DNA of 61,459 nt from a virus. Both the position numbers and the translations under genes were made by a program. The stretch covers positions 1-61,459 of IMG/VR virus record IMGVR_UViG_3300032299_000267. One strand, given 5' to 3'. The notes below the pieces were generated by a model. The model did no database searches. It had not been told where the DNA came from and saw only the letters and a program-made list of their open reading frames with translations. Positions within the stretch are counted from its first letter, which is position 1, and each line of letters begins with the position of its first letter. Positions 1 through 61,459 of this stretch are shown one piece after another.

Positions 1-123
1 CATTAAGAACATTGGCAAGCTGGTGCCGAGCGCAGAAGACTTTAAGCCTAAAGACCCAGTTCAAGAAAACATGAATGTTCTTAATGGCAAACCCGTTAAG
101 GCGTTTATCTATCAGGATCATGA
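1..123. repeat. Terminal direct repeat, left copy (circular closure)
   Basis: These 123 bases are identical to the last 123 bases of the window. The portal reading frame continues in phase from the right end into the left end, so the two copies are one locus in a circular or circularly permuted genome. An overlap this short is typical of an assembler k-mer overlap and need not be a physical terminal repeat of the virion DNA. Confidence 0.97.
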
Positions 124-727
124 GGCGCACATTCAGGTTCACCAAGCGGCTATGCAAGATCCAAAAATCATGCAAATCGTTGGCCAAAACCCGAAAGCGC
201 AGATGATCCAAGCGGCTGCTATGGCTCACATTAATGAGCATGTGGCGTTCCAGTATCGCAAGGAAATAGAGAAGCAGTTAGGTATTCCGTTGCCAGAGAT
301 GGACAAGGAATTGCCGAAGGATATGGAGGTAGAAGTATCCCGCATGATGGCGTTGGCAGCACAAAAACTGTTAACAAAAGATCAAGCGGAAGCCGCAGAA
401 AAGCAGGCGCAACAAACGGCACAAGACCCGATTGTTCAAATGCAGCAGCAAGAGTTACAGCTTAAAGCCAAAGAAGTGGAAATCAAAGAGAAGAAACTTG
501 CTATGGAAGCTGCGGCAGAAGCTGACCGTATCGAGCTTGAGAAATCAAAAATTGAATCTCAGGAGCGTATTGCTGGCGTTCAAGCGGGAGCAAGAGTTGC
601 TTCTGAGAAAGCCAAGCTTGAGGGTGAGTTGGAATTAAAAGGCGTTGAGCTTGGAAGCAGAATAGCCAAAGAAAGAATGGAAATGCAAACCCAAGCGAAA
701 CAAGCAAACAAACCGAAAGGTAAATAA
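1..727 (+). CDS. Portal protein, C-terminal part (continues from window end)
   Basis: This is the 3' part of the gene that begins at 59592 and crosses the circular join. Position 2 starts a codon in the portal frame, so the GTG at 23 is an internal codon and not a start. Joined across the 123-base overlap the protein is 823 residues. The part here is the C-terminal tail: a Gln/Ala/Glu-rich, strongly helical and probably coiled-coil region followed by a Lys-rich end. Long helical C-termini are known in podoviral portals such as P22, where they form the barrel; that this tail does so is inference. Four bases after the stop comes a small gene and then the co-chaperonin. Confidence 0.88.
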   Translation, partial: IKNIGKLVPSAEDFKPKDPVQENMNVLNGKPVKAFIYQDHEAHIQVHQAAMQDPKIMQIVGQNPKAQMIQAAAMAHINEHVAFQYRKEIEKQLGIPLPEMDKELPKDMEVEVSRMMALAAQKLLTKDQAEAAEKQAQQTAQDPIVQMQQQELQLKAKEVEIKEKKLAMEAAAEADRIELEKSKIESQERIAGVQAGARVASEKAKLEGELELKGVELGSRIAKERMEMQTQAKQANKPKGK

Positions 728-729
728 CT

Positions 730-921
730 ATGGATAAGACGTTAGAAATTCTCATTCAACAAGTGAGAGATAAGCGTCATCAGATAGTCGAGGCCGTCTC
801 AAACAACGCAGCCAAAGACTATTCTGAATATCAAAAACTCTGCGGCGAGATTCGGGGTCTCTCGATTGCGGAGGGTTTTATTCTTGACCTTGCAAAAACT
901 ATGGAGTTATCTGATGAGTGA
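730..921 (+). CDS. Small conserved-type phage protein between portal and GroES
   Basis: A 63-residue protein predicted to be all helical, with heptad-like spacing around residues 5-40 and a mixed-charge surface. I do not recognise a family. It starts just after the portal stop and its 3' end overlaps the start of the GroES-like gene by 8 bases, so it belongs to the head-assembly operon. Its position suggests a small head or assembly factor, but nothing in the sequence proves that. Confidence 0.65.
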   Translation: MDKTLEILIQQVRDKRHQIVEAVSNNAAKDYSEYQKLCGEIRGLSIAEGFILDLAKTMELSDE

Positions 922-1315
922 AATCGCAATCGCCACCGAAGACGGCGAGGTATCAACTCTGCCCCAAACAGCAGAGGAGAAAGCGAAACAATTACCGGAA
1001 CCAACTGGGTATCACATCCTAGTAGGACTGCCGGACAAAGAGGAAAAATTCGAGAGCGGCCTGTTAAAAGCAGACACAACCATGAATCACGAACAGATTC
1101 TGGCTACCGTATTTTTCGTAATCAAAATGGGGCCAGATTGCTACAAAGACGCAAAAAGGTTCCCAAATGGCCCATGGTGCAAGGAAGGGGATTTTATTCT
1201 CGCCCGTCCTAACACTGGCACCCGCCTGAAGATTCATGGTCGTGAGTTCCGACTCATTAACGACGATGTGGTCGAAGCGGTTGTGGATGATCCTCGCGGA
1301 ATATCTAGGGTTTAA
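914..1315 (+). CDS. groES: GroES-like co-chaperonin
   Basis: A 133-residue protein. I chose ATG 914, which overlaps the previous stop; the in-frame codons upstream only give a shadow N-terminus. Residues from about 28 read as a Cpn10 beta-barrel: a first strand (GYHILVGLP), a mobile-loop region, then KEGDFILARPNTGTRLKIHG and a final strand leading to a short acidic tail. GroES caps GroEL and helps fold client proteins; phage co-chaperonins such as T4 gp31 replace GroES during capsid folding. Lying between portal and scaffold, it probably serves the capsid protein, acting in the cytoplasm with host GroEL. The N-terminal 25 residues are acidic and unlike bacterial GroES. Confidence 0.75.
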   Translation: MSEIAIATEDGEVSTLPQTAEEKAKQLPEPTGYHILVGLPDKEEKFESGLLKADTTMNHEQILATVFFVIKMGPDCYKDAKRFPNGPWCKEGDFILARPNTGTRLKIHGREFRLINDDVVEAVVDDPRGISRV

Positions 1316-1329
1316 CAAAGGAGAAACAA

Positions 1330-2280
1330 ATGGCTACAAAAATGGACGCGGAGGAATTCCAGTTCCCCGATGAGAAAGACGAGGTATCTGCTGCGGCGGA
1401 TGACTTTGAGATAGAGATTGAGGACGATACTCCTGAAGAGGATCGGAATCGGCAGCCTTTACCTAAAGATATGGTTCAAGATCTTGAGCAAGATGAGCTT
1501 GAGGACTATAGCGAAGGGGTAAAAGAACGTCTAAAGCAGATGAAGAAAGTCTGGCATGACGAGCGCCGCGAGAAAGAACAAGCATTACGTGAACAGCAAG
1601 AAGCTATTGCATACGCAAAGCAGGTTCAGGAAGAAAACCGCGCTCTAAAAGGACGGTTATCTACAGGTGAGCAGCATTTTATTAACACCTATAAATCTGC
1701 GGTAGAGATGGAGCTGGACAATGCCAAGCGGGATTATAAGGACGCCTACGATCAAGGCGATTCTGACCGTTTGCTAGAAGCTCAGGAAAAGCTGAACAGT
1801 GCGCAGTTCAAACTTCAGAAAGCCAGAGAGTTTGTTCCGTCTGGACAGCCTGAAGAAAGTGATGTACAACCCGCAACAAATCCAGCTCCTCGCCCTGACC
1901 AACGAGCGATTGCGTGGCAAGAGCGCAATGAATGGTTTGGTAAGGATGAGGAGATGACTAGCCTGGCTCTGGGGTTACATCAGAAGTTAGTCGCTCAATA
2001 TGGGACGTCATATCCGTCTACAGATGAGTATTGGAAAAAGGTCGATGACACTATGCGTCGTCGATTCCCAGAAAATTTTGGGGATAGGGATCAGGAAGAA
2101 CCGGCACAAAAACCGCAACGACCTAACAGACCCGCTCCTGTCGTAGCCTCCGCTGACCGCAGCACACCCTCCAAAAAGGTGAAAATGAAGCAGTCACAAG
2201 TATTAATTGCTAAGAAATTAGGATTAACACCGGAGCAGTACGTCAAGGAAATGATTAAATTGGAGGCTACAAATGGCTGA
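1330..2280 (+). CDS. Putative capsid scaffolding protein
   Basis: A 316-residue, highly charged protein preceded by a good Shine-Dalgarno (AAAGGAG). The first 60 residues are very acidic, residues about 60-170 are a long Glu/Lys/Gln-rich coiled coil, the middle is Pro-rich and disordered, and the C-terminal 35 residues are basic. An acidic, helical, coiled-coil protein with a basic C-terminal patch, encoded between portal and major capsid, is the usual form of a tailed-phage scaffold, whose basic end binds the inside of the capsid shell. The assignment is from composition and gene order, not from a recognised domain. Confidence 0.72.
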   Translation: MATKMDAEEFQFPDEKDEVSAAADDFEIEIEDDTPEEDRNRQPLPKDMVQDLEQDELEDYSEGVKERLKQMKKVWHDERREKEQALREQQEAIAYAKQVQEENRALKGRLSTGEQHFINTYKSAVEMELDNAKRDYKDAYDQGDSDRLLEAQEKLNSAQFKLQKAREFVPSGQPEESDVQPATNPAPRPDQRAIAWQERNEWFGKDEEMTSLALGLHQKLVAQYGTSYPSTDEYWKKVDDTMRRRFPENFGDRDQEEPAQKPQRPNRPAPVVASADRSTPSKKVKMKQSQVLIAKKLGLTPEQYVKEMIKLEATNG

Positions 2281-2722
2281 GAATAGAACACCCCGAAATG
2301 TAGAAACACGCGTCCAAGCGGAGCGCCCTAAGCAGTGGAGACCCGCAGAGCTTCTGCCAGAACCAGATAAGCTCCCAGGATATGCGTACAGATGGATTCG
2401 TGTTGGGCTTCAAGGAACTGCTGATCCACGCAACTACTCTGCCAAACTCAGAGAAGGTTGGGAGCCAGTAAAGATTGAAGAGCAACCAGCATTTCAACTG
2501 CTAGTCGATGAAGGCAGTCGATTCAAAGACTGTATTGAAGTTGGCGGATTGTTGCTTTGCAAGACCCCGCTTGAGTTTGTAGAGCAGCGTAATGGCTATT
2601 ACCTCAAGCAATCTGAAGATCAGATCAAGTCTGTTGATAACAATTTAATGCGGCAAAATGACCCTCGTATGCCGCTGTTCAAGGAGTCGAAATCTTCGAT
2701 TTCTAGGGGCGGTGGCAGTTAA
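2273..2722 (+). CDS. Conserved-type phage protein upstream of capsid genes
   Basis: A 149-residue protein whose ATG overlaps the end of the scaffold gene by 8 bases. It is basic and Pro-rich at the N-terminus (residues 1-35), has a compact middle with RWIRVGL and a C-terminal Ser/Gly-rich basic tail. Proteins of this style occur next to the capsid gene in many environmental phages, but I know of no function. A role in head assembly is inferred only from position. Confidence 0.65.
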   Translation: MAENRTPRNVETRVQAERPKQWRPAELLPEPDKLPGYAYRWIRVGLQGTADPRNYSAKLREGWEPVKIEEQPAFQLLVDEGSRFKDCIEVGGLLLCKTPLEFVEQRNGYYLKQSEDQIKSVDNNLMRQNDPRMPLFKESKSSISRGGGS

Positions 2723-2738
2723 TTTTTTGGAGTAAACA

Positions 2739-3395
2739 ATGGCATATCCAACTGTATCCAAGCCTTATGGCTTGCTACCGGTCAATTTGATCGGTGGACA
2801 GGTGTTCGCCGGTTCTACTCGCCTGATGTCTATTGCCAGCGGCTATAATGCTGACATTTTCTTTGGCGACGTAGTAAAGCGCGCATCTAACGGCACAATC
2901 GAAAAAGACACCGGCACTAGCACAGCTACGCCTGTTGGTATCTTTATGGGTTGTACTTACACTAACCCAAGCACCAAGCAGAAGTTGTTCTTCCAGAGCT
3001 ACCCTGCTGGTACAGCTGCACCTGATATTCAGGCTTACGTAGCTGATGATCCTGATGTTTTGTTCAAAGTAGCAACTGTCTCCACAGGTACAACCGTAGC
3101 TTTCTTCGGCCCTAGTATCGTTGGCGAAAACGCTGTTTTGTGCCAGAACGCTGGTTCAAACAATACAGGCGACTCCGCAGTTGCGATCTTTGGTGGCAAT
3201 ACTGCTACCACAGCATCGTTCCCAATTCGTATCGTTGACTTTGTGCCAGATACTGGCAACAGCTCCAACGGCTATTGCGAATTTATCTGCAAGTTTAATG
3301 CACCGTTTGCGGTGTCAACATTCAGCAGCCCAGGCAATACCGTGGCGACTGTTATGACCGGCGGGCATGCGTATCTCAACCCGACTGGCGTTTAA
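2739..3395 (+). CDS. Putative capsid decoration / head structural protein
   Basis: A 218-residue protein preceded by TTTTGGAG. It is rich in Thr, Ala, Gly and Val with alternating hydrophobic strands and few Lys or Glu, as in beta-rich virion proteins. It begins MAYPTVSKPYGLLPVNLIGG and lies directly upstream of the major capsid gene with an 11-base gap, the usual place for a decoration or head-stabilising protein. I see no catalytic motif. Structural role likely; exact role inferred from position. Confidence 0.65.
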   Translation: MAYPTVSKPYGLLPVNLIGGQVFAGSTRLMSIASGYNADIFFGDVVKRASNGTIEKDTGTSTATPVGIFMGCTYTNPSTKQKLFFQSYPAGTAAPDIQAYVADDPDVLFKVATVSTGTTVAFFGPSIVGENAVLCQNAGSNNTGDSAVAIFGGNTATTASFPIRIVDFVPDTGNSSNGYCEFICKFNAPFAVSTFSSPGNTVATVMTGGHAYLNPTGV

Positions 3396-3405
3396 GGAGT
3401 AAGAC

Positions 3406-4314
3406 ATGGCTATTTCACGCGCACAACTATTGAAAGAGCTGCTGCCTGGCCTGAACGCTTTGTTCGGTTTAGAGTACGCTCGCTATGGTGAAGAACACAA
3501 AGAGATTTACGAAACTGAAACCTCTGAGCGTTCTTTCGAAGAAGAAACTAAACTTTCAGGTTTCAGCGCCGCACCTGTCAAGAACGAAGGTAGTGCAATT
3601 CGTTATGACAACGGCCAAGAAGCTTGGACAGCACGATACAACCACGAAACCATCGCTTTGGGTTTCTCGCTGACCGAAGAGGCTATCGAGGATAACTTGT
3701 ATGACAGCCTGTCGGCTCGTTATACAAAGGCGCTGGCCCGTGCTATGTCGTACACAAAGCAGGTTAAAGCTGCTGCCGTCCTTAACAACGGCTTCTCCAA
3801 TAGCTACCCAGGTGGCGACGGCGTTGCTTTGTTCTCGACCCAGCATCCTTTGGTCTCCGGTGGTGTTAACAGCAACACACCAGCTACCCAAGCTGACTTG
3901 AATGAAACTTCGTTGGAAAACTCAGTTATTCAAATCGCTGCTTGGACTGATGAACGTGATCTGTTGATCGCCGCTAAACCACGCAAGCTGATTGTTCCAT
4001 CGGCTCTCCAGTTCGTTGCTACTCGTTTGTTAGAAACCAGCCTGCGCGTTGGCACTAACGACAACGATATCAACGCATTGAAGAACAATGGTTCAATTCC
4101 TGAAGGTTATACGATTAACCACTTCTTGACCGACACAAACGCATGGTTCCTGACCACTGACGTTCCAAACGGCATGAAGCACTTTGTTCGTACACCGCTT
4201 CAGAACTCGATGGATGGCGACTTTGATACTGGTAACGTCCGTTACAAGTCTCGCGAGCGTTATTCGTTTGGTTTCTCCGATCCACTCGGTATGTTTGGTT
4301 CGCAAGGCGCTTAA
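3406..4314 (+). CDS. Major capsid protein (Mu gpT-like type)
   Basis: A 302-residue protein with RBS AAGGAG 7 bases before ATG. It has an acidic helical N-arm (residues 15-50), a segment GFSLTEEAIEDNLYD near 85-100, FSTQHPLVSGG near 145-155, and AKPRKLIVPSALQFVATRLL near 188-208, features I associate with Mu gpT-like HK97-fold capsid proteins. It follows scaffold and decoration-type genes and is itself followed by a strong terminator, consistent with a highly expressed unit. No separate protease gene is seen nearby. Confidence 0.82.
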   Translation: MAISRAQLLKELLPGLNALFGLEYARYGEEHKEIYETETSERSFEEETKLSGFSAAPVKNEGSAIRYDNGQEAWTARYNHETIALGFSLTEEAIEDNLYDSLSARYTKALARAMSYTKQVKAAAVLNNGFSNSYPGGDGVALFSTQHPLVSGGVNSNTPATQADLNETSLENSVIQIAAWTDERDLLIAAKPRKLIVPSALQFVATRLLETSLRVGTNDNDINALKNNGSIPEGYTINHFLTDTNAWFLTTDVPNGMKHFVRTPLQNSMDGDFDTGNVRYKSRERYSFGFSDPLGMFGSQGA

Positions 4315-4322
4315 TGTGCTGG

Positions 4323-4352
4323 AAAAGGGGGATATAAAAGTCCCCCTTTTTT
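4323..4352 (+). terminator. Rho-independent terminator after capsid gene
   Basis: A perfect 10-bp stem, AAAAGGGGGA (4323-4332) and TCCCCCTTTT (4341-4350), with an 8-base loop and trailing T residues. It lies nine bases after the capsid stop. The A/T-ended stem could also work on the other strand. The following 110 bases hold only a possible -10 (TATAAA near 4369) without a clear -35. Confidence 0.9.
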
Positions 4353-4464
4353 GTATAGATTTATGATATAAAGTAAGAAATTCCGGGTATTCCGGTATGG
4401 CAAACAGTCCCGGCTGACGACATGCAGATTGCCACTACCTAACTCGCATGTGAGGAAAATTTAA

Positions 4465-4944
4465 ATGGCACTTTCTACCACCCAAAGTATTTGGCGCTCT
4501 GGCGGCGGCGACACGACTCGTCAAGCTTATTGCGGCACCGGCCTTATGACAGCTGGTTTCTTCGATGCTAATGTTACCGCTAGTAGCAATGCAGTAGTTG
4601 CGCTTGGTCAAACACCTATAGTCATTCTTCCAGCTAATGCTGTAGTAACGTCAGTCGTTATTACCAGCCCTATTACATCTGGCACTATCAATGTTGGTTT
4701 TACAACCATCACTGGCGGCGTATCTAATTCTTCTTTTTACGTAGCGAACTCAATTGCAACTTCAGCTCGCGTTATTGATCCTGGCTCTACTGGCGCAGGC
4801 GGCGGCATTGGCACCGTAGCTAACGCAACAGTTAACACAGTGTTGACTATTGAGTCTGGCCAAGGCAGCCCTGGTAACGGCACGGTTGGCGGTTTTGTTA
4901 CTTACTTCGTTACTGACTATTTGTTCGGTCAACAGAACGTCTAA
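4465..4944 (+). CDS. Virion structural protein, Gly/Ser/Thr-rich
   Basis: A 159-residue protein starting at ATG 4465 after GAGGAAA. It is almost free of charged residues, rich in Thr, Ser, Ala, Gly and Val, with repeated beta-strand patterns such as VVTSVVITSPITSGTINVGF. This composition is typical of beta-sandwich head or tail decoration proteins. No recognised domain and no signal peptide. It opens a new block of small structural genes after the capsid terminator, with the next gene 12 bases downstream behind an AGGAGG site. Confidence 0.65.
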   Translation: MALSTTQSIWRSGGGDTTRQAYCGTGLMTAGFFDANVTASSNAVVALGQTPIVILPANAVVTSVVITSPITSGTINVGFTTITGGVSNSSFYVANSIATSARVIDPGSTGAGGGIGTVANATVNTVLTIESGQGSPGNGTVGGFVTYFVTDYLFGQQNV

Positions 4945-4956
4945 TAGGAGGTCATT

Positions 4957-5472
4957 ATGACCATGCAAACAGACGTTCTAAGTGGGCATTTGCACCAAAG
5001 TGGGTTTATTATTACGCAAAATCGTTCGCGGGTTAAAGCTATCTCCATTAGGGGGACTACGAACGCTGGGCAGTTTGACCTTTTTAGTACGTTAACTGCT
5101 CCTGTGCAGGCTACGTATGGTCAGGCAAACAATACGATAACCATAACTAGCAATAATCATGGTTTATCTAATGGCGCACAGATTGGCATTAGTTTTACTG
5201 ATGGTTCTGGCGGAGCAGGTTTCCCAGGTAATTATAATATTACTTATGGAAATGTTAATTCGTTTTCTATTACAAGTCCAAATAATACAAATGTTTCTGC
5301 GGGAACATCATGCGTTTATGTAACTAATGGTACTTGGTTGGTGACGTTTGAGACTGCTGCTAACGATACGTTCCAGAATTACTTTTTGCTACCAGGCGAA
5401 GGCATTTTGGCTAAACAAACTGTGTATGCTTATTTGAGTAACATCTCAGTTGCAACAGTATTCTATGGCTAA
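4957..5472 (+). CDS. Virion structural protein, beta-rich
   Basis: A 171-residue protein preceded by AATAGGAGG. Like its upstream neighbour it is beta-rich, Asn/Thr/Gly-rich and poor in Lys. A central part (residues 45-110) reads like a surface-exposed beta domain with TITSNNHGLSNGAQIG, a pattern often seen in phage structural repeats. The N-terminal and C-terminal parts could pack as one sandwich split by this insertion. Function beyond virion structure is not visible. It overlaps the next gene by 8 bases. Confidence 0.65.
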   Translation: MTMQTDVLSGHLHQSGFIITQNRSRVKAISIRGTTNAGQFDLFSTLTAPVQATYGQANNTITITSNNHGLSNGAQIGISFTDGSGGAGFPGNYNITYGNVNSFSITSPNNTNVSAGTSCVYVTNGTWLVTFETAANDTFQNYFLLPGEGILAKQTVYAYLSNISVATVFYG

Positions 5473-5719
5473 GAAAACCCCATCCCTTGCTATTGGTCGC
5501 GGCGAAAAGCTACCTGCGTCAAAAGGGGCGGGGCTTACTGCCAAAGGTCGCGCTAAGTACAACGCAGCAACTGGGTCTAATTTAAAAGCACCGCAGCCTG
5601 AAGGTGGGCCACGTAAGAAATCATTTTGCGCTCGTATGTCTGGAATGCCAGGCCCGATGAAAGATGAGAACGGCAAGCCTACTCGTAAAGCGGCATCATT
5701 AAAAAGATGGAAATGTTGA
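5465..5719 (+). CDS. Small basic conserved phage protein (DUF6321-like)
   Basis: An 84-residue basic protein. I chose ATG 5465 inside ATGGCTAA, overlapping the previous stop. It contains GAGLTAKGRAKYNAATGSNLK and RKKSFCARMSGMPG, then RKAASLKRWKC, a set of signatures I associate with the DUF6321 family of small phage proteins; the family name is from memory. The many basic residues and paired Cys (49 and 84) suggest nucleic-acid binding or packing inside the head. Found next to structural genes in related phages. Confidence 0.7.
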   Translation: MAKKTPSLAIGRGEKLPASKGAGLTAKGRAKYNAATGSNLKAPQPEGGPRKKSFCARMSGMPGPMKDENGKPTRKAASLKRWKC

Positions 5720-5720
5720 C

Positions 5721-5912
5721 ATGGACACTCACGACATTAAAGTAATGACCGATGGCGCTGCTGTTGTTGTAGGGGTAAGTGGCTTTATGTCATGGTTCCC
5801 GCCGATTGTTGCTTTAGTTGGTGGCTTGCTTACAATAATTTGGTTAAGCCTACGTATATATGAGACTGATACTGTGAAATCTTTAATCGGTCAGTTTAAG
5901 GATAAATCATGA
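5721..5912 (+). CDS. Small membrane protein, holin-like
   Basis: A 63-residue protein with a hydrophobic stretch from about residue 13 to 47 that can form one or two membrane helices broken by SWFPP at 24-28, followed by a charged tail ending KDKS. This is a class II holin-like layout, but the gene lies among structural genes about 11 kb from the lysozyme, and a second holin candidate (16851) sits next to the lysozyme. It may instead be a virion membrane protein. Its stop overlaps the next ATG (ATGA). Confidence 0.55.
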   Translation: MDTHDIKVMTDGAAVVVGVSGFMSWFPPIVALVGGLLTIIWLSLRIYETDTVKSLIGQFKDKS

Positions 5913-6694
5913 AACGCAAAGTTAAAAAATTTGCTGAGGGCGGCACAAATGTGCGCACCCGCACTGATGAAGAATTTGCTGAAGATAGTAAGTTTGGCGG
6001 TTACGGTCGTTACATGCCAAAGACAAAAAGCATCACGCTTGGCGGCAAATCAAGCGCAGAAGAAGATCGTCCAATATCTAGCGGCGTAGAGGACTACGCG
6101 ACTTTAGGCAAACGTGCTGGCGCAGTATCTACAATGTCTGGCCCAAAGGAATACATTTCTGAGTCTATTAAAGAGGACACAGAAAAAGAAACAGAATCTC
6201 CTAAAGGTATAGCTTCCGGCTTTAAGTCAGGCGAGTCAAAGTTTGAGCGGAATGACAATGAAGTAAAGATGCCAGCAGCAAAGAAAAAAAGAAAAACTAG
6301 TGATGTTACTAAAAAATCTTATGGATTTAATGAAGATCCTTCTTATAAAACTTTGCCCGGCATAGCATCTGACAAGGATGCAAAATCGAAAACTCTGCCC
6401 GAAAAGACGGATTCTAAAAAAGAGTATTACCGTGACTTCAGCGGTAAGATTAAAGAAAAAACTCCAGATACAAATTCATTCAAAGATTTTGGCGAAATGA
6501 TTGCTAAAGGAGCTGGGGCATTAGGCAGGGGAATTAGGGATTATGCTTCAACTATTAAATCTCCTGCGCAACGTCGGGACGAGGAAAAAGCATCAAAAGA
6601 AAAAGGTTTTGCAAAAGGCGGCAAAGTTTCTAGTGCATCCTCCCGTGGTGACGGTATAGCCCAGCGCGGCAAAACGAAAGGCAGGATGTGCTAA
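5909..6694 (+). CDS. Lys/Glu-rich disordered protein with C-terminal tag
   Basis: A 261-residue protein, mostly low-complexity and charged (Lys, Glu, Ser, Gly), probably disordered. It ends in GGKVSSASSRGDGIAQRGK followed by TKGRMC, a tag shared in variants by three neighbouring proteins. The start overlaps the previous stop (ATGA at 5909-5912) and the stop overlaps the next start (TAATG). No catalytic motif. I infer a virion or assembly role from the location and the tag, with low certainty on mechanism. Confidence 0.65.
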   Translation: MKRKVKKFAEGGTNVRTRTDEEFAEDSKFGGYGRYMPKTKSITLGGKSSAEEDRPISSGVEDYATLGKRAGAVSTMSGPKEYISESIKEDTEKETESPKGIASGFKSGESKFERNDNEVKMPAAKKKRKTSDVTKKSYGFNEDPSYKTLPGIASDKDAKSKTLPEKTDSKKEYYRDFSGKIKEKTPDTNSFKDFGEMIAKGAGALGRGIRDYASTIKSPAQRRDEEKASKEKGFAKGGKVSSASSRGDGIAQRGKTKGRMC

Positions 6695-6948
6695 TGGCTA
6701 AGACTAAATACGCAGACGGCGGTATGACGCAGCAGCCTACGTATCCTTTTTATGGCACTCAGCCGCAAACTAGCGGTGTAAATGGCGGCACGAATCAGAC
6801 ATTTAACATGCAGCCACAGGCTAATGCAGCGCCTAACCAGCAGCAGCCTATGCAACAACCTATGCAAACATTCAAAAGCGGCGGCAAAGTGTCGTCTGCT
6901 TCTAAACGTGCGGACGGCTGCGCTGTTCGCGGAAAAACGAGGGCTTAA
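6694..6948 (+). CDS. Short Gln/Pro-rich protein with C-terminal tag
   Basis: An 84-residue protein. I chose ATG 6694, which shares its A with the previous TAA. It begins with KYADGGMTQQP, continues as Gln/Pro/Asn-rich low complexity with MQQPMQ repeats, and ends GGKVSSASKRADGCAVRGK then TRA, a variant of the tag found in its neighbours. Probably disordered except for the tail. Its function is unknown. Confidence 0.62.
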   Translation: MAKTKYADGGMTQQPTYPFYGTQPQTSGVNGGTNQTFNMQPQANAAPNQQQPMQQPMQTFKSGGKVSSASKRADGCAVRGKTRA

Positions 6949-6950
6949 TT

Positions 6951-7505
6951 ATGAGTACACCTAAACCAAATCCCATTCAAAGGGGAGAGTCAGAAAAAAA
7001 TATAGCATATAAAATGCCTATGCCTATGCCTAAGGGAACGCCTATGCCTGAGCCTAGGAGAACGCCTATGCCTGAGCCTAAGGGAACGCCTATGCCTGAG
7101 CCTAAGGGAACGCCTATGCCTGAGCCTAGGAGAACGCCTATGTTTCAGTCTAAGGGAACGTTTATGCCTACACCTAGGCCGCCTATGCCTCGTGTGCAGC
7201 CAAAGCCTTCAGTGACGACTAGGCCTATGCCGCCTATGCCTCAAGTGCAGCCAAAACCTTCAGTGACGCCTATGCCTATGCCGCCTATGGAAGAGTTTGT
7301 GCCTGAGGATAGTAGCTATGATTATAAACCTGGATATGAACCTACATTTAGACCAATGCCGGTACCAAAAAATCCTGACCCTCCTGTATACATGAAAAAA
7401 GGTGGCAAAGTTAAATCTTCATCTGCTAAAAGAAAAGCATCAACCGCATCTAGTCGCGGCGATGGTATTGCTCAACGCGGCAAGACAAAGGGGCGGATGG
7501 TGTAA
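6951..7505 (+). CDS. Proline-rich repeat protein with C-terminal tag
   Basis: A 184-residue protein built largely of repeats. Residues about 22-70 are 8-residue units of the type MPEPKGTP, and residues about 78-111 are two 17-residue units PMPxVQPKPSVTxxPMP. The C-terminus repeats the tag SSRGDGIAQRGKTKGRM exactly as in the protein ending at 6694, but with mostly different codons. Likely an extended disordered linker with a conserved end. The tandem DNA repeats could change length by slippage. Its stop overlaps the next start. Confidence 0.62.
   Translation: MSTPKPNPIQRGESEKNIAYKMPMPMPKGTPMPEPRRTPMPEPKGTPMPEPKGTPMPEPRRTPMFQSKGTFMPTPRPPMPRVQPKPSVTTRPMPPMPQVQPKPSVTPMPMPPMEEFVPEDSSYDYKPGYEPTFRPMPVPKNPDPPVYMKKGGKVKSSSAKRKASTASSRGDGIAQRGKTKGRMV
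7013..7164 (+). repeat. 24-bp tandem repeats in coding sequence
   Basis: About six copies of a 24-bp unit encoding MPEPKGTP or MPEPRRTP variants, inside the gene at 6951-7505. The units keep frame, so copy-number change would alter protein length without frameshift. Confidence 0.85.
7182..7283 (+). repeat. Two 51-bp direct repeats in coding sequence
   Basis: Two adjacent 51-bp units encode 17-residue segments containing VQPKPSVT. They differ at a few bases. They follow the 24-bp repeat array in the same gene. Confidence 0.8.
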
Positions 7506-8074
7506 TGCCTGCCGTATCTAAAAAGCAGGAAAGGTTTATGCAGGCGGTAGCTCACAACCCTGCATTTGCTAAAAAGGCCGGTGTGCCGCAGAGTGTGGGT
7601 AAGGAATTTACTAAATCAGGAGGCGGTATGGCTGAGTCAAAGAAGATGGTTAAGAAAGAAGTGTCGTTTATGAAGTCTAAAGGCGCTCCTAAGTCCATGA
7701 TCAAACATGAGATGGCTGAAGCTGGCATGAAAAAAGGTGGCATGAGCAAGACAAAAAAGATGGCTATGGGTGGATACGCTGATGGCGGTATGCCTATGGT
7801 TATGAAGGATGGCGTAAAAGTTCCGGCGTTTGCTGCTGACGGCAAAGGTAAGATGGCTAAAGGCGGTACTGCTATGAAAAAGATGGCTAATGGCGGTATG
7901 ACTTCGATGGGCAAAGTAAAGACTGCCGCTCCTAGCCGCGATGGTGTTGCTGTTAAAGGCAAAACTGTAGGCAGGAATCTAGGTGACTCCGGCAAGAATG
8001 TTGGCATCATGAGTGGCGCTAAAGGCATGAAAAGTGGCGGTATGTCTAAGATGAAAAAAGGCGGGTATTGCTAA
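7505..8074 (+). CDS. Lys/Gly/Met-rich structural-type protein (DUF3008-like N-terminus)
   Basis: A 189-residue, strongly basic protein. Residues 1-35 (MPAVSKKQERFMQAVAHNP...) resemble the DUF3008 type of short phage protein, from memory. The rest is Lys/Gly/Met-rich with repeated units MAxGGYADGGM, KMAKGGTAMKKMANGGM and SKMKKGGYC. A version of the neighbouring tag, SRDGVAVKGKTVGRN, lies at about residues 143-157 rather than at the extreme C-terminus. Its start and stop overlap both neighbours. A DNA- or membrane-associated virion role is possible but not shown. Confidence 0.65.
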   Translation: MPAVSKKQERFMQAVAHNPAFAKKAGVPQSVGKEFTKSGGGMAESKKMVKKEVSFMKSKGAPKSMIKHEMAEAGMKKGGMSKTKKMAMGGYADGGMPMVMKDGVKVPAFAADGKGKMAKGGTAMKKMANGGMTSMGKVKTAAPSRDGVAVKGKTVGRNLGDSGKNVGIMSGAKGMKSGGMSKMKKGGYC

Positions 8075-8340
8075 TGAGGCCGTCACGCGGCATGGGTGAT
8101 GTAGCCCCTTCTAAGATGCCCAAGGGCGCAAAGAAAGCCCGCAAAGATGATACCGACTTCACCCAGTATAAGAAGGGTGGAAAGGTAAAGCCTGTGTGGG
8201 ATAAGCCGCGTCCTAAAGAATTGGGTAAGCCGTCTGTGCTTAGTGCCGTAAAGAAAGCCTCTGCTAAGAGGATGGCTAAAGCAGCAGGCAGACCTTATCC
8301 AAATTTAGTGGATAACATGCGCGCAGCTAGGAATAAGTAA
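8074..8340 (+). CDS. Small basic conserved-type protein
   Basis: An 88-residue protein. I chose ATG 8074, overlapping the previous TAA. It is very basic, with RPSRGMGDV at the N-terminus, FTQYKKGGKVKPVWDKPRPKELGK in the middle and a helical C-terminus ending NMRAARNK. It belongs to the same series of Lys/Gly-rich proteins and shares the GGKV element. The stop overlaps the next ATG. Function unknown. Confidence 0.62.
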   Translation: MRPSRGMGDVAPSKMPKGAKKARKDDTDFTQYKKGGKVKPVWDKPRPKELGKPSVLSAVKKASAKRMAKAAGRPYPNLVDNMRAARNK

Positions 8341-9080
8341 TGCCATACACAACCACTACTACAGCATTTAATCCAACCCTTAATGAAATTATTGAGGAGG
8401 CTTTTGAGCGAGTAGGTTTGGAGTTGCGTACTGGTTATGACTTTCGTACTGCGCGTCGCAGCTTAAATCTGTTGATATCAGAGTGGGCTAATCGCGGCAT
8501 TAACTTGTGGACTATTGAACAAGGGACAATCCCACTTGTTCAAGGCACAAGCACTTACGACTTGCCTGCTGATACTGTTGATCTTCTTGAGCATGTTATT
8601 CGTAACTACCCTGGATCTGAAGCTAACCAGATTGATATCAACATTAACCGAATAAGCATCTCTACGTATTCGACTATTCCTAATAAGTTGACACAAGGCC
8701 GCCCGATTCAAGTGTGGGTCAACCGCCGCTCTGGGCAGACTACGGATGCAGTTGGAGCTACACCTCAGTTGCCGCAGATTAATGTATGGCCGACGCCCGA
8801 TCAAGGCACAGCCCAGTCTCCATTCTATTACTTTGTGTATTGGCGTTTGCGCCGTATGGTAGATGCAGGCAGTGGTGTAAATGTGGAAGACATTCCATTC
8901 CGTTTTCAAGAATGCTTAATTTGTGGTCTAGCGTACAGGCTGGCAATGAAGCTGCCAAATGGATTGCAGCGCATACAGTTACTTAAAGCTCAGTACGATG
9001 AGGCATGGGAAATGGCGGCAGGAGAAGACCGCGAAAAAGCGCCAGATCGTTTGGTGCCTCGCATGATTACTTACAGGTGA
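8340..9080 (+). CDS. Head-tail connector-like structural protein
   Basis: A 246-residue protein. Residues 10-60 (LNEIIEEAFERVGLELRTGY..RRSLNLLISEWANRGINLW) form a helical bundle like that of podoviral adaptor or tail-accessory proteins (P22 gp4 / T7 gp11 type); residues 60-180 are a beta-rich insertion and residues 185-246 return to helices (YRLAMKLPNGLQRIQLLKAQYDEAWE). Helix-insertion-helix is the adaptor architecture in these phages. The precise counterpart is uncertain because another adaptor-type gene lies at 9945. Confidence 0.62.
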   Translation: MPYTTTTTAFNPTLNEIIEEAFERVGLELRTGYDFRTARRSLNLLISEWANRGINLWTIEQGTIPLVQGTSTYDLPADTVDLLEHVIRNYPGSEANQIDININRISISTYSTIPNKLTQGRPIQVWVNRRSGQTTDAVGATPQLPQINVWPTPDQGTAQSPFYYFVYWRLRRMVDAGSGVNVEDIPFRFQECLICGLAYRLAMKLPNGLQRIQLLKAQYDEAWEMAAGEDREKAPDRLVPRMITYR

Positions 9081-9083
9081 TGT

Positions 9084-9506
9084 ATGCCAAGTAAGTTTAC
9101 TAGCGGTAAGAAATCTATTGCAGAGTGTGACCGCTGTGGATTTCGATACTTGTTAAAAGAATTAAAGAAGTTGACGATCAAGACCAAGAACGTCAATATT
9201 AAAGTTTGCAAGACATGTTGGGAGCCGGATCAGCCGCAGTTAAGTATTGGTCTTTATCCGGTTAATGACCCGCAGGCAGTACGTGATCCTCGGCCTGATG
9301 TTTCTTTCTGGCAGTCTGGATTTACAGGCTTACAAACAAACATACAGTCTGGGCCGCTAATAACTGAAAATGGTTATCCTGGCGGAGGCAGTCGGGTATT
9401 TCAGTGGGGTTGGTGGCCTGTAGGTGGGGCAAGTGCAAACGATGCAGGATTGACGCCAAATTATCTGACATCAGCAGGTCAGGTTGGCAGCGTGACAATT
9501 ACATAG
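9084..9506 (+). CDS. Zinc-ribbon-containing structural protein
   Basis: A 140-residue protein with two CxxC pairs, CDRC (residues 14-17) and CKTC (41-44), about 24 residues apart: a four-Cys zinc ribbon. The rest is Gly/Pro/Trp-rich and beta-like, with FQWGWWPVGG near the middle. It sits between two adaptor-type genes, so it may be a small connector or tail component stabilised by zinc. The zinc ribbon is seen directly; the role is inferred. Confidence 0.65.
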   Translation: MPSKFTSGKKSIAECDRCGFRYLLKELKKLTIKTKNVNIKVCKTCWEPDQPQLSIGLYPVNDPQAVRDPRPDVSFWQSGFTGLQTNIQSGPLITENGYPGGGSRVFQWGWWPVGGASANDAGLTPNYLTSAGQVGSVTIT

Positions 9507-9514
9507 GAGTAGAC

Positions 9515-9679
9515 ATGGACAAGAAAGAAGTTAAGCAAATCGCTGATAAAGAAATTAAGGGTCATGAAAAGCGTATGCACAAAATGGCTAAAGGCGGCGT
9601 AACCAGCGAATCTATGCTCAAGCATGGCCGTAATATGGCTCGCGTTATGAATCAAAAGTCTAACGGAAGAGGTCGATAA
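9515..9679 (+). CDS. Small Lys/His-rich helical protein
   Basis: A 54-residue protein. I chose ATG 9515, which has AGGAG five bases upstream. It is basic and helical (KKEVKQIADKEIKGHEKRMH), followed by KMAKGGVTSESMLKHGRNMARVMNQ. The MAKGG element recurs in its neighbours. Its stop overlaps the next start (ATAATG). Function unknown; likely part of the virion-assembly series. Confidence 0.6.
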   Translation: MDKKEVKQIADKEIKGHEKRMHKMAKGGVTSESMLKHGRNMARVMNQKSNGRGR

Positions 9680-9936
9680 TGGCTAAGTTTTCGCAGAAAG
9701 TTAAGGGCAAGGAAGTGGGTCAAGCATCTACTTATGCCGCTCCTCATAACATGAAGGGTCAACCAATTAAGGGCGATCTGCCTTATACAGCTGGCGCTAA
9801 AGTTATGGGTGACCTGAACATTTCCGTAGCAGGTCTTAGCAAGGGTAATTATAAAGAGACCAAAACTACTGGTATCAAGATGCGCGGTGCTGGTGCTGCG
9901 ACCAAGGGCACAATGTGCCGTGGGCCAATGGCTTGA
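9679..9936 (+). CDS. Small basic protein with RGxGAATKG tail
   Basis: An 85-residue basic protein. The N-terminal half is charged and Gly/Ala-rich; the C-terminal half is KETKTTGIKMRGAGAATKG followed by TMCRGPMA. The tail recalls, without matching closely, the tag in the proteins at 5.9-8.0 kb. I know of similar small proteins in uncultured phages but not of a function. Confidence 0.62.
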   Translation: MAKFSQKVKGKEVGQASTYAAPHNMKGQPIKGDLPYTAGAKVMGDLNISVAGLSKGNYKETKTTGIKMRGAGAATKGTMCRGPMA

Positions 9937-9944
9937 GGTGAACC

Positions 9945-10610
9945 GTGAATTACGCAGAGCTATCTCAGGCAATTCAGGATTACACGCAAAACTACGAAAC
10001 AACCTTCGTAGCTAATGTTCCTTTGTTTGTTGAACAAGCGGAAACGCGTGTGTACAACACTGTCTTGATACCTGCGTTGCGTAAAAATGTAACAGGCGCA
10101 ACTGTTAGCGGTAACAAATATTTATCTTGCCCATCTGACTTTTTGTCGTCGTTTTCGATGGCGGCTGTTAATAATGGCAGCTATGAATATTTGTTAAACA
10201 AGGACGTTAACTTTTTACGTGCAGCTTATCCTAATCCTTCTGACACAGGGTTCCCACAGTATTATGCTTTGTTTGGCCCGACAGTAGCGGCTAGCGTTAT
10301 TACTAATGAGCTAAGTTTTATTCTTGCTCCTACGCCGGATGCTATATACGATGTGGAGCTGCATTACTACTATTATCCGCAGTCAATTGTTACATCGGGT
10401 ACTTCATGGCTGGGCGACAACTACGATCCTGTGTTGCTGTATGGCTCTTTGGTTGAAGCGTATATCTTCATGAAAGGCGAGCAGGACATGATGACGTATT
10501 ACCAGACTAAGTACAACGAAGCGCTGCAACAACTTATTCGTCTGGGTGGTGCCCTTGAGCGTGGTGATGCTTATAGGGATGGGCAGTTTAAAGGAAGGGC
10601 AGCTCCGTAA
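9945..10610 (+). CDS. Adaptor-type head completion protein (SU10 adaptor-like)
   Basis: A 221-residue protein. It opens with a helical hairpin (MNYAELSQAIQDYTQNYETTF...), continues with FVEQAETRVYNTVLIPALRKN, then a beta region (YLSCPSDFLSSFSMAA, LSFILAPTPDAIYDVELHYYYYP) and a C-terminal helical pair (YGSLVEAYIFMKGEQDMMTYYQTKYNEALQQL). This helix-beta-helix plan and these motifs match what I recall of phage SU10-type adaptor proteins that bind the portal. It ends overlapping the next ATG. Confidence 0.68.
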   Translation: MNYAELSQAIQDYTQNYETTFVANVPLFVEQAETRVYNTVLIPALRKNVTGATVSGNKYLSCPSDFLSSFSMAAVNNGSYEYLLNKDVNFLRAAYPNPSDTGFPQYYALFGPTVAASVITNELSFILAPTPDAIYDVELHYYYYPQSIVTSGTSWLGDNYDPVLLYGSLVEAYIFMKGEQDMMTYYQTKYNEALQQLIRLGGALERGDAYRDGQFKGRAAP

Positions 10611-11035
10611 TGGCTATCCAACAAGGACTGACAAACAGCTTCAAGCGCGACATGCTACAGGCTGGCCAGAACATTATTACGAATACTCTGTATATGTCGT
10701 TGTATACCGCTTATTCGGATATCGGCCCAGAGACAACAGTTTATACAGCGACCAATGAGGTTACTGGCTCTGGTTATACCGCTGGTGGCAATGAGGTGAC
10801 TGGCGCAACATTAAGTACAGACGTAGATACAGGTACGGTGTATGTTAATTTTAACAACGTCTCTTGGCCTGGAGCTAGTTTTACTGCTCGCGGGGCGTTG
10901 ATATATAACGTCACAGGTAACAATAAATCAGTTTTGGTATTAGATTTTGGTGCAGATAAAAGTTTTAATTCGATAAATAATACCGTTACGATGCCAGCTA
11001 ATACGGCAACTACGGCTTTAATTCGTTTTCCTTAA
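10610..11035 (+). CDS. Beta-rich tail structural protein
   Basis: A 141-residue protein beginning with a basic helix (GLTNSFKRDMLQAGQNII) and continuing with Thr/Val/Asn-rich strands (GATLSTDVDTGTVYVNFNNVSW). Low charge and strong beta character suggest a tail or appendage protein. It begins on the previous stop (TAATG) and precedes other appendage genes. No catalytic motif is visible. Confidence 0.65.
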   Translation: MAIQQGLTNSFKRDMLQAGQNIITNTLYMSLYTAYSDIGPETTVYTATNEVTGSGYTAGGNEVTGATLSTDVDTGTVYVNFNNVSWPGASFTARGALIYNVTGNNKSVLVLDFGADKSFNSINNTVTMPANTATTALIRFP

Positions 11036-11044
11036 GAGGGCATT

Positions 11045-11650
11045 ATGCACAAAGAACTTGGACGCTGCGGCGATAGCGCAACTATAACCATGCAAACACA
11101 AGGCCGCACAACCCCTGAAAGTATGGGCGTTGAAGGTTCGTACCACATTGTTTGCCATGACAAAAACGGCAACCTTAAATGGGAAGAGGGATTTCCAAAC
11201 TTAGTAGTTAATGCTGGTAAACAGCTGATGTTGGATACGTTACTACGTACCTCTGGAACTTACACCACAGTTGGCCCGTTTCTGGGTTTGACCAATGTTG
11301 CTTTAACACCAGCTCTAACCGATACCATGACTACGTTGGTTGGTGGCAACAACGAATTTGTCAACTACAGCACGACAGGTGGAGCTGGGATCCGTGGTAC
11401 TGCTGTATTTGCTGCGGCAGCTTCAACTGCCAATGTATCGTCTGCTAACGCTACGGCTATCACGTACACCATCACGGGCGCGGGCGGAAATATTTTTGGT
11501 TGTTTCTTGGTCACAGGCGCATCAGCTTCTAACGTAACAGGCAACTCAACTGGCACGTTGTACTCTGAGGGTAATTTTGCTACCTCAAAAAGCACATCAG
11601 CTGGTGATACAGTTAGCGTTACTTACAGCACTACAGCCACCTCGGGTTAA
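11045..11650 (+). CDS. Beta-rich tail structural protein
   Basis: A 201-residue protein preceded by AAGAGGG. Residues 30-75 (YHIVCHDKNGNLKWEEGFPNLVVNAGKQLMLD) are a pattern common to phage virion proteins with a short beta-hairpin domain; the rest is Thr/Ala/Ser-rich beta sequence ending YSTTATSG. Together with the previous gene it may form a tail-associated beta sandwich. Function inferred from composition and position. Confidence 0.65.
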   Translation: MHKELGRCGDSATITMQTQGRTTPESMGVEGSYHIVCHDKNGNLKWEEGFPNLVVNAGKQLMLDTLLRTSGTYTTVGPFLGLTNVALTPALTDTMTTLVGGNNEFVNYSTTGGAGIRGTAVFAAAASTANVSSANATAITYTITGAGGNIFGCFLVTGASASNVTGNSTGTLYSEGNFATSKSTSAGDTVSVTYSTTATSG

Positions 11651-12331
11651 ATGTCATTTGCTGCATCAAGTTTTGCACAAACACCATTTGCTTCGTTAGC
11701 GGTAGTAGCAAGCGGGAATAGTTTTATAGATTCGATCACCGAAAATATGGTGGTCAATGATGCAAATGTATTTGTAGCAGCGTTTAATGTAAGCCAAACA
11801 GAAAATAGTAATGTAGCTGATGCATTAGTATCAACATCACAATTTAATGTAAGTATTTTTGAAAATTATGCTATAGCAGATGTAGCAACAATAGCTTTGC
11901 AGTTTATTGCAAGCGTTGTTGAAAACGTAAATTTAGGAGATGTTCAGACGATAGGCACATTTGTTTCGGTGTCTATATCGGAAAATTTTACAGTTGATGA
12001 TTCATCAATTGGCGGCTTGTTGTTAACGCTAGTAATTAATGAAGATGTTGTTGTAGACGAATCCGAAAGCATTTTATTTACAGCAAACTATAGCGTCATT
12101 GAAGATTTTGGTATTGCTAGCATTGAGAATGCTGTTTCACAATACCTAATATCTGTAACAGAACCGCTGTCTATTCGTGATGTTATTGTACTTAGGTCTA
12201 TATGGCTTGTTATACCAACGGATAGTAATGTAGTTTGGAACAACATAAACAGTAATACCAGCAATTTGGTTTGGGTAACAATTAATACTACATCAAACGC
12301 AATCTGGACTGATATAAATACGGGGCAATAA
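11651..12331 (+). CDS. Tail appendage protein with ENxxVxD repeats
   Basis: A 226-residue protein starting immediately after the previous stop. It has about six repeats of roughly 28-32 residues, each with a core like SxxENxxVxDxxxV (for example TENMVVNDANV, TENSNVADALV, SENFTVDDSSI). The C-terminal 45 residues form a separate Asn/Trp-rich motif (SNVVWNNINSNTSNLVWVTI). Such repeats are common in environmental tail fibres and usually form extended beta structures. It ends overlapping the next ATG. Confidence 0.65.
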   Translation: MSFAASSFAQTPFASLAVVASGNSFIDSITENMVVNDANVFVAAFNVSQTENSNVADALVSTSQFNVSIFENYAIADVATIALQFIASVVENVNLGDVQTIGTFVSVSISENFTVDDSSIGGLLLTLVINEDVVVDESESILFTANYSVIEDFGIASIENAVSQYLISVTEPLSIRDVIVLRSIWLVIPTDSNVVWNNINSNTSNLVWVTINTTSNAIWTDINTGQ

Positions 12332-13578
12332 TGGCTTTTGTTATAAGAGACAGGGTTCAACAAACGGGAACGGCGAACGCAACCCATTTTAATTTAACTG
12401 GTACGCCTACCGGGTTTCAGGGTTTTTCTGTTATTGGAACTTCTAACACTACGTATTATGCAGCTACCGATGTTTCCGGCAACTGGGAAGTTGGTTTAGG
12501 AATTTACTCTTCTGTTAGTGGTTCAATACAACGCAATAATATTTTATCTTCTAGCAACGGCGGATCGTCAGTCACGTTTTCAGGAACGGTAACTGTATTT
12601 TGTACATACCCATCATCTAAAGCCGTTTATTTAGATTCAAGTAATTCTGCTGTTATCGGGTCAACCGCTGATGTTTTTAATGGCTTCAACCAAAAACTTA
12701 CAGTAACTAACGGCCTTACTGCTCTTTATGCATACGCAAGTTCTGCGGCTGCAATGGCTTTATATTTTTATAAATCGCGCTCAAACACTGCATACGGCAC
12801 CGTTCTTAGCACCGACACTTTAGGGAATATAGCGTTTACTGGCGCGATGTCGAACGCCGGTGGGGTTTTTTTGGAAGGGGCGATTATCCAAAGTTCGATG
12901 GATGGAACGCCAGTATTTGATGATGCTAACGGATTTATTTCATCATTTCCAACAAAGATATCTTTTTATAATAGAACTGGTGGATACGACACATTTCAAG
13001 ATGTTCAGCTTGCAGAATCCATGCGGCTTTCTAATAACAGCGTTCTTTCTATAGGAGGATCAGGATTTTTTTTAGGCAGAGCTAATATTGCACTAAGTTA
13101 TGCCTCAATTACCACAGACGCTAATGGAGATTTAATACTCGCAGCCGACCCAAATAATTTATATTCAAATTCTGATGTAGTTACTAGAATTGATAACATT
13201 GAGCGCATTCGCACTAATACTTCTGGCTATACGCAATTTACCAGCAACCTTGTTATGGTTTATCAAGGGGCAAACGTCACAAAATCTACAACAGCCACAT
13301 TAACTCCGGCTGAATTAGTTACTGGTATCTTGACTACTACTGGCACCAATTACACAATTACTTTGCCATCGGGCGCTAATATTGAATCTGCATTAACTTG
13401 GGCGGCTAGCAATGTTGCATTAGATTTTTTTATTGTTAACACCGCATCAGGCAATATTACAATTAATGCAAATGCAAATACATTAATTGGTAACGCCACA
13501 GTGCTTACTAATAATTCTGCTCAACTTAGAATTAGGCGAACTAATACCAATACTTTTACTGTATATCGTTTACGTTAA
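12331..13578 (+). CDS. Putative tail fibre / appendage protein
   Basis: A 415-residue protein. Residues 1-100 are a module I know from many phage fibres: DRVQQTGTANATHFNLTG..FSVIGTSNTTYYAATD...WEVGLGIYSS and a later VTVFCTYPSSKAV. The rest is Ser/Asn/Gly-rich beta sequence without obvious enzyme motifs, and the C-terminus holds INANANTLIGNATVL. Probably a receptor-binding or baseplate-attached fibre; the absence of a chaperone domain at the end is noted. The next two genes also look like appendage genes. Confidence 0.68.
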   Translation: MAFVIRDRVQQTGTANATHFNLTGTPTGFQGFSVIGTSNTTYYAATDVSGNWEVGLGIYSSVSGSIQRNNILSSSNGGSSVTFSGTVTVFCTYPSSKAVYLDSSNSAVIGSTADVFNGFNQKLTVTNGLTALYAYASSAAAMALYFYKSRSNTAYGTVLSTDTLGNIAFTGAMSNAGGVFLEGAIIQSSMDGTPVFDDANGFISSFPTKISFYNRTGGYDTFQDVQLAESMRLSNNSVLSIGGSGFFLGRANIALSYASITTDANGDLILAADPNNLYSNSDVVTRIDNIERIRTNTSGYTQFTSNLVMVYQGANVTKSTTATLTPAELVTGILTTTGTNYTITLPSGANIESALTWAASNVALDFFIVNTASGNITINANANTLIGNATVLTNNSAQLRIRRTNTNTFTVYRLR

Positions 13579-13589
13579 TAGGATTAGAA

Positions 13590-13913
13590 ATGTCTACAAC
13601 ATTTACATGGACAATTACAGACGTTGAATGTATTCCAAGTTATAACGGCGAAAACAATGTAATTACTCTTGTGTACTGGAATTGTTCGGGAGTTAACGGA
13701 AATTACAGTGAAAGAATTGCGGGGCCTTGTGGACTTAGTTATGAGGGTGGCGACTTTACTCAGTATAGTGATTTAACTCAAGAAAAGATTCTTGAGTGGG
13801 TATGGAATTCTGGGAATGTGTCAAAAGAATTTGTTGAGAATTCTGTGGAAGCAAAAATCCAAGATTTAATGACGCCTTCGTCGGTGTCTTTGTCACTTCC
13901 GTGGCAAAACTAA
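13590..13913 (+). CDS. Small conserved-type phage protein (DUF7936-like)
   Basis: A 107-residue protein with TWTITDVECIPSYNGENNVI and a middle segment YSERIAGPCGLSYEGGDF, then DLTQEKILEWVWNSGNVSKEFVENSVEAKI. This order (beta sandwich followed by a helix) matches the DUF7936 type found near tail-fibre genes, a family I recall only loosely. It may assist fibre assembly. Located between two fibre-like genes. Confidence 0.62.
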   Translation: MSTTFTWTITDVECIPSYNGENNVITLVYWNCSGVNGNYSERIAGPCGLSYEGGDFTQYSDLTQEKILEWVWNSGNVSKEFVENSVEAKIQDLMTPSSVSLSLPWQN

Positions 13914-13930
13914 TTGTGTAAGGAAGAATC

Positions 13931-14800
13931 ATGGCAAGTACATACAGCGGCAACCTAGCGATTGAGCTTATTGGTACAGGCGACCAGGCTGGTACGTGGG
14001 GGCAAACTACTAATACAAACTTAGGAACCGCGCTAGAGCAGGCAATTACTTCTACTGCGAGCGTTACATTTACCGCCGGTGGTAACTCTGCTATTGCGCT
14101 AGCACAAACTAACGCATTTCAAGCTGCTCGTAGCGCAAGATTGACCCTTGTTGGATCTACTACCGCAACCCAATATTTGTGGGTTCCGAATATTAACAAA
14201 CAGTACATTATTAGTAACGGGCTTAGTAACGCAATCATTATTTCCAACGGATCTAATGGCGCTGGGACGGGAGCAACGATAACGGTTCCTCCTGGTAAAT
14301 CAATGATTGTGTACAACGATTCTGTAAACATAATTGAAGTATTTAATTATGCAAACACTTTGAGCGTTAATAATTTAACTGACTCTAACCTAACTAACGC
14401 TAACCTAACTAATGCTAACCTAACTAATGCTAACCTAACTAATGCTAACCTAGTTAACTCTAACCTAGCTAACCCAACAGTTAATGCGTACACAGAAAGC
14501 GTAGTTGCAATAGGCAGTTCTACTTCTACTCAGACCATCAACATTGCTAACTCAACTATTGTAACGGCTACGTTAACGGCTAACTGTACGTGGACGATGC
14601 CATCTAACACCGCTGGCAAGTCTTTTATTTTGTTGTTAAAGACAGGTAACGGTGGTTTTACCAGTACGTTTACAGGCGTTAAGTTTCCGGCAAACACAGC
14701 TCCAACTATCACCACCGCCAACAACAGCATGGACATATTGACGTTTGTTGCTGATGGGGCGAACTGGTATGGTAATTTTGCACAGGGTTACGTACCCTAA
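13931..14800 (+). CDS. Tail appendage protein with pentapeptide-like repeats
   Basis: A 289-residue protein preceded by AAGGAAG. The N-terminal 60 residues (SGNLAIELIGTGDQAGTWGQTTN) match a module common at the start of phage fibre proteins. Residues about 150-182 are tandem N(L/A)TNA-type pentads (SNLTNANLTNANLTNANL), similar to pentapeptide repeats that form a right-handed beta helix, but very short. The remainder is a beta-rich C-terminal domain ending WYGNFAQGYVP. A tail appendage is the likely role. Confidence 0.68.
   Translation: MASTYSGNLAIELIGTGDQAGTWGQTTNTNLGTALEQAITSTASVTFTAGGNSAIALAQTNAFQAARSARLTLVGSTTATQYLWVPNINKQYIISNGLSNAIIISNGSNGAGTGATITVPPGKSMIVYNDSVNIIEVFNYANTLSVNNLTDSNLTNANLTNANLTNANLTNANLVNSNLANPTVNAYTESVVAIGSSTSTQTINIANSTIVTATLTANCTWTMPSNTAGKSFILLLKTGNGGFTSTFTGVKFPANTAPTITTANNSMDILTFVADGANWYGNFAQGYVP
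14382..14473 (+). repeat. 15-bp tandem repeats encoding pentapeptide units
   Basis: Six near-identical 15-bp units of the type GCTAACCTAACTAAT, with the outer units diverged. They encode Asn-Leu-Thr-Asn-Ala pentads. Recent copy identity suggests ongoing expansion by slippage. Confidence 0.85.
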
Positions 14801-14812
14801 TAGGAGCGCTTG

Positions 14813-16837
14813 ATGTTCATGTCTTTTCAAAAAATATCGCAAGCACTAGGTAAGGCGGTCTCTGTAAAAGATGCTTTTTTTAACTATGTGTCGTTACTGA
14901 TAAACACGATCGGCACTAACGGCGCGCAGAACAATACGTTTTTAGATTCGTCTAGTAATAACTACACAATAACCAGAAACGGAACCCCTACGCAGGGGAC
15001 ATTTACTCCGTTTAGTCAGACAGGTTGGAGTAATTTTTTTAATGGAAGCACAACCTCGTTGCGTATGGCAGCAAACTCGGCTTTTGACCAAAACGCCGGT
15101 TCTTTTTCGGTGGAGTGTTTTGTGTACCCTGCGACTATACAAGCTACTACGGGCTTGTTTATTTACGGGGCGCAAGGGAATACTGGACTTCTTATGTTGG
15201 CGTATGGCTACACCACGGGATTGTTTAAAATTGACCAAGGTGCGGGCGGTGGTGTAAAAATTACTTCATCTAACACTTATCCCGCAAATGCTTGGTATCA
15301 CGTAGCGTATACGTATGATGGCTCTACTTTAAAATTATTTGTTAATGGGATTTTGCAAGGGTCAGCAGCTAACGCAGCATTAAATCCACGAATTGCTGGG
15401 CCAGCGGTAGCGATAGGTGAGTTTGCAGGCGCTTCTTATTTTAATGGATATATCTCTAACTTTAGGATTTGTAGAGCAGCTATTCCTACGGCATATCAAA
15501 CGGCAAGCACTACTGTTGGAGCAACAATATATACTCCATCAACAACTCCATTAACAACAACAAGTCAAGGGGCAAGCAATGTTACATTTCTTACTTGCCA
15601 AAATAATCGTTTTATTGATAACGCAAGCGCATTAACTTTTACTCTTTTTGGCACACCGTCCGTCCAAGCCTTCTCTCCATTTGCGGCTAATGTTGCATAC
15701 AGCACTAGCAATATTGGCGGTAGTGGGTATTTTAATGGTACGGGTGATTTTTTAACTGTCGGAGCTACAGCCCCAACTTTAAATTTTGGAACTGGGGATT
15801 TTACTGTTGAGTGTTGGATATACCCTACTGCTGATGCGTCAATACAAAAAATTTATGACTTTAGGTCAACAGCAGGCGCTGTTGGTTTTAATTTACAGCG
15901 TCAGTCAGGGTCAGTAATAGCATTTCAAAATTCTGTTAATGTGGTTACGACTAGTAGCAATGCCGCACCACTTAATGCGTGGACTCATATTGTTGCTTCT
16001 AGGGTATCTGGAAATTCTCGGTTATTTATTAATGGGGTATTGCAAGGAACTGCTGTAGCGGATACGGCAACGTATGTAAATGGCACTAATAGACCGGTTA
16101 TAGGGGTTAGAGGAACCAATACAACTCTTGATGATTTTACTGGGTACATAACAACGGCTAAAGTAGTTGTCGGTTCGGGGGTTACGTCAGTTACGCTTCC
16201 AACGTCGCCGTCGACATCCAATGGCTCTAATGTATATTTGGGTTTTACCAACGCTGGTATATACGACGCATCCACTAAAAACACTTTGCTTACTGTTGGT
16301 AATGCTAGTGTCAGCACAGCGCAAGCGAAGTTTAGTCCTACGTCAATAGCGTTTGATGGATCTGGAGACTACGTGCCAACAACGCCGGTAACGGTTGTTA
16401 ACGCGATTAATAATGCAAATTGCACATTAGAAATGTGGGTGTATTCATCTAACAGTTCAGCATCTTTAAAGTGTTTAATAGATACAAGGACAGCGTTGGG
16501 GGCTAGCACTGGTTATGGTGTTTACCAAACAGGAAATAACGTAGTTGTTTATGGTGGCCCGCTTAGGGGAAATGCTGTTGCATCGTTAAATGGAAATACG
16601 TGGACGCACCTCGCTGTTACTAGGGCTGGAGCAACTAACTATGTGTTTTTAAATGGCACGTTGTTTAATACTTTTTCTTACGGCAATACGCTAACTAGCG
16701 GCAACGTAACTATTGGTTCAGACGTTGCTGCATCAAACGCATTTACTGGGTTTATAGAAGAAGTTCGTATAACCAACGGGATTGCGCGGTATACAACTAA
16801 TTTTAGTGTTCCAACTACAGTGTTCCCAGTTCAGTAA
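14813..16837 (+). CDS. Tail protein with three LamG / concanavalin A-like domains
   Basis: A 674-residue protein. I chose ATG 14813, six bases after AGGAG; a second ATG is at 14819. Three LamG-type jelly rolls follow one another, at about residues 80-225, 330-475 and 540-670, each with a strand VECxVYPA or LEMWVYS, then WYHVAYTYDG / WTHIVASRVSG / WTHLAVTRAG and LFVNGxLQG / FLNGTLF. LamG domains bind carbohydrates, so this is a probable surface-glycan-binding tail protein. It follows the pentapeptide-like appendage and precedes the lysis genes. Confidence 0.78.
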   Translation: MFMSFQKISQALGKAVSVKDAFFNYVSLLINTIGTNGAQNNTFLDSSSNNYTITRNGTPTQGTFTPFSQTGWSNFFNGSTTSLRMAANSAFDQNAGSFSVECFVYPATIQATTGLFIYGAQGNTGLLMLAYGYTTGLFKIDQGAGGGVKITSSNTYPANAWYHVAYTYDGSTLKLFVNGILQGSAANAALNPRIAGPAVAIGEFAGASYFNGYISNFRICRAAIPTAYQTASTTVGATIYTPSTTPLTTTSQGASNVTFLTCQNNRFIDNASALTFTLFGTPSVQAFSPFAANVAYSTSNIGGSGYFNGTGDFLTVGATAPTLNFGTGDFTVECWIYPTADASIQKIYDFRSTAGAVGFNLQRQSGSVIAFQNSVNVVTTSSNAAPLNAWTHIVASRVSGNSRLFINGVLQGTAVADTATYVNGTNRPVIGVRGTNTTLDDFTGYITTAKVVVGSGVTSVTLPTSPSTSNGSNVYLGFTNAGIYDASTKNTLLTVGNASVSTAQAKFSPTSIAFDGSGDYVPTTPVTVVNAINNANCTLEMWVYSSNSSASLKCLIDTRTALGASTGYGVYQTGNNVVVYGGPLRGNAVASLNGNTWTHLAVTRAGATNYVFLNGTLFNTFSYGNTLTSGNVTIGSDVAASNAFTGFIEEVRITNGIARYTTNFSVPTTVFPVQ

Positions 16838-16850
16838 AGGAAAACAATTA

Positions 16851-17366
16851 ATGCTTACACTACTTTCAACGTTTCTATCGTTCCTGATGGGTGGTTTGCC
16901 TAAACTATTAGACGCTTTCCAAGATCGTGCAGATAAGAAACATGAAATTCAGTTAGCGCAAATGCAAACTGAACGGGAGTTACAACTGCTCCAAGCGGGG
17001 TACGTAGCCCAGCAACATATAGAAGAAATTAAGCTAGACGAGATTAAGACCCAGGCACAATCTGCGGAGAAAGTCTCGCTAATCGACGCACAAAAAGCGG
17101 AGATGAATGCAATCTATGCCCATGATATCGCAATCGGTCAGGGCGCTAGTCAGTGGATGGTTAACTATAGAACGGGTGTACGCCCAACAATTACGTATGG
17201 TTTCTTTGGTTTGTTAATGCTAGTAGAAATTGGCTTGTTCTTGTACGGTTGGAACCGTGGCGTGGAATTTGTTCAGTTAGCTGAACAATTATGGGATGAC
17301 GAGACTCAGGCGCTGTTTGCTGCAATCATCAGTTTTCATTTTGGCGGTAGGGCGTTTGGCAAATGA
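16851..17366 (+). CDS. Putative holin (3TM gene-transfer-agent type)
   Basis: A 171-residue protein. I chose ATG 16851, 9 bases after the AAAGGAAAA site. It has a short N-terminal hydrophobic segment (residues 1-18), a long helical Gln/Glu-rich middle (20-100), then RTGVRPTITYGFFGLLMLVEIGLFLYG (109-135) and a last hydrophobic part with IISFHFGGRAFGK. This matches my recollection of the GTA_holin_3TM family, which permeabilises the inner membrane for lysozyme. It is two genes upstream of the lysozyme with overlapping starts, which supports a lysis role. Confidence 0.72.
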   Translation: MLTLLSTFLSFLMGGLPKLLDAFQDRADKKHEIQLAQMQTERELQLLQAGYVAQQHIEEIKLDEIKTQAQSAEKVSLIDAQKAEMNAIYAHDIAIGQGASQWMVNYRTGVRPTITYGFFGLLMLVEIGLFLYGWNRGVEFVQLAEQLWDDETQALFAAIISFHFGGRAFGK

Positions 17367-17509
17367 TAAAAGACTATTCTGACTTTGATACGCAGAAAGA
17401 AATACTCCTAGACTATATGCAGGTCATGATTGCATTACAGGATTGGCATGGGGTTTCTGACGTAGCTAACGATCTACGCGAACTAGAAGCTAAACAAAAT
17501 AATGATTAG
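17363..17509 (+). CDS. Short protein between holin and lysozyme
   Basis: A 48-residue, acidic, helical protein (begins MIKDYSDFDTQKEILLDYMQ; ends LREALEAKQNND-like). Its ATG overlaps the holin stop (ATGA at 17363-17366) and its 3' end overlaps the lysozyme start by 8 bases, so it is translationally coupled to both. It has no membrane segment or lipobox, so it is not an obvious spanin. It may be a lysis regulator; there is no direct evidence. Confidence 0.68.
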   Translation: MIKDYSDFDTQKEILLDYMQVMIALQDWHGVSDVANDLRELEAKQNND

Positions 17510-17978
17510 CAAAAAAGCATTAGACATGATTAAGCATCATGAGGGGGTAAGGAATAAACCTTACCGGTGCCCTGCTCGACTTTGGACGATCGGCGTGGGA
17601 CATGTAATCGAAGCGAATCATGCAAGAGTGCCGTTTGAAGAAAGGCTAAGTTTGCCTTGCCCAGAAGGCTGGAATCGCGTATTTACTATGGAAGAAGTAG
17701 ATGTCATACTTGCAAAAGACCTTGCGAGGTTTGAATCAGGAGTTCTTAAATATTGTCCTAACGCTGGGTCTAATCAAAACTGGCTGGACAGTCTGGTCAG
17801 TTTTAGCTTTAACTTAGGGCTGGGTACGTTGCAACGCAGCACATTGCGGCAAAAACATAATCGGGGCGACCATGCTGGTGCTGCCGACGAATTTTTGAAG
17901 TACACGAAAGCTGGCGGTAAAGTCCTAAAAGGTCTTGAGAACCGTCGCAAAGATGAACGTGCTTTGTATTTGGGTTAA
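17502..17978 (+). CDS. Endolysin, GH24 lysozyme family
   Basis: A 158-residue muramidase, which cleaves the MurNAc-GlcNAc bond of peptidoglycan. Glu14 lies in KHHEGVRNKPY and the TIGVGH motif is at 29-34. The T4-lysozyme catalytic triad spacing Glu-8-Asp-5-Thr appears as Glu14, Cys23, Thr29, so the Asp is replaced by Cys, as in some other phage lysozymes. Residues 88-107 (WLDSLVSFSFNLGLGTLQRS) and 134-155 match the family C-terminal lobe. There is no signal sequence, so it would depend on the holin. Start overlaps the previous gene. Confidence 0.88.
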   Translation: MISKKALDMIKHHEGVRNKPYRCPARLWTIGVGHVIEANHARVPFEERLSLPCPEGWNRVFTMEEVDVILAKDLARFESGVLKYCPNAGSNQNWLDSLVSFSFNLGLGTLQRSTLRQKHNRGDHAGAADEFLKYTKAGGKVLKGLENRRKDERALYLG

Positions 17979-17983
17979 CAAAA

Positions 17984-20119
17984 ATGCCATTACAAAACTT
18001 ACAGTTACGCCCTGGAATTAACCGCGAAGGCACAACACTTGCTAATGAAGGCGGTTGGTTTGAGTGTGACAAAATTCGCTTTCGCTCTGGCTATCCGCAA
18101 AAGATTGGCGGCTGGAATCCTATATCTTCCTCAACGTATCAGGGCGTAGCTCGTTCGCTTTTTAATTGGGTAACGCTGCGCGGGTACAACCTTCTCGGTG
18201 TTGGCACTAATTTAAAGTATTACGTTGAGAGTGGCGGTGCTTATAACAACATTACCCCAATCCGCGCCACAGATACGCTGACTAACCCTTTTACTACAAG
18301 TAATGGGTCAAGCACAGTATTGGTTACTGATGCGAGCTATGGCGGTATTACTAATGACTTTGTAACCTTTTCTAACGTAACCACTGTTGCTGATTTAAAT
18401 TTAAACGGCGAGTACCAGATAACATATAGAGACGGTAACTCATACTTTATTACTGCATCTGGTACAGCAAACGCATCTACAACTGGCGGCGGCACAGTAA
18501 CAGCTGCTTACCAAATTAATGTTGGCCTTGATACATTTGGTTACTTAACTGGTTGGGGAACTGGACTATGGGGTGGTGTAGTTGCTGGCGCACAACAAAC
18601 TACGCTATCTCTTTCTATAAATTCTAGCAATACAAACATAGCAGTTGTATCTACCATTGGATTTAATAGCGGTAACGGCACAGTTCTGATGGATCAGGAA
18701 CTTGCCAGATACACTGGCAATACATCTGTTGTATTTACTGGCGCTACTCGCGGAGCTAACGGCACAATAGCCACTAGCCACACAGCAAATACAATTGTTT
18801 ACAACGCAAGCTCTTATACTGGTTGGGGTCAATCTGTAACAAACTCAACAGGAACCCAGTTAAGGCTGTGGTCGCAGGCAAGTTTTGGTGAGTATTTACT
18901 AATTAATCCGCGCAACGGCGCATTGTATTTATACATACCAGCATACACAGGCGCGGGTGTTTTGACGTTTGGAAATCCCGCTGTACTTTTATCACCCTCA
19001 AGTTCTGGCGTATATCAATCAGATGCGGACTGTCCAGTTATTTCATCTCAGGTATTGGTATCGGATTCATCGCGTATTGTTATTGCATTTGGTTGTAATG
19101 ATTACGGCAGTCAAATACAAGACCCATTATTAATTCGTTGGTCTGACCAAGAAAGTTATTCTATTTGGTCGCCTTCCGTGACTAATCAAGCGGGCAGTTA
19201 TAGACTGTCTTCAGGCTCTAGTATTGTTTCCGCTGTACAAACACGCCAAGAGATTCTGGTGTTAACGGATGCTGCCGTATATTCCATGCAGTATCTTGGC
19301 CCGCCGTATACATGGGGCTTTAACATCCTGTCTAACAACATATCTATTATCGGCCCGAACGCTGTTGCCGCTGCTAATAATATTGTTTACTGGATGGGTC
19401 TAGACAAGTTCTACGTATATACAGGTCGCGTAGAAACGCTACCGTGCGCACTGCGTCAGTATGTTTTTGGGGATATTAACTTACAGCAGAACTATCAAGT
19501 CTTTAGCGGAAGTAATGAAGGTTACAGTGAGATTTGGTGGTTCTATTGTTCAGCCAACTCTACAACTGTAGACCGCTACGTTATTTTTAATTACTTAGAC
19601 AAAGTATGGTATTACGGCACACTAAACCGTAGCGCTTGGTTAGATAGCCCGTTGCGCGAATTTCCTATGGGCGCAACATACCAGCATACGATTGTTTACC
19701 ACGAAGACGGTAATAACGATGTAGAGGTTACGGGCGTAGAATTGCCAATTAATTCATACATCCAATCATCTGACTTTGACATTGGGGATGGCCACAACTA
19801 CGGCTTTGTGTGGCGCATTATTCCTGACATTACATTTGATGGCTCAAATAATCCAGCTCCTGCAAAACCATCTGCGGTGTTTACGATCAGGCCGCGCCAA
19901 AACCCTGGTGCGCCTTACGGATTATCAGATACCCCGACAGTAGCATCTACGCAGTCTTACGCCGTTGTGCAAAATTACAATGTGCAGGAGTTTACGCAGA
20001 TTGTGTATACAAGAATACGCGGTCGCCAAATGGCATTTAAGATTAGCTCAGATACGCTAGGAACACAGTGGCAATTAGGCGTTCCTAGAATGGATATCAA
20101 ACCTGACGGGAGGAGGTAA
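17984..20119 (+). CDS. Tail nozzle / hub-like structural protein
   Basis: A 711-residue protein starting five bases after the lysozyme stop. It begins PLQNLQLRPGINREGTTLANEGGWFECDKIRFRSG, a pattern I know from large podoviral tail proteins of the T7 gp12 / P22 gp10 type. A long region of four-stranded repeats (Tyr/Thr/Gly-rich, e.g. VYWMGLDKFYVYTGRVETLP near 460) looks like blades of a propeller. An insertion at about 90-280 is Ser/Thr-rich. The role as tail nozzle is inferred from size, beta-propeller look and neighbourhood. Confidence 0.6.
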   Translation: MPLQNLQLRPGINREGTTLANEGGWFECDKIRFRSGYPQKIGGWNPISSSTYQGVARSLFNWVTLRGYNLLGVGTNLKYYVESGGAYNNITPIRATDTLTNPFTTSNGSSTVLVTDASYGGITNDFVTFSNVTTVADLNLNGEYQITYRDGNSYFITASGTANASTTGGGTVTAAYQINVGLDTFGYLTGWGTGLWGGVVAGAQQTTLSLSINSSNTNIAVVSTIGFNSGNGTVLMDQELARYTGNTSVVFTGATRGANGTIATSHTANTIVYNASSYTGWGQSVTNSTGTQLRLWSQASFGEYLLINPRNGALYLYIPAYTGAGVLTFGNPAVLLSPSSSGVYQSDADCPVISSQVLVSDSSRIVIAFGCNDYGSQIQDPLLIRWSDQESYSIWSPSVTNQAGSYRLSSGSSIVSAVQTRQEILVLTDAAVYSMQYLGPPYTWGFNILSNNISIIGPNAVAAANNIVYWMGLDKFYVYTGRVETLPCALRQYVFGDINLQQNYQVFSGSNEGYSEIWWFYCSANSTTVDRYVIFNYLDKVWYYGTLNRSAWLDSPLREFPMGATYQHTIVYHEDGNNDVEVTGVELPINSYIQSSDFDIGDGHNYGFVWRIIPDITFDGSNNPAPAKPSAVFTIRPRQNPGAPYGLSDTPTVASTQSYAVVQNYNVQEFTQIVYTRIRGRQMAFKISSDTLGTQWQLGVPRMDIKPDGRR

Positions 20120-20121
20120 CC

Positions 20122-20436
20122 ATGTCTACTGGTACCACAAAATCCCCCGCTTTTCCAGTAGCTCCGTTAGAATATAGCCAAACTTATCAGGATCAATTAA
20201 ATAACATTTTGCGCTTATATTTTGCGCAACTTGATAATCCTGGGGCAAGTGCTGGATCTGCGCAGAAAACAGGAAACACAGTTATAGCGGCATTAAACTT
20301 CAGCGCTTTTGATCCATTAACTGGGAATACTGTTGTTAGTTTTGCCACAAGCGTAGAAGAGGCAGCTGGGAAATTACGAATTGGCGATGTTTATTATGAT
20401 ACTGCCACTAATGTATTAAAGATAAAGGTGTCTTAA
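20122..20436 (+). CDS. Small structural-type phage protein
   Basis: A 104-residue protein with RBS GGAGG directly before ATG. The N-terminal half has a helix (YSQTYQDQLNNILRLYFAQLDN) and the C-terminal half forms strands (LRIGDVYYDTATNVLKIKVS). The YYD-x(4)-LKIK ending is common in small virion proteins next to the nozzle in environmental phages. Likely virion-associated. Confidence 0.62.
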   Translation: MSTGTTKSPAFPVAPLEYSQTYQDQLNNILRLYFAQLDNPGASAGSAQKTGNTVIAALNFSAFDPLTGNTVVSFATSVEEAAGKLRIGDVYYDTATNVLKIKVS

Positions 20437-20437
20437 C

Positions 20438-23400
20438 ATGAGTCTGCACACACTAGCAAACCATCTTCAAACTGCCGGTCGCGGTGAGGATAAGGTACTT
20501 GTACACATGACGCCTGATGAGGTCAGTGGCTTGCAGTCATTGGCTATGGCGCACGGTGGATCTCTGACTATCAATCCTGAGACTGGCTTACCAGAAGCGG
20601 GCTTCCTGTCTGGCATCCTTCCTATGATAGCAGGTGCTGCGTTAGCGGCTACGGGCGTAGGCGCCCCTATGGCGGCGTTGATGGTAGGTGGTGCAGGAAC
20701 AATTGCTACAGGCAGTCTAGGCAAGGGCTTGATGATGGGCTTGGGTGCTTATGGCGGTGCAGGTTTAGGTGCTGGATTGCTTGGTGGTGCTGCTGCTGCC
20801 GCTCCTGCGGCGGCTGGGGCTGCTGGTATGGCTCCTATGGTATCTGCTGGTGCTATGCCAGGTGTAGTGGGTGGCATGGGCGCTATGGCTCCTGCCGCTG
20901 GAGGTATGGCTGGTGCAGCGGGAGCGGCTACTGGTGCGGCTAGTGCTATGCCTGTTGGTTTGCAATCAGCTACTGGAATTACTCCACAAACAGTTTCGCA
21001 ATTACCGATGAATGCAGCTAATGCTGGTAATGCGTTCATGCCAACTGCTACAAGCGCCCCTGTGGTTTCTACTACTCCACAAACTGTTGCTGCGCCAGCC
21101 CAATCCGTTCAATCTGCTACAGCTTTTGACAGGTTCAAGAGCATTCCAGGCAAAGCGTATGATTTATTGACTGGATCAGGCCCAGAGGCAGAGAAAGCTC
21201 GCGAAGAATTTTATAAGCAGAATAAAAATTACTTAATTGCTGGTGGTGTTGGTGTACTTGGCGCGTCTAGAGATGACCCTAGAAAGCCTAAAGAAACGCA
21301 ATACGATATTCGCGATTACGATTGGAATACCCGTAATTACAGCCCGTCTTCCCAAGTGCCGGGCAGCACAAGCGAGCGCACATACTTTGCAGCAGATGGC
21401 GGCTTGATGAGTCTGCCAGTAGAGCAGATGTCACAGCAGAACGCTATGTCAGACAACACTAGGTATCCTATGGCGTTCCAGAAAACGCCTAATTATTCTA
21501 TGCCTTCTCAAGGGCCTATTTCGCAGAACGTAGTTTATCCAGCCACAGATGCTGGAACTAATACATATAATGGTTCCGAGCGCGGCATGGCTAGTGGCGG
21601 CGTGGTTGCCTTAGCTTCTGGCGGAACTCCACAAGACAAAGCTTATGACAACTGGTTAAAAACGAACATTAAACCTTATGACTTGTCTAAAATAGTAACT
21701 CCTAAAGATGGATTTACTGCTGCCAATGTTATTTCTACATACACCCCAGTTTTAAATAAAGAAAAAGCTGAGTTAGTAAATTCAGAAAATTTATTAAAGT
21801 CTTATATTGATCCAAAGACTGGTCAGCCAAAAGCAGGATACGGTGCAATTGTAGATTCTTTGCGTGGGGTTGTTGAGGAGCAGCGCAAAAACTTAACGGA
21901 TATTGTTAATACTGTTTACGGAAAAATACCTAAGACAGATATTAATTTCGATGATCCATCTAAAGCCGCACAGCAAAAGACGAATCAAACAAATGAGTTT
22001 AATGCTGTTAATACTTTGTTAAACAGCTACGTTAATAGCACAACCCTTAAGGGTACAGATTTTGCTAAAGACTACGCAAATAATTTGGCTAAAGAAGATT
22101 CTCAAAAACAAGAATCAACTTTATACGCAGATAAAGTTGCTCCTGCGCTTAAAGCTCTTTCTGCGTACACAGGTAAAGATGCTAAAGGTCAAGATATCAC
22201 TGGCACTTTAACTAATTTAACATCTGGTTGGAAAGCAGAAAACACCCGTCAATCTGAGGATGTTACCAAATTAAAAGCGGCATTAGTTAGTGCTGGTTTG
22301 ATGGATGCTAAAGGTAACTTTACTCCTGCCGCAGATAAGTATGCTGGTCTTACTGGTGTTGCTAAATCTGCTTTAGATAAACAGACATCGGAAGTAAATT
22401 TAGCGGCTGATGCGCAACAGAAAGCCTTGCAAGAGTTTAATACATCTACCGCAAGGGGAAGCACTGGTATTGCCTCAAGAAGTTTACAAACTGCTGCCGG
22501 CGGTAACAGAGAAGATATCCAAGCTCAGATTAATGCAATTGAAGCAAATCCTGCTCAACCGAATGCTTCTATTTACCAGTCAAAATATTCTGATGCGCAA
22601 CAAAAACAACTTGCAAATTTAAGATCCCAATTAAATACACCTAAAGATGTTCTTGACCCAATAACAGGTACGTTTGGGCCAGAGAAGATTTTGCCCAAGT
22701 ACGTACCTATTGCATACAACAGCGTAACCGCAACAAAAGGCTGGGATACTACAAGTAAGGTTATTGAGCCAGATGATGTAACCCGTGTATTTGAGGAAGT
22801 GGCTGGCAGAAAACCAACTAGCTCCGAGTTAACAGACTATGTTGGCGATAAGCTGTCTGTACAACAACTTGCTGATTCAGTAAACAAGTTACCAGATTTA
22901 ACTCTTGCTAAACAGTTTACTGATAAAGAACTACAAGAGCAGGCTAAATATTACTGGGGTCGTGAGATGACCACGGGTGAGCTTGCCAATTATAAATCTA
23001 AAAAGTTAGGAAGTTTTGCCGCTGTTCGTAACGCGCTTACATCAGAGAAAATGTATGTTGATAATTTGAACAACATTAACAAAGCAATAGTAGATAAGCA
23101 AAATACACCTGTGCTTCCTGCTGCTAATAGAGTTGATATTTCTTCGGTATTTGTTGATGTTCTTGGGCGCAGGCCAACAAAATCAGAGGCAGATTCTTAC
23201 ATAGCAAAAAAGATTAACAAAAACGATCTTATAAAAGAGCTAGAAGGTTCGCCTGAATATGAAAGAAAGCTTTACCAAACTGAATATGATAAATACGGTA
23301 ACGCCATAGAGTATGATGAAAATGGAAAAGAAATATTAAAAGATAGAAATGGCAAAGTAATAAAAACTGATGCTACAGGAAATGTTACTACTGATAATGT

Positions 23401-24487
23401 TATTACTGATGGAAATGAAAAGGAAGTTGTTGTTACGCCTACAGGTGGTGGTACCGGACTAGTTCCGCCTATTACATACACAGTAGATAACACCACCGAT
23501 CTTACTCCAGGGATACGGCAGAATCCTCCGGTATCACCAAAACCTGATGTGCTTACAGGCCCTTCCACAGGAAATGTAACTACTGGTGGTATTACAGGGA
23601 ATGTTATTACAGATAATGTTATTACAAGAGATGCAACCACTGGTACTACAGGGAATGTAACCACTACTGGTGGTACTACAGGGAATGTAACCACTACTGG
23701 TGGTACTACAGGGAATGTAACTACTGGTACTAAAGGAACCGCAACTACTACTGGTACAGGATATACGCCCGGCACAATGACAAGAGAAGAGATGGACGCA
23801 TATACTAAAAATTATGCTGCCCAGCCTGCTACAAATTCTCCTTATAAGCCACTTACTGGCCCACAGTTTTCAATTGCTGGATCGCTGCCATACCAAGACA
23901 TTAATAAACAACTTGGTCTGACCGGATTGTATAAACAAATGTCAGACAAAATGCCCGAGCTACAGCAGGGGTTGAATTTTAATTTAAATCAAGCTCAAGC
24001 TATGGCGTCTCCGTTTGCTAATGTCACGCCTGGCATAGTATCTTTGCAATCAGTTGCAACGCCGCAAGCTTATAATCCTGTTACTTCTTTTGACCCTACT
24101 GGACAAGCTTACTCTCCAGGATTATCTTCAGAAGAACAGGCATATCTTTCTATGTTGCAAAGCCGGAGCAAACCAATGGCATCTGGTGGCATGACCAGTT
24201 ATAACTTGGGTGGTTATTCTGATGGGGGTCGGTTACTCAGAGGCCCTGGTGATGGTGTTAGTGATTCTATTCCAGCTACTATTGGCGATCGTCAGCCTGC
24301 TCGTCTTGCAGATGGAGAGTTTGTTATACCTGCGAGAATTGTTTCAGAGCTTGGGAATGGAAGCACAGATGCCGGAGCAAGAAAGCTCTATGCAATGATG
24401 GAAAGAATACAACGCGCACGCAGCAAAACTGTTGGCAAAAATAAGGTTGCCGTAAAAAGCGGCGCAGATAGATTGTTACCAGCATGA
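20438..24487 (+). CDS. Large internal-virion / tail protein with DUF4214-like repeats
   Basis: A 1349-residue protein. Residues 50-200 are a Gly/Ala/Met glycine-zipper region likely to enter membranes. AADGGLMSL and MASGGVVALASGGTPQDK (about 320-402) are modules shared with the gene at 25955. Three repeats at about 777-815, 830-870 and 898-940 (FEEVAGRKPTSSELTDYVG, YWGREMTTGELANYKS, FVDVLGRRPTKSEADSYI) resemble DUF4214. Thr/Gly-rich GNVTTTGGT repeats follow (1045-1110). The C-terminal 95 residues (GGRLLRGPGDGVSDSIPATI, ARLADGEFVIPARIV) are a module seen in other phage proteins. Likely a DNA-ejection or internal-core protein. Confidence 0.68.
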   Translation: MSLHTLANHLQTAGRGEDKVLVHMTPDEVSGLQSLAMAHGGSLTINPETGLPEAGFLSGILPMIAGAALAATGVGAPMAALMVGGAGTIATGSLGKGLMMGLGAYGGAGLGAGLLGGAAAAAPAAAGAAGMAPMVSAGAMPGVVGGMGAMAPAAGGMAGAAGAATGAASAMPVGLQSATGITPQTVSQLPMNAANAGNAFMPTATSAPVVSTTPQTVAAPAQSVQSATAFDRFKSIPGKAYDLLTGSGPEAEKAREEFYKQNKNYLIAGGVGVLGASRDDPRKPKETQYDIRDYDWNTRNYSPSSQVPGSTSERTYFAADGGLMSLPVEQMSQQNAMSDNTRYPMAFQKTPNYSMPSQGPISQNVVYPATDAGTNTYNGSERGMASGGVVALASGGTPQDKAYDNWLKTNIKPYDLSKIVTPKDGFTAANVISTYTPVLNKEKAELVNSENLLKSYIDPKTGQPKAGYGAIVDSLRGVVEEQRKNLTDIVNTVYGKIPKTDINFDDPSKAAQQKTNQTNEFNAVNTLLNSYVNSTTLKGTDFAKDYANNLAKEDSQKQESTLYADKVAPALKALSAYTGKDAKGQDITGTLTNLTSGWKAENTRQSEDVTKLKAALVSAGLMDAKGNFTPAADKYAGLTGVAKSALDKQTSEVNLAADAQQKALQEFNTSTARGSTGIASRSLQTAAGGNREDIQAQINAIEANPAQPNASIYQSKYSDAQQKQLANLRSQLNTPKDVLDPITGTFGPEKILPKYVPIAYNSVTATKGWDTTSKVIEPDDVTRVFEEVAGRKPTSSELTDYVGDKLSVQQLADSVNKLPDLTLAKQFTDKELQEQAKYYWGREMTTGELANYKSKKLGSFAAVRNALTSEKMYVDNLNNINKAIVDKQNTPVLPAANRVDISSVFVDVLGRRPTKSEADSYIAKKINKNDLIKELEGSPEYERKLYQTEYDKYGNAIEYDENGKEILKDRNGKVIKTDATGNVTTDNVITDGNEKEVVVTPTGGGTGLVPPITYTVDNTTDLTPGIRQNPPVSPKPDVLTGPSTGNVTTGGITGNVITDNVITRDATTGTTGNVTTTGGTTGNVTTTGGTTGNVTTGTKGTATTTGTGYTPGTMTREEMDAYTKNYAAQPATNSPYKPLTGPQFSIAGSLPYQDINKQLGLTGLYKQMSDKMPELQQGLNFNLNQAQAMASPFANVTPGIVSLQSVATPQAYNPVTSFDPTGQAYSPGLSSEEQAYLSMLQSRSKPMASGGMTSYNLGGYSDGGRLLRGPGDGVSDSIPATIGDRQPARLADGEFVIPARIVSELGNGSTDAGARKLYAMMERIQRARSKTVGKNKVAVKSGADRLLPA
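23641..23730 (+). repeat. 30-bp tandem repeats in coding sequence
   Basis: Three direct 30-bp units (starting TGGTACTACAGGGAATGTAA); the first two are identical and the third diverges at its end. They encode TGNVTTTGGT. Shorter related units extend upstream to about 23570. Confidence 0.85.
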
Positions 24488-24948
24488 GTGAGATCACATA
24501 CAAAGCGGTAAATCCTTTTGATTTTTTAAAGGAAATGGAAGCTATATTTCCTGCGCATTATGAAGAGGTTTGTGTAACAAAAGATTTTCCTTTGTCTCCA
24601 GACTACAAACGATATTTTGATATGGCTAACTTAGGATGGTTAGTTTGTATTAACTGTATGGATGGCGATGATTTAATTGGTTACATTGTATTTATTATAC
24701 AACCACACTTGCATTACAGCACATGTATTACTGCGTTTGAAGACATTTATTATTTAAAGCCTGAGTATCGTAAAGGTCGTACCGGAATAAAAATGTTTAA
24801 GTATGCAGAAGAAGTAATGAAAGAAATAGGTGTGCATAGAATTATTTACCATACAAAAGTTCATTTAGATAATTCAAGGATTTTTGAATATCTTGGGTAT
24901 AAAAATACTGACAAATCTTACACAAAAATTTTGCAAGGTCAATCATGA
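24484..24948 (+). CDS. GNAT-family acetyltransferase-like protein
   Basis: A 154-residue protein whose ATG overlaps the previous stop. Residues 85-125 hold a GNAT core: DIYYLKPEYRKGRTGIKMFK, where xxYRKGRTGIKM sits where the acetyl-CoA pyrophosphate loop (R/QxxGxG/A) is expected but is imperfect. The end (NSRIFEYLGYKNTDKSYTKIL) matches the GNAT C-terminal strand. Embedded among ejection-type proteins, it may be a virion component or a host-modifying enzyme released early. The substrate is unknown. Confidence 0.68.
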   Translation: MSEITYKAVNPFDFLKEMEAIFPAHYEEVCVTKDFPLSPDYKRYFDMANLGWLVCINCMDGDDLIGYIVFIIQPHLHYSTCITAFEDIYYLKPEYRKGRTGIKMFKYAEEVMKEIGVHRIIYHTKVHLDNSRIFEYLGYKNTDKSYTKILQGQS

Positions 24949-25952
24949 GCGGACAGTCACCAACACCAGATTCTCAAACTGTAACAAATCTTTCTTACCC
25001 TAAAGAGTTGCAGACTGATGTTATTAACCTTGCTAAAAATGCCATATCTGCGTCTAATGCTGGATATATTCCATATAAAGGAGAGAGGATTCAAGGTCTT
25101 GATCCTTTCCAACTTACTGCGCAACAGGCGGTAGCTAACCTTGGCCCATCACAACAGTTGGGTGCAGCTACGCAGTTTGCTGGTGCTGCGGGCATGCGGG
25201 CGGGTGATATTAAATACACCCCATCACAGTTTCAGACTGGATCATTTACCCAGCCTAATGTTGCACAATCTTACATGTCTCCTTACTACCAGAATGTTGT
25301 GGACATTCAAGCGCGTGAGGCACGTAGACAGGCTGACATATCAAATCAAATGCAGAACGCTAGGGCTGTAGGCCAAGGCGCGTTTGGTGGATCGCGTCAG
25401 GCTATTTTGCAAGCAGAAGCACAGCGCAATCTAGGTCAGCAGATAGGTGATATACAGGCTAGAGGATCGCAAGCTGCGTTCGAGCAAGCTCAGAATTTGT
25501 ACGGTAATGAGCAGCAACGTGCGTTAGCCGCACAGCAGGCGACAGAAGCATCCCGCCAGTACGGTGCTAACTTAGGTCTTCAAGGATTGCAGCAACAGTT
25601 GCAAGCGGCGCAAATGCTTGGATCTCTTGGTCAACAACAATTTGGTCAACAGAAAGATATTATCAATGCATTGCAAGCTACGGGTGCGCAGCGTCAGGCA
25701 TTGAACCAACAAAAACTTACACAAGATTACGAAGACTTCCTGCGTCAGAAACAGTACCCGTACCAACAGCTTGCGTATGCTACTGAGATGATAAAAGGCG
25801 TACCACAACAAACCACACAATCTGTTTACCAAGCGCCGCCGTCTTTGCAAGCCCAGCTTGGCGGTGGTTTGATGTCTGCTTATGGTTTAAGTAAACTGTT
25901 TGCTGGCGGCGGTCTTGCTGATCTTGGCATATACAACCTGAGCAAGGGGTAA
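24945..25952 (+). CDS. Gln/Ala-rich internal-virion-type protein
   Basis: A 335-residue protein overlapping the previous stop. After a short N-terminal part (NLSYPKELQTDVINLAKNAIS) it becomes a long helical Gln/Ala-rich region (residues 120-280, e.g. EARRQADISNQMQNARAVGQ) and ends with a short hydrophobic Gly-rich segment (SAYGLSKLFAGGGLADLGIY). Long Gln-rich helical proteins encoded in this position are usual for podoviral ejection proteins. No enzyme motif is seen. Confidence 0.65.
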   Translation: MSGQSPTPDSQTVTNLSYPKELQTDVINLAKNAISASNAGYIPYKGERIQGLDPFQLTAQQAVANLGPSQQLGAATQFAGAAGMRAGDIKYTPSQFQTGSFTQPNVAQSYMSPYYQNVVDIQAREARRQADISNQMQNARAVGQGAFGGSRQAILQAEAQRNLGQQIGDIQARGSQAAFEQAQNLYGNEQQRALAAQQATEASRQYGANLGLQGLQQQLQAAQMLGSLGQQQFGQQKDIINALQATGAQRQALNQQKLTQDYEDFLRQKQYPYQQLAYATEMIKGVPQQTTQSVYQAPPSLQAQLGGGLMSAYGLSKLFAGGGLADLGIYNLSKG

Positions 25953-25954
25953 TC

Positions 25955-27412
25955 ATGTTTGGTGAAATAAATGCAATCCGTGCGCTTGCCACTAAGTACA
26001 GCAAACAGCAGTTAGCAAACTTAGCGCAGACTGGGCAGATTGAACCGCAGAAAGCGGTGCTTGCTGGGATGATGATTGACCGCATAGCCAAGACTGCTAT
26101 GGAGGCACCGCAGACTACTGTAGCTCAGGATGTATTGGGGCCAGCACCTACATCAGCGCAAGGTCAGATGCCGCCAGAGCAAATGCCCCCAGAGCAAATG
26201 CCGCAACAGCAGATGCCTCCTCAAATGGCTGCTGATGGTGGTCTTATGGGTATGTTGCCGCAAAGTCATGGAGTGGCATCATTAAATTCTAATATTCAGA
26301 ATATGGCGGGCGGCGGGATAGTTGCGTTTGCGGATGGCGGAACTCCAGAAGATATGGTTCGCGCTAGTCGTGCAGCAGATGCAGCTCTAGCGGGTATGCC
26401 AACGCAAGATGGATTAACACTACCTGGTGGTTTTAAGTTCCGTGAATACGCGCAACAACAACCTACAAATATTAAAACTGAGATAGCCAACATACGTGAG
26501 GCAGAACGTGAAGCTGGTGTGGACACGGATATGTATAGGCGCATGCGTGAAGAAGAGGGCGCTCGCAAAGAAGATCTTGCCAAGCAAAGAGAAGAAGCTA
26601 AAGGCATGGCTATACTTCGCGCTGGACTTGGATTAATGGGCGCTCGCAAGGGCCGTGAATTTGAGACGTTTAGCAGAACATCCCAGCAAGCATTGTCTGA
26701 GTATGGATCTTCTCTTAAAGAGATACGTGATACCGAAAGAGACATTAAGAAAACCCAGCGTGAATTAATGATGGCGGAAGATCGTGTTAAACGTGATATG
26801 TCAGGCAAAGCTAAACAAACAGTGGATGCTAAAGCCACAAGGCTTGAAGATTTGCAAATGCGGCAGACTGATCAGTTTAACAAAGCGGCGGAAAAATCAT
26901 CAGACTTATTTAGCGCGGAGCATATTAATAATGTAAATGCTATGAAATCTCTTGAAGTTGCAAAAATGTCTGGTGAATACCAACTTAAAGTTGCGCAAAT
27001 TCATGCGGCTACCGCTGGCAAACCAGGTGAGACAGAGAGATTACTCAACAGATACCACAATATTCTTGCTAAAGAAGGCCCAGAAGCTGCTAATAAATTT
27101 ATGGGTGATGTTGAGCGTGTGCGTGGCGCTGGCAAACCACAGAACATCATGTCATACGAAGAGGCATTTAAAAGTTTAGCTGCGTCTGATCCAACATTTG
27201 GCATGAAACCATTGGAAGAAAAAAGAAAACTAGCAATTGAGTTAATGCAATCAGATCCTATGAGGAGTGGCATGTCTGGGACAAATACAGTCTCTAATCC
27301 ATTTACGCCACCGCCAGCTGCTGTTTCGTATCTCAAAGCCAATCCAAATTTGGCTGCTGAATTTGATGCTAAATATGGAGCTGGCGCAGCTGCGCGTATT
27401 TTAGGGAAATAA
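25955..27412 (+). CDS. Internal-virion-type protein with GG[IV]VAFADGG module
   Basis: A 485-residue protein. Residues 70-90 are MPPEQ repeats; AADGGLMGML (about 90-100) and NMAGGGIVAFADGGTPED (116-133) repeat modules also found in the 1349-residue protein. Residues 165-300 are highly charged coiled coil (EKTQRELMMAEDRVKRDM), and the C-terminus resembles a helical domain ending AAARILGK. Likely a second ejection or core protein. Spacing to the neighbours is 2-3 bases. Confidence 0.65.
   Translation: MFGEINAIRALATKYSKQQLANLAQTGQIEPQKAVLAGMMIDRIAKTAMEAPQTTVAQDVLGPAPTSAQGQMPPEQMPPEQMPQQQMPPQMAADGGLMGMLPQSHGVASLNSNIQNMAGGGIVAFADGGTPEDMVRASRAADAALAGMPTQDGLTLPGGFKFREYAQQQPTNIKTEIANIREAEREAGVDTDMYRRMREEEGARKEDLAKQREEAKGMAILRAGLGLMGARKGREFETFSRTSQQALSEYGSSLKEIRDTERDIKKTQRELMMAEDRVKRDMSGKAKQTVDAKATRLEDLQMRQTDQFNKAAEKSSDLFSAEHINNVNAMKSLEVAKMSGEYQLKVAQIHAATAGKPGETERLLNRYHNILAKEGPEAANKFMGDVERVRGAGKPQNIMSYEEAFKSLAASDPTFGMKPLEEKRKLAIELMQSDPMRSGMSGTNTVSNPFTPPPAAVSYLKANPNLAAEFDAKYGAGAAARILGK
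26167..26228 (+). repeat. Short in-frame repeats encoding MPPEQ units
   Basis: Four tandem 15-18 bp units (ATGCCGCCAGAGCAA and variants) encode MPPEQ, MPPEQ, MPQQQ and MPPQ. They lie in the gene at 25955-27412. Confidence 0.75.
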
Positions 27413-27415
27413 TAT

Positions 27416-30400
27416 ATGGCAAACGCATTTGACCAGTTTGACGTTGCAGAAAAGGCTGGCAATCCGTTTGACCAGTTTGATGCCGTAAGTAAGCAAGCCA
27501 AACGTGAGCGCACCATGGGCGAGACTGCCAAAGACATAGGCGCTGGTCTAGTGTCTGGCGCTGGCGCTCTTACACAATTACCTGGTCAAATCTACGGTCT
27601 AGCTACAGGCGACTTCTCTGATACTGGATTGACTAAAGTCGGGCGCGAGATGCGCGAGTACGGCGAGTCTATGAAGTCAGAGGAGTTAAAGCGCAGGGAG
27701 CTAGAGCGCACGGCAAAGATTGCTGAAGCCAGCAAAGAAGGTCAAGTATCTGCTGGTGTTACAGCATTCATGGAGACTATTAAAGATCCCGCTCTTCTAT
27801 CAAACTTTATTGCAGAACAAGCTCCCAACCTGATCCCCGGTCTTGCGGTCGCTCGTGGCCTGCGTCTTGCAGGTGCTGGAGCGAAGGCGGCTACAGCTGG
27901 TGCGGTAGGCACAGGTGCTACGCAACAGGGCGCGGATATAGGTGCTGGAGCATACGAACAGTTGTACAAAGAGATGATATCTAAAGGTGTGCCAGATGAA
28001 GAGGCTGCTGGTAAAGCATTAGGATACGCCCGCGCTACTGGTGCTGCCGCTACTGTCATATCTGCTTTAGCCCAAAGATTGCCCGGAGGTCGCGCAATTG
28101 AAGAAGCTATGGCTAAAGTGCCAGGCAAGGGCAGTCGTTTAATAGGCGCTGTCAAAGGCGGCGCTGGCGAGACGGTCAGCGAGATGATTGAAGAGGGCGG
28201 CGGCAAGGTAGCCCAAAACTTGGCTATGAAGCAGATCAAGCCAGAGCAAAGCCTGACAGAGGGTTTGGGTGAGACTATGGGTATGGCTGCTGTTGGTGGT
28301 CTTGGCCTCGGCACTGCTGCTGGACTATCCCGTCGCGCTCAATCAGAAACTATTCCACCTGAAAAACAGACCACTGAAGAACAGTTAAAGCCAGTTGAAG
28401 AAAAACAAATTCCGTTATTGTTAGAGGGTAAAGGCGCATTTGTTCCCGTCGGTTTGCCAGATGGCTCTGTCGCTATGACAAGAGAGGATTTAGCAAAGTA
28501 CGAAGAAGAGCAGTTTCAAAAAAAATACGAACCGCAACCTGTAGAGCGTAGGGGTGATTTTGAGGAACCTACGGCGGAAGAGGTGGAGCGTCCTGCTTTG
28601 ACGTATGGTGAGGCAACCCAAGAAGTTGAGTACCTCAAGCAACAACCAAAGTCACCAGAAGTGCAAGCAAGGATTCAAGAGCTTCAAGGCATCAAGATGG
28701 ACATGATCATGGATGGCATACGCCGCAGCCGCGAACCTGTTCGTCCAGAGCTTGTTGAGCTTAGAAATCAAATGGAATCTGGCATTATTGCAGAGGACGA
28801 GACTACTGAGTTTATAAACCAAGCTTTAGCAGATTTTCGTCGCGCCACCTTAAAGCTTGAAAAAATTCCAACAACAGAAGCGCAAGCGGAAGTTAAGGAG
28901 TTAATTAAAGAAGCAAACGGTCTAGACAAACAGATCCGTTCCTTGCGCGGCCCAGTAACAGATAGGGCTGACGATTTGAAAACTGCACTTAGGGGTAAGC
29001 TTTATCCTGGTGAAGTTATTGATATCAGTCCTGAGAAAACAGTTAAATACTTAGCCGCTAAAGAAGGCAAGGCATCTTATTTAATTGCTGATTTAGTTTC
29101 AGACGGAATTTTAGACAGATGGCTTCCAGAGGAGAATAGACATACATCTCCTATGTTTGATGCGCAAGTGGCAGAAGAATTTATAAAAGACTTATTGCGG
29201 ACAGAAGAAGCCCAAGATCCTCGAAACAAAATACTGCCGTTTGAAACGCAAGATCAGATTGATAAGTTAAGTCAAGATCTTTCCAATCTTGATACGCGAA
29301 TTCAAGAATTAAAATCACCAGAAATAGTGCAGGAAGCAGTAGGAGAAATTCCAATTGAGGAGCGTCGCGCAGAAATAGAGCAGCTCGCTCCACAAGAAGG
29401 GTTTGTAGGAATTCAGGAACCTTTACCAGCACCACCCGAAGAACAAGTAAAGGATAAAGACGAATATTATCCAGATAAATATTTGAGCATTGAACCGCAA
29501 CGTGGCGTAGAAAAAACACCATCGTTCCGTCGTGAGGCTGCAAAATTAATTAAAACATACAACACGAACGATAAAATGACTGCCGAATATGCAATGTCAG
29601 CTATTGGTCGCATATATGACAGAACTAAAACTGAAGAAAATATTAAGCCACGCCGTCGTGGAGCAACATGGATTCGTCGCAAACTCTTAGAAGCTGTTGA
29701 TGAAGGTGTATTAGATGAAAGGGCGCTTGATTTTGCTGAATGGCTAATTAAACAAAACCCTGCGTTAGTAGAAGATTTAGCTATAGCAGTTCAAACGGCT
29801 AAAGAAGGAAATGAGGCATCAGGAGGATACAATCCTTTTGGTAGGATGTTTACTTTGTTTAAAGGGCGGGCGTCAGAAAAAACTGCGGTGCATGAAATAC
29901 TGCATCACATGGAACGCATGATGCCTGAAAATGTCCAAGATGAAATACGTAAGCTGTGGATAAAGAACTTTATAAAAGCAAACAAAGAAGCTTCAAAAAG
30001 TACCAATGAAAACGTAAAAAGTTTTTTCAATACCCTTAACAACTATCACTTTGGTGGTGGCGCTCAATCAGAAACACAATTTAGATCAGCTTTGCAAATG
30101 ATTTCGGATGGCAAAGTTCCATCTCAATATTATCAGTACGCAAATGCTTCAGAGTTCTGGGCAGTAAATGCTACTGACATTATGTCTAAGCGTTTTGAGG
30201 CAAAGCAAGGTGTGATCAATAGCTTGCGTAATTGGTTAAGTGAGTTTGTGCAATACATAAAAGATGCGTTTGGCTTTACTTCTAATGCGCCAATTATTAA
30301 AGCTTTGGATAGCCTAATAAAAGGTGACGGTAAATTTAAGAGTCAGACTATGCTTGGAACTGCAACTACGTATGAAAGCATTGCTGGCAAAGCCAAAGAT

Positions 30401-33127
30401 ATAGCGCAGAAAGCTTTGCAGAAGCGCACCTTGCCTAAGAGCCAGTTCGACGGCGTGTCAGACGAATACTACGATGCACTTAAGCCAATCTTCGCCCCAG
30501 AAAAGAATACGATCATCGACAAGATTGAGGGTATGCAGAATGACTTCTGGAAAAAACTTGCGCAGGGCATAGCAGACCAGTACCGTTCCATCAAAGATAT
30601 ATCTGAAGATGCGTACATGAAAGCTCGCATGTCCAAGACTGTGGACGGTGCGCTAGAAGGCATTCTATTTAATGGAGAAGTTAAGCTGACTGACGGCGCT
30701 CTTGATATTGCCAAGGATACTAAAGGATTATTCAAGGCACTAGAACCTGTTGGGCAGGAAGTAGATCGCTATCAGATATGGGTTGCTCTAAACCGTGATG
30801 CACAACTGGTTGCACAAGGCAAAGCACCATCTGTAAGTAAAGATATTGTTCGCCGCCGCAATGAATTAGCGCAAGGAAAGATTGGAGATAAATCTAGGCT
30901 TGATGTTTACCGACAAGTACAAAAGGATATGAACAAATTAAACCGTTCTGTTCTTGGTGTTGCTTACAAGCAAGGAATTATTGATAGAACTGCGTATAAA
31001 GTTTACGCCCGCGATATCAACTACATTCCGTTCTACAAGGTGATGGATGAGAATGGCGACGTTCAGGCGGCAGCAACTAAGTCGGGGTTGGTTAACCAAT
31101 ACTTTTCTAAAGCGCTAAAGGGTGGAGAGAAGCCTTTCGGCGATCTAATGGAGAACACTTTGCGCAACTGGAGTCATATCCTGTCTGCGTCCATGAAGAA
31201 CGAAGCTGCTAATGCCACCATCCGTGCGGCGCTAGATTTAGATGCAGCATTTCCTAACTTAAAAGTTGGGTTGGATTGGCGTGATGGGAAGGTGTATAGC
31301 GCAAAGACAGGTCAGTTGGTAGGTGACGGCAAATTAAAGCCTGAGTACACCACTAGCGGCAAGGGCACTATCAAAACAATGATCAATGGTACCCCAGCAT
31401 ACTTTGACGTTAAAGAACCATTGTTGCTTGAGTCCATCATGTCTATTGGCTACATGGGGCCTAAGTCTAAGTTCTTGGATGTTGCTCGTAACTTTAAAAA
31501 CATGCTGCAATTTGGTGTAACGCTGTCTCCGGCATTTAAAATTCGTAACTTATTCCGTGATTCTATATCCGCTATGGCGGTTACAGATTTAAAGAGAAAT
31601 CCATTTGCGAATGTAATTGACAACTGGGCTTCTACTGATAAAAATAATCCTGCGCATATATCCGCTCTTGCTGGCGGAGCTATCTTTAATTTTGGATCTG
31701 CTTACGAAGGTGACCAGGCTAAATTAATTAAAAGGTTATTAGACAGCGGTGTGCGCGGAGATACTATTTTAGACAGCGAAAAGAAAATAAAAGCTGGTTT
31801 ACTAAAAGCTTGGAACAAGTATCAGGAATACGGTAACAAGTCAGAAGCTGCTAACCGCATGGCTCTGTACAACCAACTTAAAGAAACAGTTAATCCAGAA
31901 ACAGGTAAAAATTACACTCATTTGGAAGCGTCCTTTTATGCCAGGGATATGCTAGATTTCTCTATGCAAGGCGCGTGGCCTGCGTTCCGTTTGGTCACTC
32001 AAGTAGTGCCATTCTTAAACGCCCGTGTGCAAGGGCTGTACAAGCTTGGCAGGGACGGCATCATTCCTACTAGCAGGGTTATATACAACACTATTACTGG
32101 CAAGCCTGACGAATCTACCAAGTCAGACAAAAAACGCGCAGAACAATTCAGTATTGTTATGGGTGCTGTAGCTCTAGCTTCTTTGATGCTGTACATGGCA
32201 TTCAAAGATGATGAAGAGTTTAAGAAACGCGAACAATGGGACAGGGATAACTTCTGGTGGTTCAAACTGCCAGGCATGGATGCAGCGTTCCGTGTACCTA
32301 AGCCATTTGAGATTGGTGCTTTAGGCACGGTTGCCGAGCGCGTTGCAGAGCAGATAATGGATCAAGGTGTAGAAGGTAAAGTTTTTGGACAAAGCTTATC
32401 CCGCATGATGACGGATACATTTGCCATCAACCCAACGCCACAGATATTTAAGCCATTGATTGATCTTTACTCTAATAAAGACAGCTTCACCGGCGCGCCT
32501 ATTGAGACAGCAGGAATGGAAAGACTTTCCAAGGCTGAACGCATAGCGGATAGGACAAGTCCTTTGGCAATAGCTTTATCCCAGGTATCTAACGTATTCC
32601 TGCCTGAGTCTATGGAAGTCTCACCAGTACAAGCTGATTACACAATTAAGGCGTATTTTGGCTGGCTAGGCGGTACTATATCTTCCGCATCACACTACGC
32701 CGTTATGCCGTTTTCTAAGTCCGCATACCCAGATGCTAACTGGACTGAAACTATGTCTATGGGATTTATTAAAACTCTACCGGCTACGCAGTCTAAGTAT
32801 GTGACTGCCTTCTACGAAAACAACAAAGAGATTAGCCAGGCTTATGCTGACATGCGGCACTTTGCGCAGCTAGGTCAGGCGGATAAAGTGCAGGAGATCT
32901 TGAAGGAGAAGGGCGACAAGATTGCTATGGCTAAGTTTTATGACAATGCTTCTAAAGATATGTCAAAGATGCGCCAAGCTATTCAAGCCATACGTAACGA
33001 CGAGAATATGTCTGGCGCTCAGAAGAAGGAAGAGATTGACCGCATGAAGGTTTTGATTGGAGAGGTTGCCAAACAAATGGAAGAAGCAAGGCTTATGGTT
33101 AAGAAGCAGTACGCAGCCTCTCAATAG
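27416..33127 (+). CDS. Giant ejection/polyvalent protein with HExxHH and LPD38-like region
   Basis: A 1903-residue protein, the largest here. It starts with two NxFDQFD repeats (residues 3-25). Glycine-zipper hydrophobic regions lie at about 125-185 and 280-305. A metallopeptidase-type motif HEILHH is at 826-831. A transmembrane segment (FSIVMGAVALASLMLYMAF) lies near 1577-1596 and is followed by a region to about 1800 that matches my memory of the LPD38 domain of large polyvalent phage proteins. The last 90 residues are charged helices. It probably enters the host with the DNA and combines membrane channel and hydrolase functions. Its 3' end overlaps the convergent HNH gene by 29 bases. Confidence 0.72.
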   Translation: MANAFDQFDVAEKAGNPFDQFDAVSKQAKRERTMGETAKDIGAGLVSGAGALTQLPGQIYGLATGDFSDTGLTKVGREMREYGESMKSEELKRRELERTAKIAEASKEGQVSAGVTAFMETIKDPALLSNFIAEQAPNLIPGLAVARGLRLAGAGAKAATAGAVGTGATQQGADIGAGAYEQLYKEMISKGVPDEEAAGKALGYARATGAAATVISALAQRLPGGRAIEEAMAKVPGKGSRLIGAVKGGAGETVSEMIEEGGGKVAQNLAMKQIKPEQSLTEGLGETMGMAAVGGLGLGTAAGLSRRAQSETIPPEKQTTEEQLKPVEEKQIPLLLEGKGAFVPVGLPDGSVAMTREDLAKYEEEQFQKKYEPQPVERRGDFEEPTAEEVERPALTYGEATQEVEYLKQQPKSPEVQARIQELQGIKMDMIMDGIRRSREPVRPELVELRNQMESGIIAEDETTEFINQALADFRRATLKLEKIPTTEAQAEVKELIKEANGLDKQIRSLRGPVTDRADDLKTALRGKLYPGEVIDISPEKTVKYLAAKEGKASYLIADLVSDGILDRWLPEENRHTSPMFDAQVAEEFIKDLLRTEEAQDPRNKILPFETQDQIDKLSQDLSNLDTRIQELKSPEIVQEAVGEIPIEERRAEIEQLAPQEGFVGIQEPLPAPPEEQVKDKDEYYPDKYLSIEPQRGVEKTPSFRREAAKLIKTYNTNDKMTAEYAMSAIGRIYDRTKTEENIKPRRRGATWIRRKLLEAVDEGVLDERALDFAEWLIKQNPALVEDLAIAVQTAKEGNEASGGYNPFGRMFTLFKGRASEKTAVHEILHHMERMMPENVQDEIRKLWIKNFIKANKEASKSTNENVKSFFNTLNNYHFGGGAQSETQFRSALQMISDGKVPSQYYQYANASEFWAVNATDIMSKRFEAKQGVINSLRNWLSEFVQYIKDAFGFTSNAPIIKALDSLIKGDGKFKSQTMLGTATTYESIAGKAKDIAQKALQKRTLPKSQFDGVSDEYYDALKPIFAPEKNTIIDKIEGMQNDFWKKLAQGIADQYRSIKDISEDAYMKARMSKTVDGALEGILFNGEVKLTDGALDIAKDTKGLFKALEPVGQEVDRYQIWVALNRDAQLVAQGKAPSVSKDIVRRRNELAQGKIGDKSRLDVYRQVQKDMNKLNRSVLGVAYKQGIIDRTAYKVYARDINYIPFYKVMDENGDVQAAATKSGLVNQYFSKALKGGEKPFGDLMENTLRNWSHILSASMKNEAANATIRAALDLDAAFPNLKVGLDWRDGKVYSAKTGQLVGDGKLKPEYTTSGKGTIKTMINGTPAYFDVKEPLLLESIMSIGYMGPKSKFLDVARNFKNMLQFGVTLSPAFKIRNLFRDSISAMAVTDLKRNPFANVIDNWASTDKNNPAHISALAGGAIFNFGSAYEGDQAKLIKRLLDSGVRGDTILDSEKKIKAGLLKAWNKYQEYGNKSEAANRMALYNQLKETVNPETGKNYTHLEASFYARDMLDFSMQGAWPAFRLVTQVVPFLNARVQGLYKLGRDGIIPTSRVIYNTITGKPDESTKSDKKRAEQFSIVMGAVALASLMLYMAFKDDEEFKKREQWDRDNFWWFKLPGMDAAFRVPKPFEIGALGTVAERVAEQIMDQGVEGKVFGQSLSRMMTDTFAINPTPQIFKPLIDLYSNKDSFTGAPIETAGMERLSKAERIADRTSPLAIALSQVSNVFLPESMEVSPVQADYTIKAYFGWLGGTISSASHYAVMPFSKSAYPDANWTETMSMGFIKTLPATQSKYVTAFYENNKEISQAYADMRHFAQLGQADKVQEILKEKGDKIAMAKFYDNASKDMSKMRQAIQAIRNDENMSGAQKKEEIDRMKVLIGEVAKQMEEARLMVKKQYAASQ

Positions 33128-33383
33128 TCATTGCCATGAGATCCCACTCTGAAAGTTTATACCGTGTATAGAATCCCCTGCTACCTAACCCATGGTAACC
33201 TGACTTTCCAACATGGTGTTCTGGACACAGGGGGATCACCAGCCAATCTGATGCCCGCTGCGCCCCACCCACTGCGTCGCGGGGATGGTGGAGAACGGCA
33301 GGGGAATACCCGTTCCCAAGGTGGTGACACATCACGCACCCTATGCCAGCTACTTCGTTCATATACTCTTTAACTGTCTTCAC
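33099..33383 (-). CDS. Ref-type HNH-like nuclease (RecA-dependent nuclease family)
   Basis: A 94-residue protein with CVMCHH (16-21), an internal LHHPRD (31-36) and LCPEHH (52-57), then GYHGLGSRGFYTRY. This Cys/His arrangement is that of small phage HNH proteins of the Ref / RecA-dependent nuclease type. Phage P1 Ref cuts RecA-coated D-loops and boosts recombination. It is the last gene of the leftward operon and its 3' end overlaps the giant virion gene. The family match is from motif spacing, not a search. Confidence 0.72.
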   Translation of the reverse strand: MKTVKEYMNEVAGIGCVMCHHLGNGYSPAVLHHPRDAVGGAQRASDWLVIPLCPEHHVGKSGYHGLGSRGFYTRYKLSEWDLMAMTIERLRTAS

Positions 33384-33567
33384 GAAATCTCTTTGGTAGT
33401 TTGTAGGTTTTATCCCAAGTTTCCTGTGGGATTTCTATAGACGAAAACTTGTGGTCGCATTCCCTGCATACACGCTGGCGTTGCACAAAGTCAAACGTGT
33501 CTGTTATGTCTCTGTACTTGCGCGTGTCTGTAACTTTGGTCGGACTATCGCACAATGGGCACCACAT
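33370..33567 (-). CDS. NrdR-like zinc-ribbon protein (no ATP cone)
   Basis: A 65-residue protein: MWCPLC (two Cys, residues 3 and 6), TKVTDTR, QRQRVCRECDHKFSSIE (two Cys at 33 and 36). This is the exact plan of the NrdR zinc ribbon (CPxC..xxVxDTR..RRRxCxxCxxRFTTxE), but the ATP-cone domain that follows in NrdR is absent. NrdR represses ribonucleotide reductase genes by binding DNA; a stand-alone ribbon might compete with or mimic it, which is inference. Overlaps both neighbours. Confidence 0.72.
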   Translation of the reverse strand: MWCPLCDSPTKVTDTRKYRDITDTFDFVQRQRVCRECDHKFSSIEIPQETWDKTYKLPKRFREDS

Positions 33568-33724
33568 TCTTTTTCCTCGCTTCTATCTTAGCTAAACATT
33601 CCTTACAAACCCAGCGTGGGCTGCCCCTAGTTTGCTTCATCCCGCCGCCGTCCAATGGTTTAAACGTGTTGCAGTAGGCGCAGTATTTACGGTCGTAGTT
33701 CATTCGTTTTCGCCATAGACTCAT
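33545..33724 (-). CDS. Short double-CxxC protein
   Basis: A reading frame missed by a 60-residue cut-off. From ATG 33724 it has 59 residues; from ATG 33703 it has 52. It contains YCAYC and VCKEC, two CxxC pairs about 23 residues apart, and a basic C-terminal helix (AKIEARKKN). A small zinc ribbon is likely. Its 3' end overlaps the NrdR-like gene by 23 bases, and it starts just after the epimerase stop, so it fits the operon. Start choice is uncertain because neither site has a clear Shine-Dalgarno. Confidence 0.6.
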   Translation of the reverse strand: MSLWRKRMNYDRKYCAYCNTFKPLDGGGMKQTRGSPRWVCKECLAKIEARKKNVVPIVR

Positions 33725-33731
33725 TTAAGTA

Positions 33732-34649
33732 TTATTTTGTTTCTAACAAAATATCCGCAGCGCGTTTAATGTTTTCCCAAGAATCGTACCGAGGACTATA
33801 CCCAAATTGCTCTGCTGTACGATTTAAAGAATAGTAAAAAGGCTTTAGTCCTGTTGGCATAACAAATGTAGGATCAGTTATTTCAAACCTCATTCCATAA
33901 TCACGCTGCATGTAATCTAATAACGTATTTTTAGTAATAAGTCCCCGTGTGTAACAGTCCAATGCGCCGTTAGCCCCTGGCGAGATAAGTATTTGCGTCA
34001 ACAGATGCCCCAAATCTTCTGGCCCTATAAAGTCTCGCGTAGGGTTCATCATATTCACAGGCATGACTTCGCTGTTCTTAACTGAACGAATCATATTCAT
34101 CGCCATGAAGTTCAAATTAATATCCTGTGTGCCGCTGATGTAATTAAACACACGCACATCCACTATGTTTTTGTCTCGCAGCGTGCGATGCCTAACCTCT
34201 GCTTGATGCTTGGCTAAACCATAATAGTGTTGTGGTTGTGGGCTAGTTGGAAACGTAACTTTTGTATCCAGCCCCGCAGGCGCAATATCAAACGCGTCAC
34301 CATACGCTGCTCCACTACTAATAAAAATGTATTTGGTGTTAGGGCGTCGCAAAAACCGCAGTGCGAGCTGGTCGTATTTATTAGTAATGGAGAATATCTC
34401 AGCGCCCATCGCTGTTATTTTAGATGGATCACCCATACCTACAAAATTAATCACCGCATCTACATACCACTGCACATCATTCAGTAAATGGCAGCCATAT
34501 GATAGGTATTCGCGCAACCCTGTCTCTCGCATAAACGCATCAACTTCTGTTGGTTTACGAGAAAACAACAACAACGCGTGGTTATCTTGCAGCTGTAAAA
34601 TAAAATCTTTAGCAAGCTGACTTGTCGCGCCTAGTATTGCAATTCTCAT
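33732..34649 (-). CDS. NAD-dependent epimerase / dehydratase (extended SDR)
   Basis: A 305-residue extended short-chain dehydrogenase. I chose ATG 34649, overlapping the transketolase-subunit stop (ATGA). The Rossmann loop is GATSQLA at 7-13 and the catalytic pair is in HYYGLAKHQAE (YxxxK). Typical substrates are nucleotide sugars: epimerases, reductases or dehydratases in deoxysugar pathways. Following a split transketolase and RfbH, it most likely reduces or epimerises the keto product of that pathway. The GxxGxxA first loop is slightly off consensus. Confidence 0.8.
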   Translation of the reverse strand: MRIAILGATSQLAKDFILQLQDNHALLLFSRKPTEVDAFMRETGLREYLSYGCHLLNDVQWYVDAVINFVGMGDPSKITAMGAEIFSITNKYDQLALRFLRRPNTKYIFISSGAAYGDAFDIAPAGLDTKVTFPTSPQPQHYYGLAKHQAEVRHRTLRDKNIVDVRVFNYISGTQDINLNFMAMNMIRSVKNSEVMPVNMMNPTRDFIGPEDLGHLLTQILISPGANGALDCYTRGLITKNTLLDYMQRDYGMRFEITDPTFVMPTGLKPFYYSLNRTAEQFGYSPRYDSWENIKRAADILLETK

Positions 34650-35488
34650 AGACCACCTGCCCTTAACATTTCTTCTGTCGTACCAACCATGCCGCATACT
34701 TTATGGTCGAGTGCTTTTATATTTACATAACAATCCGCTTCCTTTAACCAACTACCAAATCCTCCATCTTCTAAGTGATCCTCTATAGAAATAATATTTT
34801 TATGATCACTTTGTTCTAACTGCATAGCTTTGTATTTCATGCCCCACAAAGGTATGGTGTATTGCTTTGCGTATGGGTATATGCGTGTAGCTATAGATGC
34901 TGCGGTTCCTGTCGTTACTATTGTGCGGTCTGAGTCGTCAACTTCTTTATCAACGCGCACCCACTTGCCAGGCCATACGACAGGAATATCTTTGTGTATC
35001 TCAGGCTCACCGCCTCTACCCAAACGCAGATAGCTAGGCTGTGGACACTCAATAAGGTAGCGCATACACGCGCTAGTTTCGTTGTCATCGCATGGCGCAG
35101 CAATCAACATGTTAGGCATCGAGCGCATCAACGCATAGTCCTGCACCGTATGGTGTGAGTAGCCCATAGCACCGTATGCCAGACCACCACCAACTGATAC
35201 CACAGTCACAGGTAGGTTGTGATAGTCAACATCGTTTCTAATCTGCTCTGCGCATCTAAATGTAGAGAAGTTGCCGATGCTATAGACAAACACATGATAG
35301 CCCTCTGCTGCCATGCCAGCGGCCATGCCCATCATGTTCTGCTCTGCTACACCGGCGTTGATGAAATTGTTAGGGAAGCGTTTAGCAAACTCCTCAACAA
35401 CACCCCAACCCAAGTCACCTGTGATTAGCATAATGGGTCTGCCTAATACAACGCCAGCAGTTAGTTGTTCCATGAATGACTTACGCAT
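34646..35488 (-). CDS. Transketolase-like protein, C-terminal (pyrimidine-binding) subunit
   Basis: A 280-residue protein corresponding to the second half of transketolase or DXP-synthase enzymes. It has the PYR domain with catalytic Glu49 in NAGVAEQNMMGMAAGMA, a middle typical of the family, and the C-terminal regulatory fold (RTIVTTGTAASIATRIYPYA, IISIEDHLEDGGFGSWL). It works with the product of the next upstream gene, overlapping by 8 bases, to form a TPP-dependent enzyme that moves two-carbon units. In sugar clusters such split enzymes are thought to act on keto-sugars; here the donor and acceptor are unknown. Confidence 0.85.
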   Translation of the reverse strand: MRKSFMEQLTAGVVLGRPIMLITGDLGWGVVEEFAKRFPNNFINAGVAEQNMMGMAAGMAAEGYHVFVYSIGNFSTFRCAEQIRNDVDYHNLPVTVVSVGGGLAYGAMGYSHHTVQDYALMRSMPNMLIAAPCDDNETSACMRYLIECPQPSYLRLGRGGEPEIHKDIPVVWPGKWVRVDKEVDDSDRTIVTTGTAASIATRIYPYAKQYTIPLWGMKYKAMQLEQSDHKNIISIEDHLEDGGFGSWLKEADCYVNIKALDHKVCGMVGTTEEMLRAGGL

Positions 35489-36242
35489 CTTGCACCTCCT
35501 TGATTGCTTGCTCTAACTCTGCATCAGTTGGCGTCTTGTAATGCCACTCAACCTTGTCTTCCATGAAAGACACGCCTTTGCCTTTAGTTGTCTCGGCGAT
35601 AATTGCGCGTGGTGCGTTATGCCAATACGCAAAATCTTTCGCCAGTTTTTTAACGTCATGCCCATCTTGATACGATGCGCCCCAACCAAACGCGTTGAGT
35701 TTTGCTTTCAAGTCGCGCAGGTCTAGCGTTTCTTCTACCGTGGTAATGCTTTGCAGATTGTTATTGTCGATGATTGCAATTAAGTTTTCTAACTTATGGT
35801 GTGCGGCAAACTGTATTGCTTCCCAGTTGCTGCCCTCTTGCATCTCACCGTCAGACATAATCACATACACACGGCCTTCTCTTTTCTGTAGCTGCCATGC
35901 CTTAGCTATACCCACACCAAACGGCAACCCATGACCAAGCGATCCTGTTGAGAAGTGAACGCCTGGTACTTTATGGCTTACGTGGTGCATAAGCACTGAT
36001 CCTGACTGACCATACGACTCTAAGTCTAGGTTAATACCTGAGTGTTTTAATGCTGCGTATAACGCTACAGTAGCGTGCCCTTTGGACAAGATTACTTTGT
36101 CCTCTGGTTTTAACACGCCGCCGTATAGCGCAGCCAATATATCAGCAATAGATAGCGCCGACCCGATGTGCGCAGCCTTCGCACGATGCACCATTTTTAA
36201 ACTATCTATTCGTATATATTTTGCAAGTTGTTGTGCTGTCAT
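35481..36242 (-). CDS. Transketolase-like protein, N-terminal (TPP-binding) subunit
   Basis: A 253-residue TPP-binding half. It shows the conserved SKGHA (53-57), HFSTGSLGHGLP (96-107) and the TPP/Mg motif SDGEMQEGSNWEA..NNN (130-162). It pairs with the downstream C-terminal subunit. Its ATG overlaps the RfbH stop by 4 bases (ATGA), so dehydrase, transketolase and epimerase are translationally coupled. Two-gene transketolases occur in archaea, some bacteria and polysaccharide loci. Confidence 0.87.
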   Translation of the reverse strand: MTAQQLAKYIRIDSLKMVHRAKAAHIGSALSIADILAALYGGVLKPEDKVILSKGHATVALYAALKHSGINLDLESYGQSGSVLMHHVSHKVPGVHFSTGSLGHGLPFGVGIAKAWQLQKREGRVYVIMSDGEMQEGSNWEAIQFAAHHKLENLIAIIDNNNLQSITTVEETLDLRDLKAKLNAFGWGASYQDGHDVKKLAKDFAYWHNAPRAIIAETTKGKGVSFMEDKVEWHYKTPTDAELEQAIKEVQDA

Positions 36243-37474
36243 TTCAATGTACTCATAAATTTCTTAATGGTATCTGCCACGTAGGTCAACATCTCGCGGG
36301 TGAGAGCAGGTTGCACACCTACCCAGAACGTGTTGTTCATAACCTCGTCTGTCTTCTCTAGGCTGCCGTGGATGCGGTAGTTCTGACCCTTTAAGAATGG
36401 CTGCTTGGTAGCGTTGCCAGCAAAAACTAGCCGCGTTCCAATCTGGTGTTCGTTCAAATACCAAGTCAGCTCATCCCTCTTGAACTTGGCTCGCGGCGAT
36501 ACAGTCATAGGGAATCCAAACCACGAAGGCCACGCATCAGGATAGATAGTAGGAAACCACAAATCCTGCTGATCTATCAAAGCTGATTGCAGAAACTTGT
36601 AGTTGTCCCTGCGCATCTGAACAAACCTTTCCAGTTGTTCTAGCTGCCCTAACCCACAGGCTGCCTGCATCTCCGTAATCTTCATGTTGTAGCCTACGTG
36701 CGTGAAGACATACTTGTGGTCATAGCCGTCAGGAAGACCATCGAACTTCTGACAAAACCGCTGCTTGCAAGTGTTGTCCTTACCAGGCTCGCACCAGCAG
36801 TCACGACCCCAGTCACGGAATGATTCGACTAGTCTAGTCAGCTTGGTGTTGTTAATTACTACCGCCCCGCCTTCACCCATCGTAATGTGATGGGCTGGGA
36901 AGAATGACAGCGTAGCCAAGTCGCCGAATGTGCCTACCTTCTGTCCTTTCCACTCGGCACCCAGAGCGTCGCAGCAGTCCTCTATCAGCCACAGGTTGTA
37001 CTTCTTAGCCACCTCTACCACCGCATCCACGTTGAACGGATTGCCTAGTGTGTGCGCCAAAAAGATAGCCTTGGTCTTGCTGGTGATGGCGTTCTCTAGT
37101 TCCTTGGTGCAGATGTTCAGCGTCGAATTAACATCTAGAAATACTGGCACCGCGCCCAACTGGAGGATCGGGTTGATCGTAGTAGGGAAGCCGCAGGCAA
37201 CAGAGATAACCTCGTCGCCCTTCTTGATAGCCCTATCCCCCAACTTCGGGGATGTGAGAGCTGAGAAGGCAACAAGGTTAGCAGAGCTGCCTGAGTTGAC
37301 CGTGCGTACAGCCTTACACCCAAGATACTTGGTCAAGCCATCCTCGAACCAGCGGTTGTATTGGCCAGCAGTGAGCCAGCCCTTATCCACTGCATCGTGC
37401 ATGTAGTCCTTCTCGCGATCCCCTATCACCTGCCCAGAGGCAGGGATAAAGGTTTCTCCTGGGATAAAACTCAT
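36239..37474 (-). CDS. rfbH: RfbH-type CDP-4-dehydro-6-deoxyglucose 3-dehydrase (E1)
   Basis: A 411-residue protein. I chose ATG 37474, overlapping the upstream stop; the longer frame gives a non-family N-terminus. It has the DegT/DnrJ fold with His195 in SFFPAHHITMGEGGAV at the place where the PLP lysine sits in aminotransferases, the hallmark of E1. The iron-sulphur motif C-X57-C-X1-C-X7-C recalled for Yersinia E1 is exactly present as Cys168, Cys226, Cys228, Cys236. E1 removes the 3-OH of CDP-4-keto-6-deoxyglucose on the way to 3,6-dideoxyhexoses of O-antigen. No E3 reductase partner is present, so the phage needs a host reductase. Confidence 0.9.
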   Translation of the reverse strand: MSFIPGETFIPASGQVIGDREKDYMHDAVDKGWLTAGQYNRWFEDGLTKYLGCKAVRTVNSGSSANLVAFSALTSPKLGDRAIKKGDEVISVACGFPTTINPILQLGAVPVFLDVNSTLNICTKELENAITSKTKAIFLAHTLGNPFNVDAVVEVAKKYNLWLIEDCCDALGAEWKGQKVGTFGDLATLSFFPAHHITMGEGGAVVINNTKLTRLVESFRDWGRDCWCEPGKDNTCKQRFCQKFDGLPDGYDHKYVFTHVGYNMKITEMQAACGLGQLEQLERFVQMRRDNYKFLQSALIDQQDLWFPTIYPDAWPSWFGFPMTVSPRAKFKRDELTWYLNEHQIGTRLVFAGNATKQPFLKGQNYRIHGSLEKTDEVMNNTFWVGVQPALTREMLTYVADTIKKFMSTLK

Positions 37475-38253
37475 ACTGGCGTGCCTTGTGGTTGTGTCAT
37501 TTGTACGTACTGCTCTGGCTGAGGAGTCAAACTGCCATCGAACATGTGTGTGCCGATATGTGCAAGCTTGACCCAAGGCGCTGCCCATACAGTGCCGCCA
37601 CACTTCTCGCGCCATTCTTTGCAGAAGTGGTAGTCCTCAGACAGCAGACGTTCGCCCATAGGCTCGATGCTAGTGGCAAAGAACTCAGAGATACGCTCAT
37701 TACCAATGTTGCCGCCCAAATCGTGCGTGTCATTGATGTAGCTAGGCACTTTATCTTTTAGCTTTTCAAACACCTCGCGCTTGATTAACATAAAACCTGT
37801 GCCACCATTCCAAATCTCTGTCGGCGCGTTGAAATCTACCTGCACTTGCTCGGCATAATTCATAAGGTTCACCACGAATGATCCAGAGAAAATACGGAGC
37901 TGGTCTGCTGGCACACCTGCTTGCGCTGCTCTATGAATTTGCGGCCAGTTAATTTCTTTCTTCGGGTAAATGCCACAGATGATTGGCTTGTCAGCCAAAA
38001 TCATAGGCAGCACATCTTTAGGATCAAAACGGATATCAGCATCTATAAACATCAGGTGCGTAAAGTCTGTCTTCAAAAACCCATGCACCAATGCATTACG
38101 TGCGCGCTGGATCAATGATTCGTTAAACAAAAAACTAACGGCTGTATCAATCTTGTTTTCACGCAAGCTATTTTGCAGAGTTATCAAAGATTGAGTGTAG
38201 TAGCCGTAGCACAGGCCGCCGTACATGGGGGTTGCGATGAATAGTTTTGCCAT
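37471..38253 (-). CDS. Phage GT-A-type glycosyltransferase
   Basis: A 260-residue protein with a Rossmann-like start (LFIATPMYGGLCYGYYTQSL), a DxD motif in HLMFIDADIRFDP (Asp71, Asp73) and GGTGFMLIKREVFEKL near 148-163, typical of small phage GT-A enzymes. It ends in PQPEQYVQMTQPQG. Cytoplasmic; probably transfers a sugar to a lipid, protein or glycan acceptor. Its stop overlaps the RfbH start (ATGA), linking it to the dideoxysugar genes, so the transferred sugar may be their product. Confidence 0.75.
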   Translation of the reverse strand: MAKLFIATPMYGGLCYGYYTQSLITLQNSLRENKIDTAVSFLFNESLIQRARNALVHGFLKTDFTHLMFIDADIRFDPKDVLPMILADKPIICGIYPKKEINWPQIHRAAQAGVPADQLRIFSGSFVVNLMNYAEQVQVDFNAPTEIWNGGTGFMLIKREVFEKLKDKVPSYINDTHDLGGNIGNERISEFFATSIEPMGERLLSEDYHFCKEWREKCGGTVWAAPWVKLAHIGTHMFDGSLTPQPEQYVQMTQPQGTPV

Positions 38254-38262
38254 TTGTTTCTC

Positions 38263-38985
38263 CTAGAAATTAAAAATTTGTCTTAGTGACCAATTGCAAT
38301 CGGGACGGTTTAATAACATCCACCCATTGTTAGTGAGGAATTTCTCTTCTGTCATGACCCCCGATCCATCTTTAGATAATCTGTAATTAACACTGTATTG
38401 TCCTGTTGTTCCTACTGGTACCTTCGCTCGCATGAGTTCAGCTTGGAAGTTTCTGTCAGAAATAATAGGCACATGCCATGCATGACTGTGCTTGCGCGCA
38501 ACTGTAGTCCTGACTGCATAACAAGAGTTGTCTACAAGATATTGATTATGTGAGTTTGGAATACATCCAAGAGATTCGCAGTTATCTTGACAAATAAAGT
38601 TGCCCTCACTGTCTACAATATTTCTCAAGCTATATGCCCAGCCGAGGTTATGCTTCTCTATCATGTCAACCAATGACTCTATGTGATATTGCCCATACCA
38701 GTTATCGTCATCCAAGTAGAATATGATGTCTTCATCTACAACGAAAGGAGCCATAGCAAAAACGGGAGCCATACAATAGCCCCCGCCACCGTTAGCCCGA
38801 GGAAGATTAACCACTTGTACATTATCAATACCTTTCATATTGTTTTCTACTTCTTGCCAGCAGTCTCTTCCGTGCGCAAAGACGTAGTGAGTAGCAGGAT
38901 AAGTCTGGTTTCTGATTGACTCATTCGCCTTCTTAATTGTTTCCCTGCCACGGGTGGATGTAACTACAGCTACAGATAAACTCAT
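38263..38985 (-). CDS. Family 2-type glycosyltransferase
   Basis: A 240-residue GT-A protein. It begins LSVAVVTSTRGRETIKKANESI, the usual N-terminus of GT2 enzymes, and has the metal-binding DDD in IIFYLDDDNWYGQYH (92-94). LPRANGGGGYCMAP (61-74) precedes it. The C-terminal part ends with basic and aromatic residues. Adjacent to a second GT-A protein and to a GT10 enzyme, it is part of the glycan cassette. A good RBS (GAGGAAAAG-type) lies before the start. Confidence 0.75.
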   Translation of the reverse strand: MSLSVAVVTSTRGRETIKKANESIRNQTYPATHYVFAHGRDCWQEVENNMKGIDNVQVVNLPRANGGGGYCMAPVFAMAPFVVDEDIIFYLDDDNWYGQYHIESLVDMIEKHNLGWAYSLRNIVDSEGNFICQDNCESLGCIPNSHNQYLVDNSCYAVRTTVARKHSHAWHVPIISDRNFQAELMRAKVPVGTTGQYSVNYRLSKDGSGVMTEEKFLTNNGWMLLNRPDCNWSLRQIFNF

Positions 38986-39344
38986 TTACTTTTCCTCTCC
39001 ATCTTTTCTAACAAACGCTCTGCTTTACCTACCAGTTGCTGCGCTCTACTAGATGACACACCAAGCTGTTCTCCAACTTTTTTAAATGTCATGCCATGCT
39101 GACGACATTTGTAAGCAAGCATTGATCTTTCAAATGCTTTTTTAGTTATGTTATATAAACTGTTTGGCCTCTCAAACTTATCTTTTAATTCAAATTCTTT
39201 GTAATATTCGTTGTATACAATCCTTAATTCATAAATTAAATCTTTAATAGCATTTAATTTAGTTAAGTTATCTAACTCTTCAAATTCTGTAGATATATCA
39301 ACATAAATTTGATATTCATTAAAAGTCGCTTTTATAGCGTCCAT
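38982..39344 (-). CDS. Sigma-70 region 4-like helix-turn-helix protein
   Basis: A 120-residue helical protein with a C-terminal helix-turn-helix TFKKVGEQLGVSSSRAQQLVGKAERLL (residues 85-111), as in sigma-70 region 4. The N-terminal 80 residues are acidic and helical. It starts on the GT10 stop and its stop overlaps the GT2 start, so it is co-expressed with the glycan genes. It could be a phage sigma-like activator or a small repressor for this operon; no sigma region 2 is seen. Confidence 0.68.
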   Translation of the reverse strand: MDAIKATFNEYQIYVDISTEFEELDNLTKLNAIKDLIYELRIVYNEYYKEFELKDKFERPNSLYNITKKAFERSMLAYKCRQHGMTFKKVGEQLGVSSSRAQQLVGKAERLLEKMERKSK

Positions 39345-40291
39345 TAGTACCCCTCTATCAATCTCAGTAAATCTTTAACTTCTTGGTTGCTATCAAACTG
39401 ATTAGCAGCGTCCGACCGGATGAATTCATCTATGGCTTCTAAATACTGGCAGTAACGCTCGTAACTCATACCTTTTAAGTAGGCATACAGCTCTGCATAG
39501 CTATCAAAATCCCGCATGTCTATAAAACATTCTTGTGGGATGTGGTCTGCTACGTTCGGCGCGCCCCAGTAAACAGGGACAATACCCGCCATGAATGCAT
39601 CCAGTATCTTTTCTGATATATATCCCACCGCGTTGTCGCAGTTCTCAAACGTCAGAGCAAATTTGTAGTTGCTGTAAGTTTTTAACTTGTGGTTGGATAC
39701 CCCTTTAGCCACCGGAAAAGACCGGATTTGCCAACCCCTACCCCACAAGTCAAAGTCAAACATCGCGTTCTCTTGGAACCACATGATGGCCTCTATCCGT
39801 TTCGGATATAAGCTGTGCGGCTGGTCGCTATTCTTTGCTGACTGCATCATGCACAGAAGTTTTCGACTATCAAAATCTGCCTCTGTCATGCCGCAAGAAA
39901 TACGATCAGTCCAGTCAACTGTAAAGTTGTGCTTTACATAGTTACCCCAGTTAACCAGATAGTCATTCCATGTAAGTATCTTGTCGAACCGATTGTGATA
40001 GGTGCTGTCCCAGTTGCCAGGCAAGATAGCTGGTGGCTCGTACAGAATAAGAATCTTCTCTGCATTCGGTACATCAAGATCAACCCGTGGCCTGTCCATA
40101 TAGATGACTAGGTCTACGGTAGACAGATCTACTTGGTCGGGCGTGTACAACTCTATGCCTATGGCTTTACACATCTTGTAAAGCTCAACCCACGGGCGCA
40201 GCAGGTTATGGCCTATATCACTGTTCTCATTCTTAAACAGGTAGCCATCTTCTGTGATGAACTCGTAATGGTTTTTAACTACTACCCGCAT
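39344..40291 (-). CDS. GT10 alpha-1,3/4-fucosyltransferase-like protein
   Basis: A 315-residue protein. I chose ATG 40291, which shares a base with the previous stop; a GTG is at 40294. It has the GT10 C-terminal signature: NYKFALTFENCDNAVGYISE and KILDAFMAGIVPVYWGAPN, near residues 207-245, where donor GDP-sugar binds. The N-terminal half has a Rossmann-like fold. GT10 enzymes add fucose-type sugars to LPS or glycoproteins. In this cassette it could use the dideoxysugar or GDP-fucose from the host. Confidence 0.85.
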   Translation of the reverse strand: MRVVVKNHYEFITEDGYLFKNENSDIGHNLLRPWVELYKMCKAIGIELYTPDQVDLSTVDLVIYMDRPRVDLDVPNAEKILILYEPPAILPGNWDSTYHNRFDKILTWNDYLVNWGNYVKHNFTVDWTDRISCGMTEADFDSRKLLCMMQSAKNSDQPHSLYPKRIEAIMWFQENAMFDFDLWGRGWQIRSFPVAKGVSNHKLKTYSNYKFALTFENCDNAVGYISEKILDAFMAGIVPVYWGAPNVADHIPQECFIDMRDFDSYAELYAYLKGMSYERYCQYLEAIDEFIRSDAANQFDSNQEVKDLLRLIEGY

Positions 40292-40485
40292 CACTCTCCC
40301 CTTATTTTTGCTGCCGCTTCCGACAGCCCAAGTTTTTCACAAATAACTGCACATCTTTCCCGCTCTTGTCTCTCTATTACCTTTGCCAAGCTGCGCATCA
40401 AATCCCAAGCAGCGGAGTCTGGTGCATAGATAAGATCCAGTTCTTCTGCTGCTTTGTTTACCGCTTCAAATAACTTCCTGCTCAT
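40291..40485 (-). CDS. Small helical protein with RERERCAxICE motif
   Basis: A 64-residue helical protein. Its C-terminal part VIERQERERCAVICEKLGLSEAAAKIRGE contains a motif that is widespread in small phage proteins and recurs in the gene at 46615. The role is unknown. The stop overlaps the next start (TGATG). Confidence 0.65.
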   Translation of the reverse strand: MSRKLFEAVNKAAEELDLIYAPDSAAWDLMRSLAKVIERQERERCAVICEKLGLSEAAAKIRGE

Positions 40486-40724
40486 CTAACCAGCCAATCA
40501 AACGCCGCCCGCAGAACAGTCAAAGCCACACCTATAGCCGCATAAAACAAAATAATCCATGCGCCCACATCAATAGATGACATGTACTTTTCGTAGACGT
40601 TCTCCCAACGACTCTGGTATTCCACCGTTGGTTCGTTACATGTAACGGATTGATAGAATTGCGGCACGTAATGAGAGCCAATCTTTGGCGGATCTTCTTT
40701 TATAAACTTTCCGTCTCGTAACAT
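40482..40724 (-). CDS. Small C-terminally anchored membrane protein
   Basis: An 80-residue protein with RBS AAGGAG eight bases upstream. The first 50 residues are polar (PKIGSHYVPQFYQSVTCNEP), then VGAWIILFYAAIGVALTVLRA (53-73) forms one membrane helix, followed by a short basic end. Probably anchored in the inner membrane. It could be a superinfection-exclusion or host-modifying protein, but this is speculation. Confidence 0.65.
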   Translation of the reverse strand: MLRDGKFIKEDPPKIGSHYVPQFYQSVTCNEPTVEYQSRWENVYEKYMSSIDVGAWIILFYAAIGVALTVLRAAFDWLVR

Positions 40725-40734
40725 GGATCACTCC

Positions 40735-41016
40735 TTAGTTATCTAACAGTCCTTGCAACTGGTCTATCAAACGGTCTGCTAGGCGCTGGTCTTCTACGCT
40801 GATGATCGAAGCAATAGGATCCTTGTGAACGATATCCATAGCATCCCTAATCCCTTTGTTGTAGCCAGAGTTAAAGCTGTCGTTGCCCTCAAGAATCATA
40901 GTGATAGCGTCTCGTACCAGGCTAGATGCCTGTCGTGCTTTCGCCTTTTCCTTCAGCGCAAGATAAACTTCCTCGCTCAGATGAACTGAGTAAGGGATTA
41001 ATCTTTTTGTTTCCAC
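40735..41016 (-). CDS. Ribbon-helix-helix-type DNA-binding protein
   Basis: A 93-residue protein if started at GTG 41016; an upstream in-frame ATG at 41115 would add 33 residues that overlap the neighbouring gene. Residues 1-45 (ETKRLIPYSVHLSEEVYLAL, KEKAKARQASSLVRDAITMIL) have the beta-strand, helix, helix pattern of a MetJ/Arc repressor. The remaining residues are helical and may mediate multimerisation. Likely autoregulates or controls the leftward operon. Confidence 0.62.
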   Translation of the reverse strand: METKRLIPYSVHLSEEVYLALKEKAKARQASSLVRDAITMILEGNDSFNSGYNKGIRDAMDIVHKDPIASIISVEDQRLADRLIDQLQGLLDN

Positions 41017-41417
41017 GCCGTAAACTCTTGTTTTACTCCCAGCATCTTTTCCGTCGCCGTTTGACTCTTGGCTATGTCGCTGCGGCTTTCTATTTGTAGA
41101 TAATCCTTGAGCCATTCTGTTGCCTCCCTTTCTGATTTTTCAATAATCCCGCCAGCCTCGGATAAGAACTCCCAGAACTGTGGATCTCGGCACAACATCC
41201 CAGAGATGCGCACCATATCTTTAGCTAACTCTGCTTCGCGATTCATCGGGCGCTCTTCTTCATTCAACCGCACCATTACGGTCATGTACCTAGCGCCAAC
41301 ATAATCACGCGCAATCTCTTCAGGTATCTCGTCTGGGTGTATGCGCAGGGTCAGGATGTAGCCGGAGTTATCCTGCTTCAACCCTACCTTCACCGCTTCG
41401 AACTGGCTAGTTTGCAT
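40998..41417 (-). CDS. Conserved-type phage protein of unknown function
   Basis: A 139-residue acidic protein. Residues 1-60 form strands (SGYILTLRIHPDEIPEEIAR, RYMTVMVRLNEEERP), the rest is helical. A beta front and helical end resemble a small phage protein often found next to recombination genes. It overlaps the next gene at both ends. No motif supports a function. Confidence 0.65.
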   Translation of the reverse strand: MQTSQFEAVKVGLKQDNSGYILTLRIHPDEIPEEIARDYVGARYMTVMVRLNEEERPMNREAELAKDMVRISGMLCRDPQFWEFLSEAGGIIEKSEREATEWLKDYLQIESRSDIAKSQTATEKMLGVKQEFTAWKQKD

Positions 41418-41643
41418 CTACCACCTCAATCAAATCTTTGTACTCGCCATCTGCGTACACGAATCGCAAGCCAATCAACTTGCCCTTCTCGTCGTAGTAA
41501 CAGCAGAACATATCTCCGTCTTGCCAGGGCGCTGTCGGACGGATGCCAGCATCTGTAGCTTTCTCCGGTACGAAGTAGTTCATTGTTGTCTTTACCCGTG
41601 GGTGCGGGTTCTTCTGGTAGTTATATAGTTTTAGTTCAGGCAT
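41407..41643 (-). CDS. Small conserved-type phage protein
   Basis: A 78-residue protein with aromatic-rich strands (PWQDGDMFCCYYDEKGKLIG and LRFVYADGEYKDLIEVV). It resembles a small beta domain. It shares a base with the upstream stop and overlaps the next start by 11 bases, hence the same operon. Function not recognised. Confidence 0.63.
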   Translation of the reverse strand: MPELKLYNYQKNPHPRVKTTMNYFVPEKATDAGIRPTAPWQDGDMFCCYYDEKGKLIGLRFVYADGEYKDLIEVVDAN

Positions 41644-41960
41644 TAACTTATGTCCTCTATTCTGATTGCATACCTGCCGTTAGCTCGCTTAGTCCAGCCG
41701 TGTACCTCGATCCTGATACCTGCATCCCGCACCAGCGCCACTGTGTCTGAGTCTTGAATCTTCTTTATCCTGTTAGCTACGCCCGCCGCTGTAACCTGCA
41801 CAGCCAAGACTTCGCCTTTACGGATAGCCAAGATATCGCACCAGCCCCAGAGATCCTTCCTCTGCTTAGTAAAGCTATTCCACTTCTCCACTACTTCGCA
41901 GTGATAGCCCTGCTCACGTAGGTGTTCAAGGCTGCGCTGGGTTGGTGACTTACCAGCCAT
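41643..41960 (-). CDS. PD-(D/E)XK-like nuclease (VRR-NUC-type fold)
   Basis: A 105-residue protein with helix SPTQRSLEHLREQGY, then CEVVEKWN, RKDLWGWCDILAIRKG and EVLAVQVTAAG, which fits the D...(D/E/Q)xK-type core of small phage endonucleases (KDLxGxxDxxA..LAVQVT), with Gln/Val in place of the classical E-x-K. Cuts or nicks of DNA during recombination or Holliday junction processing are plausible. It lies between the SSB-like protein and other genes of the recombination block. Confidence 0.62.
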   Translation of the reverse strand: MAGKSPTQRSLEHLREQGYHCEVVEKWNSFTKQRKDLWGWCDILAIRKGEVLAVQVTAAGVANRIKKIQDSDTVALVRDAGIRIEVHGWTKRANGRYAIRIEDIS

Positions 41961-42253
41961 CAGAAGGGGATATCTTCATCGCCCACGGGCGTAGCTGCTG
42001 GCGCTGCTTTAGGCAGCTCAGAATTCATTTCTGGCTTCCATGTATTTACCTTGATAGAAAACCACGGGCCATAGTTACCTTCCTTCTGCCAGCCGGATAG
42101 CTTGATAGGAATATCATCGCCCTCAATTTCATTTAACAGGCCACGCAGAAACGAGCGGTCAAACACAATCTCGCCGTACAAGTCGGCAGAGTTAGGGTTA
42201 ACCTTCTGTTTGCTGTAATTCAAACGACCGCTGTTTGGGTATTTATTTACCAT
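41960..42253 (-). CDS. Single-stranded DNA-binding protein-like (acidic DEDIPF tail)
   Basis: A 97-residue protein with OB-like strands (DLYGEIVFDRSFLRGLL, IKLSGWQKEGNYGPWFSIKVN) and the C-terminal tail GDEDIPF. SSB proteins end in an acidic tail with DDIPF that recruits DNA-repair partners. It is shorter than typical SSB (about 150) but it sits next to an ERF annealase and a RecB-type nuclease, which supports the assignment. Ends overlap its neighbour by 1 base. Confidence 0.68.
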   Translation of the reverse strand: MVNKYPNSGRLNYSKQKVNPNSADLYGEIVFDRSFLRGLLNEIEGDDIPIKLSGWQKEGNYGPWFSIKVNTWKPEMNSELPKAAPAATPVGDEDIPF

Positions 42254-42482
42254 CTTTAAACTCCTTTATCCATTTTCTATCCCACATGGGGGTCATAATT
42301 TTCTTTGCGCCTAAACTAACTAGCGCCATCCATGAGTATTCTTCTAAATGGTTTCTGCCATAGCCTGGCCGAACATATGCTTGCTTCCTGTAATGCGGAA
42401 CATACAATATTCCATTGAGTGAATAACATGCAGCCATTACTAATTCAACTTTGGGGTCTTCTTTCTCTTCAATCTTTAGCAT
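42243..42482 (-). CDS. Conserved-type phage protein in recombination block
   Basis: A 79-residue protein. I chose ATG 42482 because it has AAAGGA seven bases upstream; the longer frame starts from TTG 42506. It overlaps the ERF stop by 14 bases. Residues 15-60 (VMAACYSLNGILYVPHYRKQ, AYVRPGYGRNHLEEYSWMAL) look like a compact alpha/beta domain. No family recognised. Confidence 0.63.
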   Translation of the reverse strand: MLKIEEKEDPKVELVMAACYSLNGILYVPHYRKQAYVRPGYGRNHLEEYSWMALVSLGAKKIMTPMWDRKWIKEFKDGK

Positions 42483-43164
42483 CGAAAGATCCTTTGTATG
42501 TGCCAAATGTGGCAGTCAACTCTGGGTACGCCTCGCTATCACGCTGCTCGATGATCTTGTAAATGTTGGCGTTCGTGCGCCATACAGTCATCACATCATC
42601 CTTACTTTGGCACATATCAAGAGCGAAGATGGTCTGCTTTACTACAACGTGCAGCCAGTCATTCCAATCAGTACCAGGTTCAGACGAAACCTTGAGTTGC
42701 CATTGACTATCCGTTCGCCCTTCCATTTTCTTTGGTGGCGGAACTTCAACAGCTTTCGGCGTAGCTTTAGGTGGCGCTGCCTGCGGCGCAGTCTTTGTTG
42801 CTTGGTTACCATCGTCATCCTCCGTTGCGAGGGAGCAGGCGGCCATCAGCGAATACCTTCTTGCATAACTCAAAGCGCTCCCGAAGCCCTGCGCGTCCTG
42901 CTTAGTTGCTGGCATGAACAAACTGCCGCCTGACAGCTGCTCGCCAGATTCATGTATAAACACTGTAGATACTTTTACTCCGCCAGCATGTTCCTCAGTC
43001 AACTGCATAAGATAGATGCCGTTGTTGTTGAGAGCGTCAATGACCGCCTCGATACACGCAGACAGATCCGCATACTTGCTACGGAAGTGCGGGTTGGTGC
43101 TAGACTTCAGTGCTGGCCCAAACTCTCGCTGCGCTTTTACTAGCGCCGATGCTATTGCTTTCAT
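42469..43164 (-). CDS. ERF-family single-strand annealing recombinase
   Basis: A 231-residue protein. I chose ATG 43164, which overlaps the nuclease stop (ATGA). NPHFRSKYADL (24-34) and GFGSALSYARRYSLMAACSL (93-112) are the hallmark motifs of the ERF superfamily, which anneals single strands during phage recombination. The C-terminal third is Ala/Pro/Lys-rich (EVPPPKKMEG) linking to a small helical end domain. It works with the adjacent PD-(D/E)XK nuclease and SSB-like protein. Confidence 0.85.
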   Translation of the reverse strand: MKAIASALVKAQREFGPALKSSTNPHFRSKYADLSACIEAVIDALNNNGIYLMQLTEEHAGGVKVSTVFIHESGEQLSGGSLFMPATKQDAQGFGSALSYARRYSLMAACSLATEDDDGNQATKTAPQAAPPKATPKAVEVPPPKKMEGRTDSQWQLKVSSEPGTDWNDWLHVVVKQTIFALDMCQSKDDVMTVWRTNANIYKIIEQRDSEAYPELTATFGTYKGSFDAKD

Positions 43165-44033
43165 GCCTTCTCCTTTAAATATTTCTGATACTGGCCACAG
43201 AAAGGCGCTGCCTGACAGAAGCTCTCGCATCGTGTCCTGCCGCCTTCTCTGGTTTCTATGTGGTGATCTGGGTATTTCGTTACTACAAAATTCTCTGCTT
43301 CCGACAGCGTGTTGCAAACCTTCTTAGCCCGAACACCGCCAGCTTTCATGATTGCGTAGGTAGTTGGCTTCTCCCACATTTCCTCCGGCGTACACTCTGG
43401 CATCATCCCGCTGACTGCTGCAAAGTTAGCCTCGTTGTGCAGAGTTAGCCGCTGCTTAACAAAAGCCTCGCGGTCTTCGTAGTCCCATAGAGGTATATCT
43501 AGTGTGACGATAGGTGACTGCGGGTAAGTTTCTTTCAGAGCTGCTTCTCTGCGCGACCAGTCACGCACGATGCCGATGATCTGTAGGCCAGCTACCTTGT
43601 CGCCCTTCACGCGTTCGACCAGCCATGCATACAGGTTTAACTGGTCTATCCACTCTTGCTTCTCTTGCTGGACAGTCCAGGCTGACGTCACCTTATAATC
43701 GGCAATAAGTACCTTGCCATCTACCAATGTTTGCAAATCTATGGCACCACTTATAGACCAACCCTCAAACGTAGTGAACAGACGTTCTTCTACTATGTGA
43801 TGGTCATCCTTGCCATGTTCCAAGATATTGTGGACAGCAGATCCGAACAGCGACCAGACCATGTCGCTAGCGTCTTGCTCGATATCTTCCTGATGTTGTC
43901 TGCGAAGTAGTACAAGTTGCGGAGGCGACAGTATTTCTGTTACGCTTATCTCACTGTTTCCCTTGCTGTAATGCGGCCTGCGAATGACGTTAACGAACGT
44001 CTCCGGTAAATTAAATTTGTTTGTTAATTTCAT
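43161..44033 (-). CDS. RecB/Cas4-type PD-(D/E)XK exonuclease
   Basis: A 290-residue protein starting at ATG 44033, after GGGAGGGTGT. Active-site signatures are GSAVH (64-68), SGAIDL (95-100) and LIADYKVTSA (109-118), the RecB motif set D...D-x-K. The C-terminus has three clustered Cys (269, 273, 279) in CESFCQAAPFC, like the iron-sulphur nucleases of the Cas4/AddB type, although I found only three of the four expected Cys. It probably makes single-stranded ends for the ERF annealase. First gene after the leftward promoter. Confidence 0.78.
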   Translation of the reverse strand: MKLTNKFNLPETFVNVIRRPHYSKGNSEISVTEILSPPQLVLLRRQHQEDIEQDASDMVWSLFGSAVHNILEHGKDDHHIVEERLFTTFEGWSISGAIDLQTLVDGKVLIADYKVTSAWTVQQEKQEWIDQLNLYAWLVERVKGDKVAGLQIIGIVRDWSRREAALKETYPQSPIVTLDIPLWDYEDREAFVKQRLTLHNEANFAAVSGMMPECTPEEMWEKPTTYAIMKAGGVRAKKVCNTLSEAENFVVTKYPDHHIETREGGRTRCESFCQAAPFCGQYQKYLKEKA

Positions 44034-44041
44034 ACACCCTC

Positions 44042-44076
44042 CCTAGATGTAGACCGATAGTAAACCTACATTTAGG
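44042..44076 (-). promoter_or_regulatory. 11-bp-arm operator over leftward promoter
   Basis: The left arm CCTAGATGTAG (44042-44052) and right arm CTACATTTAGG (44066-44076) form an inverted repeat with one mismatch and a 13-base spacer. The spacer contains the -10 box of the leftward promoter. This geometry suggests a dimeric repressor that blocks RNA polymerase. Confidence 0.7.
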
Positions 44077-44085
44077 GCAAGTCAA
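44057..44085 (-). promoter_or_regulatory. Leftward promoter for recombination-glycan operon
   Basis: On the minus strand: TTGACT (44085-44080), 17 bases, TACTAT (44062-44057). This is close to sigma-70 consensus with ideal spacing. Transcription would start near 44050, about 17 bases before the ATG at 44033, and read the leftward operon. No internal terminator was seen down to 33 kb. Confidence 0.78.
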
Positions 44086-44124
44086 TAGTTATCACAAATA
44101 TTTTTTAACTGTTGTTAACAAATA

Positions 44125-44150
44125 GGTATCTGTAAATTCTTACAGATACC
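44125..44150. promoter_or_regulatory. 26-bp palindrome, copy 1 (putative operator)
   Basis: GGTATCTGTAA-ATTC-TTACAGATACC, an exact 11-bp inverted repeat with a 4-base centre, located between the divergent operons. A second copy is at 57556-57581. The two share the flank ...CCCGTTTGATAAC on one side when aligned in opposite orientation. It is not followed by a T tract, so it is unlikely to be a terminator. Confidence 0.8.
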
Positions 44151-44162
44151 CGTTTGATAACA

Positions 44163-44191
44163 TTGCAAATAATAATTGGTAGTGTTATTGT
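44163..44191 (+). promoter_or_regulatory. Rightward promoter for small RNA
   Basis: TTGCAA (44163-44168), 17 bases, then TATTGT (44186-44191) preceded by an extended -10 TGT. A start near 44197 would give an RNA ending at the terminator at 44287-44311. The palindrome operator lies just upstream, at 44125-44150. Confidence 0.6.
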
Positions 44192-44195
44192 TACT

Positions 44196-44311
44196 GCGGG
44201 GAAAGCCTGCCACACTCTCCTGTGTTGTGATCTCCTTCCGGTAGGTGAGTACCCCTTGGATGTGGGTCTTAAGGGAAGACCCTTTGCCCCGCTTCGGCGG
44301 GGTTTTTTTTT
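44196..44311 (+). ncRNA. Candidate structured small RNA / leader
   Basis: A 116-base interval without an open frame, bounded by a promoter and a strong terminator. The 5' end GCGGGGAAAG (44196-44205) can pair with CTTTGCCCCGC (44282-44292), and the latter overlaps the left arm of the terminator, so the two structures exclude each other. A perfect 7-bp hairpin GGGTCTT-AAGGG-AAGACCC lies at 44264-44282. TGTGATCTCCT (44226-44236) is complementary to the ribosome-binding leaders of three minus-strand genes and in 9-10 bases to others. I do not recognise an RNA family. Confidence 0.5.
44287..44311 (+). terminator. UUCG-loop terminator
   Basis: CCCCGC-TTCG-GCGGGG (44287-44302) followed by nine T. 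A UUCG tetraloop with six G-C pairs is among the most stable terminators. It ends the candidate RNA above. Confidence 0.9.
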
Positions 44312-44333
44312 ACCTTTTGAAATCAAGAGGTAA

Positions 44334-44339
44334 TATAAT
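44334..44339 (+). promoter_or_regulatory. Possible -10 box before metallophosphoesterase gene
   Basis: TATAAT is a perfect -10, 40 bases before the ATG at 44379, but no convincing -35 is found 16-18 bases upstream. It would need an activator, or it is chance. Confidence 0.35.
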
Positions 44340-44378
44340 CATGTCAATGTAGTTTGTCTTCACTACCTTGAGATCATC

Positions 44379-45335
44379 ATGGCCATAACGGACGACGAGT
44401 TTATTGCTGCATGGAATCGAAACCCCAGCATTAAAGGGTGTTCTGAGCTTCTTGACATAAATGTTCGCAATATTGCTAGGCGGCGAAGATCAATAGAACA
44501 GAAACGTGGGATCATATTAAAAAGCGCAAGCATTAACAGTCCCGATTATTTAGTCACCATCCCGCACGATAACATTCGTGTTACTGCCGAAGTAGAAAAT
44601 GGTTCGATACTTGTTGCCAGTGATTGCCACTACTGGCCAAATATAATAAGCACCGCGCACAGAGCATTCGTTCTCTTTGTCAAAGAAATGAAGCCTAAGG
44701 CTATCGTATTAAACGGCGACGTTTTTGACGGAGCCAGCATCAGCAGGCACCCGCCAGGCGGCACATGGGAATCCATGCCATCGGTTAAGCAGGAACTAGA
44801 CGCCTGCAAAGAGCGTGTATCAGAGATAGAAGACGCCTCCCCCAATTCAAAGATGCATTACATTTGGGGTAACCACGACCTCCGATACAATGCGCGGCTC
44901 GCTGCCCAAGTAGGGGATGGATTTAAAGATATCCAAGGGATGAACCTTAAGGATCATTTCCCAAAGTGGATATTCTCTATGTCTCTCATGGTAAATGACA
45001 ACACCATGATTAAGCATCGTTATCATAATGGAATTCACGCTGTTCATAACAATTTAATAAAATCGGGGGTTAGCTTCGTCACAGGCCACCTTCACAGTTT
45101 GCGGGTAGTCCCGTGGACTAATTATTTGGGAACCTGTTATGGCGTCGATACAGGCTCACTGGCTGATGTTTGTGGCCAACAGTTCACGTACTCAGAAGAT
45201 AACCCAAAGAACCATAGAAGCGGATTTGCAGTGTTAACATTTTATAAAGGTAAGCTGCTTCCGCCGGAGCTTTGTGAGGTGCTGGACGAGGACGCTGGAA
45301 TTATATATTTTCGCGGAAACGTCTTTAAAGTGTAA
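44379..45335 (+). CDS. Calcineurin-type metallophosphoesterase with N-terminal HTH-like region
   Basis: A 318-residue protein. Residues 1-50 look like a helix-turn-helix (IKGCSELLDINVRNIARRRR). The metal-ligand set of metallophosphoesterases is complete: VASDCHYW (Asp82, His84), NGDVFD (Asp114, Asp117), WGNHD (164-167), TGHLHS (236-239). Such phage enzymes act as nucleases or phosphatases. First gene of the rightward operon, it could help in DNA processing. It is similar in style to enzymes in many podoviruses, and the substrate is unknown. Confidence 0.82.
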   Translation: MAITDDEFIAAWNRNPSIKGCSELLDINVRNIARRRRSIEQKRGIILKSASINSPDYLVTIPHDNIRVTAEVENGSILVASDCHYWPNIISTAHRAFVLFVKEMKPKAIVLNGDVFDGASISRHPPGGTWESMPSVKQELDACKERVSEIEDASPNSKMHYIWGNHDLRYNARLAAQVGDGFKDIQGMNLKDHFPKWIFSMSLMVNDNTMIKHRYHNGIHAVHNNLIKSGVSFVTGHLHSLRVVPWTNYLGTCYGVDTGSLADVCGQQFTYSEDNPKNHRSGFAVLTFYKGKLLPPELCEVLDEDAGIIYFRGNVFKV

Positions 45336-45395
45336 TCTTTTAGGATTAAAATCATCTGGCAGCCGCGTGGTTGTGTGCAATTTTTGGGGGCAAAA

Positions 45396-45626
45396 ATGGC
45401 TATTACTATTTACACAGCAGGTTCGATCCTGGTTATTGACGAACCGTTTGAAATTGAAGCTGAGTTAGATTTATTTGAAGATGTAGAGCTTGAAGTTGAT
45501 GAAGAAGACATTGAGTATGATGCCGATGGCACAGCTTGGTACTTTGATGAAGACGATGAAGTTTACTACTACTACGATGAAGAAGAAGATGTTTGGGTAG
45601 AGTACGACGACGAAGAAGTTGAGTAA
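45396..45626 (+). CDS. Hyperacidic protein without basic residues
   Basis: A 76-residue protein (ATG 45396 chosen over an upstream in-frame codon). It has 33 Asp/Glu and no Lys or Arg at all. The acidic stretch begins near residue 15 (IDEPFEIEAELDLFEDVELE), and later Tyr/Trp residues alternate with acids (WYFDEDDEVYYYYDEEEDVW). Dense acidic surface is the mark of DNA-mimic proteins such as T7 Ocr or phage anti-restriction and anti-repressor proteins. Followed at once by a strong terminator, so probably an early, highly expressed gene. Function unproven. Confidence 0.75.
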   Translation: MAITIYTAGSILVIDEPFEIEAELDLFEDVELEVDEEDIEYDADGTAWYFDEDDEVYYYYDEEEDVWVEYDDEEVE

Positions 45627-45632
45627 TATGTA

Positions 45633-45655
45633 GGGGGGCTATGCCCCCCTTTTTT
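45633..45655 (+). terminator. Rho-independent terminator
   Basis: GGGGGGC-TAT-GCCCCCC (45633-45649) followed by six T. It lies six bases after the hyperacidic gene stop. Confidence 0.92.
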
Positions 45656-45670
45656 AAAAGGTAGGTAGTT

Positions 45671-45874
45671 ATGGATAACTTCATACAAAAACAAATTGAC
45701 GCATCTGAGCGTTTGTATAATATGATGCTGTCAGATCATAAGATGCGGTTTGAAAAAATTGCAGAAACGTACAACCTCAGTGAAAGTTTGCAGAAAAAAT
45801 TAAACGACCGCGATAAAACTATTGCGGATCTGCGAGCCAAGCTGATGGCTTACGAGGTAGCGGAGAAGTTGTAA
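45671..45874 (+). CDS. Small coiled-coil protein
   Basis: A 67-residue, helical, charged protein with heptad pattern (SLQKKLNDRDKTIADLRAKL). RBS AGGTAGTT region precedes the ATG. The stop shares bases with the next start (TAATG). No known family. Confidence 0.65.
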   Translation: MDNFIQKQIDASERLYNMMLSDHKMRFEKIAETYNLSESLQKKLNDRDKTIADLRAKLMAYEVAEKL

Positions 45875-46035
45875 TGCAGCCAAATATTTTAGAAGACTTG
45901 CGCGAGGTAGCAGTCCTGTACCACGACAGCAGTCTTCTATCTTACAAGCTGCAAGAAGTATTAGAAAAACACCTGACCCAGCCAGGCCAGACCTGCGGCG
46001 AGCGGGGGTGTACAGATTATTCGCTAGACACGTAG
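45874..46035 (+). CDS. Short helical protein, coupled to upstream gene
   Basis: A 53-residue protein (MQPNILEDLREVAVLYHDSS...). The start shares the A of the previous TAA. The first 35 residues form an acidic helix; the last ones have CGERGC. Missed by length filters. Its composition and tight coupling support that it is real, but the function is unknown. Confidence 0.6.
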   Translation: MQPNILEDLREVAVLYHDSSLLSYKLQEVLEKHLTQPGQTCGERGCTDYSLDT

Positions 46036-46562
46036 TATCAACGAAGTCGGCGTAGGCCAGCGTAGCATCGACATACGCGCCGGATAATCGTAACCGGCAC
46101 TTGCATAAATTCTTTTCCTGATTTATTATTTGCCTGTCACTGTGTCAGGCGGAGACAATCAACCCAAGCCCTTAAGCTTTGGTTCTTAGCCCTTAAGTGG
46201 GAACGTGCCTGACACACGGAGAACCAAGCCTTAAGGGTTTTTTCATTTGCAGTGACCGTACCTTCCACGATAGTAGAGAGCCTGCATGGGCTGCCGGAGA
46301 GAATACACTGGTCGAGGTTTCACCTGCCTGCGTACCACACTGCCTGTTAGCGAGGGACAGTACAAGAGAAGAGAGACATGGGTGATAGACAACTCTCTTA
46401 TCGAGCTAATCGCTACCTTCTGGGTTTGCCAGTATTCAGCAGTAAGAATATGGGCAAGGATGATTCCCCATCTCGTGTGCTGCGCATTTGATGGTGGGCT
46501 ATCACCCTTGGGGAACCTAAACACGGAGGATGCAATAGATGTGAGTTGGCAGGAACTAACTG
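46036..46562. other. Non-coding interval, 527 bases
   Basis: No convincing gene. A 104-residue plus frame (46286-46600), a 37-residue frame starting ATG 46379 after AGAGAG, and a 108-residue minus frame (46243-46569) look like shadows: odd composition, no clear RBS for the long ones, and the long plus frame runs through the promoter at 46563. The left part holds inverted repeats (46079-46083 with 46094-46098; 46141-46150 with 46207-46216) and a terminator-like element ending at 46243. Confidence 0.6.
46141..46243 (+). ncRNA. Candidate structured RNA with terminator
   Basis: A perfect 10-bp stem TGTGTCAGGC / GCCTGACACA (46141-46150 with 46207-46216) encloses 56 bases holding two CCCTTAAG elements (near 46168 and 46190). 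Either can pair with CTTAAGGG at 46230-46237, which is followed by six T. So alternative folds are possible, with one ending transcription. I see no match to a known RNA family. Confidence 0.4.
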
Positions 46563-46591
46563 TTGACACGTATAAGATTACATATTATTGT
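46563..46591 (+). promoter_or_regulatory. Strong rightward promoter
   Basis: TTGACA (46563-46568), 17 bases, TATTGT (46586-46591). The -35 is perfect and the spacing ideal. Start near 46598, 17 bases before the ATG at 46615. It would drive the operon from 46.6 to 54.0 kb. Confidence 0.78.
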
Positions 46592-46614
46592 TCGCCCTAG
46601 ATATAGGAGGTCAC

Positions 46615-46785
46615 ATGAAAGAAGGAGAGTGGATTAAGGATCATCTGCGGGAGTTTGCAGATCGTTTGGAGCAGTCGGTGATAGAGCGGGAAAGAGAAAG
46701 AGCGGCAATCATTTGCCACTACTACAGAGATTGGCAGGATAACCCTGCTGAAGCCATAGCTACGGCTATATTAAAAGGAGAGTGA
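46615..46785 (+). CDS. Small helical protein with RERERAAIIC motif
   Basis: A 56-residue protein with RBS ATAGGAGG eight bases upstream. It contains VIERERERAAIICHYYRDW and ends EAIATAILKGE, the same motif as the minus-strand protein at 40291-40485. These short motif-bearing proteins are common in phages; function unknown. It is the first gene after a strong promoter. Confidence 0.68.
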   Translation: MKEGEWIKDHLREFADRLEQSVIERERERAAIICHYYRDWQDNPAEAIATAILKGE

Positions 46786-46787
46786 AG

Positions 46788-47453
46788 ATGGATATGAAAG
46801 TCAAAGAAACATCAGTAGTTATTTCTGCACCCAATTTCCAGGCAGTCGATGTTCTGCTACAGGGTACAGCGCCGCTAGTCGTTGAGCGGTTTAGCAAGAA
46901 GGCAGAACTAATGGCTAAGATGGCAGAGGGTAAGTCTGCCGGTAGCAAGAAGGTTCGTGATGCCCGCGACTATGACAAAGAAGCAGAGGCCGCACGTTAC
47001 CGCTCAGAAGAAAACTGGGAAGGCATGAACGCTGCTGCTTTCCGCGCCGGTATGATCAGCGCATGTCGCTTAGTAGGTTTTAAGATGACGCTCGCCAAGC
47101 TATCAACATTTGTTGTGGCTGACGGCTTTGATCTCCAAGATGGCATACCGCTTATCCGTATCTATGGCACTAGCGAAACCTATACAGCTCACACACGCAA
47201 CGCTACGGGCGTGGTTGATGTCCGTAGCCGTCCCATGTACCGTGAGTGGGCGGCACGTTTGCGTATACGTTTTGATTCGGATCAGTTCACAGCACAAGAT
47301 GTCTACAACTTAGTCAGCCGCGTTGGGTTGCAGGTAGGTATAGGTGCAGGACGTCCTGACTCTAAGGCTTCCGCTGGCTGTGGTTTTGGTACGTTTGAAA
47401 TTGTGCCCAACGACAAAGAGAAAGAAGTCGTAAAGAAATTCGGCATTAAGTAA
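46788..47453 (+). CDS. Unknown phage protein with C-terminal Gly-rich loop
   Basis: A 221-residue protein; ATG 46788 with GGAG eight bases upstream. Residues 30-60 are basic helix (VVERFSKKAELMAKMAEGKS). Residues 150-185 hold strands (YREWAARLRIRFDSDQFTAQ), and residues 193-215 a Gly-rich loop GLQVGIGAGRPDSKASAGCG then FGTFEI. The position between recombination and replication genes suggests DNA metabolism. The Gly-rich loop superficially recalls RAMP-type folds, but I have no other support. Function unrecognised. Confidence 0.62.
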   Translation: MDMKVKETSVVISAPNFQAVDVLLQGTAPLVVERFSKKAELMAKMAEGKSAGSKKVRDARDYDKEAEAARYRSEENWEGMNAAAFRAGMISACRLVGFKMTLAKLSTFVVADGFDLQDGIPLIRIYGTSETYTAHTRNATGVVDVRSRPMYREWAARLRIRFDSDQFTAQDVYNLVSRVGLQVGIGAGRPDSKASAGCGFGTFEIVPNDKEKEVVKKFGIK

Positions 47454-47461
47454 TTAAGGCA

Positions 47462-47965
47462 GGCCCGTCGTGGTGAGTTGCGATCCGGCCCGGTTGGGCA
47501 AGGCAGGCTAGGTTGGGCGCGGCATGGTAGTGCGAGGTGGGGCGAGGTTTGGTTTGGCAAAGCAGGTCAGGCGAGGTTTGTTGGGGTATGTTGCGTTGCT
47601 GCGCGGCTTGGTTCGTTAAGGCAGGCAAGTTCCGGCTGGGCGGGGCACGGTGCGGTTCGTTTCGGCAGGTAGGGTGGGGAGAGGCGAGTTCCGGTAAGGT
47701 AGGTTAGGTGTGGCGGGGCAGGCACGGTATGGCTGGGCGGCGTGTGTTCTGGCATGGTTTGGTATGGCAGGCATGGCACAGTGGGGAGAGTCCAGGCGGG
47801 GCAGCGTGCGGTAAGGTTCGATACGGCAGGTAAGGCGAGGCGAGTTCGGGTAAAGCGAGGTTTGGAAAGGCAGGCGGGGTTAGGCGGCGCAAGGTGGAGT
47901 TAGGAGTGGTGCGGTGAGGCAGGTGAGGCGGGGCGGGGTTTGGTCGGGCACGGTAAGACATGGCA
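47462..47965 (+). repeat. 500-bp pentanucleotide-periodic G-rich tract
   Basis: About 100 consecutive 5-bp units with GG in a fixed phase (units such as GGCAT, GGTTT, GGTAT, GGCGA), with the phase slipping a few times. The plus strand is very G-rich. Individual units are diverged, so it is not an exact repeat. No open frame with protein character on either strand; the minus-strand frames are Pro/Ser/His low-complexity shadows. It lies in the leader of the gene at 47988, whose RBS comes just after. Confidence 0.85.
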
Positions 47966-47987
47966 GGTAAACTTTAAGGAGATCAAC

Positions 47988-48470
47988 ATGGAAGTAATGA
48001 AAGCAGAAGCACTAGCAGAAGAACGCAAGCTATTAGAAAAGATTGCCAATAAAAATGGCGGCTTGTTGATGGTTGATGATGTACTGGATGAAGCTAGAAA
48101 TCCTAAGTCAATCCTCCACAAACATTTCCAGTGGGATGATGACAAGGCCGCAGAAGCTTATCGCAAGATGCAGGCACGGCAGCTTATCCAGAAGTGCGTA
48201 GTCACAATTGAGAAAGCGCCAGACGTTCCTATTCGTGCGTTTGTAAGTCTATCTACCGACCAGTACGAGGGCGGTGGCTATCGCATGACGGCTAATGTTC
48301 TTTCAGATGATCAACAGAAAGGTCAGTTACTACACGATATGCACCTCACATTATTGAGGTGGAAGAAGCAAGTGAATTTGTTGGACACAGAGACAGAAGA
48401 AATCCTTAACCGATTGGAGCAACTTATCACTCGCCGCGTAAGTGATCGTCGTGATGGGGCTAGGCCATGA
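47988..48470 (+). CDS. Conserved-type phage protein
   Basis: A 160-residue protein; ATG 47988 has AAGGAGATCAAC directly upstream. Residues 5-80 are helical with LLMVDDVLDEARNPKSILHK and HFQWDDDKAAEAYRKMQARQ, a domain I have seen in many phage proteins annotated as unknown. A C-terminal helix (VNLLDTETEEILNRLEQLIT) follows. The location with recombination and replication genes may mean a regulatory or DNA role. Overlaps the next start by 4 bases. Confidence 0.68.
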   Translation: MEVMKAEALAEERKLLEKIANKNGGLLMVDDVLDEARNPKSILHKHFQWDDDKAAEAYRKMQARQLIQKCVVTIEKAPDVPIRAFVSLSTDQYEGGGYRMTANVLSDDQQKGQLLHDMHLTLLRWKKQVNLLDTETEEILNRLEQLITRRVSDRRDGARP

Positions 48471-49588
48471 TTCAGTTCAACAGATACCGTTTGCCGGACG
48501 AATCAATAGACTTTAATTTGTCGTTTATCGGGTTATGCAATGCAATTGCATCGCAAATCAATGGTAATTGCGACAAAGCAATACAAACATTGCTGTCTTT
48601 GTCCGAAAAATATACACACAATTCGGACAGGCTGGCGGCGGTGGCAGCCAGGATGTACTTTTGGGGCAAGATGAGCTGGAATGATTTAGAAAAGCTGCTG
48701 CCGGAAAGATTGCCATTAACTTTTTTGTACAAGCAGGAACTGGTGGGGTGTTTGGGTTTGGAGCAGGCCGCCCGCAAATGGCGGATCACCGAAGACGATT
48801 GGAATTTGTATCAAGGCTTTACACACGATACATACTTTGAAAGAAAGGTAAGCACGGAAGGAGTAATATACCGCCCTCGTAACGCAGGATTCTTTTCAAC
48901 CGTAGAGAACATGATTGCCGCCCAAATTATTGCAGAATTGGAAGGCAAGCAGCTACTTGTTGACTTGAATGGTAACTGGTGGCCATACAAAGAACCGTTT
49001 GAAGAGATCTTTAATGAGTCATTTGCGTTCACACGACTCACTAATGTGCCAGAGATTGGTTTTGATTACGTCAGAAGTGGGTGGTTAAATCCGTCAAACG
49101 AAACGGCATCATACTTAGCAGACATGAAACTATGGGCGTATACCGCGATCATGGATGACATAAGTAGGATCGCGCCATCCATCCCATGCATGGACGCATC
49201 TGGCGTTATGTTCGTGCGCGGCGGTGACAAGCTACAGACTGAGACCATCCTGCCACCCGTGTCGTTGTTACAGCGGGACTTGCGGTGGATGAGTCGTAGG
49301 TGTGAGGATAGGTACCTGCTGTCGGATGATAAGAATGTAGGTGAGGCTGTTGCTGCGCTAGATTCGACTGTAATTAACCACAGCGACCAGGTCGAAGGCG
49401 GTTATCATCATAGGTACGGTGAGAAGGTTAGCTGTATGCCTATTCTAAAAAACTATATGTACATGCTCGAAGCAAAAGAAAACTTCTCTTGCCCGTCGGC
49501 GAACATTGTCAACGCTGCGCAATGGAGTCGCAACGATAGCCAGAACAATAGTTTGTCAAATCCAGTCTATCGGTATCTTTTAATTTAG
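48467..49588 (+). CDS. GT23-like fucosyltransferase
   Basis: A 373-residue protein overlapping the previous stop. An N-terminal helical part (1-125) is followed by GVIYRPRNAGFFSTVENMI and LLVDLNGNWWPYKEPFEEIF, then VMFVRGGDKLQTE (247-259), LLSDDKNVGEA (284-294) and HHRYGEKVSCMPILKNYMYML. This order, with R-x-x-D-K-x-x-TE, then a (S/T)DD and an (H)xRY..E, matches the GT23 alpha-1,6-fucosyltransferases by eye. It would add a fucose-like sugar from GDP-sugar. Linked to a sugar methyltransferase downstream. Confidence 0.58.
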   Translation: MIQFNRYRLPDESIDFNLSFIGLCNAIASQINGNCDKAIQTLLSLSEKYTHNSDRLAAVAARMYFWGKMSWNDLEKLLPERLPLTFLYKQELVGCLGLEQAARKWRITEDDWNLYQGFTHDTYFERKVSTEGVIYRPRNAGFFSTVENMIAAQIIAELEGKQLLVDLNGNWWPYKEPFEEIFNESFAFTRLTNVPEIGFDYVRSGWLNPSNETASYLADMKLWAYTAIMDDISRIAPSIPCMDASGVMFVRGGDKLQTETILPPVSLLQRDLRWMSRRCEDRYLLSDDKNVGEAVAALDSTVINHSDQVEGGYHHRYGEKVSCMPILKNYMYMLEAKENFSCPSANIVNAAQWSRNDSQNNSLSNPVYRYLLI

Positions 49589-49602
49589 CGTTATATATTT
49601 AT

Positions 49603-50739
49603 ATGAAAACACTACTCGACTTAGGTACACAGCCGCTCGTCAATAATTTATGTGAGACGAAAGAAGATTCTCTATCCGTAAAAAGGTATCGCCTGCGCGC
49701 TGAGATAGCGGACGATATTCTAATTAATTTGGATGCAGAATCTACCGTGCCGCCCGATGAATTATTTGGACACTACCTATATAGGTCGGGTGTCAACATA
49801 CCGTACATCAGTCATTGCGACGGCATGGCAGAGCTATTTGTTAGCAGCCGCAGAGGCACTGTCATTGATGTTGGGGGTAATGATGGCACGTTGTTAAAAT
49901 CATTCCGGCGCACGATGGGGATACAGAATCTCATTAATGTAGACGCAAGCAGCAGCATGAGGGAAGACAATGAATCTGCGGGTATTAAATATGTAGAAGG
50001 GTATTTCAGTTCTGACATGGATTTACCCACCGCAGACATTATTACTAGCACCAACGTGTTTCAACACACCAGTGACGTACATAAATTCTTAGCTGCGATA
50101 GTCAAACATCTGCACGACGACGGCATCTGGCTGCTTGAATTTCCGTACACACTAAACACTCTCAAGACTTTGCAGTTCGATCAGTTTTATCATGAACATT
50201 ATTTTTATTGGTTGATGACTCCGCTTATCAAATTACTTAGCACGTATCAGTTAGAAGTGATACATGTAGAGGAACACTACATTCATGGCGGCAGTCTGAG
50301 GTTACTTATCAGCAAAGATAAGGATAGCTGGCACAAGTTTGACTATGCTAAGTATGTAGAGATGGAAATTGGTTTTGATTATCAAGGCTGGAATGACAGA
50401 GTTGCTGACAAAATAAAAAAAGACAAAGAATTTATTGAGAATTTACATGGTACGGTTGCGTTCTTTGGGGCAGCAGCCAAGGGTTGTGTGTATTTAAATG
50501 CGTTGGATCTTCAGGCGAGTGATAAGTATTTATACATCGTGGATGATACACCCGCAAAAGAAGGTAAGTGGATGCCAGGCACTGGATTGCAGGTAGTGGC
50601 AAGAGATTCACTGCGGTACCAGATACCAGATAATTTAATCATCTTAGCCCACAACTTTGCAGATCATATTATTAAATCATTAGGTGGCTATGATGGAAAC
50701 ATCATTACCATGTATGGCGATAATCATGGAAACATTTGA
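49603..50739 (+). CDS. Sugar C-methyltransferase (Methyltransf_14-type), minimal N-terminus
   Basis: A 378-residue protein. It starts LLDLGTQPLVNNL, which fits the Methyltransf_13 domain, but the zinc Cys that normally precede and follow are missing. The SAM site is VIDVGGNDGT (87-96), the catalytic HEH is YHEHY (196-200) and the C-terminal domain has VAFFGAAAKGC and IVDDTPAKEGKWMPGTG. The family (TylC3, NovU, TcaB9) adds C-methyl branches at C-3 or C-5 of 4-keto deoxysugars. Probably acts on a nucleotide sugar and cooperates with the glycosyltransferases of this phage. Confidence 0.85.
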   Translation: MKTLLDLGTQPLVNNLCETKEDSLSVKRYRLRAEIADDILINLDAESTVPPDELFGHYLYRSGVNIPYISHCDGMAELFVSSRRGTVIDVGGNDGTLLKSFRRTMGIQNLINVDASSSMREDNESAGIKYVEGYFSSDMDLPTADIITSTNVFQHTSDVHKFLAAIVKHLHDDGIWLLEFPYTLNTLKTLQFDQFYHEHYFYWLMTPLIKLLSTYQLEVIHVEEHYIHGGSLRLLISKDKDSWHKFDYAKYVEMEIGFDYQGWNDRVADKIKKDKEFIENLHGTVAFFGAAAKGCVYLNALDLQASDKYLYIVDDTPAKEGKWMPGTGLQVVARDSLRYQIPDNLIILAHNFADHIIKSLGGYDGNIITMYGDNHGNI

Positions 50740-50842
50740 ATTTCTTACATTGCTGGGCGGCATCATGATTGGTGCCGGTGTGTCTTTACTTTTACTTGCG
50801 GCAGCAGCTGCATATTTTTTAGGGGAATTTGATGAATCTTAA
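50726..50842 (+). CDS. Tiny membrane protein (38 residues)
   Basis: METFEFLTLLGGIMIGAGVS then a hydrophobic core (LLLLAAAAAYFLG, residues 21-33) and an acidic end. One membrane helix preceded by acidic residues, a typical small membrane protein. It overlaps the methyltransferase stop and the next gene start. No obvious RBS (CGATAATC before ATG), but it may be translationally coupled. Confidence 0.5.
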   Translation: METFEFLTLLGGIMIGAGVSLLLLAAAAAYFLGEFDES

Positions 50843-51638
50843 TCTTGATAAAATTAAAATCGACGGCGGTACACAGAGCCGTGCAAAGATAGATCAAGAT
50901 GTTGTAGCAGAGTATGCGGATCTGATAAAGAGCGGCACTATTTTCCCGCCAGTCACAGTGTTTTATGATGGCGTGGATTACATTCTGGCAGATGGTTTCC
51001 ATAGATATTTTGCTAATCGCAAAGCAGGAACACCTAATTTTGAGGTGCAGTTGCATGAAGGCACGTTGCGAGATGCAATCCTGTATTCGTTTAGTGCTAA
51101 TGATTCGCACGGACTGCGCCGCACATCGGCAGACAAACGCAAAGCAGTAACAGCGATGTTAGAAGATATAGAGTGGCAAGACTGGTCGGATCGTGAGATA
51201 GCTAAACATTGCCGTGTCAGCTCAATGCTAGTCGGTACTATCCGCAAAGATTTAGGTGCAACAAAAAAAGAAACTAAGTTTATGCGTAACGGCAAGGAAG
51301 TTACACAAACAGAAAAGCCGAAGAAAAAAGATGACCCAGTAGAAACATTTAACCAAGCGGAAATCAACGCAGAGATACAGAAAGCGGCAACAGATAGTTT
51401 GCAGAAAGAGAACGAAAATCTTAAAGATCAACTAACAGTTGCACTTGCAGCAAGCACGGATGATGCAGAGAAAGAAAAAGCTACGTCAATAATTAAAGAT
51501 TTACGTTCACAAATTAGACTGTTAGAGATAGAATTAAAAGAGATCACGATTAGCAGAGATACCTATCAGAGAGAAAACGGTGAACTTAAAAAACAAGTTA
51601 CATCGTTATTAAAGAAGGTTAAAAAACTAGAAGTGTAA
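50832..51638 (+). CDS. ParB-like nuclease-domain protein with HTH and coiled coil
   Basis: A 268-residue protein; ATG 50832 has AGGGG upstream. Residues 1-75 have a ParB/Srx domain: GTQSRAKIDQDVVAEYADLI, ILADGFHRYFANRKAG (51-66), the box that holds the CTP/nucleotide site in ParB. Residues 100-145 form an HTH (WSDREIAKHCRVSSMLVGTI) and the last 100 residues are a coiled coil (ENENLKDQLTVALAAS...LLKKVKKLEV). Such phage proteins are thought to act in DNA partitioning, nuclease or regulation. It precedes the helicase and may act at an origin. Confidence 0.78.
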   Translation: MNLNLDKIKIDGGTQSRAKIDQDVVAEYADLIKSGTIFPPVTVFYDGVDYILADGFHRYFANRKAGTPNFEVQLHEGTLRDAILYSFSANDSHGLRRTSADKRKAVTAMLEDIEWQDWSDREIAKHCRVSSMLVGTIRKDLGATKKETKFMRNGKEVTQTEKPKKKDDPVETFNQAEINAEIQKAATDSLQKENENLKDQLTVALAASTDDAEKEKATSIIKDLRSQIRLLEIELKEITISRDTYQRENGELKKQVTSLLKKVKKLEV

Positions 51639-51646
51639 TCGCCCAA

Positions 51647-51668
51647 ACCGGCGGGCGCGTGTGCCGGT
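51647..51668 (+). promoter_or_regulatory. Hairpin in helicase leader
   Basis: ACCGGC (51647-51652) and GCCGGT (51663-51668) form a 6-bp stem with a 10-base loop, immediately before the TAGGAG ribosome site of the helicase gene. It may tune translation or be a weak attenuator; no T tract follows. Confidence 0.5.
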
Positions 51669-51679
51669 AGGAGAAATTA

Positions 51680-53167
51680 ATGTTACAACTAAGAGACTAT
51701 CAACAAGAAGCAATACAAAAACTTAGAGAAGGATTTGCAGCAGGACACAGATCACAATTACTTTACTTAGGCACAGGCGGTGGCAAGACAGAGATTGCCA
51801 TTGCCATGCTTGAGGCGGCAAAGAAAAAGGGCAGCAAGGCTGCAATGATTCTTGATCGAATTGTTTTGTGTGATCAAACATCTCGCAGATTAGATAAATA
51901 TTCAGTTGATCATGGAGTATTACAATCAGGTCATTGGAGATATAAGCCCTACGAAAACATCCAAGTTTGCTCTGCTCAAACTTTAGAAAAGCGTGGGGAT
52001 TTTCCTGGCCTTGATTTGTTAGTGATAGATGAATGCCACGCCCAACGCAGACATACCATCCAGTTTATCAAAGACAATCCACACGTAAAAGTTGTTGGGT
52101 TATCTGCTAGTCCATTTACCAAAGGTTTGGGCGGTACCTATTCCAATGTTGTATCTCCTGTCACTACCAAACAGTTAGTGGATCGTGGCTCGCTTGTTCC
52201 TCTGCGTGTTTTTATAGCCAAAGAAGTAGATATGGAAGGGGCTAAAAAAGTAGCAGGGGAATGGAGCCAGGCTGATGCTAGTGAGCGTGGCATGAAGATT
52301 ACAGGCGATGTTGTTTCAGAGTGGAGCAAGAAGGTTCGTGAGATATTTGATGGCAACCCAGTTAAAACAATTGTGTTTGCTGCTGGTGTAGCCCACGGCG
52401 CTGACTTGGCTGAAAAGTTTCAAAACATTGGATATAACTTTGTTTCACTTAGTTACAAAGATGATGATGAGTACAAGCGAAATGTTATTGATGATTTTGC
52501 CAAGCCTGACAGCAAGATTGTTGGGCTTATCGCGTGCGACATTCTCACCAAGGGATTTGATAACGAGTATGTGCAGATAGGTATCTCTGCGCGTCCGTTC
52601 TCAAAGAGCTTCTCTTCTCATGTGCAGCAGATGGGTAGGGTGCTGCGTGCCAATCAACACAACCCAGAGTCTAAACCGTTTGCTGTGTGGTTGGATCACA
52701 GCGGTAACTACCTGCGCTTTCGTAAAGATTGGGAAGAGCTGTATGAGAACGGCGTAACTGATCTTGATGATAGCAAAGAGAAGCCAAAGAAAGAACTGAC
52801 AGAGAAAGAAAAGAAAGAAAGCAAGTGCCATGTGTGCTACGCGCTGTGGCCTAAAGGTAGCGACACTTGTTACAACTGCGGTGCTGTACGCGAGCGCAAG
52901 AATCTTATAGAAGAAGTAAACGGTGTAATGGAGGAGTTGAGCGGAGCTGCGGCAAAGGATAGCAAGCAGGAGTTCTGGAATCAAATGATTTGGTATATGA
53001 AGGTGCAGGGATGGTCTAAAGGTCGGGCGTCTAATACATACAAAGATAAGTTTGGCGTCTGGCCTCGCGGTTTGCGGGATGATATGCCAGCTCTGCCGTC
53101 GGATGAAACAAGGCGGTTCGTAGATAAAAAACTTCGTCAGTTCTTGCGTAGTGTGGGGAGAAAATAA
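51680..53167 (+). CDS. Superfamily 2 DNA helicase
   Basis: A 495-residue DEAD/DEAH helicase with GTGGGKT (31-37), DECH (117-120), SAS (142-144) and QQMGRVLR (316-323). A zinc finger with C383, C386, C397, C400 follows. Such phage helicases unwind replication or recombination intermediates. It overlaps the Toprim gene, and together they look like the replication module. RBS TAGGAG is well placed. Confidence 0.87.
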   Translation: MLQLRDYQQEAIQKLREGFAAGHRSQLLYLGTGGGKTEIAIAMLEAAKKKGSKAAMILDRIVLCDQTSRRLDKYSVDHGVLQSGHWRYKPYENIQVCSAQTLEKRGDFPGLDLLVIDECHAQRRHTIQFIKDNPHVKVVGLSASPFTKGLGGTYSNVVSPVTTKQLVDRGSLVPLRVFIAKEVDMEGAKKVAGEWSQADASERGMKITGDVVSEWSKKVREIFDGNPVKTIVFAAGVAHGADLAEKFQNIGYNFVSLSYKDDDEYKRNVIDDFAKPDSKIVGLIACDILTKGFDNEYVQIGISARPFSKSFSSHVQQMGRVLRANQHNPESKPFAVWLDHSGNYLRFRKDWEELYENGVTDLDDSKEKPKKELTEKEKKESKCHVCYALWPKGSDTCYNCGAVRERKNLIEEVNGVMEELSGAAAKDSKQEFWNQMIWYMKVQGWSKGRASNTYKDKFGVWPRGLRDDMPALPSDETRRFVDKKLRQFLRSVGRK

Positions 53168-54012
53168 TGGACTTCATACAATTCGCCCGCCTGCATGGCA
53201 TTATCATTCACGACCTGCCACCGCTCGGTGTATGGAAAAGATATTCAACAGAGGATCATCCACGCTCAAAGAATGGCGCGGTAAAGTTTATGGGGGACGT
53301 TGGGTTTGTGCAGAATCACGCGACAAGTACAGTCGTCAGCATATGGAAGCCTGACTCTCGAAATGCGCCGATAGATCGTGCGTCTGCTCTTGTATCAATC
53401 AGGAAGGCTGAGGACGAGCAGAAAAAAAGACAGCACCAGGCTATGCAGAGGGCGGTAGGTATGCTTAACGGCAGCGGACTTAGCACTCACCCATACCTTG
53501 AAAACAAGGGATTCCCTGATGAGCAGGGAAATGTACTGTGGCAGGACGGTAAACCTGTGCTTCTGATCCCGATGCGGGTAGGTGGTAACTTGGTCGGCTT
53601 GCAGCAGATAGATAAGGACGGCGGGAAGAAATTTTTGTATGGACAACGTACTAACAACGCTGTGTTCACGTTCGATAACAAGGGCATGAATGTGTTGTGC
53701 GAGGGCTACGCTACTGCTCTGTCTGTGCGTCTGGCATTTAAGCAGATGAAACAACGTTACACGCTGCACGTATGTTTCAGCGCGGGGAACATGGCGAAAA
53801 TGGCGGCAGGGCTTGAGCCTGGGCTTCTGATCGCTGACAACGACGAGAGCGGTACAGGGCAGCGCGTGGCAGAGGAAAGCGGTTGGAAGTATTGGCTGTC
53901 TGATCGCGTGGGAGAGGACGCTAACGACACTCACCGTCGGATCGGTTTGTTCGGATTTACACAAAGCCTGACCCAGTTAATGCGAGACGTCGGTTCGGTT
54001 AGGCATGGTTAA
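53167..54012 (+). CDS. Toprim-domain primase-like protein
   Basis: A 281-residue protein whose ATG overlaps the helicase stop. The Toprim Glu is in VLCEGYATALS (Glu179) and the DxD is IADNDESG (Asp224, Asp226). The N-terminal 60 residues and GLQQIDKDGGKKFLYG (145-160) match phage primases of the DUF7146/Toprim type. It should make RNA primers for replication. No DNA polymerase gene accompanies it, so the host polymerase is likely used. The end overlaps the minus-strand gene at 53977-54180 by 36 bases. Confidence 0.8.
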   Translation: MDFIQFARLHGIIIHDLPPLGVWKRYSTEDHPRSKNGAVKFMGDVGFVQNHATSTVVSIWKPDSRNAPIDRASALVSIRKAEDEQKKRQHQAMQRAVGMLNGSGLSTHPYLENKGFPDEQGNVLWQDGKPVLLIPMRVGGNLVGLQQIDKDGGKKFLYGQRTNNAVFTFDNKGMNVLCEGYATALSVRLAFKQMKQRYTLHVCFSAGNMAKMAAGLEPGLLIADNDESGTGQRVAEESGWKYWLSDRVGEDANDTHRRIGLFGFTQSLTQLMRDVGSVRHG

Positions 54013-54180
54013 TGAGAGTGCGCCGTCAGTATAGGGTACGATAGATGAGAGCGATTGCATGATCTCTATCCCAAGATTTAAGCATCGCTCTCCCCTTCCT
54101 GAATAATCAGATACTACGCGCACGTTCCCATCTTCATCTTCTAAAAGGTGAATTGAGAACGTGGCGGGGTGGTTATTCAT
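53977..54180 (-). CDS. Small protein, terminal gene of minus cluster
   Basis: A 67-residue protein, acidic in the first half (HLLEDEDGNVRVVSDYSGRG). Its start overlaps the previous minus-strand stop by 8 bases; its 3' end runs into the convergent Toprim gene. No family. Lacks the conserved leader of its neighbours, presumably relying on coupling. Confidence 0.58.
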   Translation of the reverse strand: MNNHPATFSIHLLEDEDGNVRVVSDYSGRGERCLNLGIEIMQSLSSIVPYTDGALSLTMPNRTDVSH

Positions 54181-54382
54181 GTGCGGATTCTAACTCATGG
54201 TAAAAAACATACGTTGACCCTATTATGTTTGCATGAAGTTCCTGATCCAATTCTTTTGCATTGAAAATATCTACCAATACTCCTTCGTCTGTTGTCTGAA
54301 TTTTGATAGAGAATCCGCACACATCAATCCAGATTGCGCCCTCATCATTCATTTTGTATGTTCCGTCTGATAATGTTTTCAC
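54173..54382 (-). CDS. Small protein with GTG start and conserved leader
   Basis: A 69-residue protein. I chose GTG 54382, because the leader AGGAGATCAGACG lies directly upstream as in its neighbours; the longer frame has no RBS. It has DEGAIWIDVCGFSIKIQTTDEG, a beta-rich acidic domain. Function unknown. Confidence 0.66.
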   Translation of the reverse strand: MKTLSDGTYKMNDEGAIWIDVCGFSIKIQTTDEGVLVDIFNAKELDQELHANIIGSTYVFYHELESAHE

Positions 54383-54393
54383 CGTCTGATCTC

Positions 54394-54579
54394 CTATAAA
54401 GATTGTGCCCACAACATTTGTATGACTAGCATTTCTGTCATGTTTTCTACTTCTTCTTGTATCCATTCGTCTGAATATCCCTCGAATGGTTCCCATGCGG
54501 TAAGGTCGTCAACGTCTGCGTAAAAGTGCATAGTGGCTATTGCATGAGCGCGCTGTTTAATTTCATCTAATGTTTTCAT
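54394..54579 (-). CDS. Small acidic protein with conserved leader
   Basis: A 61-residue protein starting at ATG 54579 after AGGAGATCAGACG. The sequence KTLDEIKQRAHAIATMHF is helical, followed by an acidic part (WEPFEGYSDEWIQEEVENM). Similar in layout to other small early proteins. Function unknown. Confidence 0.68.
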   Translation of the reverse strand: MKTLDEIKQRAHAIATMHFYADVDDLTAWEPFEGYSDEWIQEEVENMTEMLVIQMLWAQSL

Positions 54580-54590
54580 CGTCTGATCTC

Positions 54591-54761
54591 CTATGCGTTG
54601 ACTACTAACTGCATCCATTTACCCTCTACTGGTAAATCGAAATCCTCTTTTTCATCGAATGTAAAAACGTCAAAATCATCTCCATCTGTCCATCCCCATG
54701 CGTTTGTCCAAAGTAATTCTGGTTTATTTACGTTTTCAATTACATAAGCGTCTAATATCAT
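54591..54761 (-). CDS. Small acidic protein (56 residues) with conserved leader
   Basis: Not in frames above a 60-residue limit. ATG 54761 has AGGAGATCAGACG directly upstream, and the frame stops in the next leader (TAG in TAGGAG). It is acidic with three Trp (ELLWTNAWGWTDGDDFDVFT). The leader and packing make it convincing; function unknown. Confidence 0.7.
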   Translation of the reverse strand: MILDAYVIENVNKPELLWTNAWGWTDGDDFDVFTFDEKEDFDLPVEGKWMQLVVNA

Positions 54762-54772
54762 CGTCTGATCTC

Positions 54773-54955
54773 CTATATGTTGGCTAAGTGTTTTGCTTTA
54801 ACGACTGCCTGCGCGAGCGTCTGAAAGCGCATTAACAGGCATACGCGCTCGTCTGCATCTGTATCAAACAGCGCGACATTAAAACCTTTGTCCGTCTGAT
54901 AAATGCGTGATTCGATACCGTAATTCTCGTTTGGATAAGCTGCTATTTGTTGCAT
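54773..54955 (-). CDS. Small protein with conserved leader
   Basis: A 60-residue protein, ATG 54955 after AGGAGATCAGACG. Strands (GIESRIYQTDKGFNVALFDT) then a helix (RFQTLAQAVVKAKHLANI), as in a small alpha/beta fold. Function unknown. Confidence 0.68.
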   Translation of the reverse strand: MQQIAAYPNENYGIESRIYQTDKGFNVALFDTDADERVCLLMRFQTLAQAVVKAKHLANI

Positions 54956-54967
54956 CGTCTGATCTCC

Positions 54968-55135
54968 TTATTGTTGGCACTCTGCACAAACCGCTCGCAT
55001 TTCGGGGTTCTCTCGTACCCATCTCAGCGCGGCGGCTTTCGTATCAAATCTCTGCCAGATGAAATAACCGCCTTGTCCATCTGCGACCATCTCAAAGCAT
55101 TTAATCCAACCGTACTCATTAAATTTAAGTTTCAT
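54968..55135 (-). CDS. Small protein (55 residues) with conserved leader and CAEC end
   Basis: Also missed by a length limit. ATG 55135 follows AGGAGATCAGACG. It reads MKLKFNEYGWIKCFEMVADG, then a strand/helix, and ends VCAECQQ. A single CxxC near the end and one Cys at 13 could bind metal only with partners. First of this sub-series from the promoter region at 55.2 kb. Confidence 0.7.
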   Translation of the reverse strand: MKLKFNEYGWIKCFEMVADGQGGYFIWQRFDTKAAALRWVRENPEMRAVCAECQQ

Positions 55136-55160
55136 CGTCTGATCTCCTGTATGTATTAGT

Positions 55161-55190
55161 TAATCACGCTCACAACTATTGCATTGTCAA
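55161..55190 (-). promoter_or_regulatory. Leftward promoter for small-gene cluster
   Basis: Minus strand TTGACA (55190-55185), 18 bases, TGATTA (55166-55161). A second TTGACA is 22 bases upstream (55212-55207), preceded by an A tract. The inverted repeat TCACGCT / AGCGTGA (55164-55170 with 55190-55196) brackets the promoter and may be an operator. The same A-tract/-35 block recurs at 56675-56689. Confidence 0.6.
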
Positions 55191-55218
55191 GCGTGACCCA
55201 GTTAATTGTCAAGTGTTT

Positions 55219-55518
55219 TTAATTAAGTTCTAAAGCGTGTTGCTGCGGGTTTAATAAATGATTTGTGAAATACAGTCTGCATGTATAGCAGTCCGCATGT
55301 AATCCGCTAACTTGGTCAACTGCGAATTGTGTTTCCTGCCTGCCATAATATGCGTCTGTAAAATCAAGCGTTGCGTTTGGCAACTTCCAGTAGTCGCGCA
55401 TGAAGGCGTTGAGGTCGGCGGCTTCGCGGTCGTCAAGTCCAGAATAGTCACCGACGAAAAGCGCGGGTAAATAGTGCGCGGCAAGTGTCAATTCGTGATA
55501 GTCGTTAAGTAATGGCAT
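55219..55518 (-). CDS. Conserved-type phage/plasmid protein (DUF6926-like)
   Basis: A 99-residue protein with HYLPALFVGDYSGLDDREAA (15-34) and YGRQETQFAVDQVSGLHADC, motifs I loosely associate with the DUF6926-type proteins of phages and plasmids. It has a helical start and a C-terminal strand. Function unknown. It starts just downstream of the next gene without the conserved leader. Confidence 0.62.
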   Translation of the reverse strand: MPLLNDYHELTLAAHYLPALFVGDYSGLDDREAADLNAFMRDYWKLPNATLDFTDAYYGRQETQFAVDQVSGLHADCYTCRLYFTNHLLNPQQHALELN

Positions 55519-55521
55519 GGT

Positions 55522-55722
55522 TTAAACTCCTGCTAGGTGCGCGAAGCTGCGCGGGGTTGATTGTTCGATTTGGATTGAATAACCCAGAGCGGCGATAGTG
55601 TCGAGCGCGTGTCTAGTCAGCGTCTTAGTCCCTGCCAGTTTTGCCAGTAAGCGGCTCTGGTCACAACTAGGGTATGCAGTCTCGATACCATAATTTTTTT
55701 CGATGCGGATAGTTATTTTCAT
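55522..55722 (-). CDS. Small conserved-type phage/plasmid protein
   Basis: A 66-residue protein: strand KITIRIEKNYGIETAYPSC, then LAKLAGTKTLTRHALDTIAALGYSIQIEQ. This layout is common among small phage and plasmid proteins. It may bind DNA by its short helical part, but nothing shows this. Confidence 0.65.
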   Translation of the reverse strand: MKITIRIEKNYGIETAYPSCDQSRLLAKLAGTKTLTRHALDTIAALGYSIQIEQSTPRSFAHLAGV

Positions 55723-55733
55723 TTTATTAACCC

Positions 55734-56066
55734 TTAAAATTGAACGTAAACAATAGTGCCTGAATTTGTAGTGCCAATAACTGTCGTTTCATCCTGTAAA
55801 TAATTCATAACAGTTTCGACAGTAGTAACTTCGTCAATACACTCTGATATGTCGATGCTGTAATTTGCAGCTATATCCTCGCAATAATTTTCAGATAATT
55901 CGCAGCAAAGGGCGATCACGTCGAGTTCATACTCCTCACCTAAATCGCGCTCTTGATCTTCCAAGTAATCGAATATCAGTTCGAGCGCTTCGTAACTGAA
56001 CTGATCTTCCCTGCCAGCGCGCACAAAAGCATCGCGGAAGCCATAAATGGATATAGTTGTTTTCAT
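55734..56066 (-). CDS. Conserved-type acidic phage protein with leader
   Basis: A 110-residue acidic protein (KTTISIYGFRDAFVRAGRED and YEALELIFDYLEDQERDLGE, ELDVIALCCELSENY). I know nearly the same layout from proteins found in many phages and plasmids, unnamed. The ATG at 56066 has AGGAGATCACATC upstream. Confidence 0.7.
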   Translation of the reverse strand: MKTTISIYGFRDAFVRAGREDQFSYEALELIFDYLEDQERDLGEEYELDVIALCCELSENYCEDIAANYSIDISECIDEVTTVETVMNYLQDETTVIGTTNSGTIVYVQF

Positions 56067-56081
56067 GATGTGATCTCCTAA

Positions 56082-56159
56082 TTAGATTGATAAAAGCAAA
56101 AACAAAAACAGCCAAAAAATAAAGAATCCGGCTATGCCTGCCAGTATTTCGTTAACCAT
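56082..56159 (-). CDS. Tiny membrane protein (25 residues)
   Basis: MVNEILAGIAGFFIFWLFLF then LLLSI: one continuous membrane helix from residue 5. ATG 56159 has GGGGAG five bases upstream. The stop lies just before the leader of the next gene, leaving no spare DNA. Such tiny membrane peptides often regulate lysis, transporters or immunity. Confidence 0.62.
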   Translation of the reverse strand: MVNEILAGIAGFFIFWLFLFLLLSI

Positions 56160-56182
56160 TGTCACTCCCCTAAAAGTGGTTT

Positions 56183-56200
56183 GATTATCGAGTGATAATC
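56183..56200. repeat. Inverted repeat GATTATC-gagt-GATAATC
   Basis: A perfect 7-bp inverted repeat with a 4-base centre in the 78-base gap between two minus-strand genes. The near-direct repeats CCGCTAGCAG and CCACTAGCAG follow at about 56201-56230. No T tract, so operator or processing site rather than terminator. Confidence 0.6.
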
Positions 56201-56237
56201 CGCTAGCAGACTGAAACAATCCACTAGCAGGTGTCAC

Positions 56238-56402
56238 TCAATAACTAAATTCATCTTCTAGGCTAGTGATTAACCCGTCGAAGTCCTCAGAGCTACCGAG
56301 TATTGATGCAAGCGCGTAAACAGTCTCGCGGTCGTATTCCTCGCAAAGGCTCTCAAGGTATGCGCGGCGGTTCTCAAATCCGTTTTCTTTGTAAATGTTC
56401 AT
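56238..56402 (-). CDS. Small conserved-type phage protein (54 residues)
   Basis: MNIYKENGFENRRAYLESLC and ASILGSSEDFDGLITSLEDE are sequence marks I know from a widespread small phage protein with no named function. Start ATG 56402 after AGGAGATCACAGC. Missed by a 60-residue cut-off. Confidence 0.75.
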   Translation of the reverse strand: MNIYKENGFENRRAYLESLCEEYDRETVYALASILGSSEDFDGLITSLEDEFSY

Positions 56403-56414
56403 GCTGTGATCTCC

Positions 56415-56603
56415 TTAGATAATGAAAGCGGGATGGTTAGCTATGCCAAAGATAGGCGCGTATTCCAGTAAAGCGGCGCGGCTTTTCTTAGTCATTGCAG
56501 CGCGAATAAGGCTAGATAAGGCTTGAGCTATGTTTTGCTCGTATCCGCCTAGCTTGTGCATGATGCAAAGATTCTGTATTTCTCGCAGTTCTGATTTATT
56601 CAT
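56415..56603 (-). CDS. Small helical phage protein
   Basis: A 62-residue helical protein (KSELREIQNLCIMHKLGGYE and NIAQALSSLIRAAMTKKSRA). ATG 56603 follows AGGAGATCACATC. It is first after the promoter at 56653-56680. Function unknown; similar small proteins are common in phages. Confidence 0.7.
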   Translation of the reverse strand: MNKSELREIQNLCIMHKLGGYEQNIAQALSSLIRAAMTKKSRAALLEYAPIFGIANHPAFII

Positions 56604-56652
56604 GATGTGATCTCCTGAGTTAATGCACTAATGAATGAAGTGCATGAGTGAT

Positions 56653-56680
56653 AGATTAGCACTTCAATGCACTATGTCAA
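56653..56680 (-). promoter_or_regulatory. Leftward promoter with ATGCACT operator-like repeats
   Basis: Minus strand TTGACA (56680-56675), 16 bases, TAATCT (56658-56653). ATGCACT occurs at 56623-56629 and 56667-56673, and inverted at 56639-56645. These repeats overlap the promoter and the leader, suggesting repressor control. Confidence 0.7.
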
Positions 56681-56739
56681 GTGTTTTTATATATTGTATT
56701 CATGATATATTTAAATCAACTGCCAGGTTTTAATAGGTT

Positions 56740-56769
56740 TTGACTATTCTGGTGATGTTCCTGTATATT
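56740..56769 (+). promoter_or_regulatory. Rightward promoter for terminase and late genes
   Basis: TTGACT (56740-56745), 18 bases, TATATT (56764-56769). Start near 56776, before the small-terminase ATG at 56814. As the next long operon runs around the circle to 33 kb, this may be the main late promoter. The intergenic region 56604-56813 holds only this and the leftward promoter. Confidence 0.68.
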
Positions 56770-56813
56770 CGGGGCAATTCGGCGCGTCGCGCGCGGCAGC
56801 TAAACGGTGCAAT

Positions 56814-57545
56814 ATGAAAACAATCAGTAGGAAACAGGCAAGGGAAGCTATACAGACTAAAGGGCTAGAAGGTGCGCTTCACTTAGGGAAAACAAACCTA
56901 ACAGCCAAACAGAGACGCTTTGCAGAGGGGATAGTATTAGAGGGTCTTACTGGTGCGGATGCTTACCGGCAGGCATATGACACAAAGGGCAGACCGCAAA
57001 TCGCAGGTGTTGAAGCACATAAGCTTAAGACTAACCCTAAGGTTGCCAATGTGATGGAAGCACTAGAGCGGGCGAAAGAGGCGAGCGCATCGCATTCCGC
57101 CGAATCTTTGAGGGCATTGTGCGTTAGTACGTTGGTTGACGTTGCCACCAACTCGGATCGTGATGCTGTGCGCGTTGCTGCGGTTCGTGTACTTGGTTCG
57201 GTTGTAGGCGTTGATGCGTATCGGGAGACTAAGCGCATAGAGACTGTCAAAGATAGCGACGAGATAAAGCAGCAAATCATGGCGCAACTCAAAGGGATGA
57301 TGCTAGGTACTGACGACGCCGTTACAGTTGACGCCACAGATCTGCTCGCCGAGCTTGCCGGTGACGCAAATCAGCCATGCTTAGACCCCACCGCACCCCC
57401 ACCATGCCAATCTGACAACGGGACTCCGGCTGACTCTATACATACTATTCCACTCGAACAGTCCGGTGATTTTTCAGAAGACCCCCCCTTACCTTTAGAT
57501 TCATCCACCCCCCAGGGGGATATATTTTTGGAAAAAGGAAAATAG
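56814..57545 (+). CDS. terS: Terminase small subunit
   Basis: A 243-residue protein. Residues 28-60 (LTAKQRRFAEGIVLEGLTGADAYRQAY) are the helix-turn-helix of TerS, which binds packaging sites, and the middle is helical for oligomerisation (EALERAKEASASHSAESLRA). The C-terminal 70 residues are Pro/Asp-rich and disordered, and may bind TerL. It is followed by an operator palindrome and two small genes, then TerL. RBS is weak. Confidence 0.83.
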   Translation: MKTISRKQAREAIQTKGLEGALHLGKTNLTAKQRRFAEGIVLEGLTGADAYRQAYDTKGRPQIAGVEAHKLKTNPKVANVMEALERAKEASASHSAESLRALCVSTLVDVATNSDRDAVRVAAVRVLGSVVGVDAYRETKRIETVKDSDEIKQQIMAQLKGMMLGTDDAVTVDATDLLAELAGDANQPCLDPTAPPPCQSDNGTPADSIHTIPLEQSGDFSEDPPLPLDSSTPQGDIFLEKGK

Positions 57546-57555
57546 TTATCAAACG

Positions 57556-57581
57556 GGTATCTGTAAATTCTTACAGATACC
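57556..57581. promoter_or_regulatory. 26-bp palindrome, copy 2 (putative operator)
   Basis: The same GGTATCTGTAA-ATTC-TTACAGATACC as at 44125-44150. The flank GTTATCAAAC to the left matches the right flank of copy 1 in reverse. Its right flank has TTGACAAC. It lies 99 bases before the start of the LexA-type winged-helix gene and 10 bases after the TerS stop. Confidence 0.82.
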
Positions 57582-57679
57582 CTGTTGACAACATTTACAA
57601 AATGGCAGATCTTTTGATAAATCGGGACATGACGGCGAAGAGGAAAGATTTGTCGTATGAGGAGTGTATGGAGGTAGCT

Positions 57680-57904
57680 ATGACGCCTGCGCAACGTGAG
57701 GTGTTTTTGTGTATAGACGAGTGGTGGAAGAAGTATGGGTTTGGGCCTTCTATACGGGATATATGTGATGTGAGGGGTAAGACTGGTATGGGGAATACGT
57801 CTGACATCATAAATAGGCTGGTCAAGCTTGGCGTGCTGAAAAAGGTTAAGGGCGCGGGCAGGAGTGTGAGACCGGTGTATATAAACTTTAGGACGCTGGA
57901 ATAA
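57680..57904 (+). CDS. Stand-alone LexA-type winged-helix protein
   Basis: A 74-residue protein. I chose ATG 57680 since GGAGG lies five bases upstream, whereas the longer frame from ATG 57602 has no RBS. MTPAQREVFLCIDEWWKKYG, FGPSIRDICDVRG and DIINRLVKLGVLKKVKGAGR reproduce the LexA DNA-binding domain (LTxRQxEVLxxI...GxPPSxREIA...HLxxLxxKGxI). The protease domain is absent. It likely binds the palindrome just upstream and the one at 44.13 kb. Could act as a repressor that times late and early genes. Confidence 0.75.
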   Translation: MTPAQREVFLCIDEWWKKYGFGPSIRDICDVRGKTGMGNTSDIINRLVKLGVLKKVKGAGRSVRPVYINFRTLE

Positions 57905-57910
57905 CCTGAG

Positions 57911-58117
57911 ATGAATAAGCTATCAGATAGAGAACTGTTACTGGAAGCGTTCGAGCTTCTATATACCATTTACAGAAATCAGAATGGCACAAGGTATAAA
58001 AGAGATATCAGTGTTTACCCTACGCTATCAAGAATTAAAAATCGATTGGAAGAAACTATGAATAATGGGTATAGTCCGGCTGAAGAAAGAAAGAAGGCGA
58101 ACGGGCAGTGGACTTAA
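57911..58117 (+). CDS. Small helical protein before large terminase
   Basis: A 68-residue helical protein (KLSDRELLLEAFELLYTIYR, then VYPTLSRIKNRLEETM) ending basic. Its 3' end overlaps the TerL GTG by 10 bases. It may be a packaging accessory or an unrelated small gene. No family recognised. Confidence 0.62.
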   Translation: MNKLSDRELLLEAFELLYTIYRNQNGTRYKRDISVYPTLSRIKNRLEETMNNGYSPAEERKKANGQWT

Positions 58118-59583
58118 GTGAACTGATAGGAAAGCTTCCTGCCAACGAGCAGGAGAAATTACTGGAGCAGGTGAGCCAGTATAAGGATGCTGTCACGCGG
58201 GAGAAAGCGCAAAAGTCGTTCATGGCGTTCGTGCATGAAATGTGGCCTGGGTTTATACACGGCAGGCATCATGCTCTTATGGCAAAGAAGTTTGAGGAGA
58301 TAGCTGAGGGTAAGTTAAAGAGGCTGATCATCAACATGCCGCCGCGACATACCAAATCAGAGTTTGCTAGTTACTTACTGCCGAGTTGGTTCTTGGGGAA
58401 GTACCCAAATAAGAAAGTAATCCAGACATCTAACACGGCGGAATTAGCTGTGGGGTTTGGTAGGAAGGTTAGGAACTTAGTTGATAGCGACCAGTATTCG
58501 AAAATCTTCCCAGGGGTCGGTCTCCGTGCGGATTCCAAGGCGGCGGGGCGTTGGGCAACTAGCCACGGCGGGGATTATTTTGCTATCGGTGTTGGCGGTA
58601 CCGTTACTGGTAAGGGTGCTGACCTACTAATAATAGATGACCCGCACTCGGAACAAGAGGCGAAGTTAGCTCAGGGTGATCCGACGGTATTTGACAGTGT
58701 GTACGAGTGGTATACATCTGGCCCGCGTCAGCGTTTGCAACCAGGTGGCGCAATTATTGTCGTGATGACACGCTGGTCGGATAAAGATCTGACTGGCAAG
58801 GTGTTGAAAAGTGACGCGACAGACTGGGAAGTGATAGAACTGCCAGCGATTTTGCCCTCTGGCAACAGTTTGTGGCCTGAATTCTGGCCGCTAGAAGAAT
58901 TAGAGGCGTTAAAAGAGGAACTTCCGCCCTATAAATGGAACGCTCAGTACCAGCAGCAGCCTACGGGCGAAGAAGGTGCGCTGGTAAAGCGGGAATGGTG
59001 GAAGAGATGGGACGGAAATAGAGCGCCGCCCTGCGAATTTATCATCCAAAGCTGGGATACGGCGTTCACAAAAAGCCAGAGGGCTGACTATTCTGCGTGT
59101 ACAACATGGGGCGTGTTCTACAAAGACGAGAATGAGAGCGATGTAAACATCATTTTGCTTGATTCGTGGAAGGATAAGCTGGAATTTCCTGAATTAAAGG
59201 CAAAAGCTAAGGAAATGTACGACGAATGGGAGCCTGATGCTTGCATTATTGAGGCAAAAGCAGCCGGGGCACCGCTGATATTTGAGTTACGAAGGATGGG
59301 TGTGTACGTACAAGACTACACACCAACTAGAGGTAACGATAAGTTCGTGCGATTGAACAGTGTTACTGACTTATTTTCATCTGGCAAGGTTTGGGCACCA
59401 GAAACTAGGTGGGCGGACGAGGTTATCGAAGAAATGGCACGGTTCCCGAACGCGGAACACGATGACTTGGTCGATAGCACGGTGCAAGCCCTTATGAGAT
59501 TTAGGCAAGGCGGATTTTTGCGGCTTGATTCCGACGAAGAAGACGATCCTATCGAATTCCGTCGCAAGCGCGTTTACTACTAA
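58108..59583 (+). CDS. terL: Terminase large subunit (ATPase-nuclease)
   Basis: A 491-residue protein starting at GTG 58108. The ATPase has Walker A MPPRHTKS (77-84), Walker B DLLIIDDPH (172-180), and coupling motif VVMTRWSD (218-225). The nuclease has SWDTAF (Asp317), IIEAKAAG (Glu382) and EHDDLVD (450-456), the usual acidic cluster. It drives DNA into the prohead and cuts it. It lies just upstream of the portal, with AAGGA before the portal start. The motifs fit a headful or cos-type terminase; which one is not decidable here. Confidence 0.92.
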   Translation: MDLSELIGKLPANEQEKLLEQVSQYKDAVTREKAQKSFMAFVHEMWPGFIHGRHHALMAKKFEEIAEGKLKRLIINMPPRHTKSEFASYLLPSWFLGKYPNKKVIQTSNTAELAVGFGRKVRNLVDSDQYSKIFPGVGLRADSKAAGRWATSHGGDYFAIGVGGTVTGKGADLLIIDDPHSEQEAKLAQGDPTVFDSVYEWYTSGPRQRLQPGGAIIVVMTRWSDKDLTGKVLKSDATDWEVIELPAILPSGNSLWPEFWPLEELEALKEELPPYKWNAQYQQQPTGEEGALVKREWWKRWDGNRAPPCEFIIQSWDTAFTKSQRADYSACTTWGVFYKDENESDVNIILLDSWKDKLEFPELKAKAKEMYDEWEPDACIIEAKAAGAPLIFELRRMGVYVQDYTPTRGNDKFVRLNSVTDLFSSGKVWAPETRWADEVIEEMARFPNAEHDDLVDSTVQALMRFRQGGFLRLDSDEEDDPIEFRRKRVYY

Positions 59584-59591
59584 GGACTACT

Positions 59592-61459
59592 ATGGCGACA
59601 AATTTTGACAAAGCTCTCTACCAAGCCCCACAAGGACTAGATTCTACTGAGGATATGGATGGGATTGAGATTGAGATTGAAGATCCTGAGTCTGTATCTA
59701 TAGGACTAGGTGATTTAGAGATTGATATCGAGCCAGAGCGGGAGTCGACCGACGATTTTGACGCCAATCTAGCCGAATACATGGATGAGGGCGAGTTGCA
59801 GGAGTTGGCTGGTGACTTGCTGTCTGACTTTGATGACGATATCGACGCCCGCAAAGACTGGATGCAGACGTATGTCGATGGCTTAGAACTATTGGGGATG
59901 AAAATTGAAGAACGATCAGAACCATGGGAAGGTGCATGTGGCGTTTATCATCCGCTGCTATCTGAGGCTCTTGTCAAGTTCCAAGCCGAGACGATTATGG
60001 AGACATTCCCAGCTGCGGGGCCAGTTAAAACTAAGATTATTGGTAAGGAAACACCTGCGAAGAAGGAAGCTGCTGAACGTGTGCAAGATGACATGAATTA
60101 TCAGCTCACCGAAGTCATGGTTGAGTACCGTCCAGAGCATGAGCGTATGGCATGGGGCTTAGGCCTATCAGGCAATGCATTTAAGAAGGTGTACTTTGAT
60201 CCTAGTCTAAATAGACAGGTGGCTTTGTTTATTCCGGCTGAAGATGTGGTCGTTCCTTATGGCGCTTCTAATCTAGAGACAGCCAACCGTATGACCCATG
60301 TCATGCGCAAGACCAAGAATGATCTGCGCCGCTTGATGGTGGCTGGGTTCTATAAAGATGTCGACCTGCCGGAGCCACAGAATACGTTAGACGATGTAGA
60401 AAAGAAGATTGCGGAGCGTATGGGGTTCCGCGCTACGTCGGACGATAGATATAAATTGTTAGAAATGCAGGTATATCTAGATCTGCCAGGCTATGAGGAT
60501 AAAGATGAAAAGGGCAAGAAGACTGGTATTGGTCTCCCATACATTGTAACTATCGAAAAAAATTCTCAAGAGATTTTAGCTATCAGAAGGAACTGGCACC
60601 CTGATGATGAGACATGTCAAAAGAGGAACCACTTTGTACACTACCCATATATCCCCGGCTTTGGCTTCTATGCATTCGGTCTTATCCATCTTATTGGTGC
60701 TTTTGCTAAGTCTGGTACTTCTATCATTCGTCAGCTGGTTGATGCTGGCACTTTATCGAATCTGCCTGGCGGTCTTAAGACTAAGGGGATGCGGGTCAAG
60801 GGTGATGACACTCCAATTTCTCCCGGCGAGTTCCGAGATGTGGACGTTGCCTCCGGCACGATCAGGGACAATATTCTCCCGCTTCCGTACAAAGAGCCAA
60901 GCCAAGTCCTCCTAGCTTTAATGAACCAGATCGTTGACGAAGGTCGACGGTTTGCTGGCGCGGCAGATTTGAAGATTGCAGATATGTCGTCCAACTCCCC
61001 AGTTGGCACAACACTGGCCATTCTAGAGAGAACACTCAAGGTAATGTCAGCAGTTCAGGCGCGTGTTCACTACGCGATGAAGCAAGAATTAAAACTGCTG
61101 AAAGAAATTATTGCTGACTACACGCCGGAAGAGTATGAGTACGAGCCGGTTCAAGGTTCGCGCCGCGCCAAGAAATCTGACTATGACTTAGTAGATGTAA
61201 TTCCAGTCTCCGATCCTAACGCTGCCACTATGGCGCAAAAGGTTGTCCAGTATCAGGCCGTTATGCAAATGGCGCAGGCCAATCCGCAGATCTATGACTT
61301 GGTGGAATTGAATCGCCAGATGCTGGAAGTCTTAGGCATTAAGAACATTGGCAAGCTGGTGCCGAGCGCAGAAGACTTTAAGCCTAAAGACCCAGTTCAA
61401 GAAAACATGAATGTTCTTAATGGCAAACCCGTTAAGGCGTTTATCTATCAGGATCATGA
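59592..61459 (+). CDS. Portal protein, N-terminal part (continues at position 1)
   Basis: ATG 59592 has AAGGA seven bases upstream. The frame is open to the window end and continues from position 2 of the window, giving 823 residues after removing the 123-base overlap. Residues 1-60 are very acidic. The core reads KDWMQTYVDGLELLGMKIEE, SEPWEGACGVYHPLLSEALV, YIPGFGFYAFGLIHLIGAFA and SNSPVGTTLAILERTLKVMS, typical of large podoviral portals. The portal forms the dodecameric DNA gate at one vertex. Length exceeds P22 gp1 (725). Confidence 0.87.
   Translation, partial: MATNFDKALYQAPQGLDSTEDMDGIEIEIEDPESVSIGLGDLEIDIEPERESTDDFDANLAEYMDEGELQELAGDLLSDFDDDIDARKDWMQTYVDGLELLGMKIEERSEPWEGACGVYHPLLSEALVKFQAETIMETFPAAGPVKTKIIGKETPAKKEAAERVQDDMNYQLTEVMVEYRPEHERMAWGLGLSGNAFKKVYFDPSLNRQVALFIPAEDVVVPYGASNLETANRMTHVMRKTKNDLRRLMVAGFYKDVDLPEPQNTLDDVEKKIAERMGFRATSDDRYKLLEMQVYLDLPGYEDKDEKGKKTGIGLPYIVTIEKNSQEILAIRRNWHPDDETCQKRNHFVHYPYIPGFGFYAFGLIHLIGAFAKSGTSIIRQLVDAGTLSNLPGGLKTKGMRVKGDDTPISPGEFRDVDVASGTIRDNILPLPYKEPSQVLLALMNQIVDEGRRFAGAADLKIADMSSNSPVGTTLAILERTLKVMSAVQARVHYAMKQELKLLKEIIADYTPEEYEYEPVQGSRRAKKSDYDLVDVIPVSDPNAATMAQKVVQYQAVMQMAQANPQIYDLVELNRQMLEVLGIKNIGKLVPSAEDFKPKDPVQENMNVLNGKPVKAFIYQDH
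61337..61459. repeat. Terminal direct repeat, right copy
   Basis: Identical to 1-123. Shows that the sequence is closed or circularly permuted; see the left copy. Confidence 0.97.

Follow-up and report, generated by a model that had tools for sequence, protein, structure and literature searches.

A phage gene run that probably finishes a branched CDP-deoxysugar with a split transketolase

A transketolase encoded among the genes for a deoxysugar in a viral genome raises the question of what the enzyme acts on and what it makes. It is established that YerE acts on CDP-3,6-dideoxy-4-keto-D-glucose; for ketone sugars, split transketolases have been proposed (PMC12247030). According to a 2025 review, that proposal comes from gene context only and concerns 13 putative sequences, all from Streptomycetes, none of which has been tested in vitro (PMC12247030). 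Here, we analyzed a split transketolase (TktN and TktC) in IMG/VR virus record IMGVR_UViG_3300032299_000267, a virus of bacteria; positions 1 to 61,459 of the record, the whole stretch of 61,459 nucleotides, are hereafter called the window.

RESULTS

The locus is a minus-strand run in the order GT10-HTH-GT2-GT-A-RfbH-TktN-TktC-SDR, which is intact and tightly coupled. The preliminary description had recognized five of these genes as a cassette. All five, encoding a GT-A-like glycosyltransferase (positions 37471 to 38253, 260 residues), RfbH (E1, CDP-4-keto-6-deoxyglucose 3-dehydrase; 36239 to 37474, 411 residues), TktN (35481 to 36242, 253 residues), TktC (34646 to 35488, 280 residues), and an SDR/epimerase-family NDP-sugar reductase (33732 to 34649, 305 residues), lie on the minus strand where it had placed them, but the run goes on to position 40294 through a GT2 glycosyltransferase (38263 to 38985, 240 residues; PF00535, 9.2e-07), a small helix-turn-helix protein resembling sigma region 4 (38982 to 39344, 120 residues; a weak Sigma70_r4 match below the cut-off), and a GT10 fucosyltransferase-like glycosyltransferase (39344 to 40294, 316 residues; PF00852, 3.7e-18). 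The short overlaps that it had reported were borne out, with 4 bases shared at GT-A/RfbH, RfbH/TktN, and TktC/SDR and 8 bases at TktN/TktC. RfbH starts at 37474 and not at 37615; the listed SDR reading frame opens at 34697, and the ATG at 34649 is the better start because it overlaps the TktC stop codon as ATGA. Where measurable, dN/dS between phages is 0.04 to 0.18 for the cassette genes, which are therefore maintained. No known phage matched 24 kb of the window by megablast, and an uninformative promoter scan found promoter-like sites to be rarer than in shuffled sequences.

RfbH scores 630 bits against NF011936, above the curated cut-off of 423, and it matches the solved entries 3bcx and 3bb8 (1e-151). 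H195, which aligns with 3bcx, replaces the PLP lysine (the solved entry 3bb8 has Lys there), and a script check found a single C-X57-C-X-C-X7-C match, at residue 168, giving C168, C226, C228, and C236 as the [2Fe-2S] cysteines. The E1 hallmarks claimed earlier are thus confirmed, and by family score and residues the window RfbH is a true E1.

TktN is the ThDP (pyrophosphate)-binding half of the transketolase (PF00456, Transketolase_N, 2.6e-30) and TktC the pyrimidine-binding and C-terminal half (PF02779, Transket_pyr, 1.5e-32); their closest solved structures are the N chain (6yak) and the C chain (6yaj), respectively, of a split transketolase. In the residue map, TktN keeps the equivalents of H26, H66, H100, D155, N185, and H261, and TktC those of E411 and H473. 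Accordingly, the pair has the ThDP-binding and pyrimidine domains, the ThDP/Mg residues, and the catalytic Glu and His of a split transketolase, and these domains occupy the slot in the window in place of the TPP_enzyme_N, _M, _C order of YerE-like lyases. Five E. coli residues, R358, S385, H461, D469, and R520, we take to be the canonical sugar-phosphate site. This site is incomplete in TktC, where H461 is replaced by G, D469 by M, and S385 by G; R358 and R520 are kept, so some anion binding may remain. The same pattern defines a class, in which the ThDP and catalytic residues are kept and His461 is Gly and Asp469 is Met or Leu throughout, with Lys at the R520 position in the bacterial members; generic split transketolases do not share the loss of His461 and Asp469. 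In the tree, the class is deeply separated from canonical split transketolases, and phage TktC nests within its bacterial members with support of 100/100. Matches of the transketolase and RfbH labelled as Listeria or Salmonella phage are short unannotated contigs that may be host DNA, and they were not used.

The SDR (PF01370, 1.4e-09), YerF-like by position, carries Y-X3-K (YGLAK) and SSG motifs. An SDR occupies the same position in 10 phage and bacterial cassettes with invariant catalytic Y and K, and that of the window is 80% identical to its counterpart in L015, a YerE-type phage. Its sequence alone matched no solved structure, and its profile gave weak NDP-sugar SDR matches only, including GDP-6-deoxy-D-mannose reductase (6x3b). 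Of the five cassette genes, GT-A has the least certain assignment: it matches PHROG 1574, of unknown function, at 6e-45 and Pfam Glycos_transf_2 below the cut-off. Its 4-base coupling to RfbH, as described previously, holds. It stays beside RfbH in the closest viral relatives. In another viral contig, L008, the GDP-fucose genes gmd and fcl adjoin the GT10 gene.

Comparison with viral relatives shows that the transketolase slot is exchangeable. In 13 close relatives (L002-L007, L009-L011, L014-L016, and L018), a YerE-like ThDP enzyme fills it within the same RfbH-SDR frame, whereas five viral contigs (the window, L008, L030, L179, and L180) have a split transketolase. The YerE-like enzyme is either split or fused, usually forming two chains; the slot enzymes of L003 and L010 show the TPP_enzyme_N, _M, _C order. 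DNA breakpoints of the exchange fall at gene ends, the transketolase type is found in two separate RfbH clades, and RfbH of the window shares 95% identity with its counterpart in one YerE-type phage.

A search of bacterial loci found the same gene order in L129 (RfbF-RfbG-RfbH-TktN-TktC-SDR) and, with a more distant transketolase, in L106 (E3-RfbF-RfbG-RfbH-TktN-TktC-SDR); bacterial locus L100 reads RfbF-RfbG-RfbH-YerE-SDR. Another five bacterial class members were found by profile alone, four of which adjoin RfbF-RfbG, the fifth being cut by a contig end; a profile search of 399 genomes of the order of genome G007 gave no further member. The class transketolase lies with RfbF-RfbG and without RfbH in L174 and L175, and in L172 it lies beside RfbF-RfbG with RfbH on another contig; RfbH was not found in the searched genomes G999 and G1020. 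RfbH co-occurs with four of five class members among 398 genomes (hypergeometric, 3e-4), a figure biased by the choice of three of the five from RfbH neighbourhoods for the profile. We did not rely on it, as three of the five come from one order, and the five members found by profile alone serve as the independent set. Bacterial members without RfbH tie the class to CDP-4-keto-6-deoxy sugars generally: 3-deoxygenation looks optional, and the acceptor need not be a 3-deoxy sugar.

DISCUSSION

The phage gene run is probably a cassette that completes the synthesis of a branched CDP-deoxysugar, in which the split transketolase adds a two-carbon unit. A complete phage-borne route, as first suggested, was rejected: no recognizable RfbF, RfbG, or E3 reductase was found in the window, which has only RfbH, the ThDP enzyme, and the SDR of the full yersiniose-type set, and the host must therefore supply the CDP-4-keto sugar. 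From the gene content, coupling, residues, and exchange described above, we infer the donor, the transketolase and SDR reactions, and which sugar is made and where it ends up. Host RfbF and RfbG would make CDP-4-keto-6-deoxyglucose, from which phage RfbH and a host E3-type reductase would form CDP-4-keto-3,6-dideoxyglucose by removing the hydroxyl at C-3. TktN and TktC, holding ThDP between the halves, would move a ketol (glycoloyl) unit of two carbons onto the ketone at C-4, yielding a tertiary alcohol that bears a hydroxyacetyl branch. The SDR would then reduce the branch ketone to CDP-3,6-dideoxy-4-C-(1,2-dihydroxyethyl)-hexose, which is yersiniose plus one hydroxyl, and the adjacent glycosyltransferases would attach the sugar to a glycan of the surface, for which host O-antigen is the likeliest candidate. 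The preliminary description had named altered host O-antigen or glycosylated virions as putative destinations.

The split transketolase had been proposed as the branching enzyme from the window alone, and its swap with YerE in phages and in bacterial RfbF-RfbG loci lends this strong genomic support. Genomic context likewise supports the yersiniose-type logic for RfbH and the ThDP branching step, but 3-deoxygenation seems optional given L172, L174, and L175. These three loci, which pair the transketolase and RfbF-RfbG without adjacent RfbH, together with G999 and G1020, would fit a transketolase that branches CDP-4-keto-6-deoxyglucose itself while RfbH serves a parallel or later sugar of the same operon. 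We consider this unlikely, as phage RfbH overlaps TktN by 4 bases or is directly followed by YerE, and in the pathway as known YerE takes the product of E1/E3 as its substrate. A different donor, such as a hydroxylated 2-oxoacid, would give another branch, as with ErwE in erwiniose formation. ErwE prefers hydroxylated longer 2-oxoacids (PMC12247030) and the phosphate-site residue His461 is lost here; should the donor-phosphate site be gone, the enzyme may not use the ketose phosphates that normally serve as donors. However, ErwE is a YerE-type decarboxylase and transketolases move two-carbon ketol units, which makes this reading quite improbable.

Central-carbon genes are common in phages, and family membership and the kept catalytic residues are what an ordinary pentose-phosphate transketolase would show, boosting the nucleotide or sugar-phosphate supply of the host and lying beside sugar genes by chance. 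Such a role is highly improbable, and we rejected it on slot exchange, context, and residues: YerE replaces the enzyme in the same slot, bacterial members adjoin RfbF-RfbG, and the tree sets the class far from canonical split transketolases. The loss of His461 and Asp469 also argues against it and makes an activity confined to sugar phosphates less likely. Chance adjacency was rejected, as the arrangement recurs in all five viral contigs of the transketolase type and in several bacterial loci.

A broader reading, which we consider somewhat more likely than not, is that a distinct split-transketolase class of Pseudomonadota polysaccharide loci and phages forms tertiary alcohols on CDP-4-keto sugars and is exchangeable with YerE within modular cassettes for branched sugars, which phages shuffle by recombination. 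If confirmed, this would be a ketone-sugar carbon-joining transketolase outside antibiotic producers. The natural exchange puts two different ThDP enzymes in one slot, with the same RfbH and SDR around them, and such small, closely related enzyme sets make ketone acceptance by a transketolase directly testable. A hydroxylated yersiniose relative is predicted from the cassette, and modules that specify rare surface sugars are seen to be shuffled by phages.

Several known systems resemble the cassette in part. The YerE-type cassettes of the sister phages match in their glycosyltransferases and SDR position, with RfbH identity reaching 95%, and differ in having the YerE-like enzyme instead of TktN-TktC. 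The split transketolase of Carboxydothermus hydrogenoformans (6yaj/6yak), the best solved match, is likewise two chains, but it keeps the canonical THAG...GEDGASHQ motif, unlike TktC. AviB1/AviB2-type branching enzymes are two-component ThDP enzymes with a proposed two-carbon branch; however, they are alpha-keto acid dehydrogenase-like, belonging to another ThDP superfamily and using a pyruvate donor. The miharamycin/amipurimycin transketolases of Streptomyces, likened by description, are split and proposed to transfer hydroxyacetyl to a keto sugar, although in an antibiotic context and on a different sugar. The yersiniose A pathway (ddhA-D, yerE, and yerF; Yersinia pseudotuberculosis and Pseudomonas WCS417) serves O-antigen and shares with the cassette E1 (ddhC/RfbH), a ThDP enzyme, and a final gene, yerF being likened to the phage SDR by gene position only; the phage has no ddhA, ddhB, or ddhD equivalents, and its ThDP enzyme is a split transketolase rather than YerE.

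Organization of the cassette

The window is a complete IMG/VR virus record of 61,459 bases. It encodes phage structural proteins, a large terminase (58108-59583), and a virion-type protein of 1,903 residues. Its terminase is 51 to 58% identical to those of DSL-LC04 (Gammaproteobacteria), the pelagiphages HTVC023P and HTVC027P, and one further phage, and no DNA-level match to known phages was found for the 20- to 44-kb stretch searched. Eight consecutive minus-strand genes (40294 to 33732) encode GT10, an HTH protein, GT2, GT-A, RfbH (start at 37474), the split transketolase halves TktN and TktC, and an SDR (start at 34649). The gene overlaps claimed in the preliminary description are present, with 4 bases at GT-A/RfbH, RfbH/TktN, and TktC/SDR and 8 bases at TktN/TktC, and the residue check likewise confirmed its E1 hallmarks in RfbH (His195 and four cysteines). 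With the curated model NF011936, whose cut-off is 423 bits, RfbH gave 630 bits, and its alignment with the E1 structure 3bcx spanned the full length (1e-151); dN/dS was 0.04 to 0.18 wherever the ratio was computable. The HTH protein of this run (38982-39344) is small and sigma-region-4-like and lies among the glycosyltransferase genes in AT-rich DNA. Distant from the cassette, 49603-50739 encodes a methyltransferase that ends in a C-methyltransferase domain (PF08484), a type common in deoxysugar clusters.

Split transketolase in the position of YerE

Relatives were drawn from a scan of viral contigs carrying RfbH. At 66 to 95% identity, they retain GT10, GT2, GT-A, RfbH, and SDR, but in most of them the RfbH-SDR gap holds an acetohydroxyacid-synthase/YerE-type ThDP enzyme and no transketolase. 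This YerE type is found in 13 close relatives (L002-L007, L009-L011, L014-L016, and L018; L006 is truncated, and frame breaks occur in L018), and the transketolase type in the window, L008/L181, L030/L178, L179, and L180. The YerE-like enzyme has TPP_enzyme_N and _M on one ORF and TPP_enzyme_C on the next, and in L007 it is apparently one fused chain, aligning continuously. Among solved structures, it best matches 8rph, an entry whose sole label is "thiamine pyrophosphate-binding protein" and which is probably the YerE-like enzyme JanthE. In L008, gmd and fcl (GDP-fucose; 4154-6056) adjoin the GT10 gene.

Between the window and L002, L003, L004, and L016, DNA similarity of 81 to 87% runs through RfbH and ends 13 to 16 bases before its stop, is absent over TktN-TktC-SDR, and resumes at 83 to 89% no more than about 30 bases from the SDR stop; with L015, it resumes exactly at the SDR start. 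At least two YerE/transketolase exchanges are likely, since the window RfbH is nested in the YerE-type clade (support, 100/99), separate from that of L008, L179, and L180. Gene content, DNA breakpoints, and RfbH clades together assign the functional slot of YerE to the split transketolase.

Bacterial counterparts

RfbH scored above the cut-off in 37 of 398 sampled Pseudomonadota genomes. The order RfbF-RfbG-RfbH-TktN-TktC-SDR is found in L129, whose RfbF and RfbG exceed the curated models (TIGR02623, 438 bits; TIGR02622, 488 bits), and, preceded by E3 and with a more distant transketolase, in L106; L105 and L132 have RfbF-RfbG-RfbH with TktN-TktC in the vicinity. YerE versions also occur in bacteria (e.g., L100, RfbF-RfbG-RfbH-YerE-SDR).

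A TktC profile delimits a class clearly: five genomes score at least 490 bits, and the next one 255. Three additional members come from a second order, and phage TktC is nested inside the class with full support. Three members had seeded the profile, which leaves five independent ones; four of these adjoin RfbF-RfbG (L172, L173, L174, and L175), and the contig of the fifth (L171) stops 502 bases past TktN. RfbH is nearby in G965 and at another genomic site in G074; none was found in genomes G094, G999, and G1020. The class is thus tied to CDP-4-keto-6-deoxyglucose, with 3-deoxygenation seemingly optional.

Substrate-site residues

In E. coli TktA numbering (L177), all class members retain H26, H66, H100, D155, N185, H261, E411, and H473 as far as each half of the chain is represented; H461 is replaced by G and D469 by M or L. 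The generic split transketolases L038, L042, L055, and L056 retain both, and the phage enzyme retains R358 and R520. In transketolases, His461 takes part in binding the phosphate of the substrate, and Asp469 touches one of its hydroxyls. Loss of the two residues is consistent with, though not proof of, a nonphosphorylated ketone acceptor.

Wider occurrence

Split transketolases in nucleotide-sugar clusters are also carried by phages of other kinds. The unrelated viral contig L182 (6092-9703) has RfbG-TktN-TktC-RfbF, its RfbG and RfbF 45 to 55% identical to bacterial ones, making up a nearly complete CDP-4-keto sugar and transketolase set. L188 (TktN-TktC-RfbH, 7324-9628), L191, L195, L196, and L202 have the split transketolase adjoining RfbH-like or RfbG-like genes, and their TktC motifs likewise deviate from the canonical GEDG. 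An Omnitrophota sugar locus (L032, 10004-15434) carries a noncanonical split transketolase, SDRs, and, within that run of genes, an ORF pair resembling, by N termini, pyruvate dehydrogenase E1 alpha and beta.

Proposed pathway

rfbH has been listed as a viral gene (PMC10653327, PMC11295528), and a review covers only 13 Streptomycete sequences of sugar-branching transketolases, none tested (PMC12247030); in the open-access library searched, we found no paper on RfbH and a split transketolase as one pathway. Because RfbF, RfbG, and E3 were not found in the window, the phage would draw on, and divert, the CDP-sugar pool of its host, with serotype change or rival-phage exclusion as plausible consequences. 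In the yersiniose pathway (ddhA-D, yerE, yerF; PMC4509608), YerE takes activated acetaldehyde from pyruvate and adds it to CDP-3,6-dideoxy-4-keto-D-glucose (PMC12247030); judging from cassette anatomy, a transketolase in its place would put a glycoloyl branch on the sugar, and SDR would then reduce the branch ketone to a 1,2-dihydroxyethyl branch. The SDRs of L015 (after YerE) and the window (after transketolase) are 80% identical, which agrees with such SDRs reducing the branch ketone of either type.

Follow-up and report, generated by a model that had tools for sequence, protein, structure and literature searches.

The window analyzed here spans an entire virus record, 61,459 bases long, from a freshwater-type phage. 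At 44196-44311 it holds an interval that no gene-like open reading frame (ORF) covers on the plus strand, as an earlier first-pass annotation had reported; a 73-aa minus-strand TTG ORF (44105-44326) overlaps the interval as a listed ORF only. The elements of this small RNA (sRNA) locus are:

44163-44191, plus strand: promoter-like TTGCAA-17-TATTGT of the sRNA, a weak consensus match (8/12 by eye)
44196-44311, plus strand: sRNA gene; covariance model R1 scores 112 bits at 44193-44312, predicted transcript ~115-118 nt
44198-44201, plus strand: P1 5' strand GGGG, pairing with CCCC at 44252-44255, the two inner pairs invariant
44205-44211, plus strand: P2 5' strand GCCTGCC, pairing with GGTAGGT at 44240-44246
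44213-44220, plus strand: anti-Shine-Dalgarno segment 1, CACTCTCC, complement of GGAGAGTG leaders
44226-44236, plus strand: anti-Shine-Dalgarno segment 2, TGTGATCTCCT, the segment of the first-pass annotation
44247-44251, plus strand: GAGTA facing GAAA (44201-44204), a bulged-G-like internal loop
44264-44282, plus strand: second hairpin GGGTCTTAAGGGAAGACCC, covarying in relatives
44286-44303, plus strand: intrinsic terminator with UUCG loop and T run, 6-pair helix, 96% paired in relatives

Of the two transcription signals claimed at first pass, the UUCG terminator was recovered in full, while the promoter held in part: its consensus is weak and it scores below threshold in a promoter scan of the window, but the hexamers and their 17-nt spacer recur in relatives (L102, L106, L107, and L111). 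Covariation, the terminator, and these recurring promoter-like hexamers together argue for an independent transcription unit, from which we infer a predicted transcript. An inverted repeat, GTATCTGTAAattcTTACAGATAC, lies at 44124-44151 between the divergent nuclease and sRNA promoters; its position is kept, and its arms change together, in L106, L107, and L111.

Relatives were gathered by scanning viral contigs with the two neighboring genes of the sRNA, and they carry this intergenic RNA next to the nuclease gene. Homologues were found in 13 other phage contigs, giving 14 full copies including the window, and one further copy (L252) is cut by the contig end. In relatives the RNA keeps its place upstream of the nuclease gene, and the neighbor on its other side differs. 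In an alignment of nine sequences, two-sided changes affect 12 of 24 base pairs, compared to 5.4 ± 1.6 in shuffles (0/500 reach the observed value) and 0-2 when the structure is slid along the alignment. These changes fall within the terminator, the second hairpin, and P2; the last comprises 9 pairs in the alignment (97% paired), and 5 of them vary on both sides. Outside the seed set, the covariance model matches L219/L254 (126 bits), L104 (123 bits), L251 (102 bits), L105 (78 bits), and L265 (52 bits). Within the alignment, the GGGAAA columns are invariant and AGTA is near-invariant, and the GAAA/GAGTA internal loop may resemble a bulged-G module. Since the fold of the window copy alone is unremarkable (z -1.7), the case for an RNA rests on this comparison, from which we consider 44196-44311 almost certain to be a genuine structured RNA.

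The ~30-nt apical loop on the covarying stem carries two anti-Shine-Dalgarno segments, which are conserved while the stems vary. Segment 1, (T)CACTCTCC, had been overlooked at first pass; CACTCTCC is unaltered in 12 of the 14 members, the exceptions being G004 and L251. The core of segment 2, GTGATCTCC, is kept as GTGRTCTCC or GTGAATCTCC in all members except G004. In computed ensembles both UCUCC segments are mostly unpaired (mean 0.49-1.0). Inside the loop, most of the 14 members can form a 3-5 bp stem of UCAC/GUGA or its variants, with stem-preserving changes to ACC/GGU or UUAC/GUGA and a shorter or shifted form in the window and G001, so that UCUCC is presented twice, once in the loop of this stem and once 3' of it. 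Conservation of GTGA and TCAC can be explained by this internal stem alone. The scaffold GGGAAAGCC...GGTGAGTACC also recurs, with additional closing pairs and without anti-Shine-Dalgarno loops, in unrelated-looking phage contigs (L220, L226, L227, L229, L232, L233, L234, L237, and L244), some matches to this pattern being expected by chance.

Searches against known families returned little. An Rfam cmscan of the sRNA at the gathering threshold and at a permissive E ≤ 5 yielded sub-threshold, terminator-driven matches only: GcvB (RF00022; 26.9 bits against a gathering score of 42) owed its score to the upstream inverted repeat and the terminator, and anti-hemB (RF02837; 24.7 bits against 49.5) mainly to the terminator half. 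BLASTn of the sRNA against phages matched the terminator hairpin alone, and the wider sRNA region gave no match. A genome scan produced a single match, in Streptosporangium, judged to be chance, and half of the matches in a pattern scan of viral contigs were chance matches in coding sequence. The annotated phage relatives Cy-LDV1 and Pag-Yong1 are without the sRNA. A 14-bit candidate in G008/L109 has the same locus and terminator and a different 5' domain. At the syntenic place, L110 (7265-7404, minus strand) and L109 (116-256, minus strand) hold a different structured RNA, with a GGGTGC...GCACCC stem, a CTCTC or AATCTCC loop, and the terminator type and downstream sequence of the sRNA. As far as sequence can tell, the sRNA is a conserved, structured, free-standing, phage-specific RNA gene, previously uncatalogued.

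The first-pass annotation had proposed that segment 2 pairs with a set of leaders in the window, and all of the matches it listed were found again, including a 10-nt match at the leader of 47988 (AAGGAGATCA) and those below.

54385-55148, minus strand: five AGGAGATCAGA leaders of a small-gene array, 9-nt match; weaker, secondary
56069-56079, minus strand: AGGAGATCACA leader preceding the ATG at 56066, exact 11-nt complement
56405-56415, minus strand: AGGAGATCACA leader preceding the ATG at 56402, exact 11-nt complement, predicted pairing -25.9 kcal/mol, rank 2
56606-56616, minus strand: AGGAGATCACA leader preceding the ATG at 56603, exact 11-nt complement

Allowing ≤2 mismatches, the segment 2 motif has 19 matches compared to 12.2 ± 3.4 for shuffled versions, of which 3/100 reach 19. 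In the leaders of the window, AGGAG is most often followed by the 4-mer ATCA (7/22), so the match exceeds the bare anti-Shine-Dalgarno core.

We then compared leader classes between phages with and without the sRNA. Among 369 carrier starts, the 5-mers following GGAG include ATCAG (46), ATCAC (10), AAGAA (10), and AGTGA (9), with GGAGATCAC and GGAGAGTGA the second and about the fourth commonest Shine-Dalgarno extensions. ATCAC (GGAGATCAC, the complement of segment 2) occurs at 10/369 carrier starts vs 3/613 starts of 35 distant non-carriers (Fisher p = 0.004), and AGTGA at 9/369 vs 1/613 (Fisher p = 0.0009), with the caveats that all genomes are related, so that leader counts and p-values are not independent, and that the leader and operon tests were chosen after several comparisons, which makes their p-values descriptive. 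Two nearer relatives without a recognizable copy have ATCAG at 17/103 starts, ATCAC at 1, and AGTGA at 0. With ATCAC and AGTGA scarce and ATCAG frequent where the RNA is missing, it is the exact complements that track the RNA, not the ATCAG array. Of 256 tetramers, only the TCAC/GTGA pair has both members at 9 or more (next 2), and because TCAC and GTGA pair with one another, the two start sets that the RNA might control, GGAGATCAC and GGAGAGTGA, carry mutually complementary extensions. The loop thus combines conserved, unpaired segments with enriched complementary leader classes, as seeds would. The first-pass idea of pairing to a shared leader gains from the overrepresentation of GGAGATCAC in carriers and loses in that GTGA, one portion of the extension, is also accounted for by internal pairing with TCAC.

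When all 96 starts were scanned for pairing energy, a check proposed at first pass, the 56402 leader came second to an operon absent from the earlier list of targets:

46605-46631, plus strand: best predicted pairing site (RNAduplex -33.6 kcal/mol, rank 1 of 96 starts)
46615-46785, plus strand: predicted target, a 56-aa gene (MKEGEWIKDHLREF...) with no PHROG or Pfam match
46777-46785, plus strand: GGAGAGTGA leader of the second operon gene, second predicted site
46788-47453, plus strand: second operon gene, phrog_4652

This operon comes with a promoter-like TTGACA-17-TATTGT of its own (by eye). In the RNAduplex prediction the 56-aa gene pairs with both segments, through AGGAGGTCACA from Shine-Dalgarno to start codon and AGGAGAGTG at codons 3-6. 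Such predictions are energy-only and host-blind; across genomes they place the 56-aa gene on top in most cases, and its family first of 35 (combined z -6.9, in a ranking where two unrelated sequences chained into the family dilute it). Among homologues of the second gene, GGAGAGTGA precedes 6/6 sampled carriers (and the window) vs 0/33 non-carriers. GGAGAGTGA doubles in many phages as the Gly-Glu-stop end of the gene before it; at the operon it persists in G003, G007, G009, G011, and L265, where it is non-coding or stands before the 56-aa gene, and G001, G004, and G005 are without an exact copy there. Every contig that holds the 56-aa gene and enough sequence ahead of it has the sRNA 0.7-2.7 kb upstream, on the same strand (the L255 contig begins just past the sRNA).

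Tests of specificity were less clear. When loops were permuted among targets, the 56-aa gene showed no sign of co-adaptation (p = 0.27-0.70), in a setting where seeds are mostly invariant and power is low; the loop-target swap test was not significant, and a search for targets specific to each phage's own loop found no single orthologous target across genomes. The L251 loop pairs poorly with its own 56-aa gene. Any double anti-Shine-Dalgarno loop favors this gene, since its codons 3-5 supply another GGAG; with the Shine-Dalgarno cores held fixed, its pairing reaches p 0.001-0.15 per genome. From these predictions, we see an evenly balanced case for the operon at 46615-47453 being the main target. 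Between its promoter and the Shine-Dalgarno sequence of the 46615 gene lies a CCTAGATATAGG palindrome (46596-46607), and a related CCTAGATGTAG...CTACATTTAGG stands at the nuclease promoter (44040-44085), with similar copies in relatives; these sequences are a candidate operator of early genes.

We propose that P1 and P2, with the GAAA/GAGUA internal loop, would hold out the apical loop, where the weak UCAC/GUGA stem would present the two UCUCC anti-Shine-Dalgarno segments. UCAC-UCUCC would then pair in trans with GGAGAGUGA starts and GUGA-UCUCC with GGAGAUCAC starts, and pairing would occlude the ribosome-binding site and repress translation of phage mRNAs, the main target probably being the early operon at 46615-47453. 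Conserved segments and enriched leader classes make it likely that the sRNA acts by antisense pairing to phage starts. The fuller account, of a trans-acting antisense RNA that represses translation chiefly of this operon and secondarily of a few small early genes with AGGAGATCACA leaders, is the one we favor on balance, with somewhat more reserve. More tentatively, the strands of the internal stem might double as two alternative target-recognition extensions, defining a new phage sRNA family, a refinement we hold to be possible and rather doubtful.

A different emphasis, that of the first-pass annotation, is that the sRNA chiefly switches the many small genes with AGGAGATCA leaders at 54-56.6 kb. 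The three exact 11-nt and five 9-nt matches suit this regulon, as do ATCA being the commonest Shine-Dalgarno extension in several carriers and the diverged loop of G004 still pairing with its own array leaders at about -24 kcal/mol. However, AGGAGATCAG arrays are equally common in G008 and G012, which have no recognizable sRNA copy (17/103 vs 46/369 in carriers), and leaders kept in relatives where the segment is absent were named by the annotation itself as counting against its proposal. The array leader is identical over 16 nt among copies and matches the RNA across 9 only, departing from it at the tenth base; the loops of G010 and G011 fit the arrays poorly (-13 to -15 kcal/mol), and arrays pair with the loop of their own phage no better than with the loops of other phages. 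The five-copy AGGAGATCAGACGATG array is a clade feature also present without the RNA, so this part of the regulon is weak, and the array as chief target is unlikely. We judge equally unlikely a general anti-Shine-Dalgarno RNA, whose two UCUCC loops would bind many GGAGA starts, perhaps of host mRNAs, with flanks fixed by the internal stem only. The pairing of UCAC with GUGA in most members, its stem-keeping changes, and the failure to find target co-variation are what such an RNA would predict, yet both stem-strand extensions are specifically enriched in the starts of carrier phages, and the operon site tracks the RNA. Far less probable is a cis-acting leader or attenuator at the 5' end of the phosphoesterase mRNA (44379), with the terminator regulating read-through: that gene does lie 67 nt downstream on the same strand, and G001 is arranged alike, but most relatives have other non-coding cassettes after the terminator with the RNA still conserved, and phosphoesterase homologues beyond the closest relative are without it. 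Finally, a functionless RNA that has a gene-start copy, decayed or inverted, on its minus strand, along the lines of the alternative raised at first pass, is scarcely credible as a full explanation given the covarying stems, recurring promoter hexamers, and loop segments conserved across diverged phages, even if the loop's reverse complement resembles the 46615 gene from Shine-Dalgarno to codon 6 and an inverted copy may be its origin.

Read as a trans-acting antisense RNA, the sRNA has several parallels. Bacterial sRNAs with CU-rich anti-Shine-Dalgarno loops include Listeria LhrC, the Rhodobacter CCUCCUCCC-motif RNAs, and staphylococcal RNAIII. It shares with these the unpaired C/U-rich loops complementary to the Shine-Dalgarno sequences of several mRNAs, and differs in its scaffold, its phage origin, and flanks that extend the match to phage-specific leaders. 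C4 RNA of phages P1 and P7 (RF01695) is ~100 nt long and thought to act on a ribosome-binding region via short complementary segments. The sRNA is likewise phage-encoded and structured, with short segments complementary to ribosome-binding regions; unlike C4, it comes with a promoter-like pair and a terminator of its own, carries both UCUCC segments in a single apical loop, and has as predicted target a separate operon ~2.3 kb downstream. The RF01695 covariance model does not match it at gathering or E ≤ 5, and the C4 trait of processing from the leader of the regulated transcript does not apply, the sRNA and its target operon each having a promoter-like pair. We conclude with moderate confidence that it works like C4 and other antisense RNAs; it is not a C4 member. 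Among phage RNAs, c4 is named as an antisense RNA in PMC12197685 (its ref 46) and listed in PMC2864571. Lambda OOP, a phage antisense RNA acting on early-gene mRNA (PMC12197685), as predicted for the sRNA, is encoded opposite its target cII, whereas the sRNA is encoded elsewhere and has short imperfect matches. VpdS and PreS are trans-acting phage sRNAs (PMC12197685); the sRNA would resemble them as a phage-encoded base-pairing RNA, and differs in sequence and in having predicted targets in the phage, not the host. Its sequence suggests a new RNA family within a known kind, the phage-encoded trans-acting antisense sRNAs.

The surroundings hold further non-coding elements. A second conserved RNA at 46131-46245 (plus strand) forms a pseudoknot before a T run, a 10-bp helix TGTGTCAGGC/GCCTGACACA crossing a 16-bp helix CCCTTAAG..TTGGTTCT/AGAACCAA..CTTAAGGG. 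Across 13 sequences, paired cells amount to 100% and two-sided changes affect 9 pairs (0/500 shuffles); an Rfam search gave no match, and it also occurs in L217 and L271, both without the first sRNA. Tandem non-coding cassettes follow the sRNA terminator in L103, L104, L106, L107, L108, L111, L113, and L219, bordered by CAAGACGCATGA..ATTG and CAGT..TCAGCCGTGTTGG...CCAACAACC, with covarying inner arms (TGACCATTG/CAGTGGTCA and TGAGGATTG/CAGTCCTCA); one cassette piece (GTCGGCGTAGGCCAGCG...CCGGCAC) lies at about 46045-46105 of the window. At 47460-47970 the window has ~500 nt of GGCAGG/GGCGGGG-rich quasi-repeat without a convincing gene.

Known examples of phage RNAs that act on early translation in the same phage are few, with almost none from uncultivated freshwater phages. 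If the dual-extension reading is true, the RNA would throttle the leading early operon and small host-takeover genes together, its stem opening upon target binding. The presence of a second, unrelated conserved RNA nearby suggests a reliance on RNA-based control of early genes in these phages. With a structure, two seeds, candidate targets, and natural variants, the sRNA family is defined well enough for direct reporter testing.
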